From Nitrospirales bacterium (GTDB lineage Bacteria; Nitrospirota; Nitrospiria; Nitrospirales; UBA8639), in assembly GCA_022825885.1 (NCBI GenBank), contig JAJDVY010000008.1:1-37749 (forward strand): a DNA stretch of 37,749 bases. The letters run 5' to 3'. The translations under genes and the position numbers were made by a program. This document shows, one piece after another, positions 1-37,749 of this stretch; position 1 is the first letter of the stretch, and every line of letters starts with the position of its first letter. The notes below the pieces were generated by a model that did not search any database, was not told where the DNA came from, and saw only the letters and a list, made by a program, of their open reading frames with translations.

Positions 1-70
1 CGCCACGTCCCGCATCTGCCTCCTTTAGAATCGAAACAATCTGTGTCTCCGTAAATCGCGATTTTTTCAT
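1..70 (-). CDS. IS3-family transposase OrfA, N-terminal part (cut by window edge)
   Basis: Reading the minus strand from the ATG at 70 gives MKKSRFTETQIVSILKEADA and then runs off the window. This is the typical start of the helix-turn-helix OrfA of IS3-family elements (the K-K-S-R-F-T-E-x-Q-I pattern); OrfA provides DNA binding and, after frameshifting with OrfB, the transposase. A purine-rich CAGGAG lies just upstream as a ribosome binding site. The neighbouring plus-strand gene is open in frame right up to and into this region but has lost its own start, so the element probably inserted into it. Only 23 codons are visible, so subgroup and integrity cannot be judged. Confidence 0.7.
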   Translation of the reverse strand, partial: MKKSRFTETQIVSILKEADAGRG

Positions 71-106
71 CGGGAACTCCTGACTCCATTCTGCCAGAAA
101 GCTCCA

Positions 107-769
107 CTTATCACATGTCTCTTAAACGGGGAAGCTTACGCGGCCACCGATGAATTTTCTATCTACTTTACACCAGAACGAGTCAGCGAGATTCCGCAAG
201 ACGCTCAGGTACAAATGCGCGGCACGCGCCAAGGCGTGTCCTTAGTGGAATATTCAGGGCAATCGGATTCGCTGCTGCACTTTGGTCTGTTGGATAATGC
301 CGCCATCAATTACCAATCCCTAGGCGGCTGGATGGAATACAGTTTCTTTTCGACCAATCTATGGGAGTTCGAGCGGACGGGTTGGCAACTCTGGGGCAGT
401 GCGTCAACGGGCCTAGAATCAGGTTCCAATCCGGTCTCGGGGTCGGCAGTCTGGACCGGAGCCATGGTCGGTCGAGTGGGCGACCAGCACGGGAATGAAG
501 AACCTGGATCGAGGCTCATTGGAGATTCAAGCCTCACTTTTGATTTTGCCCAGAACGATCTGGACGTTGCGCTCACAGACATTCGTGCAGATGACGGAAC
601 CTCCTACGCCAATCTGACGTGGGAGAATGTGCCGACACGAAATGGACTCTTTGCAAGCGGTGGGCTACAGGGAGCGTTCTACGGCCCGAATCATGAGGAA
701 GTCGGCGGGGTGTTTGATTGGCGGCAAGGACGCCGGCTTGTTGGCGCGTTTGGAGCGACACGGCAGTAG
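107..769 (+). pseudogene. 3' remnant of a TbpB-like surface lipoprotein gene (C-terminal beta-barrel domain)
   Basis: An open frame without a start of its own runs from the IS-like end near 106 to the stop at 767-769; the first ATG (215) lies inside the domain, so it is unlikely to be the original start. The C-terminal part contains LQGAFYGPNHEEVGGVFDW and ends LVGAFGATRQ, the signature of the C-terminal barrel of transferrin-binding-protein-B-like lipoproteins (FYGP-x-EEVGG ... GAFGA). Preceding residues alternate as in a beta-barrel. No signal peptide, lipobox cysteine or N-lobe is present, so the gene has lost its 5' part, most simply through the IS3-type insertion. The function of the intact relative (surface binding, haemophore or adhesin) cannot be told from this fragment. 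Exact 5' boundary is uncertain. Confidence 0.6.
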
Positions 770-781
770 CACGAAACTTTT

Positions 782-816
782 CCCCCTCCGAAGTGTCCCG
801 GAGGGGGACTTCTTTA
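782..816. terminator. Intrinsic terminator, probably bidirectional
   Basis: CCCCCTCCG (782-790) pairs perfectly with CGGAGGGGG (799-807) across an 8-nt loop, followed by ACTTCTTT. It lies just after the stop of the TbpB-like remnant and just before the minus-strand stop of the DUF6602 gene, so it can serve both converging genes. Confidence 0.6.
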
Positions 817-833
817 GTAGCCCCAGTGTGCTA

Positions 834-1637
834 TCAGAACGGTTGTCCATTATCATAAGGGAGCATATTAACAGTCAGTTGTGGTGCTTGCACCATATAC
901 ACTAACAACAAGGAAACGAACAGCGCCCACGGTTCTTTTGCTAGGTATGATGCAATAACGCTATAGTTTTTGTTGGGCAGAAGATCAATTGCTCCATCTT
1001 GAGGAACACCAGCAATAGACGGTTTTGTTAGGTTGAGTAAAAAATTTCCATCTAAAGAGCATATGGTATCAACACGATTGTCATACGGCAGCTTCTTTTC
1101 TTCTATGATTTCTGTGGATTTCTCACGCAGACTTTTAGCATTTATGCTTTCAACGGTGATGCAAAAGAAAATAGATTGCCAATTTTCATGTTGTTCTCCA
1201 AAAAGAAAAAATGATGGCTGTATCGGATTATTTACTTTGAAATAGGCCTTTCGGACTAAGGATTTATAACTTGAGCATTTTTCATATGTATCTCTGAGCG
1301 AAGACGTATCGAGTCTTGCTTTAATCTCCCCGGCAGCATAGGTTGTTTCCACTGGAAACATCTGAGCACCATCGCTGGAAAAAATCCGAGGCGTGTTCAA
1401 TTTATCGTACAAAATAATATCCATTTGTTTTGAGGCACGACCATCTGCATCTACGACAAAACCGTCTGCTACGGCAACTTTCTCAGGCAAAACTTTTTTC
1501 AACTCAGACCGGAAGAGTTTTTCAATAAGTGTTCCTGTCTCGCCTGCATGTGGTATTGAAGATCGGATTTGTTCAATTCCCGCATTCAGGCTCGCTTGGG
1601 CTGCTGATAAAACGTTGCGGTAAGGTTTTTTGTTCAT
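834..1637 (-). CDS. DUF6602 family protein
   Basis: The 267-residue product beginning MNKKPYRNVLSAAQASLNAG matches the DUF6602 pattern as I know it: an N-terminal helix with HAGETGTLIEKLFR, then a core with SKQMDIILYD and an FPVETTYAAGEIKARLD stretch. D-I-I-x-Y-D followed by E-x-K resembles a PD-(D/E)XK-like nuclease fold, but activity is unproven. The frame is open further upstream into bioA in another frame, but that part is low complexity and basic; the ATG at 1637 is preferred because family similarity starts there. It follows the bioA stop by 29 bp on the same strand. The gene is visibly AT-richer than bioA, which suggests horizontal gain. DUF6602 proteins are often found in accessory or defence-like regions; role unknown. 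Confidence 0.7.
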   Translation of the reverse strand: MNKKPYRNVLSAAQASLNAGIEQIRSSIPHAGETGTLIEKLFRSELKKVLPEKVAVADGFVVDADGRASKQMDIILYDKLNTPRIFSSDGAQMFPVETTYAAGEIKARLDTSSLRDTYEKCSSYKSLVRKAYFKVNNPIQPSFFLFGEQHENWQSIFFCITVESINAKSLREKSTEIIEEKKLPYDNRVDTICSLDGNFLLNLTKPSIAGVPQDGAIDLLPNKNYSVIASYLAKEPWALFVSLLLVYMVQAPQLTVNMLPYDNGQPF

Positions 1638-1666
1638 TTTCTGTCTTCTCGGTTTTTTCTTCTGTT

Positions 1667-3067
1667 TCACGCCATCGCTATCTGTCTGGCGTGAGATTTG
1701 ACGGCTTTTGTTAGAATACTCGACATCTTGCGCAACTGCAGTTCGGTGGCGGCCAACGGGGGAACGAGGACGACAATGTTGCCGATCGGCCGGATGAGGA
1801 GGCCGCGACGACGGCAGTCGGCTGCGATCTTGTGTCCCATGCGTTCCGATAACGGGAACGGCTCCCGGGTTTCCTTGTTCTTGACCAATTCGATGCCGGC
1901 CATCATTCCGCAATGACGGACGTCTCCCACGATCGGCAATTCAGCCAAGGGTTTAAGCAAAGCCTTCAGTATCCCGGACCGTTTCCTGACGTGAACGAGC
2001 GTTTTTTCCTTTTTGAAGATTTCGAGATTGGCCAGGGCTGCGGCGCAGCCGAGCGCATTTCCCGTGTAGCTATGGCCGTGAAAAAATGTTTTCTCGGGTT
2101 CACCGAGAAACGCCTCATAAATATTTTCCGTGGTCAGGGTCGCGGCGAGCGGCAAATAGCCGCCGGTCAATCCCTTGGCCACGCACAGGAGATCCGGCGT
2201 CACGCGTTCATGATTGCAGGCAAACATCGTACCGGTTCGCCCGAAACCGGTGGCGACTTCGTCCGCGATCAGCAGCACGTCGTATTGCAAGCACAAGGCG
2301 CGAACGCGGGAGAGATAGCCCGGCGGCTGGGTGATCATCCCCGCGACAGCCTGAACCATGGGCTCGATAACGACGCCGGCGATCCGTTCGTGTCGCTTGC
2401 TCAAGACGTCTTCAAGGGGGTCCAGGCACGCCGTTCGGCATGAAGGGAAACGCAAATCAAGTGGGCATCGATAACAATAGGGAGCATCGAGGGCAATGGT
2501 CGAAAACAGGAGAGGTCGAAAGCGTTCGTGAAACCGGGCGATGCCACCCACGCTCATACTCCCCATGGTATCACCGTGATACGCGGCATCAAGGCGAATA
2601 AACGATTTCTTCTTTTTTTGAGGTGGACTCTGCTGCTGCCAATATTGAACCGCCATTTTCAGGGCCACTTCCACGGCCGTGGCGCCATTGTCCGAATAGA
2701 ATACGCGCGTCAGACCTTTCGGGGCTATTTTGATGAGTTCCCTGGCCAGGAGAATGGAAGGCGGGCTGGCCGCACCCAACAACGTGCTGTGGGCAATTTT
2801 CCCAAGTTGCTCTTGAATGGCTGCATCCAGCGCTCGGTGTCGATGTCCGTGAAGATTGACCCAAATGGATGAGGAGCCATCCAGATATTTGTTACCGTGT
2901 ATGTCGTAGAGGTAGATGCCGTCACCTCGTTCGATGAGCAGCGGGTCTTCCCGTTCCCATTCCTGCATTTGGGTAAATGGATGCCACACGTATCGCCGGT
3001 CCCATTTCGACAATGTTGACGAGGAAGCAGAAGAGCCGTTTTTTTGTTTTTTCTTAACCTGCTTCAC
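1667..3067 (-). CDS. bioA: Adenosylmethionine-8-amino-7-oxononanoate aminotransferase
   Basis: BioA is a cytoplasmic PLP enzyme that converts KAPA to DAPA in biotin synthesis using S-adenosylmethionine as amino donor. The 466-residue product has the BioA-specific start DRRYVWHPFTQM, the substrate-loop motif SSSIWVNLHGH, YSDNGATAVEVALKMA, the PLP-binding DEVATGFGRTG and the Schiff-base lysine in CVAKGLTGG; the late HGHSYTGNALGCAAA is also typical. Length fits the family with a short Lys/Ser-rich N-terminal extra segment. The start at 3067 is GTG without an obvious Shine-Dalgarno; a TTG 18 codons further in, just before the conserved block, is an alternative. No other biotin gene is nearby, so bioA is isolated here. 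Confidence 0.93.
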   Translation of the reverse strand: MKQVKKKQKNGSSASSSTLSKWDRRYVWHPFTQMQEWEREDPLLIERGDGIYLYDIHGNKYLDGSSSIWVNLHGHRHRALDAAIQEQLGKIAHSTLLGAASPPSILLARELIKIAPKGLTRVFYSDNGATAVEVALKMAVQYWQQQSPPQKKKKSFIRLDAAYHGDTMGSMSVGGIARFHERFRPLLFSTIALDAPYCYRCPLDLRFPSCRTACLDPLEDVLSKRHERIAGVVIEPMVQAVAGMITQPPGYLSRVRALCLQYDVLLIADEVATGFGRTGTMFACNHERVTPDLLCVAKGLTGGYLPLAATLTTENIYEAFLGEPEKTFFHGHSYTGNALGCAAALANLEIFKKEKTLVHVRKRSGILKALLKPLAELPIVGDVRHCGMMAGIELVKNKETREPFPLSERMGHKIAADCRRRGLLIRPIGNIVVLVPPLAATELQLRKMSSILTKAVKSHARQIAMA

Positions 3068-3127
3068 TTGTCAATGCCCCATGCAGAATCTGGGGTTTTT
3101 CTTTTTTCTTCGTCCGTGAATGCAAAA

Positions 3128-3285
3128 GACACTGGATTCTCGATTACAAATGTCAGGGATGACAGGAGAAGTGGTCATGCCCGACCTCGATCGGGCATCC
3201 AGGGTCTTTGATTTTGTCTTTACCTGCGTTTCGTTTGTGACGGCGAACGACACTGGATTCCCGATTACTAACGTCGGGAATGACA
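3128..3285. repeat. Palindromic interspersed repeat, family 2 (three half-units)
   Basis: Half-units of about 35 bases beginning GACACTGGATTC and ending GTCGGGAATGACA occur at 3128-3164 and 3249-3285, with an inverted unit (GTCATGCCCGACC...ATCCAGGGTC) at 3173-3205. Inverted neighbours can form long hairpins, as in REP/BIME clusters. A closely similar pair with a related spacer is at 12778-12875. The repeat occupies most of the gap between bioA and lepA. Confidence 0.8.
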
Positions 3286-3367
3286 GAAGGAGGCTAATTT
3301 CATACCGCTACAAAAAGTTAACCGGCAGGCTGTGTGACCAACAGGATTATAGAAATGCATTCTTTCT

Positions 3368-3396
3368 TTGACAAGACAGGGGAACCTTAATAAAAT
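3368..3396 (+). promoter_or_regulatory. Sigma70-type promoter for the lepA operon
   Basis: TTGACA (3368-3373) is a perfect -35 box; a 17-base spacer leads to TAAAAT (3391-3396), five of six matches to the -10 consensus. The predicted start near 3403 leaves only about 14 bases before the lepA ATG at 3417, and those bases contain no Shine-Dalgarno, so lepA would have a very short leader. Confidence 0.7.
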
Positions 3397-3416
3397 CAAC
3401 AAATTGTGCATTTGCA

Positions 3417-5225
3417 ATGAATACACTCTCCTCTATCCGCAATTTTTCCATTATCGCCCATATCGATCACGGAAAATCCACCCTCGCTGACCGTTTACTG
3501 GAACTGACGGGAGCGATCACGCCGAGGGAGTTTCGTGAACAGATCCTGGATGATATGGACTTGGAACGTGAACGTGGCATTACCATTAAGGCCCACGCCG
3601 TCACAACCTCGTACAAGGCGCATGACGGATATACCTATCAATTGAACCTGATCGATACCCCCGGACACGTGGACTTCACCTATGAGGTCTCCCGTAGTTT
3701 GGCCGCTTGTGAAGGCGCCTTATTGTTGGTGGATGCCACGCAAGGCGTGGAAGCTCAGACCATTGCAAACGTCTATCTCGCCATGGCCAACGATCTCATC
3801 ATCCTGCCGGTCATTAACAAGATCGATCTGCCCAGCGCTGACATCGACGGCGTCAGGCACCAGATCGAGGAAGTCCTGGGTCTGCCGATGGACGACGCAC
3901 TCCTGGTCAGCGCCAAACAGGGGATCGGGGTTGACGACGTGTTGGATGCCATGGTCCGGCAAGTGCCGTCGCCCATGGGGGCACCGGATGCCTCTTTGAA
4001 GGCCCTGATTTTTGATTCCTGGTTCGACAGTTACCAGGGCGCAATCGTGCTGGTTCGTATTTTTGATGGTGTGGTCAAGCCGGGCATGAAAATCAGGCTC
4101 ATGTCCACGGGACGGACTTTCGAAGTCTCGGAAGTCGGCATTTTTTCTCCCAAGCGCACAAAGACCAAAGAGCTGAAAGCCGGTGCGGTCGGGTACGTCG
4201 TTGCCGGGATGAAAGACGTATCGGACACCAAGATCGGCGACACGGTTACCGACGCCGACCGGCCCACGGCCACGCCGCTGCCCGGCTATCGTGATGTCAA
4301 GCCGCTGGTTTTTTGCGGGCTCTATACTATGGACAACGCGGATTATGAAAATCTTCGGGATTCACTCGACAAGCTTCGCCTGAATGATTCTTCGTTCGTT
4401 TATGAACCTGAGACGTCCTTGGCCTTGGGCTTTGGCTTCCGGTGCGGGTTCCTGGGCCTGCTGCACATGGAAATTATCCGTGAACGCTTGCACCGTGAAT
4501 ACGGATTGAACCTCATTAGTACGGCCCCCACCGTGATTTACCGGGTCAGGGCGATGGACGGGGAGGTGCTGGACATTGAAAATCCTTCGAAACTGCCGGA
4601 GCCTGAAGCCATCGAAACCATGGAAGAACCGTTTATTCGGGCCACGATGATTGCCCCGGAACGATATGCCGGCAATATCCTCGCTCTATGCCAGGAACGA
4701 CGCGGTGTCCAGGAGAGCATACAGTACCTGGATACGACGCGAATCATGCTGATCTATGCCTTACCGTTGAACGAAATGGTGCTGGATTTTTACGACAAAT
4801 TGAAGTCCCGCACCCAAGGCTATGCCTCATTGGACTACGAACTGATGGACTATCGGGAATCGGACCTGGTGAAACTCGATCTGTTGTTGAACGGCGAAAC
4901 CATCGACGCCTTGTCTTTTATCACGCATAAGGAGAAAGCCTATCATCGCGGACGCCAATTGGTGGAAAAGATGAAGGAATTGATTCCCAAGCAAATGTTC
5001 GAAGTTGCCATTCAGGCCGCGATCGGCAAACGCGTCATCGCACGCGAAACGGTATCCGCCATTAAGAAAAACGTCACCGCCAAGTGTTATGGAGGTGACA
5101 TCACGAGAAAACGCAAGTTGTGGGAAAAGCAAAAAGAGGGCAAGAAACGGATGAAGCAACTGGGGCGCGTGGAAGTTCCGCAAGAGGCCTTTCTGGCGCT
5201 CTTGAAAGTCAAGGACGAATCATGA
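3417..5225 (+). CDS. lepA: Elongation factor 4 (ribosome back-translocating GTPase LepA)
   Basis: LepA/EF4 is a ribosome-binding GTPase that can reverse-translocate stalled ribosomes and aids ribosome biogenesis. The 602-residue product has the full G-domain set: AHIDHGKST at residues 14-22, the switch I motif RGITIKA near 53-59, DTPGHVDF near 81-88 and NKIDLP near 135-140. Later come the EF-G-like domains and the LepA-specific C-terminus ([20 protein letters not shown]). Length is standard. It is the first gene of a plus-strand operon; lepB starts inside its stop codon (ATGA overlap). Confidence 0.97.
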
Positions 5226-5974
5226 CCGATGACAAACCGTTGCCGCCTCCAGATTCCTCATCCGGTGATCCGGAGTTTTCCTCCTCTCATGAGGAAAGCC
5301 GGCGGGAGACGGTCCGCCCCAAATCCTTGTGGCGCGAATACGCAGAAGCGATCGTCATTGCATTGGTCCTGGCGCTGACCATCCGCGTATTTCTTGTCCA
5401 AGCGTTCAAAATTCCCTCTGGCTCCATGATTCCCAGTTTGCAGATCGGCGATCATATCCTGGTCAACAAACTCGCGTACGGGTTGCAGATTCCCCAGGAC
5501 TGTGAATTTGAGGCCGCCCTGCTTCCGGTCACCTGCTATTCCTCTTCCATGCTCTTCGAGTTTGAAAAGCCCAAGCGGGGAGACATCATCGTCTTTCGAT
5601 ACCCGGAAGACGAGCACAAGGATTTTATTAAACGTATCGTCGGCCTGCCCGGCGACACCATTCGGATTCAGGAAAAAATTGTCTACATCAACGGCGAACG
5701 ATTTCAGGACGCGCCATTTACCCAGCGCGTGGATCCCGGCATGATCGATGGCCGCATTAATCCTCGCGACACGTTCGGACCCGTAACCGTGCCCCCGAAT
5801 TCCTATTTCGTCATGGGCGACAATCGCGACCAAAGCCTGGACAGCCGTTTTTGGGGATACGTACAAGAACATAAAATCAAGGGCCGGGCGTTCCTCGTCT
5901 ATTGGTCCTGGCACGGGCAGGGTTCGATGATGGAATGGGTGCGATGGAATCGTATCGGGAAAGTGATCGAGTGA
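5222..5974 (+). CDS. lepB: Signal peptidase I
   Basis: LepB cleaves signal peptides from exported proteins at the outer face of the inner membrane. The 250-residue product has a Pro/Ser-rich cytoplasmic tail, one transmembrane helix at about residues 42-59, the nucleophile Ser68 in [10 protein letters not shown], the general-base Lys137 in [12 protein letters not shown] and box [16 protein letters not shown] segment between the Ser and Lys motifs carries two cysteines (near residues 94 and 105). The ATG at 5222 overlaps the lepA stop by 4 bases, which indicates translational coupling; the frame is open further upstream but only inside lepA. The lepA-lepB pair is common in bacteria. Confidence 0.96.
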
Positions 5975-5998
5975 CACGATTCAGAGAGGCTCTTCGTT

Positions 5999-8399
<2,401 letters not shown>

Positions 8400-8407
8400 T
8401 AAACTCT

Positions 8408-8427
8408 CCTCTCCCATCAGGGAAAGG
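8408..8427. repeat. Imperfect CCTCTCCC-ATCA-GGG hairpin
   Basis: CCTCTCCC, a 4-base loop and GGGAAAGG form a stem with one mismatch directly after the pyrG stop. The same hairpin, perfectly paired, follows degP at 14407-14427. It is probably a small dispersed palindrome; no T-run follows, so it is a weak terminator candidate. Confidence 0.5.
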
Positions 8428-8438
8428 AGGACTTGAGG

Positions 8439-8476
8439 TTCCCCTCCTTTGTAAGGAGGGGATAGGGGAGGTAGAG
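8439..8476. repeat. Palindromic repeat, family 1, copy between pyrG and kdsA
   Basis: CCCCTCCTT-TGT-AAGGAGGGG with the tail ATAGGGGAGGTAGAG. The core and tail recur at 18559-18596 and 37176-37213, and in altered form near 19298-19389 and 37597-37620. The tail provides purine-rich sequence just ahead of the kdsA ATG. Confidence 0.85.
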
Positions 8477-8485
8477 CAAGACACC

Positions 8486-9325
8486 ATGATGCAGGATGTT
8501 CCGTTGGGGGATTTTCCAGGCGGAGGAGTACACCCTCATTTCCTGATTGCGGGACCTTGCGTCATCGAGAGCGAGCAAATCGTGTTGGACACGGCGTTTC
8601 AAGTGGCCGAGATTGCCCGGTCGGTCGGATTTCCCTATCTCTTCAAATCATCCTACGATAAAGCGAACCGTAGTTCCATCCATTCATACCGGGGACCGGG
8701 AATTGAGGAAGGGCTCACCATCCTCCAAAAAGTAAAGGAACAGGTTCGCGTACCCGTTCTGACGGACGTCCATAGCGTCGAGGAAGTTCGGCAAGCCGCG
8801 CAGGTTGTAGACGTGGTGCAGATTCCCGCGTTCCTGTGCAGGCAGACCGACCTGCTGGCCGCAGCGGCGCAAACCGGCAAAACCGTCAACGTCAAGAAAG
8901 GGCAGTTTCTTTCTCCATGGGACATGAGTAACGTCGTCAAGAAACTGGAAGAAAGCGGGACCCGCCGGATTGTCCTTACGGAAAGAGGGTGCTCCTTCGG
9001 CTATAATAATCTGACAGTGGATATGCGAGCCCTTCCGGTCTTGAAGGAGTTGGGGTATCCCGTGGTCTTCGACGTGACGCACAGCGTGCAACTTCCCGGA
9101 GGAGGAGGAACACACTCATCAGGCCAGCGTGAATTTATCGCCCCTCTGGCAAGAGCTGCTGCCGCCGCCGGCTGTGATGGGTTTTTTATGGAGGTGCATC
9201 AGAATCCTGGGCAGGCACTCTCAGACGGACCGACGATGATTCCGCTCGACAAATTGAAAATGTTACTTGAGGAATTGAGGCGGATTTGTCAGGTGGCGGG
9301 AAAGGGCTCAAGGGTTAGACTCTAA
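8486..9325 (+). CDS. kdsA: 3-deoxy-8-phosphooctulonate synthase (Kdo8P synthase), metal-dependent type
   Basis: KdsA condenses phosphoenolpyruvate with arabinose 5-phosphate to Kdo-8-phosphate, the committed step of Kdo synthesis. The 279-residue product has [13 protein letters not shown] near residues 19-31, [35 protein letters not shown] and [12 protein letters not shown]. The AGPC motif carries the metal-ligand Cys of the metal-dependent class (Aquifex type) rather than the Asn of the E. coli class; the partner His (DVTHSVQ), Glu (MEVHQNP) and Asp (SDGPTM) are also present. It is separated from pyrG by 86 bases holding repeats, and pgsA follows after 2 bases. Confidence 0.96.
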
Positions 9326-9327
9326 CC

Positions 9328-9954
9328 ATGGCACAAGCTCACGTTGCTAAAGCCCAACCGAAATCCGTTCCTGCAAACAAACAAGCCGAGCGGTCGTTCA
9401 ATCTGCCGAATACGCTTACGTTCTTACGAATTTTATTGGTACCGGTCTATATTGGTCTCTTTTCAACACCGACGGCCCTGCGGTCCATTCTCGCCTCGGC
9501 AATTTTCGGTTTAGCCGCCCTGACGGATTTGCTGGACGGGTATATTGCGCGGCAACGTGGCCAAGTCACGAAAATCGGGCGCCTTTTCGACCCCATTGCC
9601 GATAAATTTCTGGTGATTTCCGGGTTAGTGTTACTCGTGCAATTTCAACGAGTTGCGGCATGGCTGGCGATTGCGCTTATTGTTCGCGACCTGGCCGTGA
9701 CCGGGATCCGGTTTGTTGCCGCAAGTCGAGGCATTATTATCGCAGCGGGGACGTTGGGGAAATATAAAGTTGTGCTTCAGATTATTGCGATCATTATTTT
9801 GACCTTGGAAGGATCGGTTTTCGTATCCACCCTGAACCTGCATCTTATCGGAACTCTGACTCTTCAGGTAGCCTTGATCTTTTCCCTGATTTCCGGAGGA
9901 CAATACATACTTGAAGCCTGGACTGCGTTCTCCAAAAAAGGATGGCAGCCATAG
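9328..9954 (+). CDS. pgsA: CDP-diacylglycerol-glycerol-3-phosphate 3-phosphatidyltransferase
   Basis: PgsA transfers the phosphatidyl group of CDP-diacylglycerol to glycerol 3-phosphate, the first step to phosphatidylglycerol, in the inner membrane. The 208-residue product has an N-terminal soluble tail, then NLPNTLTFLRILLVPVYI, and the CDP-alcohol phosphotransferase signature D-G-x2-A-R-x8-G-x3-D-x3-D in DGYIARQRGQ...GRLFDPIADK (residues about 71-93), with several hydrophobic membrane helices after it. It overlaps plsY by 13 bases, so the two phospholipid genes are likely translated together. Assignment as PgsA rather than another CDP-alcohol transferase rests on the overall pattern. Confidence 0.9.
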   Translation: MAQAHVAKAQPKSVPANKQAERSFNLPNTLTFLRILLVPVYIGLFSTPTALRSILASAIFGLAALTDLLDGYIARQRGQVTKIGRLFDPIADKFLVISGLVLLVQFQRVAAWLAIALIVRDLAVTGIRFVAASRGIIIAAGTLGKYKVVLQIIAIIILTLEGSVFVSTLNLHLIGTLTLQVALIFSLISGGQYILEAWTAFSKKGWQP

Positions 9955-10568
9955 AGTCCTTGCAAGCCATGTCTCCTGAGATACTTGGCCTACTGTGTTG
10001 CCTTGGAGCCTATTTGCTCGGCTCAATTCCATTCGGGCTCGTATTTTCAAATATGCTGGGAGCAACGGATCCCCGGCAAACAGGCAGTCGAAATATCGGG
10101 TTTACAAACGTTCTGCGGGTATGCGGGAAAAAAGCTGGCATCCTCACGTTATCCGGCGACCTCGGAAAAGGCTGGCTGGTGGGGTGGCTTGCCGGTCTGG
10201 GGGTTCTCCCGAACCTATGGGCCTTAGCGGCCGTGTTCTCAGTCGTACTGGGGCATCTCTTTCCCATTTATCTGAAATTTAGAGGAGGAAAAGGCGTTGC
10301 TACGGGCTTGGGAGGGATTTTAGGGATTCATTTTTTCATGGGATGCATTCTGGTTGTCATCTGGGCTACTGCCGTCGGAGTTTGGAAATATTCGTCAGGA
10401 GGAGCGATCATGGCCTTCGGAGCTTTGCCGCTCGTAAGCTGGTTTATGACCCATGATTTGCAATTCACGATATTCAGCCTGCTGCTGAGCTGCTTCGTTA
10501 TCGGCAAACACAGAGAAAATATCCTCCGTTTGCTCAATGGGACCGAACCATCAATAAGACGATCCTGA
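9942..10568 (+). CDS. plsY: Glycerol-3-phosphate acyltransferase (acyl-phosphate type)
   Basis: PlsY acylates glycerol 3-phosphate from acyl-phosphate at the inner membrane and so begins phospholipid synthesis. The 208-residue, multi-helix product has the three PlsY motifs: YLLGSIPFGLVF, the phosphate-binding GSRNIGFTNVLR (serine, Arg-Asn), and the glycine-rich KFRGGKGVATGLGG, with GKHRENI near the end. An internal ATG at 9969 could also be the start. It is the last gene of the lepA operon; no convincing terminator was seen in the 100 bases that follow. Confidence 0.95.
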   Translation: MAAIESLQAMSPEILGLLCCLGAYLLGSIPFGLVFSNMLGATDPRQTGSRNIGFTNVLRVCGKKAGILTLSGDLGKGWLVGWLAGLGVLPNLWALAAVFSVVLGHLFPIYLKFRGGKGVATGLGGILGIHFFMGCILVVIWATAVGVWKYSSGGAIMAFGALPLVSWFMTHDLQFTIFSLLLSCFVIGKHRENILRLLNGTEPSIRRS

Positions 10569-10670
10569 TAAACATTCATTATTTTACATAATCATTCTTA
10601 TCCGACATTATGGGATTGATTCAGCGCCACATGGTTAGAGAAATTAAGTATTTGATTGTTTCCTTAGGAT

Positions 10671-11717
10671 TTACTCTGCTGCTTCCGCGACTACCCAAAT
10701 CTGTTTAAGAGGCAATCCTGATCTGATTTCCTCGTCCAGTGTGTCGTAATGTGCAAGAACTTGATCAATCAGGTCTCCTTGATCCCATAAACGCACACGG
10801 AAAAATTGCGTTGCTTCTTCCTTGTCAACGCTCGACTTAAACCCGCCCCATGAAACCAGCAATCCTTGACTGGCTTGGACGTTCTGCATCACACCAATAA
10901 GCTGGTCCAGCGTCGGACGATCCAAGGGCGAATCACCTGATTTCACCTGAACGCAGACACGTGGCTCCCCAAATCCCATCGGTTCTGGTGCCGCCAGTAT
11001 GTCGATCCCCTTGTCTGGTCCCTCCGGGCTTAGATAGGTGGTGTAGCCCCGCGCACGAAGTACCGCATCGACCAACCGCGCCAAGCCATGCCCCTTAAAC
11101 TTGGCAATGATAAATTTCGCAAGCTGATCCCGCGCAACTTGCACCAAATCTACTAGCCCTTCGCTGTTCTCGGTGCTTTCTCCTTCTTCTTCCTCCTCCT
11201 CCTTCGGAATGCCTAGTGCCGCGCCGGGTGATTTCCATTCGTTCTCCGCCATCTTGTGAACCCGCGTCTCGGCATCGTTACGGCTTACCTGACAGATGGT
11301 CCGAATGGCACCAAAGGAATACAACAAATCCTGAGCAAAGTTGGTACGCGGCACATCTTGAGCAATCCATTCTATTTCCCGGTAATGGAAAAACGGGTCT
11401 TCTCCTCCAGGATCAAAGATATAATTTCCTTTCACTTTCGCCACATGAATGGCTGGTTTCTTCTTGCTGGGCAGTACAATCCAGTCACCTAGCTCGATTT
11501 TCCGACTGAATGCCCAAATTTGCCCTAAGTTATTGGAAATCCGGCCTTTAGGTGCGTCAGGATAAACCTGCTCCAACAAAGCACGCAGTTCTCCGCGATC
11601 CTGTTTCCGGGCCAGATCATGCGAGAGTCCACCCCAGGTCAGATAAATTCGGTTCTCTTCAAGAAACTTCTTTTCGTGTTCGCCGTGTCTGCCAGCGCGT
11701 ACCAACCATAAGGCCAT
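10671..11717 (-). CDS. Mrr-like restriction endonuclease (PD-(D/E)XK)
   Basis: The 348-residue product has an N-terminal domain beginning MALWLVRAGRHGEHEKKFL, with LGQIWAFSRKIELGDWIVLPS and HVAKVKGNYIF, resembling small-domain modules that precede Mrr-type nucleases. A highly acidic linker (run of Glu near residue 170) follows. The C-terminal Mrr_cat-like domain has LVDAVLRARGYTTYLSPEG, GPDKGIDILAA and VCVQVKSG, giving the D-x(n)-Q-x-K catalytic arrangement of Mrr enzymes. Such proteins cut modified or foreign DNA. No methylase is adjacent, which is usual for type IV systems. It is divergent from the IS remnant at 11784. Confidence 0.8.
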   Translation of the reverse strand: MALWLVRAGRHGEHEKKFLEENRIYLTWGGLSHDLARKQDRGELRALLEQVYPDAPKGRISNNLGQIWAFSRKIELGDWIVLPSKKKPAIHVAKVKGNYIFDPGGEDPFFHYREIEWIAQDVPRTNFAQDLLYSFGAIRTICQVSRNDAETRVHKMAENEWKSPGAALGIPKEEEEEEGESTENSEGLVDLVQVARDQLAKFIIAKFKGHGLARLVDAVLRARGYTTYLSPEGPDKGIDILAAPEPMGFGEPRVCVQVKSGDSPLDRPTLDQLIGVMQNVQASQGLLVSWGGFKSSVDKEEATQFFRVRLWDQGDLIDQVLAHYDTLDEEIRSGLPLKQIWVVAEAAE

Positions 11718-11783
11718 TGAAATTCTCCCATTAAGTTAGGGTAATTAGGGCGTTTCGTAACCATTGTGTGGCAGAATACCCGC

Positions 11784-12185
11784 ATGGTTACAGGACGACA
11801 TACCGTTTTTAGTTGTGCGGCCAACTTTCTGCGGGGCCGCAAGTGCATTTTTTGTGGCTCCTTTCAGGTGGGGCACACCCGGCGCGGCTATGTGAAATGT
11901 GGGCGCTGTGGGAAAAGCAAAAGTCTCCGGCGGCTGCGCCGGGAGATCCGCATCCTCCAAGGCTTCTATCCATGGCAACCCGCCTATCGGTTGAGCCAGG
12001 CTCTAGGGTTGGATGTCAAAGTGGTCACGCGCATTGATCATCGGCTGCGGGAAGCGTTGTCTCATGTCACCGAACTGGAAGCCGGGCAACTGAAGGGCGA
12101 GATCGAACTGGATGAAGCAATCTCCTACTTATTCGATATGTCATTGCTTCGTTTGCTCCTTGACGGACACCTGAACGTCAGCTAG
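11784..12185 (+). pseudogene. IS1595-type transposase remnant (N-terminal zinc ribbon and HTH only)
   Basis: The 5' half reads like an IS1595/IS1016-family transposase: a CIFCG...VKCGRCGK zinc ribbon, a helix-turn-helix region (AYRLSQALGLDVKVVTRIDHR) and then GEIELDEA, which matches the start of the DDE domain (GEVEVDETY). After this point, near 12118, similarity stops and the frame ends 22 codons later, so the catalytic domain is missing. ATGs at 11766 and 11784 are both possible starts. It marks a past insertion and deletion beside the Mrr-like gene. Confidence 0.65.
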
Positions 12186-12197
12186 TCTGTATATGTA

Positions 12198-12398
12198 ATG
12201 GCTGTCATGCTTTCAAAGGCCTATCAAGCCTTGAAGGCTGCCGGTGTCTCTGATGAACAGGCACAGGATGCGGCGGAAGAAATCGCGGGGCTTGATTCCC
12301 GGCTCATTCGCCTGGAAATCAAAGTCAACCTTGTGTTAGGTGGAGTCGGTCTGCTCTTGCCTGGCGTGCTTACTCTCATCATCAAGGCCTTTCTGTAG
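12198..12398 (+). CDS. Small membrane protein with amphipathic helix (unknown function)
   Basis: The 66-residue product starts MAVMLSKAYQALKAAGVSDE, continues as a charged helical segment (QAQDAAEEIAGLDSRLIRLEIKV, residues about 21-43) and ends with one hydrophobic segment (LVLGGVGLLLPGVLTLIIKA). This organisation, a DUF1640-like coiled coil followed by a membrane anchor, occurs in many short accessory-region proteins whose role is unknown. It begins 12 bases after the IS1595 remnant and converges with the antitoxin gene. No strong ribosome binding site is seen. Confidence 0.5.
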   Translation: MAVMLSKAYQALKAAGVSDEQAQDAAEEIAGLDSRLIRLEIKVNLVLGGVGLLLPGVLTLIIKAFL

Positions 12399-12420
12399 TC
12401 CTTCCATCCTCTCTTCCAAC

Positions 12421-12714
12421 TTACCGTTCGTTTCTGTCTTCATCCAATTCGCCGAGAAGGTCCCGGAGTGGCGTAACAGGCTTCGGCGTTGGGAGCTTCC
12501 CTGCGTCGTGAAGTACCGGTGGCGTCAAGTGTCCCCTGCGCACCGCTTCGGCTAATAGAACATCAGCTAGTATCGGGCTTCTGGTTACTTGGGGAGGACC
12601 GATCTCTGCGATCACCCGGCCACGGTCTGTTACCAGAATGGTTTCACCCGATGCCGCCAGCCGCACGTATTCGCTCAACCGACTGTTGAGCATTTTTATA
12701 TCAACTGATCTCAT
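12421..12714 (-). CDS. Phd/YefM-family antitoxin, orphan
   Basis: The 97-residue product has MRSVDIKMLNSRLSEYVRLA followed by SGETILVTDRGRVIAEIGPP, the DNA-binding fold of Phd/YefM antitoxins, and a flexible C-terminal half with PTPKPVTPLRDLLGELDEDR, the type of tail that wraps a PIN/VapC-like toxin. Such antitoxins normally lie immediately before their toxin. Downstream on the minus strand (below 12421) there is no PIN-domain or RelE/Doc-like frame; the opposite strand holds the small membrane protein instead. The toxin has apparently been lost. A TTG two codons upstream (12720) is an alternative start. Confidence 0.75.
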   Translation of the reverse strand: MRSVDIKMLNSRLSEYVRLAASGETILVTDRGRVIAEIGPPQVTRSPILADVLLAEAVRRGHLTPPVLHDAGKLPTPKPVTPLRDLLGELDEDRNER

Positions 12715-12777
12715 GGACAATAAAGTAGCGACTGGAAACTACTTGGTCAAACTTGCTGTCCGCTCGACTCCCCGCTT

Positions 12778-12875
12778 GTCATCCCCGACCTGATCGAGGA
12801 TCCAGGGTCTTGCTTTGTCTTTTGTTTGTGAAGAGAAAGACACTGGATTCCCGATTACTAATGTCGGGAATGACA
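12778..12875. repeat. Palindromic interspersed repeat, family 2 (inverted pair)
   Basis: TGTCATCCCCGACC...GGATCCAGGGTCT (12778-12810) faces GACACTGGATTCCCGATTAC...GTCGGGAATGACA (12839-12875) as an imperfect inverted pair of about 35 bases per arm around a 28-base spacer. The arms and a similar T-rich spacer recur at 3173-3285. It fills the gap between the antitoxin gene and the degP region. Confidence 0.8.
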
Positions 12876-13007
12876 AAAGGAGTTGCTTTTCGTATTCATG
12901 ACAGATCATGGGTTTTTTGAAAGAAGTAATTGGGGGATGGTCAATCGAATTTTTCAGGGATTGTCGATGCTTGACGATCCGCGAATTGATGAAGCAATCT
13001 GTTTTTC

Positions 13008-14378
13008 ATGCGGCGTTTATTTGGTCAGCCATCTCCAGCCTGCCTCGTTTTCATGGCTTTTGTTGTTCCGGTTTGCGCTCCGGCTTTTGCCGCTCCTGTG
13101 GAATCCAAGGGACTTCAGATTCTGGAAGAGATTCAGAACGCGATTTCGGAGTTGGCTGAGCACGTTACGCCGACGGTGGTGGGCGTGTCCGCTATCCGGC
13201 AACTGTCTTCACCCGGAAAATTTCCGCGTCAGGGTCGTTTCAAGATGCCCGGGGCGGGTTCGGGCGTGGTGATCCATGAAGATGGCTATATCGTCACCAA
13301 CAATCACGTCATCAATAATGGCGTGGAAGCCGAGGTCCATTTTTCCGATCAATCGACACTCGTGGCAAAAATCGTGGCGCAGGACCCCGATACCGATCTT
13401 GCGCTGTTGAAGGTCGAGACGGATCGCAAGTTACCAAGTGCCACGTTCGGAGATTCCGGTGCAGTCAAGGTCGGACAATGGGTTCTGGCCGTGGGTAATC
13501 CGTTCGGGTTGGACCGCACCGTCACCTTGGGGGTCGTGAGCGGGATCGGCCGGGAGAATATGAACCTGTCCCGGTATGAAAACTTCATTCAAACCGATGC
13601 GTCGATCAATCCGGGAAATTCCGGCGGACCGCTCTTTAATTTGCGAGGCGAAGTCATCGGTATCAATACGGCCATTATCAATTTCGCCCAAGGCATTGGT
13701 TTTGCGATTCCGTCCGACATGGCGAGCCGGATTATCGAACAACTCAAAACGGGCGGGAAAGTGGTCCGCGGATGGCTCGGGGTTGGGATACAACCGCTGA
13801 CGCCCCAACTCGCTGAGAAATTCGGAGTCCCCGATGGCAAAGGCGTGCTGGCCAATGAAGTCTTTGCCGGCGATCCCGCGGATCAGGCGGGTCTGAAATC
13901 CGGTGACATCATCACCCGAATCGGCAATGAACGTCTGGAGTCGCCCAACCAGTTGTCCCGTGTAGTGGCCGGTTTCTCCCCTGGCGATACGGTCGTGGTC
14001 CACGTCATAAGAGATGGAGCGTTACTCCAACTCCCCGTCTTATTGGGCGCCAAGCAAGAAAAGCCGGTCGTGGCCTCCTTGCCCCAGACTCCGGCGGAAG
14101 TGGATTTGGGAATCGACGTATCGCCCATAACCGAAGAAGTGGCCGAACAATTTTCGCTCGACCAGACAACGGGCATCCTGGTGGTGCGGGTCGTTCGGGG
14201 TAGCGTGGCGTATGCGGAAGGATTACGAAAGGGAGATATCATTCAGGAAGTGAATCGCGCCGCGGTGCCCACCATGAGGGAATTCCGGCAAATCCTCAAA
14301 GAGGTTCAAGCCGGCGAGACGATCCTTTTCAGGATACTCCGAGAGTCGAAAGCGTTTTTTGTGGTATTGAAACCGTAG
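13008..14378 (+). CDS. DegP/HtrA-family periplasmic serine protease
   Basis: HtrA proteases degrade misfolded envelope proteins. The 456-residue product begins with a signal peptide (MRRLFGQPSPACLVFMAFVV, cleavage likely after AFA near residue 28). The trypsin-like domain has His in VTNNHVINN (near 100), Asp in DPDTDLALLKV (near 130) and Ser in GNSGGPLFN (near 204), all intact. Two PDZ domains follow (about 255-345 and 365-455), the first with GWLGVGIQPLTPQLAEKFGV. Length and domain order fit DegP/DegQ/MucD; I do not choose between them. It stands alone, with repeats on both sides. Confidence 0.94.
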   Translation: MRRLFGQPSPACLVFMAFVVPVCAPAFAAPVESKGLQILEEIQNAISELAEHVTPTVVGVSAIRQLSSPGKFPRQGRFKMPGAGSGVVIHEDGYIVTNNHVINNGVEAEVHFSDQSTLVAKIVAQDPDTDLALLKVETDRKLPSATFGDSGAVKVGQWVLAVGNPFGLDRTVTLGVVSGIGRENMNLSRYENFIQTDASINPGNSGGPLFNLRGEVIGINTAIINFAQGIGFAIPSDMASRIIEQLKTGGKVVRGWLGVGIQPLTPQLAEKFGVPDGKGVLANEVFAGDPADQAGLKSGDIITRIGNERLESPNQLSRVVAGFSPGDTVVVHVIRDGALLQLPVLLGAKQEKPVVASLPQTPAEVDLGIDVSPITEEVAEQFSLDQTTGILVVRVVRGSVAYAEGLRKGDIIQEVNRAAVPTMREFRQILKEVQAGETILFRILRESKAFFVVLKP

Positions 14379-14406
14379 AGACAAACCTTCCCACCCTCAC
14401 CTGAAT

Positions 14407-14427
14407 CCTCTCCCATCAAGGGAGAGG
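14407..14427. terminator. Hairpin after degP (possible terminator or dispersed palindrome)
   Basis: CCTCTCCC (14407-14414) and GGGAGAGG (14420-14427) form a perfect 8-bp stem with loop ATCAA. It is followed by AAATAC rather than a T-run. A near-copy is at 8408-8427, so it may be a repeat that was reused as a weak terminator. Confidence 0.4.
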
Positions 14428-14583
14428 AAATACAGAGCGATGGCGATCTACTGTATTCATACCGGGTGTTTACATCAAGCATTGCAGGTTGTTCGGCCAA
14501 TCCCGAGTGCCGTCAGAGAGGAAAGGATTCTGATTCCTGGGTTTCATTGACTTGTTTTGAAGCTGCATGATACCGTGCCGGTC

Positions 14584-16080
14584 ATGAAAAAGCCTTGTTA
14601 TTCAATAAGTTTTGACCAATTCCGCCAATTGGCCACTATGGGCAATTTGGTACCGGTCTATCGTGAAATCCTGGCGGACAAGGAAACGCCGGTCAGCGCA
14701 TTTTCAAAAATCAATTCCGGCCAGACGGCGTTTCTGTTTGAGAGCATCGAAGGCGGCGAGCACTGGGCACGATACTCCTTTTTGGGCAGTAGCGCGACAC
14801 AAGTGCTGTGGGAAGAAGACGGCAACCTTTTAGTCAAAAAAGGGCGAAAAACGAAAACTCATCCGTTGGGAGACAACCCATTGGACCATATCCGGGCGAT
14901 CCTGTCCGAGTTTGAGCCGGTCAGGGTATCCGGCCTCCCGCGCTTTGTCGGTGGAGCCGTTGGCTACCTGGGGTATGACGTGGCGCAATTTTTCGAGCCG
15001 ATTCCCGGCTATCCCAAGGATTCGGCCCGCCTGCCCCTGTTTGCCTTCTTCGTCACGGATACGCTTTTGATCTTCGATAACGTGCGGCATACGATCAAAG
15101 TCGTGGCCAATGCCCATATGACGTCTTCTGCAAAATCCGCCGTGAGATCCGCGTACGCGGATGCCACAACCCGGATCGAAAAGATGATTGCGAAGCTCAA
15201 GGCCCCGTTGCGACACCGGCCTTCCTCCGCGCGCCGCCACGTTCCCCGCTTCACCTCCAATGTGACCCGGACCACGTTTGAAAAGATGGTCATGCGGACG
15301 AAGGAATACATTCAGGCCGGTGATATCATCCAGGCCGTGATCTCCCAACGATGGCAGACCAGAATTCGAACTGCTCCCCTGGAAATCTATCGCGCGTTGC
15401 GGGTGATCAATCCTTCGCCGTACATGTTCTATCTCAAGGTGGCGGGAGTTGAATTGGTCGGATCTTCACCGGAAATCCTGGTCCGGTGCGAAGAGGACCA
15501 GGTGGTTGTCCGTCCGATCGCCGGGACTCGAAAACGCGGGGCCACCGTTGCGGAAGACCAGGCATTGGCGAATGAACTATTGGCTGATGCCAAGGAACGC
15601 GCCGAACACGTCATGCTGGTCGATTTGGGACGAAACGACGTCGGCCGCGTCGCACAAACGGGCACGGTCTCGCTGGATCCGTTCATGAAAATCGAACGAT
15701 ACTCTCACGTTATGCACATTGTCTCGCAGATAACGGGCACGTTGTCTCCGGGGAAAGACGCCTATGACGTGATGAAAGCCTGTTTCCCTGCCGGCACGGT
15801 CTCGGGGGCGTCCAAAATTCGCGCCATGCAGATCATCGAAGAACTCGAACCCACGCGACGGGGACCTTATGCCGGCGCCGTGGGGTATTTCAGTTTTTCG
15901 GGCAATATGGATACCTGCATCAATATTCGAACCATTGTCTTTAGAGGCCGGGACGCTTTCATTCAGGCAGGGGCCGGGATCGTCGCCGATTCGGACCCAA
16001 CCAAGGAATACGAAGAAACGTGCAACAAGGCCCGAGCCATGATGCGCAGCATCGAAATGGCCGAAGAAGGGTTGGAATAA
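14584..16080 (+). CDS. trpE: Anthranilate synthase component I
   Basis: TrpE makes anthranilate from chorismate with ammonia delivered by TrpG. The product (498 residues from the ATG at 14584) has the regulatory-site segment [17 protein letters not shown], then the chorismate-binding core: [56 protein letters not shown] and [17 protein letters not shown]. The ATG at 14584 is preferred because family similarity begins with SFDQFRQLA just after it; a TTG at 14557 is also in frame. The 205 bases before it show no Trp-rich leader peptide. It is first in a trpEGDCFBA cluster. Confidence 0.97.
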
Positions 16081-16084
16081 TCCC

Positions 16085-16678
16085 ATGCTGCTCATGATCG
16101 ACAATTATGACTCCTTTACGTACAACCTGGTCCAGTACCTGGGGGAACTGGGCGCAAACATTGAAGTCTATCGAAACGACAAGATCACGGTGGAGGAGAT
16201 CACCGAATTGAATCCGAAACGGATGGTCATCTCTCCCGGTCCGTGTACGCCCAACGAGGCCGGCATTTCCGTGGAGGCAATCCGGCAATTTGCCGGGCGC
16301 GTGCCGCTGTTGGGCGTCTGTCTCGGGCACCAGTCCCTGGCCTTTGCCTTCGGCGGTGAAATCATTCGCGCCGGCCGCCTGATGCACGGGAAAACGTCGT
16401 TGGTCAGGCACGACAATCAAACGATTTTTAAAGGCCTGCCCAACCCGTTCGAAGCCACGCGGTATCATTCACTGATCGTCAACAAGAAAACCTTGCCCGG
16501 CGATTTTGAAATTTCAGCGGAGACGGAGGAAGGCGAAATCATGGGACTCCGGCATCGTCCAACCGGGGCGGAAGGCGTACAGTTTCATCCCGAGTCCGTC
16601 CTCACGAAGACCGGCATGGAGCTATTGCGCAACTTTCTCGAAATCGGATCCGGCAATGGCAAGGGGAAGACGGCATGA
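16085..16678 (+). CDS. trpG: Anthranilate synthase component II (glutamine amidotransferase)
   Basis: TrpG hydrolyses glutamine and channels ammonia to TrpE. The 197-residue class I amidotransferase has [16 protein letters not shown] at the start, [11 protein letters not shown], the nucleophile Cys in [20 protein letters not shown], and His/Glu in [10 protein letters not shown]. It lies 4 bases after trpE and overlaps trpD by 4 bases. Because PabA is nearly identical in sequence type, it may also serve p-aminobenzoate synthesis; no separate pabA is visible in the window. Confidence 0.95.
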
Positions 16679-17694
16679 TCAAAGACGTGCTCACAAAACT
16701 GGTTGACGGCATCAACCTGACGGAAAAAGAAGCCTATGACGTCATGCTGGAAATCATGCAGGGGGCCACGTCCGAATCCCAGATTGCCGCGTACCTCATG
16801 GGCCTTCGGATGAAAGGCGAGACCGTCGAAGAAATCACGGGTTCGGTCAAAGCCATGCGTGAAATGGCCGTGCGGATCCACGTGGGCGATCTCCGGGTCG
16901 TGGATACCTGCGGGACCGGCGGCGACCGATCCAATACCTTCAACATTTCCACCGCAACCGCCTTCGTGGTTGCCGGAGGCGGCATCACGGTTGCCAAGCA
17001 CGGGAACCGGTCGGTGTCTTCGCAATCCGGGAGTGCGGACGTGTTGGCCGCCATGGGCGTCAAAATCGACCTTCCCGCGGAACGCGTGGAAGCCTGCGTT
17101 AATGAAATCGGGATCGGCTTCTTGTTCGCCCCGCTCTATCACGGAGCCATGAAGTATTGCGCGAAACCTCGCGCTGAAATGGGCCTGCGAACGTTGATGA
17201 ACATCATGGGACCGTTATCCAATCCCGCCGGCGCCGGCATCCAAATTTTAGGGGTGTACGATCAGGCTCTGACGGAAAAATTGGCCCGGGTTCTCGTCCG
17301 CTTAGGTACTCAACATTGTTTCGTTCTACACGGCAAGGACGGACTGGACGAAATCACATTGACCGATTTCACTTACGTGTCCGAAGGTAAAGCCGGACGG
17401 ATTTCGAGTTATCACCTGACCCCGGAAGATTTCGGGTTGACCCGGGTGAGGCCGAAAGACCTGCGCGGCGGAACCCCTGAAGACAACGCGGTGATCATCC
17501 AGGAAATTCTGAAAGGCCACCGTCACGCCAGACGAGACGTGGTCCTCATGAATGCCGCCCCGGCATTCGTGGCCTGCGGAAAAGCCAAAAACCTGAAAGA
17601 CGGGTTTGCCCAAGCCGCGAACGCACTGGATAGCGGCGCCGCTTATGAAAAATTTCAACAACTCGTCCGTTTTTCAAATGGGGCGTCCGTATGA
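16675..17694 (+). CDS. trpD: Anthranilate phosphoribosyltransferase
   Basis: TrpD joins anthranilate to PRPP. The 339-residue product has [17 protein letters not shown] (PRPP loop, residues about 77-93), [35 protein letters not shown][21 protein letters not shown] and HGKDGLDEI. Length is standard. Its start overlaps the trpG stop (ATGA), and its own stop overlaps the trpC start (ATGA), so the three genes are translationally coupled. Confidence 0.97.
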
Positions 17695-18545
17695 TTCTGG
17701 ATCGCATCCTGGAACATAAAAAAGCTGAACTCCGCCAAAAAAAAAGCCGCGGATACATGGCCGAACTCAAAGGGAAAATAGCCGATCGTCCCGTGCCGTC
17801 CGGTTTTATCAAAACGTTGGAAGAAGCCCATGCGCCGGGCTCCCCTGCCCTCATTGCGGAAGTCAAAAAGGCCTCACCCAGTCAAGGATTGATGCGCCCG
17901 GAATTTGCCGATCTGTTTGACCCGGTCGTGCTTGCCAACACCTATCAGGAACACGGGGCGTCGGCTGTTTCGGTATTGACGGACCAGGAATTCTTTCAAG
18001 GGCATTTGGACCACATGGCCAGAGTCAAGGACCACGTAGGGCTGCCGGCGTTGAACAAGGAATTCATGATCGACGACATCCAATTCTACGAAGCCCGGGC
18101 ACATGGAGCCGACGCCGTCCTGCTCATCGTGGCGGCCCTAGACCGGATTCAGCTCGAAGATTTCTATTCGACGGCCAAAGGGCTGACGCTCGACGTGCTC
18201 GTGGAAACGCACAATGAATCGGAAGTCGACAGGACCCTGGAACGAATCCCCGACGCGATCCTGATCGGCATCAACAACCGGGACCTCAAAACCTTTTCAA
18301 CCGATCTCTCGGTCACCCAACGGCTGGCCCAACGGATTCCCTCCGGGAAAGTCATCGTCAGTGAAAGCGGAATCCACAAACGCGAAGACGTCGTACAGGT
18401 CCTGGAAGCCGGGGCCAAAGCCATACTGGTGGGTGAATCCCTGGTTCGAGCCGATGACATCGGCGCCAAGATTCAGGACCTCCGGGGAACGGCCGGACAG
18501 GAAGATGACGCCTCGGAGCCCGTTCAAGGGACCCGCTGGATTTAA
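17691..18545 (+). CDS. trpC: Indole-3-glycerol phosphate synthase
   Basis: TrpC closes the indole ring from CdRP. The 284-residue TIM-barrel has LIAEVKKASPSQG (catalytic Lys), ASAVSVLTDQEFFQG, LNKEFMIDDIQFYEARAHGADAVLLI, VETHNESEVD, IGINNRDLKTF and VSESGIHKREDV. The C-terminus is slightly longer than usual, with an acidic tail after residue 265. TrpC and TrpF are separate proteins here, unlike the fused E. coli enzyme. Confidence 0.96.
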   Translation: MILDRILEHKKAELRQKKSRGYMAELKGKIADRPVPSGFIKTLEEAHAPGSPALIAEVKKASPSQGLMRPEFADLFDPVVLANTYQEHGASAVSVLTDQEFFQGHLDHMARVKDHVGLPALNKEFMIDDIQFYEARAHGADAVLLIVAALDRIQLEDFYSTAKGLTLDVLVETHNESEVDRTLERIPDAILIGINNRDLKTFSTDLSVTQRLAQRIPSGKVIVSESGIHKREDVVQVLEAGAKAILVGESLVRADDIGAKIQDLRGTAGQEDDASEPVQGTRWI

Positions 18546-18558
18546 CCGCCTCTCCGGC

Positions 18559-18596
18559 TTCCCCTCCTTTGTAAGGAGGGGCGAGGGGAGGTAGAG
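18559..18596. repeat. Palindromic repeat, family 1, copy between trpC and trpF
   Basis: CCCCTCCTT-TGT-AAGGAGGGG with the tail CGAGGGGAGGTAGAG, nearly the same as the copy at 8439. It sits between two otherwise tightly linked trp genes and again places purine-rich sequence shortly before a start codon (trpF ATG at 18605). Confidence 0.85.
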
Positions 18597-18604
18597 AGTA
18601 GTCC

Positions 18605-19240
18605 ATGGCCCTGCCGAAAATCAAAATTTGTGGCATCACGAACCCGATCGACGCCTTGCAGGCCGTCGACGCGGGCGCCGATGCGCTCGGGTTCGTCTTC
18701 TACAAGAAAAGCCCGCGCCACGTGACCCTGAACGTCGTCAAGTCCATTGTGGTCAATTTGCCGCCATTCGTCTTGCCCATCGGAATCTTCGTCAATGAAG
18801 ACCCTGAAAAGGTGCGTAAGACGATGGATGAATGCGGGTTGGCGCTCGCGCAAATTCATGGAGACGAATCCGCCGAGTATTGTGAATCGCTGGGAAGGCC
18901 GGTTATCCGAGGGATCAGGCTTCGTGACCACAACACCTTGTTTGCCATGGCCGAATACAAGGGACGGTCGCGCGTTCGAGGATTCGTCCTGGACGCATTT
19001 TCAACAACGGCCTATGGAGGTACCGGCCAAACCGCGGACTGGAATCTCGCCACGGAAGCCGCCCAATCGTTTTCTTTTTTGCTGGCAGGAGGGCTCACCG
19101 CGGACAACGTCCAGGAGGCAATCCGAAACGTACGACCCTACGGCGTGGACGTCAGCAGCGGGGTCGAAGCCAGTCCGGGCAAGAAAGATCCAGCCAAAGT
19201 GACAGCCTTCATCCAGGCCGTCAAACTTGTGTCGTCATAA
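18605..19240 (+). CDS. trpF: Phosphoribosylanthranilate isomerase
   Basis: TrpF isomerises PRA to CdRP, the step before TrpC. The 211-residue TIM-barrel has KIKICGIT at the start (catalytic Cys), GADALGFVFYKKSPRHV, PIGIFVNED, QIHGDES, VLDAFSTTAYGGTGQTADW (catalytic Asp), LLAGGLTADNV and GVDVSSGVEASPGKKD. Length is normal. It is 59 bases after trpC and 218 bases before trpB, both gaps being filled by palindromic repeats. Confidence 0.96.
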   Translation: MALPKIKICGITNPIDALQAVDAGADALGFVFYKKSPRHVTLNVVKSIVVNLPPFVLPIGIFVNEDPEKVRKTMDECGLALAQIHGDESAEYCESLGRPVIRGIRLRDHNTLFAMAEYKGRSRVRGFVLDAFSTTAYGGTGQTADWNLATEAAQSFSFLLAGGLTADNVQEAIRNVRPYGVDVSSGVEASPGKKDPAKVTAFIQAVKLVSS

Positions 19241-19297
19241 ATCTGGCCGGTATAGTTCGATCCGTGACCAATATCCCGCATCTCATGCAATGACGCG

Positions 19298-19389
19298 ACC
19301 TCCCCTCCCCCTCCTTACAAAGGAGGGGAATCTGAAAGGAACGGCCTTCTTTCCCTCCCCTTTGTAAGGGGAAGGCAGGAGGGATAGAG
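19298..19389. repeat. Palindromic repeat, family 1, inverted pair between trpF and trpB
   Basis: An inverted copy at 19298-19330 (CCTTACAAAGGAGGGG core, preceded by CCTCCCCTCCC) faces a diverged forward copy at 19350-19389 (CCCTCCCCTTTGTAAGGGG, tail GGGATAGAG). The pair forms a composite, BIME-like unit in the trpF-trpB gap. Confidence 0.8.
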
Positions 19390-19458
19390 ACCAATACAGG
19401 TGAGGTAAGGGCAACGAAGACAACCATAGAGTTTTTCCTCTCAAACGACCAAACAACC

Positions 19459-20652
19459 ATGACACGGATTCGCATGAAACAGAGCCGTTTCGGCAAATAC
19501 GGAGGGCAATATGTTCCCGAGACCCTCATGCCAGCCATCATGGAACTGGAACACGTCTATGCGAAACTTCGGAAGGATCGCAGTTTCCAAAAAGAATTTC
19601 ACGAATACCTCAAACAATACGTGGGGCGTCCGACGCCGCTGTACTTTGCCAAACAACTGACCAGGACGTTGGGCGGGGCCAAGATCTATCTCAAGCGAGA
19701 GGACCTCTGTCATACCGGCGCGCACAAGATCAACAACACCGTAGGTCAGGCATTGCTGACCAGACGCATGAAGAAACGGCGAATCATCGCGGAAACCGGC
19801 GCCGGGCAACACGGCGTCGCGGTTGCGACCATCGCCGCCATGTTCGGGTTGGAAGCGGAAGTCTACATGGGGACGGAAGACATGGCCCGCCAAGCGCTCA
19901 ACGTGTTTCGCATGCGATTGCTTGGAGCCAAAGTCACCGGCGTAGACGCGGGCAGCCGGACCCTCAAGGACGCGATCAGCGAAGCGATGCGGGATTGGAC
20001 GACAAACGTACGGACCACGCATTACCTGTTGGGCTCCGTGCTGGGCGCGCATCCCTACCCGATGATGATCCGCGATTTCCAATCGGTGATCGGACGAGAA
20101 GCACGGCGACAAATCCTGGCCGCCGAAAGGAAGCTCCCCCATTGCCTCGTGGCCTGCGTGGGAGGCGGCAGCAACAGCATCGGCCTGTTCTACCCGTTCA
20201 TCAAGGATACCCGAACGCAGATGGTCGGGGTGGAAGCCGGCGGCATGGGTTTGACCAGCGGCAAACATGCGGCTCGTTTTGCCGGCGGCGTGCCGGGCGT
20301 GCTTCATGGAACCATGACCTATCTGCTCCAGGACCGGCACGGGCAAGTCAACGGCACGCACTCGGTGTCAGCCGGGTTGGATTATCCCGCAGTCGGCCCT
20401 GAACACGCCATGCACCATGACTCGGGCCGCATACGGTACACCTCGGCGACCGACCAGGAAGCCTTGGAGGCCTTCGACCTCTTGTCCCAGGAAGAAGGGA
20501 TTATTCCAGCCCTGGAAAGCGCGCATGCCGTGGCGGAAGTCATCAAGCAGGCGCCGAAGATGAAAAAAAACCACATCCTGATCATGAACCTGTCCGGACG
20601 CGGGGATAAAGACGTTGACCAGATTGCCCGGATGCGGGGTATCCAGGTTTGA
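19459..20652 (+). CDS. trpB: Tryptophan synthase beta chain
   Basis: TrpB condenses indole with serine using PLP. The 397-residue product begins [15 protein letters not shown] soon after the start and has [34 protein letters not shown] (PLP lysine), [20 protein letters not shown], the phosphate-binding [15 protein letters not shown] and NLSGRGDKD. This is the standard TrpB1 type that pairs with TrpA, as its sequence and the 4-base overlap with trpA indicate. Confidence 0.97.
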
Positions 20653-21470
20653 CTCCATCGGCTTCTTCCAATCGTATCTCTGCCACCTTTGACCGTCTTC
20701 GCCGGCAAGGGGAAAAGGCGCTGATCCCCTATATCATGGCCGGGGATCCTTCATTGGCTGATACGGAAAACATGGTGGTGGCCTTGGAAAACGCCGGAGC
20801 CGATCTGATTGAAATCGGCGTCCCGTTTTCCGATCCCATTGCCGACGGACCCGTGATCCAAAAAGCCGCCGAACGGGCGTTGCGGACGGGCACCTCGTTG
20901 CGCGGCATTCTACAGAGCGTCAAAACCTTGCGAACCAAAACTCAAGTACCGCTCATCCTGATGACGTACTACAATACCATCATGGCCATGGGGGAACGGG
21001 AATTCTGTCATGAAGCGGTTCGAGCCGGAGTCGATGGGGTCATTATTCCGGACATGCCTCCCGAAGAAGCTGAACTGTTGCAACAAGCCTCCGCGGCAAA
21101 CGGTCCGTGCCTGATCTTTCTTCTCGCACCGACGAGCACCGAGTCCAGAAGAGCCGAAGTGATCAAACGCACCAATGGATTCATCTATTACGTGTCAATT
21201 ACCGGAATCACCGGGGCGAAACTGCGGGACAAAGACTCCATCAAACGCAACGTGCGCGCGCTTCAAAAGAAAGCCAAAAAACCCGTCGCCGTGGGGTTCG
21301 GCATTGCCACTCCCGACGATGCCCGGCACATTGCGGCTTTTTCGGACGGCGTCATCGTCGGCAGTGCCCTCGTCCGAAAAATAGAAGAATTCCAACATTC
21401 CACTGATTTGGTTCCGGAAATCAGCCGGTTCACGGCCAGCCTGAAAGCCGCACTCTCCGATTCGTGTTGA
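20649..21470 (+). CDS. trpA: Tryptophan synthase alpha chain
   Basis: TrpA splits indole-3-glycerol phosphate and passes indole to TrpB. The 273-residue TIM-barrel has [31 protein letters not shown] (catalytic Glu and Asp), [32 protein letters not shown] and [15 protein letters not shown]. The start is a TTG that overlaps the trpB stop (TTGA), typical of coupling. The last 3 codons overlap the start of the next gene. Confidence 0.96.
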
Positions 21471-22921
21471 GTCTCGATGACGTCAAAGCCGTTTTGACCG
21501 AAATGGTACCGGCTTGCACCGGAGGGTTCATCCAAAAAATCCAGCAGCCGACACCGGAGACGATCATCCTTTCCCTGCGCCGGCCGGGGCGCTCTCTTTC
21601 GATTCTACTCTCAACCCATGCCCGATACGGACGACTGCATATCCTGAGTCAAAACGTTCCATCCACGCCAACGCCTCCACCGTTCTGTCAATACGCGCGA
21701 GCGCATCTCATGGGAGCGCATATTCATCGTCTCACCCAAACACCTGATGACCGCATCGTATGGTTTGAGCTGAAAAAAGGCGGGCGGGCGTTCTTCCTGG
21801 TCGTCGCATTGACCGGCCGTTCGGCCAACGTCTTTATCCTGGATGCACAAACCACGGTGCTCCGGTCACTCAAACCGAGCCGGCAGCCCGCAGGACAACC
21901 GTTTACTCTCGCTCCATGTCCTTGCGGTGACGGCATGCCACCCGAAACGTTTTCATTCATGAATGATGACAGCGAGAAATCCTTTCCGGTTTCCGAACGA
22001 ATCGAAGCCTCTCATGCCGCGTCCGAACTCAATCAGTCCCTCGAAGACCAACGGCAACGGCAGATCACGCACCTGCGCAAACACGTCAAACAATTGCAGC
22101 GACGCGCCACGAAATTGACCCAGGACTTTGAAAAGGTCGAGGTCTATCGTGAATATGCACGGTACGGCGAGCTCTTGAAAAGCCGCGTCTCTGATCTTGG
22201 AAAAGGTCAAAAGCACATTACAGTCGTTGATTATTTTGCTGACGGGCTCCCGGAAATCACGCTACCGTTAAACCCTGAAAAAGACGGACCCCAAAATTTG
22301 AAAGACTATTTCGCAAAGCATGGGAAATTTACCGGAGCGCAAAAGAACCTCCTGCCCCGGCTTGACCGGGTCAAAGCCGAATTGACCCAATCTCAGCAAG
22401 CATTACGCGCCCTCGAAAGCGGGAGCATGACGGATTTATCCGAACGGAAAATTGAGCAAGAGATCGCGCAACCGATGCCGGGAAGGATGGCGCACGAGAG
22501 TCAGCGATCCAAACCCAAAAGACAGCAGGCTGTTCCCTATCGCGAGTTTTCCTCTCAGGAAAAGTACCCAATCCTGGTCGGCAAAACCGCCAAAGACAAT
22601 GACGCCGTTACCTTCAAAATATCCAAACCCGGTGATCTTTGGCTGCACGCCAGGGGCGTTCCGGGATCGCACGTGGTCGTCAGACTGGACAAAAAGCAAC
22701 AAGTGCCGCCCGAAACCTTAAAAGATGCCGCAACCCTGGCTTTGTTTTACAGCGATTTGCGAAAAAGCGGAAAAGGCGAAGTCATCTATACCTTGAGAAA
22801 AAACGTCAGGAAACCCAAGGGCACGAAACCCGGATCGGTCACGGTAACTCAGGAAAAGAATCTGTGGGTCTTCGTGGACCAGGCGCGTTTGGATCGACTC
22901 AAAGAATCCGGTTGTTCGTAA
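21464..22921 (+). CDS. NFACT family protein (RqcH/Rqc2-like ribosome quality control factor)
   Basis: RqcH proteins bind stalled 50S subunits and add alanine tails to mark nascent chains. The 485-residue product has an NFACT-N domain (1 to about 180) with DDRIVWFEL, which fits the tRNA-binding Asp-Arg motif, and LTGRSANVFILD. A coiled-coil middle follows (about 195-330, Gln/Lys/Arg/Glu-rich). The C-terminal NFACT-R domain (about 370-480) has GKTAKDNDAVTFKISKPGDL and WLHARGVPGSHVVVR. It starts with GTG (or TTG) inside trpA, so it is co-transcribed with tryptophan synthase. It is shorter than Bacillus RqcH (about 570). Fibronectin binding, the old name, is not implied. Confidence 0.88.
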   Translation: MLSLDDVKAVLTEMVPACTGGFIQKIQQPTPETIILSLRRPGRSLSILLSTHARYGRLHILSQNVPSTPTPPPFCQYARAHLMGAHIHRLTQTPDDRIVWFELKKGGRAFFLVVALTGRSANVFILDAQTTVLRSLKPSRQPAGQPFTLAPCPCGDGMPPETFSFMNDDSEKSFPVSERIEASHAASELNQSLEDQRQRQITHLRKHVKQLQRRATKLTQDFEKVEVYREYARYGELLKSRVSDLGKGQKHITVVDYFADGLPEITLPLNPEKDGPQNLKDYFAKHGKFTGAQKNLLPRLDRVKAELTQSQQALRALESGSMTDLSERKIEQEIAQPMPGRMAHESQRSKPKRQQAVPYREFSSQEKYPILVGKTAKDNDAVTFKISKPGDLWLHARGVPGSHVVVRLDKKQQVPPETLKDAATLALFYSDLRKSGKGEVIYTLRKNVRKPKGTKPGSVTVTQEKNLWVFVDQARLDRLKESGCS

Positions 22922-22973
22922 TGACCCGAAACGGACAACGGAGAAAACCGGAGATGCGTGAAAGGAGCACAAC

Positions 22974-23588
22974 ATGAACGATTTGCTCACGGAAGAAGTG
23001 CGAACATGGAGAAAGCCGAACTACGACGTCCATCCTCTTATTGTGAACCGGTGGTCCCCCCGTTCGATGACCGGTGAGGAATTATCCGATGATGAACTCA
23101 TGCCGCTGTTTGAGGCGGCTCGCTGGGCTCCGTCGTCGAATAACGCGCAACTGTGGCGATTCGTTTTCGCGAAACGGCAGACGCCGTTCTGGGAAACGTT
23201 CGTGGATTTGCTGGCTGACGGCAATAAAGTATGGGCCCGGCAAGCGGCCGTATTGGTTGTTGTCACGTCCAGAACGCTCTTTGAACGTCATGACAAACCC
23301 GCAGTCACGTATGCCTTTGATGCCGGTGCGGCATGGGAAAATCTGGCGCTGGAGGGGACGCGTCGGGGGTTCGTCGTACACGGGATGCAAGGATTCGATT
23401 ATGAACGGGCCAGGGAAGCACTGCACGTACCTGACCGGTACGACGTCCTGGCCATGATTGCCATTGGGAAACGCGCACCCAAGGAATCCTTGCCCCCTCA
23501 TCTTCAAGAGAGAGAGCAGCCCAATGACCGGCGCCCGTTGACTGAAATCATTGTGCCCGGCCGGTTCGGAAATGAAGAAAACCCTTAA
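22974..23588 (+). CDS. Nitroreductase family protein
   Basis: This family uses FMN and NAD(P)H to reduce nitro groups, quinones or other substrates. The 204-residue product has RWSPRSMTGEELSDDELM and ARWAPSSNNAQLWRFVF, the typical FMN-binding start (R-S-x, A-P-S-S-x-N-x-Q-x-W), then DAGAAWENLALEGTRRGFVVH and AMIAIGKRAP. A good AAGGAG sits 9 bases before the ATG. It follows the NFACT gene by 52 bases and is the last gene before the urea operon promoter. The substrate cannot be predicted. Confidence 0.88.
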   Translation: MNDLLTEEVRTWRKPNYDVHPLIVNRWSPRSMTGEELSDDELMPLFEAARWAPSSNNAQLWRFVFAKRQTPFWETFVDLLADGNKVWARQAAVLVVVTSRTLFERHDKPAVTYAFDAGAAWENLALEGTRRGFVVHGMQGFDYERAREALHVPDRYDVLAMIAIGKRAPKESLPPHLQEREQPNDRRPLTEIIVPGRFGNEENP

Positions 23589-23634
23589 ACCCGGTTGACT
23601 TTCTGACAAGAATATTCATTGTTTGCCATTTGCC

Positions 23635-23663
23635 TTGACTTTTGAAATCTATTCCGATATAAG
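23635..23663 (+). promoter_or_regulatory. Sigma70-type promoter of the porin-urt-ure operon
   Basis: TTGACT (23635-23640), a 17-base spacer and TATAAG (23658-23663): five of six matches in each box with ideal spacing. The predicted start near 23670 gives a leader of about 185 bases that carries the hairpins and terminator described next. Confidence 0.7.
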
Positions 23664-23687
23664 CCTCCAACCATAAGACGACGCGGC

Positions 23688-23785
23688 TGGGAAACGAAGA
23701 TGTTTCCCATGCCCGCCTTTAAGCATGAACAAGGACATTGACGTCCTTTTGGTTTGCAGTTCGGACCAGAAGGGCGTTTTTTTTT
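23688..23785 (+). promoter_or_regulatory. Putative ANTAR-type (NasR/NasT-like) antitermination leader
   Basis: Hairpin P1: TGGGAAAC (23688-23695), loop GAAGAT, GTTTCCCA (23702-23709). Hairpin P2: AAGGAC (23731-23736), loop ATTGAC, GTCCTT (23743-23748). Both loops are six bases. The ANTAR-target consensus is two hexaloop hairpins with A at loop position 1 and G at position 4; P2 meets both, P1 has G at 4 but G at 1. The 3' arm of P2 is also the 5' arm of the intrinsic terminator at 23741-23785, so P2 and the terminator exclude each other. By analogy with NasR, NasT and EutV systems, a phosphorylated or ligand-bound ANTAR protein would stabilise P1-P2 and permit read-through into the urea genes. 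No ANTAR gene is in the window. The analogy is inference; the structures are seen. Confidence 0.65.
23741..23785 (+). terminator. Intrinsic terminator inside the urea-operon leader
   Basis: ACGTCCTTTTGGT (23741-23753) pairs over 13 continuous base pairs, including two G-U, with ACCAGAAGGGCGT (23765-23777), with an 11-base loop, and is followed by nine T (23777-23785). It precedes the porin gene rather than following one, so it is an attenuator. A second long-range pairing, GTTCGGAC (23759-23766) with GTCCCGAAC (23806-23814, one bulge), could compete with it. Confidence 0.8.
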
Positions 23786-23853
23786 GATTTCTTTGCTCTT
23801 TGGGAGTCCCGAACTTTGGAAATTCGCTTCTGACATGAAAAGGACATATATCG

Positions 23854-25053
23854 ATGAATAGACGCACATACACCACATTCGGCATCGTTCTCTTCGTGAC
23901 GTTGTCGGTCGCATTGCCTGCGTTTGCCGGTCCAAAATTCGAATTCGGTGATGACCAATGGCTGAGTATTGGGGCCGGAGCACGCGTCCATTTCTTCGCA
24001 CAGGAGGATCATGCAGCGGATGGAGAGAATTGGAGTAAGCATTTTGGGTTGGAGAATATGCGGCTCTATGTAAATGGACAAATCCACAAGTATCTGAAAA
24101 TCGAATTCAACACGGACTGTACGGATTGTCTCGGCGATAACAGCAAAGGCACGATGATCGTCCTCGACGCCATCGGCAAATTCGAGTTCAATCAATACGT
24201 CAACATCTGGGCCGGCCGGCAGTTGGTTCCATCAGACCGCGCCGAACTGGACGGGCCCTACTTCCAAAACACCTTCGACTTCAACAAGACCCCGTTCTAC
24301 CCGTCGGATTTCGGCAACTTTGTGGCGGGCCGGTTCGGCCGCGACGACGGAGTCAACCTCTGGGGAGCCTTCTTCGAAGACAAGCGGTTGACCTACGTCG
24401 TTGGGGTATTTGACGGAGTTGATCATACGACAAGCCAACGACACCGGCCGAATACGAGCGACAATCTGCTCTGGGCGGGCCGCGTGAGCTACAACTTTTG
24501 GGACGTTGAACAAAACCCCGGTTATTACACCAGCAGCACCTATTACGGTAAGGGCGGAGACATCCTCACTCTTTCTTTTGCCGTCCAACGCCACGAAGAC
24601 GGGGCCGGCACGGCCGAGGACCAATCGGATTTCACCGGCTACAGCACCGATCTGTTGATGGAAAAAATCCTGCCGAACAACGGTGTCCTCACCTTGGAAG
24701 GTGAATACAAGGTCTTCCAAACCGGTTTGACAACAACCGCCCTCAATGATCCTAATTGTTTCTGCCTGTTCGACGGAGATTCCTGGACGGCGACGGGGCT
24801 CTATCTTTTCCCTGACAAATTGGGGATCGGACAATTACAGCCCTACGTTCGTTACACGGCGAACAATCCCGACTTCAGCACCAGCCGGAGTGAAATCGAA
24901 TTCGGCACGAATTACATCATCGACGGACACAACGCCAAAATCGCGCTGTTTTACCAATATGGCGACATCGCCACAAAAGGACGCAACTGGACGCCGGGTG
25001 TGACCGGTGACGACGTCGGCGTCATCAAGCTGGCCCTTCAATGGCAGATCTAG
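23854..25053 (+). CDS. Outer-membrane porin of the urea operon (FmdC/OprO-P-like)
   Basis: The 399-residue product has a clear signal peptide (MNRRTYTTFGIVLFVTLSVA, cleavage after AFA near 25) and then alternating amphipathic strands typical of a beta-barrel, ending in ALQWQI, a suitable C-terminal BAM signal. Features such as ENMRLYVNGQIHKYLKIEFN, AGRQLVPSDRAELDGPYFQN and FVAGRFGRDDGVNLWG resemble phosphate-selective-porin-like proteins and short-chain amide porins (FmdC) that accompany urea and amide genes. It begins the urea operon, 68 bases before urtA, so passage of urea or short amides through the outer membrane is the natural inference. Specificity is not proven by sequence. Confidence 0.8.
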   Translation: MNRRTYTTFGIVLFVTLSVALPAFAGPKFEFGDDQWLSIGAGARVHFFAQEDHAADGENWSKHFGLENMRLYVNGQIHKYLKIEFNTDCTDCLGDNSKGTMIVLDAIGKFEFNQYVNIWAGRQLVPSDRAELDGPYFQNTFDFNKTPFYPSDFGNFVAGRFGRDDGVNLWGAFFEDKRLTYVVGVFDGVDHTTSQRHRPNTSDNLLWAGRVSYNFWDVEQNPGYYTSSTYYGKGGDILTLSFAVQRHEDGAGTAEDQSDFTGYSTDLLMEKILPNNGVLTLEGEYKVFQTGLTTTALNDPNCFCLFDGDSWTATGLYLFPDKLGIGQLQPYVRYTANNPDFSTSRSEIEFGTNYIIDGHNAKIALFYQYGDIATKGRNWTPGVTGDDVGVIKLALQWQI

Positions 25054-25120
25054 CGAGCCATAGACCAGTTGAGAACGTGAGAAGCCAGTATTCCAACGAT
25101 CCCTTGAAAGAGAGGCAACC

Positions 25121-26482
25121 ATGAATACACGACTCGCTCCTGAGACCCAAAAGACAGAGAACTCGCTCGAACACGCACCCGCGAAAAGCCGTCGTCAATT
25201 TTTCACGGACGCCGGGAAGACTGCGGCAGGATTCGGCATCGCGGCCCTTCTGGGCAACCTGGGAAATTACGCGCTGTCCTATGCCGCGGACAAAGAACCC
25301 ATTAAAATCGGCATCCTGCATTCGTTGAGCGGCACGATGGCCATCAGCGAAGTTTCACTGAGAGACGTCGTACTGATGGCGGTTGAGGAAATCAACGCCG
25401 CGGGCGGAGTCCTCGGCAGGATGATCGAACCCGTTGTGGTCGATCCCGCGTCGAATTGGGATTTATTTGCGGAAAAAGCCAAACAACTCCTCATGGTCGA
25501 CAACGTGGCCGTGACGTTCGGCTGTTGGACGTCCGTGAGCCGAAAATCCGTCCTCCCCGTGTTTGAAAGCAACAACGGATTGCTGTTTTATCCCGTGCAA
25601 TACGAGGGCGAAGAATGTTCGCGCAACGTGTTCTACACCGGAGCCGCGGTCAACCAACAGGCCGTTCCCGCGGTTGACTATCTGATGAGCGAAGAAGGCG
25701 GAGGATACAAAAAGTTCTATCTGTTGGGAACGGATTACGTCTATCCCAGAACTACGAACAAGATTTTGCGGGCGATGTTGCTCGCCAAGGGCGTCCCCGC
25801 TTCGGACATCGGCGAAGAATACACCCCGTTCCACCACCAGGACTATCAAACCATTGTCAGCACAATCCGGCAATTTGCCCGTCGCGGAGACGCAGCCGTG
25901 ATCAGTACGATCAACGGTGACAGCAACGTGCCGTTCTACAAAGAATTCGCCAATCAGGGCCTCCGGTCCGAAGACGTTCCCATCATGGCCTTTAGCGTCG
26001 CCGAAGATGAACTTCGCAGCATGGACACCACCGCATTGATCGGACATCTGACTGCCTGGAATTACTTCCAAAGCATCGAGTCTCCCGGAAATAAAAAATT
26101 CGTGAGCGACTTTAAATCCTATTGCAAGAAAAATGGCCTGCCCGGCGGCGCGCAACGAGTCACCGATGATCCCATCGAAGCCGCCTATTTCGGAGTTCAC
26201 GTCTGGAAACGGGCCGTGGAAAAAGCCGGACAAACGGACGTGGACGCCGTGCGAAAAGCCGTGTACGGATTAGAATTCGATGCACCCGGCGGCAAGAAAA
26301 AGATGGACGCGATCAACCATCATACGCACAAACCGGTGCTCATCGGCGAGATTCGCAAGAACGGGCAGTTTACGATCATTTCGGAAACCGGCCTGGTCCG
26401 GCCCGAACCCTGGAGTGAATATACCAATCCGGAAAAAGGCTGCGATTGGGTCAACCACAAGGGCACCTACAAGAAAGCCTGA
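25121..26482 (+). CDS. urtA: Urea ABC transporter, substrate-binding protein
   Basis: UrtA captures urea in the periplasm for the high-affinity UrtABCDE importer. The 453-residue product has a twin-arginine-like signal (SRRQFF at 23-28, then a hydrophobic stretch to about residue 52), which suggests Tat export. The mature part has IKIGILHSLSGTMAISE, GRMIEPVVVDPASNWDLF, VTFGCWTSVSRKSVLPVFE, GLLFYPVQYEGEECSRNVFY and SEEGGGYKKFYLLGTDYVYP, all characteristic of UrtA/AmiC-like type I binding proteins. An AGAGAGG lies just before the ATG. It is followed by urtB after 97 bases. Confidence 0.95.
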   Translation: MNTRLAPETQKTENSLEHAPAKSRRQFFTDAGKTAAGFGIAALLGNLGNYALSYAADKEPIKIGILHSLSGTMAISEVSLRDVVLMAVEEINAAGGVLGRMIEPVVVDPASNWDLFAEKAKQLLMVDNVAVTFGCWTSVSRKSVLPVFESNNGLLFYPVQYEGEECSRNVFYTGAAVNQQAVPAVDYLMSEEGGGYKKFYLLGTDYVYPRTTNKILRAMLLAKGVPASDIGEEYTPFHHQDYQTIVSTIRQFARRGDAAVISTINGDSNVPFYKEFANQGLRSEDVPIMAFSVAEDELRSMDTTALIGHLTAWNYFQSIESPGNKKFVSDFKSYCKKNGLPGGAQRVTDDPIEAAYFGVHVWKRAVEKAGQTDVDAVRKAVYGLEFDAPGGKKKMDAINHHTHKPVLIGEIRKNGQFTIISETGLVRPEPWSEYTNPEKGCDWVNHKGTYKKA

Positions 26483-26579
26483 AGCGTTGCGGCTCGGGGC
26501 CGGCCTTCGACTCCGAGCCCATTCGCACGTTCGCGAACAATCCAAACGTCAGATGGCCCCATTCACGAAACGCAGCATC

Positions 26580-28121
26580 ATGAAACTATCGCTTATCCCT
26601 GTTTTATCCGTGTGGCTTCTCCTCTTTTCAGGATCTCCGGTGAGCCTGGCAACGGCGCAAGAACCGCCATTAACGCCACCTGAAGTCATGGCGGCGCAAA
26701 AAGCCATAACCGCGCTGCAGGAAGGTCCGTGGTCCGACAAGAAACTGGCAGCCGGCTATCTTTTGAAAAACGGGGATCCTGCCCTGCTTCCTCAACTTGA
26801 AGAACTTCGCTCGAATACGAACCGGCGTGTTCGCAGATTGCTGAAACCCGTCATCAACCTGCTCAAAAACAAGGCCGGTCTCGCCAGCCCGGACAGGGAG
26901 ACTCGCCGCGCCGCGGCCAGGGACCTTGGTGCGCGAGGAACACCGGAGGCCCTCCCCGTCCTCAAAGAAGCGTTGTCCCATGAAAAAGAGCACTGGGTTC
27001 GATATGACCTGGAAGAAGCCATTCACTTGCTTAACCTGGACAGTCACGACCCTCAAGTAAAATTTACGGCCATTCGGAAACTGGGCGACATGCGCAGTAG
27101 CGCGGCCCTGCCGGTTTTGCAGGACTTGACAACGCAACAAGCCAACAATCTCGAACAGCAGACACTCAAGGATGAAGCGGAAAAAGCCAGACGCCGGATA
27201 CAGAAATGGCAAGACGTCACCCAGGGCGTCGAAATGCTGCTGCAAGGACTGAGCCTTGGGTCCATCCTCCTCCTCATGGCCCTGGGGCTGGCCATTGTGT
27301 TCGGTCTCATGGGCGTCATCAACATGGCCCATGGGGAAATGATGATGATCGGAGCCTACGCCACGTTCGTGGTTCAGGAAACGTTCAGAATGTATTTAGG
27401 CGAACACCTCTTTGATTATTATTTCTTCTTTGCCCTCCCCTGCGCTTTTGTCGTTGCGGCCGTCATCGGCTGGGTCCTGGAAGGAACGCTCATCCGGTTC
27501 CTCTATGGAAGGCCCCTTGAGACGTTACTCGCCACCTGGGGCGTCGGGCTTGTCCTGATTCAAACCGCCCGTCTCATTTTCGGCGACCTCACGGCGGTCC
27601 AGGCCCCAAGCTGGCTCAGGGGCGGCGCACAGATTGTCGTCGGCGTGCAACTGCCTTACAACCGGCTCTTCATCATCTTGTTGGCCTTGTTCAGCGTCGC
27701 CGGCATTTATCTCCTGTTGTTTCGAACGGGCATCGGCCTGCGGGTCCGTGCCGTCTTGCAGAATCGGGACATGAGCGCCTGTTTGGGCATCCCAACCAGG
27801 AAGTTGGATGCGTATACTTTTGCCTTCGGCTCAGGCCTGGCAGGCTTGGCCGGCAGCGCCCTGACCATGGTTGGGAACGTCGATCCGGAACTCGGGCGGA
27901 ATTACATCGTGGATTCATTTATGGTCGTCGTCGCCGGTGGGGTGGGAAAACTTGCCGGAACGATTACGGCCGCGTTCGGGATCGGCACCCTCAATAAACT
28001 GTTGGAGCCCGGGTTCGGCGCCGTCTACGGCAAAGTGATCATTCTCGTCCTCATCATTCTCTTCCTTCAGGTCCGGCCTTCCGGCCTCTTTGCGTTGAAG
28101 GGACGACACCTTGACTCCTGA
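26580..28121 (+). CDS. urtB: Urea ABC transporter, permease subunit UrtB
   Basis: UrtB is one of two inner-membrane permeases of the urea importer. The product (513 residues from 26580) starts with a signal-like segment (MKLSLIPVLSVWLLLFSGSP), then an extra periplasmic helical-repeat region (about 35-200: ARDLGARGTPEALPVLKEAL and AIRKLGDMRSSAALPVLQDL look HEAT-like), as found in long UrtB proteins, then the LivH-type membrane domain with GLAIVFGLMGVINMAHGEMM and GGVGKLAGTITAAFGIG. The open frame reaches back into urtA, but ATG 26580 gives the expected signal peptide; ATG 26553 is possible. It overlaps urtC by 11 bases. Confidence 0.93.
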   Translation: MKLSLIPVLSVWLLLFSGSPVSLATAQEPPLTPPEVMAAQKAITALQEGPWSDKKLAAGYLLKNGDPALLPQLEELRSNTNRRVRRLLKPVINLLKNKAGLASPDRETRRAAARDLGARGTPEALPVLKEALSHEKEHWVRYDLEEAIHLLNLDSHDPQVKFTAIRKLGDMRSSAALPVLQDLTTQQANNLEQQTLKDEAEKARRRIQKWQDVTQGVEMLLQGLSLGSILLLMALGLAIVFGLMGVINMAHGEMMMIGAYATFVVQETFRMYLGEHLFDYYFFFALPCAFVVAAVIGWVLEGTLIRFLYGRPLETLLATWGVGLVLIQTARLIFGDLTAVQAPSWLRGGAQIVVGVQLPYNRLFIILLALFSVAGIYLLLFRTGIGLRVRAVLQNRDMSACLGIPTRKLDAYTFAFGSGLAGLAGSALTMVGNVDPELGRNYIVDSFMVVVAGGVGKLAGTITAAFGIGTLNKLLEPGFGAVYGKVIILVLIILFLQVRPSGLFALKGRHLDS

Positions 28122-29247
28122 ATCTTCTTTCACGTCGCGCCTTGCAAGCGCGGCCGCTCACACGGGAGCAGGTCCCGCGTTCTGGATCGCGGGAGCGATC
28201 CTGTTCGCAGGCGTGCCCCTGCTCAATTCGCTGCCCGATGATTCGTTTTTTCACGTTTCCGACTTTACCTTGAACCTGTTGGGAAAATTTTTTGCATTTG
28301 CCATTTTAGCGCTGGGGATCGACCTGATTTGGGGCTATACCGGCGTCTTGAGTTTGGGCCACGGCGTGTTTTTCGGGCTGGGAGCCTATGCCATGGGGAT
28401 GCACCTGATGCTGGGAATCGGAACGGAGGGCGTCTATGGCAATGCTCTTCCCGACTTTATGGTGTGGAACCAGGTTGAAGAGCTTCCCTGGTTTTGGAAA
28501 CCGTTTTACAGCCTGACGTTTTCATTGGCCGCCATTGTATTGGTGCCGATGGCCGCTGCGGCAACGTTCGGATACGTTGTCTTCCGCAGCAGGATTCGCG
28601 GCGTGTATTTTTCCATCATCACGCAAGCACTCGCGCTCGTCGCCTGGCTGGTCTTCAACCGCAATGAAACCAACTTGGGTGGAACGAACGGGTTGACCGA
28701 TTTCAAGCACATTCAGGGATTCTCCTTGAATGAACCCTCAACCCAGCTCGTCATGTACATGGTGACCATCCTGTTCCTGGGTTTGGCCTACGTGCTCTGC
28801 CGGTGGATTACCCAATCCCGGACGGGACGCGTCCTCATCGCCATTCGTGATTGTGAACAACGCGTGTTTTTTTCCGGGTATTCACCCGCAAGTTACAAGC
28901 TGTTTGTCTTTGTCGTCTCAGCCGGGTTGGCCGGACTCGCCGGCGCGCTCTACGTCCCGCAGGTCGGCATTATCACGCCCAATCAAATAGGCGTCCTGCC
29001 TTCGATCGAGATGGTCATCTGGGTGGCCGTGGGAGGGCGAGGCACCCTGTCCGGCGCCATTATCGGCGCAGCGGGCGTCAACTTCATGCGCAGTACGTTG
29101 ACCAACCATTTTCCCGAACTCTGGCCCTTTTTCCTGGGCGGGCTGTTCATCGCCGTGGTCATGTTCTTCCCCAAAGGAATCGTGGGATTACTCAGGAAGG
29201 CGTCAGGGATGATTCCTTCAAGAAAACCGAACAGCGAACGCGCGTGA
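28111..29247 (+). CDS. urtC: Urea ABC transporter, permease subunit UrtC
   Basis: UrtC is the second permease (LivM type). The 378-residue product has about ten hydrophobic helices and the motifs IDLIWGYTGVLSLGHGVFFG, LGAYAMGMHLML, RGVYFSIITQALALVAWLVF, GGTNGLTDFKHIQGF and VWVAVGGRGTLSGAIIGA (start read as IWVAV). The start is TTG at 28111, inside the end of urtB, indicating coupling. The stop overlaps the GTG start of urtD (GTGA). Confidence 0.94.
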   Translation: MTPESSFTSRLASAAAHTGAGPAFWIAGAILFAGVPLLNSLPDDSFFHVSDFTLNLLGKFFAFAILALGIDLIWGYTGVLSLGHGVFFGLGAYAMGMHLMLGIGTEGVYGNALPDFMVWNQVEELPWFWKPFYSLTFSLAAIVLVPMAAAATFGYVVFRSRIRGVYFSIITQALALVAWLVFNRNETNLGGTNGLTDFKHIQGFSLNEPSTQLVMYMVTILFLGLAYVLCRWITQSRTGRVLIAIRDCEQRVFFSGYSPASYKLFVFVVSAGLAGLAGALYVPQVGIITPNQIGVLPSIEMVIWVAVGGRGTLSGAIIGAAGVNFMRSTLTNHFPELWPFFLGGLFIAVVMFFPKGIVGLLRKASGMIPSRKPNSERA

Positions 29248-30098
29248 ACGGCCGACTGACTCATGCCATGAACGAAAGCCCGTCAACCCCCAGAGCAATA
29301 GCCGGTGAACGAAAAGTCATCGGTTCCCGGCATCAACGGTCGATCATTTACTTGGACAACGTGACGGTTGATTTCGACGGGTTTAAAGCGTTGAATCAAC
29401 TCAACCTGATCGTGGACTATCACGAACTCCGCGTCGTAATCGGACCCAACGGCGCAGGCAAGAGTACGTTGCTGGACGTGATCTCAGGGAAAGTCCGGCC
29501 GGTATCCGGCCGTGTGGTATTCGGTCAGGCAACGGACCTGATCGGTCTGCGGGAACATCACATTGCGGCATTGGGCATTGGCCGAAAATTCCAGACCCCT
29601 TCGGTCTATACGACCCTGCCCGTATGGGACAATCTCGATCTGTCGCTCCGTCGAAAAAACAAAGGGGTTGTCGCCACGTTGTTCTCCAAGCTGAATTCAG
29701 AAGAATCGGATAAAATCGCCCGGACCCTGGAGGCCATCGGACTGACCAAGAAATCCCAAGTGCTTGCCGGCCAACTCTCGCACGGCGAAAAGCAATGGCT
29801 GGAAATCGGCATGGTCCTCCTCCAAGACCCCGAACTGCTCCTCATCGATGAACCCGTTGCGGGCATGACGGAACAGGAAACGGAAAAAACCGGCGAACTG
29901 CTGCAATCTCTTACGGATACCCATTCCCTTATCGTCATCGAACATGATATGGAATTCGTCAGGCAGATTGCGAAGACGGTCACGGTTCTGCATGAAGGCA
30001 CCGTGCTGTGCGAAGGGTCCGTGGAGAATATCCAAAACGATCCCCGCGTGATCGAAATCTATCTGGGTCGACACAAAGAAACCGATGCTCCGGTGTGA
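29244..30098 (+). CDS. urtD: Urea ABC transporter, ATP-binding protein UrtD
   Basis: UrtD is one of two cytoplasmic ATPases (LivG type). The 284-residue product has a roughly 30-residue N-terminal extension, then IYLDNVTVDFDGFKALNQL, Walker A GPNGAGKST, GRKFQTPSVYTTLPVWDNL (Q-loop), the signature LSHGEKQWLEIGM, Walker B LLLIDEPVAGMTEQE and the switch His in VIEHDMEFV. LSHGEKQ is typical of UrtD. The start is either GTG 29244 or ATG 29268. It overlaps urtE by 14 bases. Confidence 0.95.
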   Translation: MNGRLTHAMNESPSTPRAIAGERKVIGSRHQRSIIYLDNVTVDFDGFKALNQLNLIVDYHELRVVIGPNGAGKSTLLDVISGKVRPVSGRVVFGQATDLIGLREHHIAALGIGRKFQTPSVYTTLPVWDNLDLSLRRKNKGVVATLFSKLNSEESDKIARTLEAIGLTKKSQVLAGQLSHGEKQWLEIGMVLLQDPELLLIDEPVAGMTEQETEKTGELLQSLTDTHSLIVIEHDMEFVRQIAKTVTVLHEGTVLCEGSVENIQNDPRVIEIYLGRHKETDAPV

Positions 30099-30795
30099 CG
30101 CACTCAACGTGTTCTATGGGGAAAGTCATATCCTGCGGGATATTTCCATCGACGTGCCCGCCGGTCAGGTCGTTTGCCTCATGGGACGAAACGGCGTAGG
30201 AAAGACGACCCTGCTCAAAACCGTCATGGGCCTGCTCAAACCGCAGAGCGGACACGTCTATCTCCATGACGAAGACGTGACCGGGACATCACCCGATCAA
30301 CGAGTGAGCCGCGGCATCGCGTACGTACCACAGGGTCGTGAACTGTTTCCACATTTGACGGTCGAAGAAAATCTCCGATTGGGATTTGAAGCCCGCCAAG
30401 GCCCCCAGGATTCAAAAACATCGGAGTCGGCCTATAATGAAGTGTATACGCTCTTTCCGGCTCTACCCGCACTACTCGGCCGTCCGGGAGGCGTCCTCAG
30501 CGGCGGGCAACAGCAACAGGTCGCCATCGCCAGGGCCTTGCTGACGCAACCCAAACTTTTGCTGCTGGATGAACCGACGGAAGGCATCCAGCCCTCGATC
30601 GTCATCGATATCGAACGCGTCATCGAAGGCTTTAAAAATCAACGCCGGTTCGCTATCTTGTTGGTGGAACAATACTTTGAATTTGCGGCGCGCTTGGCCG
30701 ACACGGTTGTGCTCATGGCCAAAGGCGCCGTGGTGGCATCGGGACCCGTTTCTGAATTAACGGAAGAAACGGTCAAACAGCATCTGGTGGTATGA
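30085..30795 (+). CDS. urtE: Urea ABC transporter, ATP-binding protein UrtE
   Basis: UrtE is the second ATPase (LivF type). The 236-residue product has LNVFYGESHILRDISIDVPA, Walker A GRNGVGKTT, YVPQGRELFPHLTVEENLRLG (Q-loop), the signature LSGGQQQQVAIARAL, Walker B LLLLDEPTEGIQPSI and LLVEQYFEFA. GRNGVGKTT and DEPTEGIQPSI are characteristic of UrtE. It is 3 bases from ureA, so the transporter and urease genes form one operon. Confidence 0.95.
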   Translation: MLRCDALNVFYGESHILRDISIDVPAGQVVCLMGRNGVGKTTLLKTVMGLLKPQSGHVYLHDEDVTGTSPDQRVSRGIAYVPQGRELFPHLTVEENLRLGFEARQGPQDSKTSESAYNEVYTLFPALPALLGRPGGVLSGGQQQQVAIARALLTQPKLLLLDEPTEGIQPSIVIDIERVIEGFKNQRRFAILLVEQYFEFAARLADTVVLMAKGAVVASGPVSELTEETVKQHLVV

Positions 30796-30798
30796 ACC

Positions 30799-31101
30799 AT
30801 GCACCTCAGCCCAAGAGAACAAGAGAAACTCCTGATTTACGTCGCAGGACAACTTGCGAAAGACCGGAAAGCCCGCGGACTGAAGCTCAATCATCCCGAG
30901 GCCGTCGCGTACATTACCGCCGCAATACTTGAAGGCATTCGGGATGGCCGCTCCGTCTCGGACCTGATGAGTGATGGAGCCACCCTGTTGACGAGAGAGG
31001 ACGTCATGGCCGGGGTACCGGAAATGTTGCCGGAAATCCAAGTGGAAGGCACCTTTCCCGATGGAACAAAGCTGGTGACCGTCCATAATCCCATCCGATA
31101 A
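30799..31101 (+). CDS. ureA: Urease subunit gamma
   Basis: The 100-residue product [20 protein letters not shown]...[18 protein letters not shown] with [20 protein letters not shown] is the gamma subunit of nickel urease, at the usual length. It forms the (ABC)3 trimer with UreB and UreC. It is separate from ureB, as in most bacteria, and is the first urease gene after urtE. Confidence 0.97.
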
Positions 31102-31113
31102 AGGACAGACGTC

Positions 31114-31626
31114 ATGCCCGCCAAACGATCTTCTTCCTCAAAAAACCCCGAACGCTCACGGGCCTCCACTCCGGCAAAGAGCGCAAAAACGACAAAGCCG
31201 GTGAAGTCCAAACAAAACGCTTCTCGTGCGACCGAAGGTGTCCCTCTCATTCCCGGCGAAATCATATTGGGTACGGGTGACATCGTCGCCTTGGCCGGCC
31301 GTCAGACTCTGACTGTGACCGTGACAAACCATGGTGACCGGCCCATTCAGGTGGGCTCGCATTGCCATTTCTTTGAAGTGAATCGCGCCTTGCGATTTCC
31401 AAGAGAACAAGCGTTCGGTTTTCGACTCAACGTCCCGGCCGGCACCGCCGTCCGCTTCGAACCGGGAGAAGAGAAACGCGTCACGCTCGTGGCCCTTGGA
31501 GGAAACCGGATTGTCCACGGCATCAACGGCTTGACCAACGGAGCACTCGATAAGGCCCGGGTCAAGGCCCGGGCTCTCAAGCGCGCCGCCGCACTGGGGT
31601 TTTTGGGAGAAGGAAACGTCCGATGA
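31114..31626 (+). CDS. ureB: Urease subunit beta with basic N-terminal extension
   Basis: The beta-subunit core starts near residue 43 with [15 protein letters not shown] and has [51 protein letters not shown] and [11 protein letters not shown]. The product is 170 residues, against about 101-110 in many bacteria. The extra parts are a Lys/Ser/Ala/Thr-rich, probably disordered N-terminus of about 42 residues and a basic C-terminal helix ([20 protein letters not shown]). Its stop overlaps the ureC start (ATGA). The first ATG at 31114 is kept because an internal start close to VPLIPGEI is not available. Confidence 0.95.
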
Positions 31627-33350
31627 AGATACCGCGCCGTCAATATGTGGATCTATTCGGTCCGACCGTGGGCGATCGAATCCGCCTAGCCGATACCGAG
31701 TTGCTCGTGGAGGTCGAACGGGACCTGACAACACCCGGCGAGGAAGCCAAGTTCGGCGGAGGGAAAGTCATCCGGGATGGAATGGGGCAATCGCCGACGG
31801 CCACGCGTACCGGTGGTTCTTTGGACGTCGTCATCACCAATGCCGTCATTCTCGATTATTGGGGGATCGTCAAAGCGGACGTCGGCATTCGAGACGGACG
31901 TATCGTCGCAATCGGAAAAGCCGGCAACCCGGACCTGATGTCGGGCGTTTCACCGGGCATGACGATTGGACCCGGCACGGAAGTCATCGCAGGGGAAGGA
32001 AAAATCGTGACGGCCGGGGGCGTTGAAAGCCACGTGCATTTCATTTGTCCGCAACTCATTCAGGAAGCCTTGTCCTCGGGGATGACCACCCTGCTGGGCG
32101 GCGGAACGGGGCCGGCTACCGGCACCAACGCCACAACCTGCACCCCCGGCGCTTGGAATATCGGTCGCATGTTGGAGAGTGCGGACGGGTTTCCGGTCAA
32201 CCTCGGTTTTCTGGGAAAGGGAAACGCCTCTCTCCCGAAAGCGCTGGTCGAGCAAGTGCAAGCGGGTGCCATCGGTCTGAAGCTGCACGAGGATTGGGGA
32301 ACGACGCCGTCCGCCATCTCAACGTGTCTGGACGTCGCGGATGACTATGACGTGCAAGTCGCCATTCACACGGATACGTTGAACGAGGCAGGCTTCGTGG
32401 ATGACAGCATTCGAGCGTTCGGAGGACGAACCATTCATACCTTCCACACCGAAGGGGCCGGAGGCGGCCATGCCCCGGACATCATCCGGGTTTGCGGGGA
32501 ATCGAACGTCCTGCCGTCTTCAACCAACCCGAGCATGCCGTTTACGGTGAATACCATTGATGAACATCTCGACATGCTCATGGTGTGTCATCACTTGAGC
32601 CCCCGCGTCCCCGAAGACATTGCATTTGCCGAATCACGCATTCGCGGCGAAACCATTGCCGCGGAAGACATTCTTCACGACATGGGTGCCATCAGCATCA
32701 TATCGTCGGACTCTCAAGCCATGGGGCGCATCGGTGAAGTCATCGTGCGAACGTGGCAGACCGCCCACAAGATGAAAGTCCAACGAGGACATTTGAGCCC
32801 GCGGGGCGTTCACCCGGTCACGAAACAACATGACAACTTCCGAGCCAAGCGCTACGTCGCCAAATACACCATTAATCCGGCCATCACCCATGGCATCGCA
32901 TCGGAAGTCGGATCGGTGGAAGTCGGGAAATTGGCCGACCTCGTGATCTGGAACCCGGCGTTCTTCGGGGTCAAACCCGATCTCGTCGTCAAGGGAGGTT
33001 TTTTGGTGGAAGCCGCGATGGGTGACCCCAATGCCTCTATTCCCACGCCGCAACCGGTCTTGAGCCGTCCCATGTTCGGGGCCTGGGGGAAAGCCCTCTT
33101 CAGCACAAGCGTGACGTTTCTGTCACAGGCCGGGATCGACCGCCGGATTCCCGAACAACTCGGTTTGCAAAAACGGGTCGCCGCCGTCCGGAATTGCCGC
33201 CGCATCGGCAAACGCGACCTGAAACTGAACGACGCCACGCCCAACATCGAAGTGGACCCTGAAACCTACGTGGTAAAAGCCGACGGTCAACGCTTGACCT
33301 GCGAACCCATGGCCGTTCTGCCCATGGCCCAGCGATATTTTTTATTTTAG
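31623..33350 (+). CDS. ureC: Urease subunit alpha (catalytic)
   Basis: UreC holds the dinuclear nickel site that hydrolyses urea to ammonia and carbamate. The 575-residue product has all active-site elements: the first nickel histidines in [10 protein letters not shown] (about 137 and 139), the carbamylated Lys in [12 protein letters not shown] (about 220), His in [12 protein letters not shown] (about 249), His in [13 protein letters not shown] (about 275), the flap Cys in [10 protein letters not shown] (about 322) and Asp in SSDSQAMGR (about 362). YFLF is the usual end. Everything indicates an active enzyme. Confidence 0.98.
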
Positions 33351-33371
33351 CGTTTCGTGCATGACCGCCGG

Positions 33372-34070
33372 ATGACGACAACAATGGATACTCGCCTGCT
33401 CCTTCAAGGGTTCCGCTATCTGGATACGTTTTTCCCGTCAGGCGGATTTGCCTTTTCCTCGGGTTTGGAAGCGGCCGTCCAGGAAGGAAGCGTCCAAACG
33501 ATCGAAGACTTGAATCAATACGTCGTGGATTACTTCCGGTGGGGATTGGGTCCATGCGAAGCCGTTGCTCTGGCCCAAGCCTACCAGGCTTCCTGCAGGA
33601 GAGAGATCAATGGCGTGATCCAAACCGATTGCGCCTTGGAGTCGATGAAATTATGCCGGGAAACACGGACAGCCAGTCGTCAAATGGGACGCAGCCTGTT
33701 ACACCATACCATTCCCCCGCAGAACGACCAGGGAATCATCGAAGAGTTCTCTACGGCGGTCTCTTCGGGACGTTCCCCCGGTCACTTGGCCGTGACCTTC
33801 GGGATCGCATTTCAGGTAATCGGGTGGGATCAACAACAGACGATCGCGGGGTTTCTGTATCAGGCCGGCGTGGGCTTCGTCTCGGCGTCATACAAATTAC
33901 TGCCTATCGGCCAGCGCGAAGGCCAACGTTTGCTGGAGTCGTGGATCCCCCTGATTGAGGAACTCAGCCGGACCATTGATGCCCGTATGCCCCTGATGTC
34001 CTGGACACCGGTCCAGGACATCTACGCCATGCGACACTCACAGTTAACCTCCAGGATGTTCAGGTCGTAA
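33372..34070 (+). CDS. ureF: Urease accessory protein UreF
   Basis: UreF joins UreD and UreG in the complex that activates apo-urease, and it regulates the GTPase step. The product has [28 protein letters not shown], the canonical UreF opening (P-x-G-x-F/Y-x-x-S-x-G-L-E), then [36 protein letters not shown] and a C-terminus with [13 protein letters not shown]. Starts at GTG 33357, ATG 33372 and ATG 33384 are all possible. ureE, which often stands between ureC and ureF, is missing here. Confidence 0.93.
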
Positions 34071-34074
34071 CGAC

Positions 34075-34737
34075 ATGCACCTTGTTGAACATTTGCCCGG
34101 CGGCGGAACACCCGTCACGCGACCAGGGCACGTCACGGTCATTGGCATCGGGGGCCCGGTCGGTTCAGGCAAAACGGCCCTTGTCGAATCCTTATCTCGT
34201 GTACTGCAATCCCGCATCCAACTTGCGGTCGTGACAAACGACATTTTCACGAAAGAGGACGCCGAGTTTCTGACAAGACGAGGCGTGTTGCCCGAGGAAC
34301 GGATTCTCGGCGTTGAAACCGGCGGCTGCCCCCATACGGCCGTCCGCGAAGATGCCTCCCATAATCAAAGCGCCATCCAGGAACTGATCGACCGGATCCC
34401 CGGTTTGAAACTGGTCTTTTTGGAAAGCGGGGGCGACAATCTGGCAGCCACCTTCAGTCCCGACCTTGTGGATGACGTCATCTACGTCATCGACGTGGCG
34501 GCCGGAGACAAAATTCCCCGAAAAGGCGGACCGGCTATCACCCGATCAGGACTCCTCGTCATCAATAAGATCGACCTGGCCCCGCACGTCGGCGCCGACC
34601 TCGCCGTTATGGATCGGGACAGCCGTCTCATGCGGGGAGAACGACCGTTCGTGTTCACCAACCTCCACTCGGGTGAAGGACTCGGTCAGGTGGCGGAATG
34701 GGTGGAACACCACGTCCGTTCACGCGCCTCAAGCTGA
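34075..34737 (+). CDS. ureG: Urease accessory GTPase UreG
   Basis: UreG is the GTPase that delivers nickel to urease. The 220-residue product has P-loop [12 protein letters not shown] (about 26-37), [13 protein letters not shown], the metal-binding Cys-Pro-His in [48 protein letters not shown] and [14 protein letters not shown]. All expected motifs are intact. There is a short His-poor N-terminus, so the His-rich nickel store seen in some UreG proteins is absent. Confidence 0.97.
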
Positions 34738-34743
34738 TGACTC

Positions 34744-35655
34744 ATGCGCCGGCAATGCGTTCCGCAGGCTGACAAGCCTCCCCTGCCGTTTCAGCCACGT
34801 CCATCGCCCGATAGGGAACGTTCTCATATACAGAAAGGTGAACTGTTCCTTGAATGTGCAAAACGGAACGGCAAGACCGTTTTCACCCGGTCACGATGTT
34901 CGTACCCCTGGTATGTTTTCCAGCCCCTGTACCTTGACCACACGGGTTGTGCCACCACGTTCCTCACGAATCCGTCTGGAGGTCTGGCCGGAGGAGATAC
35001 CTGCTCTCTCCTGGCGACGTTGGGAAGAGACTCACACGTGCTCTTTACGACCCCCTCGGCCACCAAGATCTATCGAACGATCGAGAAACCCACGATCCAG
35101 TCCATCGACCTGAACGTCGGGGCCAACGCCATCTGTGAATGGATGCCCGAAGTCACCATTCCATTTGCAGGCTCATCGTTTGAACAAACGATCGCCATAC
35201 GGCTCGAGACGGGCGCGACTCTTATCCTTTGGGATGCCCTGGCAGCCGGGCGAGTCGTTCGGGGAGAACGGTGGCAGTTTTCCTCGTTTGCGAACGGGAT
35301 CAGGATACGGCTTGCAGACGGGAGATCTCTTGAAGAGCGGTATCGCCTTTCACCGGACCGCGGCAATCCCTGTCTGCCACTCAACCAGACGTGGAATTAC
35401 ACGGGGTCACTCTTCATGGTCAATGATCAAGTCCCGACTTCAACGTGGGACCGAATCAAGCAAGACGTAACAACGGTGATCGAGAACCAAACCGGCGAGG
35501 TTTTGGGAGGCGTATCGGAACCATCCGTCCCGGGCCTGGTGGTGAAAGTGCTGACGCGCTCAGCACCCGATCTCAATACCGCGCTGGAACAACTCTGGCA
35601 CGTGGCGAGAATGGGCCTCTGGAACGCGACCATTCCTTCCTTGCGACGTTACTGA
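34744..35655 (+). CDS. ureD: Urease accessory protein UreD (UreH)
   Basis: UreD binds apo-urease and channels nickel from UreG. The 303-residue product has YPWYVFQPLYLDHTGCATTF, TNPSGGLAGGDTCSLLATLG (the best conserved UreD motif), TPSATKIYRT, CEWMPEVTIPFAGSSFEQ and WDALAAGRVVRGERWQF. It ends the operon here, whereas ureD is first in many bacteria. Its stop is 8 bases from the stop of the converging permease gene, with no terminator between them. Confidence 0.94.
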   Translation: MRRQCVPQADKPPLPFQPRPSPDRERSHIQKGELFLECAKRNGKTVFTRSRCSYPWYVFQPLYLDHTGCATTFLTNPSGGLAGGDTCSLLATLGRDSHVLFTTPSATKIYRTIEKPTIQSIDLNVGANAICEWMPEVTIPFAGSSFEQTIAIRLETGATLILWDALAAGRVVRGERWQFSSFANGIRIRLADGRSLEERYRLSPDRGNPCLPLNQTWNYTGSLFMVNDQVPTSTWDRIKQDVTTVIENQTGEVLGGVSEPSVPGLVVKVLTRSAPDLNTALEQLWHVARMGLWNATIPSLRRY

Positions 35656-35663
35656 ACGAGATC

Positions 35664-36455
35664 CTACTCCCCAACCCGGACCAGCATGCCGCGCTCTTTG
35701 CACACGGAAAACGTGTATTGATAGACCGCGATCATGAGCAGCAAATACAGGCTGTTCAGGCCCATTGCCCACCACAGATGGGACCATGGCACAACCTGAT
35801 TCAGCAGAACCTCCCGCATGCCTTCAAACACGTGCGCGGCCGGATTGGCCAGAGCCAACGGCTGCAACCAATCCGGCAACACGGAGAGCGGATAGAAGAC
35901 ACAGGAGATCGGCTGAAACAGAAAGACCAATCCCCAGGCCAGAACTTCGGCTTGTTGGCCAAACCGCATAATCACCGACGTGGTGAGAATCCCGATGAGC
36001 CACCCGGTGGCGATCAGGTTCAAAACAAACGGAATCAGGGTCAGCCCCATGATGAAGACGTTATAGGAATAAAAGAAGAGAGCCGCAAACGCCATGATGA
36101 CGGAAACGGCTGCCACCTTGAAGACGCTCATGGCCATCATCGCCACCAGAAATTCTCCGGCGGTCAGAGGGCTCGCGAATAAATTCATGAGATTTCTCGA
36201 CCAGATTTCTTCGAGAAAGGAGATCGTGATCCCCTGTTGCGCCCGGAAAAGGATGTCCCAAAAAATCAGCGCCCCAAGAAAAAAGACAACGGCCCCGTGC
36301 AGGGCTTTCCCTTCTTCGGCCAAATACATGGTAATGAATCCCCACACCACCAGATCCAACATGGGCCAGTAAAAGATCTCCAACAACCGCGGAAAACTCC
36401 GGCGATAAAGAAACAGATGCCTGGTGATCAACGCGAAGATACGGCCGACGTTCAT
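35664..36455 (-). CDS. ABC-2 type transporter permease
   Basis: The 263-residue membrane protein has about six hydrophobic helices and the ABC-2 pattern: FYWPMLDLVVWGFITMYL, FFLGALIFWDILFRAQQGI, LEEIWSRNLMNLFASPLTAGEFL (the coupling-helix region) and QPISCVFYPLSVLPDWLQPLALANPAAHVFEGMRE. Such permeases work with a separate ATPase in export of polysaccharides, lipids or drugs. No ATPase gene adjoins it in this window: the next gene upstream on its strand is a HEPN protein, so the partner is encoded elsewhere or lost. A nickel role is not suggested by the sequence. Confidence 0.85.
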   Translation of the reverse strand: MNVGRIFALITRHLFLYRRSFPRLLEIFYWPMLDLVVWGFITMYLAEEGKALHGAVVFFLGALIFWDILFRAQQGITISFLEEIWSRNLMNLFASPLTAGEFLVAMMAMSVFKVAAVSVIMAFAALFFYSYNVFIMGLTLIPFVLNLIATGWLIGILTTSVIMRFGQQAEVLAWGLVFLFQPISCVFYPLSVLPDWLQPLALANPAAHVFEGMREVLLNQVVPWSHLWWAMGLNSLYLLLMIAVYQYTFSVCKERGMLVRVGE

Positions 36456-36464
36456 GGGGGTATC

Positions 36465-37133
36465 TTATTCTGGTCTCTCGGGGTCGCCTACTCTTGGATA
36501 ATTGAGGCTTCCCCAAACATTGGAATCAGGGATCTCATCAATATCATCCTGCATGATCTGCAAAATCAATGGCATAATAGTCTCCATAATGCGACGACCG
36601 TCTCTTAGTTGGTCCCGGCCCCAACCTTGGGAAAAAGTCGTTCCGCCGTGGATAATCTGATTGCGTAATAGATAGAGCCTAGCCAAGACCTCTTTGAGGA
36701 CAAGAGAAACATCATGCCTTCCCAATGCTTCAAACACTCGTCGTTTTCTTTCCTTGAATTTTGATTCCCAATCCGTGCCTTCTGCCCTTTCTTGGACCCA
36801 ACTCCAGAACGGGCCAAAGACAAACTTGTTCTCCAACAAGACACGGACCGGGCCAGAAAATGTGTCCCAAAGAGCTTTGTCAATAGCTCTTTCACGATCC
36901 CGTTCCACAATCTTGCAAACAAAATTCGCAAACCGATCTCTTTCGGTGTCTCTGTCATCATCAATCGTGTCAGGGATTTCGGTCCCATAGGTTGCATTAA
37001 ACGCAATCCAGAGAAAGATGAACTTCTCATCGTCGGATTCAGATTTTTCACTCAGATTCAACCAACTCCAAGCACGTCGCATCCGTGTTTCATTATGCTC
37101 AGATTGGGATATTTCGCTGTTTCTTCTTACCAT
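36465..37133 (-). CDS. HEPN-domain protein (Apea-like), putative RNase
   Basis: The 222-residue product is largely helical, with FIFLWIAFNATYG near residue 38 and RLYLLRNQIIHGGTTF near residues 151-166. The latter contains R-N-x-x-x-H, the catalytic motif of HEPN RNases found in many toxin and defence proteins. The WIAFNA...RNQIIHGG combination fits Apea-like or related HEPN families. The gene is 9 bases upstream of the ABC permease and codes on the same strand; an adjacent MNT-type antitoxin was not seen. Function is inferred from the motif only. Confidence 0.65.
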   Translation of the reverse strand: MVRRNSEISQSEHNETRMRRAWSWLNLSEKSESDDEKFIFLWIAFNATYGTEIPDTIDDDRDTERDRFANFVCKIVERDRERAIDKALWDTFSGPVRVLLENKFVFGPFWSWVQERAEGTDWESKFKERKRRVFEALGRHDVSLVLKEVLARLYLLRNQIIHGGTTFSQGWGRDQLRDGRRIMETIMPLILQIMQDDIDEIPDSNVWGSLNYPRVGDPERPE

Positions 37134-37167
37134 GACGGCGTATCTCTTTCAGCGTCACGCATGAATC

Positions 37168-37584
37168 CTATCTGATTCCCCTCCTTTGTAAGGAGGGGTA
37201 AGGGGAGGTAGAGTCCGAAGATAGTACAGCAAGCAAATGTTCAAGAACGCCATCCAGATTGTTCAGCACTTCATGGTTCGTATAGCGAATAACTTGAAGA
37301 CCCAAAGAACGCAAATATTTTTCGCGCTGCAGGTCTTTTGCTCGTTGCGTTTTTTCAGCATGAACGTCGCCGTCAATTTCAACCACGAGTAATTGTTCCG
37401 GACAAAAAAAGTCGACAATGAACGGACCAATGGCATGTTGCCGACGAAATTTGAATGAGTGACACTGTTTTGAACGCAGTTTAGTCCAGAGAAGTTGCTC
37501 GGCTGGGGTCATTGAAATCCGAAGTCGTCGTTTCAGAGAGCGAGTCTTCGAGAGTCCTTGCTCTGTTCGTTGTCGGTGACTCAT
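37168..37584 (-). CDS. DUF559 endonuclease-like protein ending in a palindromic repeat
   Basis: The 138-residue product has the DUF559 (very-short-patch-repair-like) core: MTPAEQLLWTKLRSKQ, FKFRRQHAIGPFIVDFFCPE, LLVVEIDGDVHAEKTQRAKD and REKYLRSLGLQVIRYTNHEVL. The D-F-x-C plus E-I-D-G residues form the expected PD-(D/E)XK-like site. The last 12 residues (SPYPSLQRRGIR) are encoded by a family 1 palindromic repeat that carries the stop region. Part of the same repeat, inverted, lies just before the start (37597-37620), so the gene is bracketed by it. Cellular role unknown. Confidence 0.85.
   Translation of the reverse strand: MSHRQRTEQGLSKTRSLKRRLRISMTPAEQLLWTKLRSKQCHSFKFRRQHAIGPFIVDFFCPEQLLVVEIDGDVHAEKTQRAKDLQREKYLRSLGLQVIRYTNHEVLNNLDGVLEHLLAVLSSDSTSPYPSLQRRGIR
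37176..37213. repeat. Palindromic repeat, family 1, copy within the DUF559 3' end
   Basis: CCCCTCCTT-TGT-AAGGAGGGG with the tail TAAGGGGAGGTAGAG, the same as the copies at 8439 and 18559. It overlaps the last codons of the DUF559 gene. Confidence 0.85.
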
Positions 37585-37596
37585 GTATATTAGAAT

Positions 37597-37620
37597 CTAC
37601 CCCACCTAACCTCCCCTTGT
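37597..37620. repeat. Palindromic repeat, family 1, partial inverted copy before DUF559
   Basis: CTACCCCACCTAACCTCCCC followed by TTGT corresponds, on the other strand, to the right half and tail of the family 1 repeat with some changes. Together with 37176-37213 it brackets the DUF559 gene in inverted orientation. Confidence 0.5.
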
Positions 37621-37663
37621 ATCTGAAAAAGGGTGTATATGGCATGCTACTTTATTCATCTTT

Positions 37664-37749
37664 CGAGCCGAATAGCCCGACTCCCCTACGGGCTCCCAAG
37701 CCCGGTTGTAAGCCTGGTGCGTTCGGCTCGGCCTCTCGGCAGCCCGCAC
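37664..37749 (-). ncRNA. Structured RNA candidate, HEARO/omega-RNA-like (partial)
   Basis: Read on the minus strand, the segment folds as a compact branched structure: GCC-GAGA-GGC (a GNRA tetraloop, 37740-37731), then CGAGCCGAA (37730-37722) pairing with TTCGGCTCG (37672-37664), enclosing CCAGGC/GCTTGG (10-base loop) and AGCCCG/CGGGCT (9-base loop). The GNRA loop exists only on this strand, which supports its polarity. The order GCCGA..., CCGAACGCACC, stem resembles my recollection of HEARO/IscB omega-RNA. The element is cut by the window edge, and no iscB follows; the DUF559 gene is there instead. Alternative: another transposon-end structure. Confidence 0.35.

Follow-up and report, generated by a model that had tools for sequence, protein, structure and literature searches.

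In the AmiC-AmiR system of the Pseudomonas amidase operon, ANTAR antitermination operates ahead of genes that free ammonia from a urea-like compound. The main text of the Ramesh 2012 survey places ANTAR-target RNAs ahead of P-II genes, of ammonium, urea, nitrate and nitrite transporter genes and of nitrite reductase genes; Nitrospira is not named in that main text (PMC3369931). The known set of such RNAs was described in a 2021 paper as coming from Firmicutes and Proteobacteria (PMC8164766). GAF-ANTAR was named as a subclass in the text of the 2012 paper, which states that no member had been characterized (PMC3369931). A 2020 paper on NasR counted only two characterized one-component ANTAR members, PAL (PAS-ANTAR-LOV) being one (PMC7496416); as we read it, the second is NasR itself (NIT-ANTAR). 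In the open-access papers searched, none linked ANTAR or antitermination to Nitrospira, none gave RNA targets of GAF-ANTAR proteins and none presented a characterized member of the GAF-ANTAR class. Nitrite-oxidizing and comammox Nitrospirales, mostly uncultured, are little studied, also in how they time their use of urea and other nitrogen.

Here, 37,749 nucleotides of DNA from a Nitrospirales bacterium (the window) were analysed. The leader ahead of its porin-urt-ure operon is very probably an ANTAR-type transcription-antitermination leader, in which a protein that stabilizes the second hairpin would release the operon. An earlier reading of the sequence alone knew of no description of such an operon in Nitrospira-like bacteria. 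ANTAR leaders on nitrogen genes, including urea transporters, have been known since 2012; what appears to be undescribed is the regulon in Nitrospirales, together with its sensor of tandem GAF domains.

Anatomy of the leader and its operon

A sigma-70-like promoter was located at 23635-23663 on the + strand from sequence and conservation, with a -35 element TTGACT (23635-23640), a 17-nt spacer and a -10 element TATAAG (23658-23663). The stock promoter scan demands T at the last position and therefore misses it. From the promoter position, transcription is predicted to start at about 23670. Hairpin P1 (23688-23709, + strand; folding, scanning and covariation) reads GGGAAAC-GAAGAT-GTTTCCC, a stem of 7-8 bp (eight pairs with the flanking T-A counted) with G at positions 1 and 4 of the hexaloop at 23696-23701. 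Hairpin P2, the putative antiterminator (23731-23748, + strand; folding and scanning), reads AAGGAC-ATTGAC-GTCCTT, with a 6 bp stem and a hexaloop at 23737-23742 that carries A at position 1 (A1) and G at position 4 (G4). The intrinsic terminator (23740-23785, + strand) has a stem at 23740-23778 of 17 contiguous pairs, G-T pairs allowed, and then nine T at 23777-23785; its z score against shuffles is -6.4. Its 5' arm takes in the 3' arm of P2, and P2 and the terminator are mutually exclusive folds.

ANTAR targets are defined by two tandem hexaloop hairpins, each of at least 3 bp, by G4 in both loops, by the linker and by a P2 3' arm within an intrinsic terminator, and each of these is found here. 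The P1-P2 linker of 21-22 nt in the window (16-37 nt across the order) exceeds the 5-12 nt of eut leaders, a point against the reading, but lies inside the range of 2-25 nt used for actinobacteria (PMC8164766). A1 is present in P2 and P1 has G instead; in most other leaders both hairpins carry A1. When the leader was re-read, folded and scanned, the elements named in the sequence-only reading were recovered, namely the promoter, both hexaloop hairpins, the arm shared between P2 and the terminator, the departure from A at the first position of the P1 loop and the run of nine T; only the terminator stem, given there as 13 bp, proved slightly longer.

The fold with P1 and the terminator has a calculated energy of -34.3 kcal/mol versus -17.7 kcal/mol for P1 with P2, so that the terminator state is better by about 17 kcal/mol. 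Termination is thus the default, with help required for read-through. In 2 of 5000 dinucleotide shuffles a relaxed layout (hexaloops with R1 and G4, stems of at least 4 pairs, a terminator of at least 8 pairs starting in the P2 3' arm, and T5) arose by chance. An Rfam search at the leader gave sub-threshold matches only, with no family at its threshold.

Downstream, the porin gene and urtABCDE-ureABCFGD are tightly packed on the + strand. The first gene, at 23854-25053, encodes an outer-membrane porin with a weak, below-cutoff match to an ExtI-type porin. It is followed by urtA for the substrate-binding protein of the urea ABC transporter (25121-26482; TIGR03407, above cutoff), urtB (26280-28121 as called, the true start probably lying after the urtA stop; TIGR03409), urtC (28111-29247; TIGR03408), urtD (29244-30098; TIGR03411) and urtE (30085-30795; TIGR03410). 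The urease genes are ureA (gamma, 30799-31101), ureB (beta, 31114-31626), ureC (alpha, 31623-33350), ureF (33357-34070; PF01730), ureG (34075-34737; TIGR00101) and ureD (34744-35655; PF01774). Terminators and promoters inside the operon were not above shuffle level. An Rfam match to the 5'ureB sRNA (91 bits; window 31769-32067, minus strand, antisense to ureC) probably reflects conserved coding sequence and not an sRNA. Upstream of the leader, the window holds an ordinary tryptophan biosynthesis cluster (14557-21470, anthranilate synthase to trpA), then a gene for an NFACT-type protein and one for a nitroreductase-family protein (22974-23588).

Conservation across Nitrospirales

A survey of 80 urtA neighbourhoods from named genomes showed an equivalent leader before the urt genes in some 20 further Nitrospirales genomes (L002-L007, L010, L012, L013, L016-L018, L026, L044, L047, L051, L056, L059, L066 and L070, among others). 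By title, the leader-bearing records come from MAGs of Nitrospira, Nitrospirales or Nitrospirota, and one carries the label Nitrosospira; SB0662_bin_26 and bin75 are examples of the closest MAGs. Of 26 urt leaders, 24, including that of the window, have a TTGACA/T-17/18-TATA promoter whose distance to P2 is nearly fixed at 58-81 nt.

In an alignment of 38 leaders (alignment A1), which includes those of nadE and focA/nirC, all six pairs of P1 show changes on both sides. P1 pairing holds in 96% of cells compared with 37-54% when the partners are slid, a figure that leans high since the rows were in part picked for the P1 hairpin. Independent support comes from the nine urt loci outside the set used to build the covariance model, which match it at E <= 6.4e-5 (E-values from a shortened calibration). 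The P2 stem GGAC/GTCC is invariant, as expected if its pairing is required in two structures, and the inner terminator diverges yet remains paired. In every folded P2-terminator site (urt, nadE, focA/nirC and activator leaders) the GTCC of P2 also opens the terminator. The linker sequence is not conserved. Hence the hairpins and terminator, whose conservation had been proposed as a check, do recur in orthologous leaders, with compensatory changes in P1. The promoter is retained with them and puts the start upstream of P1, and not downstream of 23785, the placement that had been named as speaking against the reading.

Across the leaders G4 is always present and A1 mostly so. The G1 of P1 in the window, where A is standard, departs from the consensus and counts against the reading; it is found in eight of the nine urt leaders of the window's genus and also in other genera. 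Mutations of A1 impair EutV control in vivo (PMC3369931); in the crystal structure of EutV, no specific contact to A1 is seen (PMC8934654).

Several variants were seen around the urt leaders. The congeners L002, L003, L005, L006 and L007 carry an extra hairpin, GGAAAC-AACGGT-GTTTCC, some 80-90 nt after the terminator and before the porin start, with A1 and G4 in its loop (G1 in L003); the window is without it. In four records from other Nitrospira (L027, L030, L041 and L055), P1-P2 and a weak or imperfect terminator precede two genes that lie just before porin-urtA; in L030 these encode a dCache-PAS histidine kinase and a LuxR-type response regulator. At G041:C204:31824-33047 the urtA frame is broken by two in-frame stops and the leader is intact.

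The GAF-GAF-ANTAR protein and its candidate regulon

The window's genome encodes exactly one ANTAR protein, a GAF-GAF-ANTAR protein of 422 aa (L001:427-1695; PF03861, 73 bits), far from the urt operon; no NIT, receiver or pseudo-receiver ANTAR regulator was found in this genome, and thus none of NasR or NasT type. The sequence-only reading had invoked the logic of NasR, NasT and EutV: this stands for the leader, but not for the type of regulator, which is a one-component protein. It had also proposed a search for an ANTAR gene, and the one that was found adjoins another copy of the leader. Of 60 relatives, 51 have a single ANTAR copy per genome, and 20 aligned orthologues share 60-94% identity with the protein. 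R142, K149, E160 and M172 of EutV hold G4 and plug the loop (PMC8934654). These four contacts and K143, N173 and R175 are identical in the ANTAR protein, and K147 is replaced by R and Y164 by F; against the reading, R168 is replaced by Q and R177 by S. The best PDB sequence relatives of the first GAF domain include PtsP-type and NifA-like GAF domains, which may serve as a lead, no more, towards nitrogen-status sensing.

Leader and ANTAR gene occur together across genomes. The leader pattern is present in 43 of the 51 ANTAR-bearing relatives and in none of the nine without an ANTAR gene (Fisher, 1.6e-6). When only genomes with UrtA are counted, so that presence of the operon has no effect, the leader occurs in 12 of 12 relatives with the ANTAR gene (including G014, where it is weak, and G008, where leader and urtA are on separate contigs) and in 0 of 7 without it (Fisher, 2e-5). 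A second set of 50 genomes, drawn from the urtA neighbours, gave 27 of 34 versus 1 of 16 (1e-6), and the held-out loci alone gave 8e-4; the two sets partly overlap and relatives are not independent, so these figures are inflated by relatedness. Both states are found within genus g12, in which G038 has the ANTAR gene and leaders and five others have neither. As to exceptions, L051/G094 (a 1.9 Mb genome) has a strong leader and no detected ANTAR protein, possibly owing to an incomplete assembly, and seven ANTAR-bearing genomes are without a strong urt leader.

The second leader copy lies directly after the ANTAR gene, ahead of nadE-glnD; in the window's genus this leader has no clear P1. A strict search for the P2-terminator pattern in the window's genome returned the urt leader, the nadE-glnD leader and one match inside a carboxylase-like coding stretch (C32), which was taken as chance. 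The covariance model added a third leader ahead of a gene for a NifA/NtrC-like sigma-54 activator that adjoins a nitrate-type ABC transporter. Scores like that of the activator leader recur across the genus, and one that was read (L177) precedes the same kind of activator. Leaders in other genera stand ahead of formate/nitrite transporter and nitrite reductase genes, and also at clusters containing porin, ammonium transporter, P-II, glnD and glutamine synthetase genes.

The third leader is at C48:9649-9712 on the minus strand, with the activator at L182:8230-9675; the activator has no recognized sensor domain and is divergent from the transporter. The P2 of this leader has a 7-base loop (AATGAAC), as does that of the focA/nirC leader in L180. 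In L085, L086 and L106 two consecutive terminators separate the ANTAR gene from nadE, with GCAC-GANGAT-GTGC hairpins and G1 loops, and the ANTAR orthologues of these records have D for N at the position of EutV N173.

The earlier proposal that urea use is set by antitermination at the RNA level is thereby supported as to antitermination, but the leader belongs to a small regulon and not to a device for urea only, and this wider regulon points to general nitrogen status rather than urea as the cue. At slightly less than even odds, one GAF-GAF-ANTAR protein, common to the whole order, is the main nitrogen-acquisition switch in Nitrospirales. It would control urea uptake and urease, nadE-glnD, the transport of nitrite and of ammonium and nitrite reductase through RNA antitermination, and further genes through the leader-controlled NifA/NtrC-like activator. 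If so, no ANTAR regulator with tandem GAF domains would have had a defined RNA regulon before it.

Mechanism, alternatives and described systems

In the proposed mechanism, RNA polymerase would start near 23670 and, when the regulator is absent, the terminator at 23740-23778 would capture the P2 3' arm and end transcription at U9, before porin-urt-ure. The active GAF-GAF-ANTAR protein, presumably as a dimer, would bind the hexaloops of P1 and P2 and keep P2 closed, so that the polymerase passes. The same protein would also act on the nadE-glnD leader and on that of the NifA/NtrC-like sigma-54 activator, and urea use would be one branch of a regulon for nitrogen acquisition. What the GAF domains sense is likely to be nitrogen status, with 2-oxoglutarate, glutamine, another small ligand or redox state as candidates, and not necessarily urea.

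ANTAR binding might instead favour termination, or act on translation or RNA stability. The sign of control is not readable from sequence, and in actinobacteria, where such control has been proposed for some ANTAR RNAs, ANTAR protein-RNA complexes have been described as acting at translation or transcription termination (PMC8164766). We consider this very improbable, however: P2 and the terminator strictly exclude each other in every folded site, and about 70 nt separate the end of the U tract from the porin start, which leaves the ribosome site uncovered by P2. It is very unlikely that the stem at 23740-23785 is a mere terminator of the upstream nitroreductase gene, or a constitutive attenuator, with incidental hexaloops. 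The intrinsic terminator is indeed strong and the upstream gene ends at 23588, but the conserved promoter between them places the terminator inside a new transcript and rules out a terminator of that gene; moreover, P1 is kept by compensatory change though it has no role in termination, the loop letters and GGAC/GTCC of P2 are retained while the remaining terminator diverges, and the leaders track the ANTAR gene. A riboswitch, in which the leader itself binds urea, ammonium or glutamine with no protein, would use a comparable logic of alternative terminator and antiterminator folds; it is extremely unlikely given that no Rfam family matches, that P1 and P2, both small hairpins with hexaloops, have no conserved junction or pocket and are joined by an unconserved linker, and that the presence of the leader tracks that of a protein gene. 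Attenuation through a translated leader peptide was rejected, as the ATG-started 13-codon frame in the window (MFPMPAFKHEQGH), which ends inside the P2 loop, has no conserved counterpart, in frame or peptide, in other leaders.

With ANTAR antitermination as the preferred reading, Nitrospirales probably control how they acquire nitrogen once transcription has been initiated, by halting the polymerase or letting it pass. Given a named regulator with its RNA sites and a short target list, this is testable in vitro with purified parts, with no need to grow or engineer the organism, and genomes that are without both protein and leaders form a natural comparison set. The analysis also supplies candidate RNA targets for the GAF-ANTAR class.

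The leaders of EutV/EutW (ethanolamine operon; Enterococcus faecalis eutP) resemble that of the window in the dual hexaloop P1-P2 arrangement, in G4 and the A1 of P2, and in a P2 3' arm common with the intrinsic terminator, and most RNA-contact residues are kept in the protein. They differ from it in that the regulator here is a GAF-GAF-ANTAR protein without a receiver domain, P1 has G1, the linker is 21-22 nt as against 5-12 nt, and the targets are genes for the acquisition of urea and other nitrogen. Likewise, NasR (nasF leader, Klebsiella) and NasS-NasT provide ANTAR antitermination before nitrogen-assimilation operons, but NasR senses nitrate by a NIT domain and NasT, of receiver-ANTAR type, is held by NasS, architectures that were not found in the window's genome. 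AmiR, in turn, is a pseudo-receiver protein held by AmiC, whereas the candidate regulator here is a one-component GAF protein encoded far from the urt operon.
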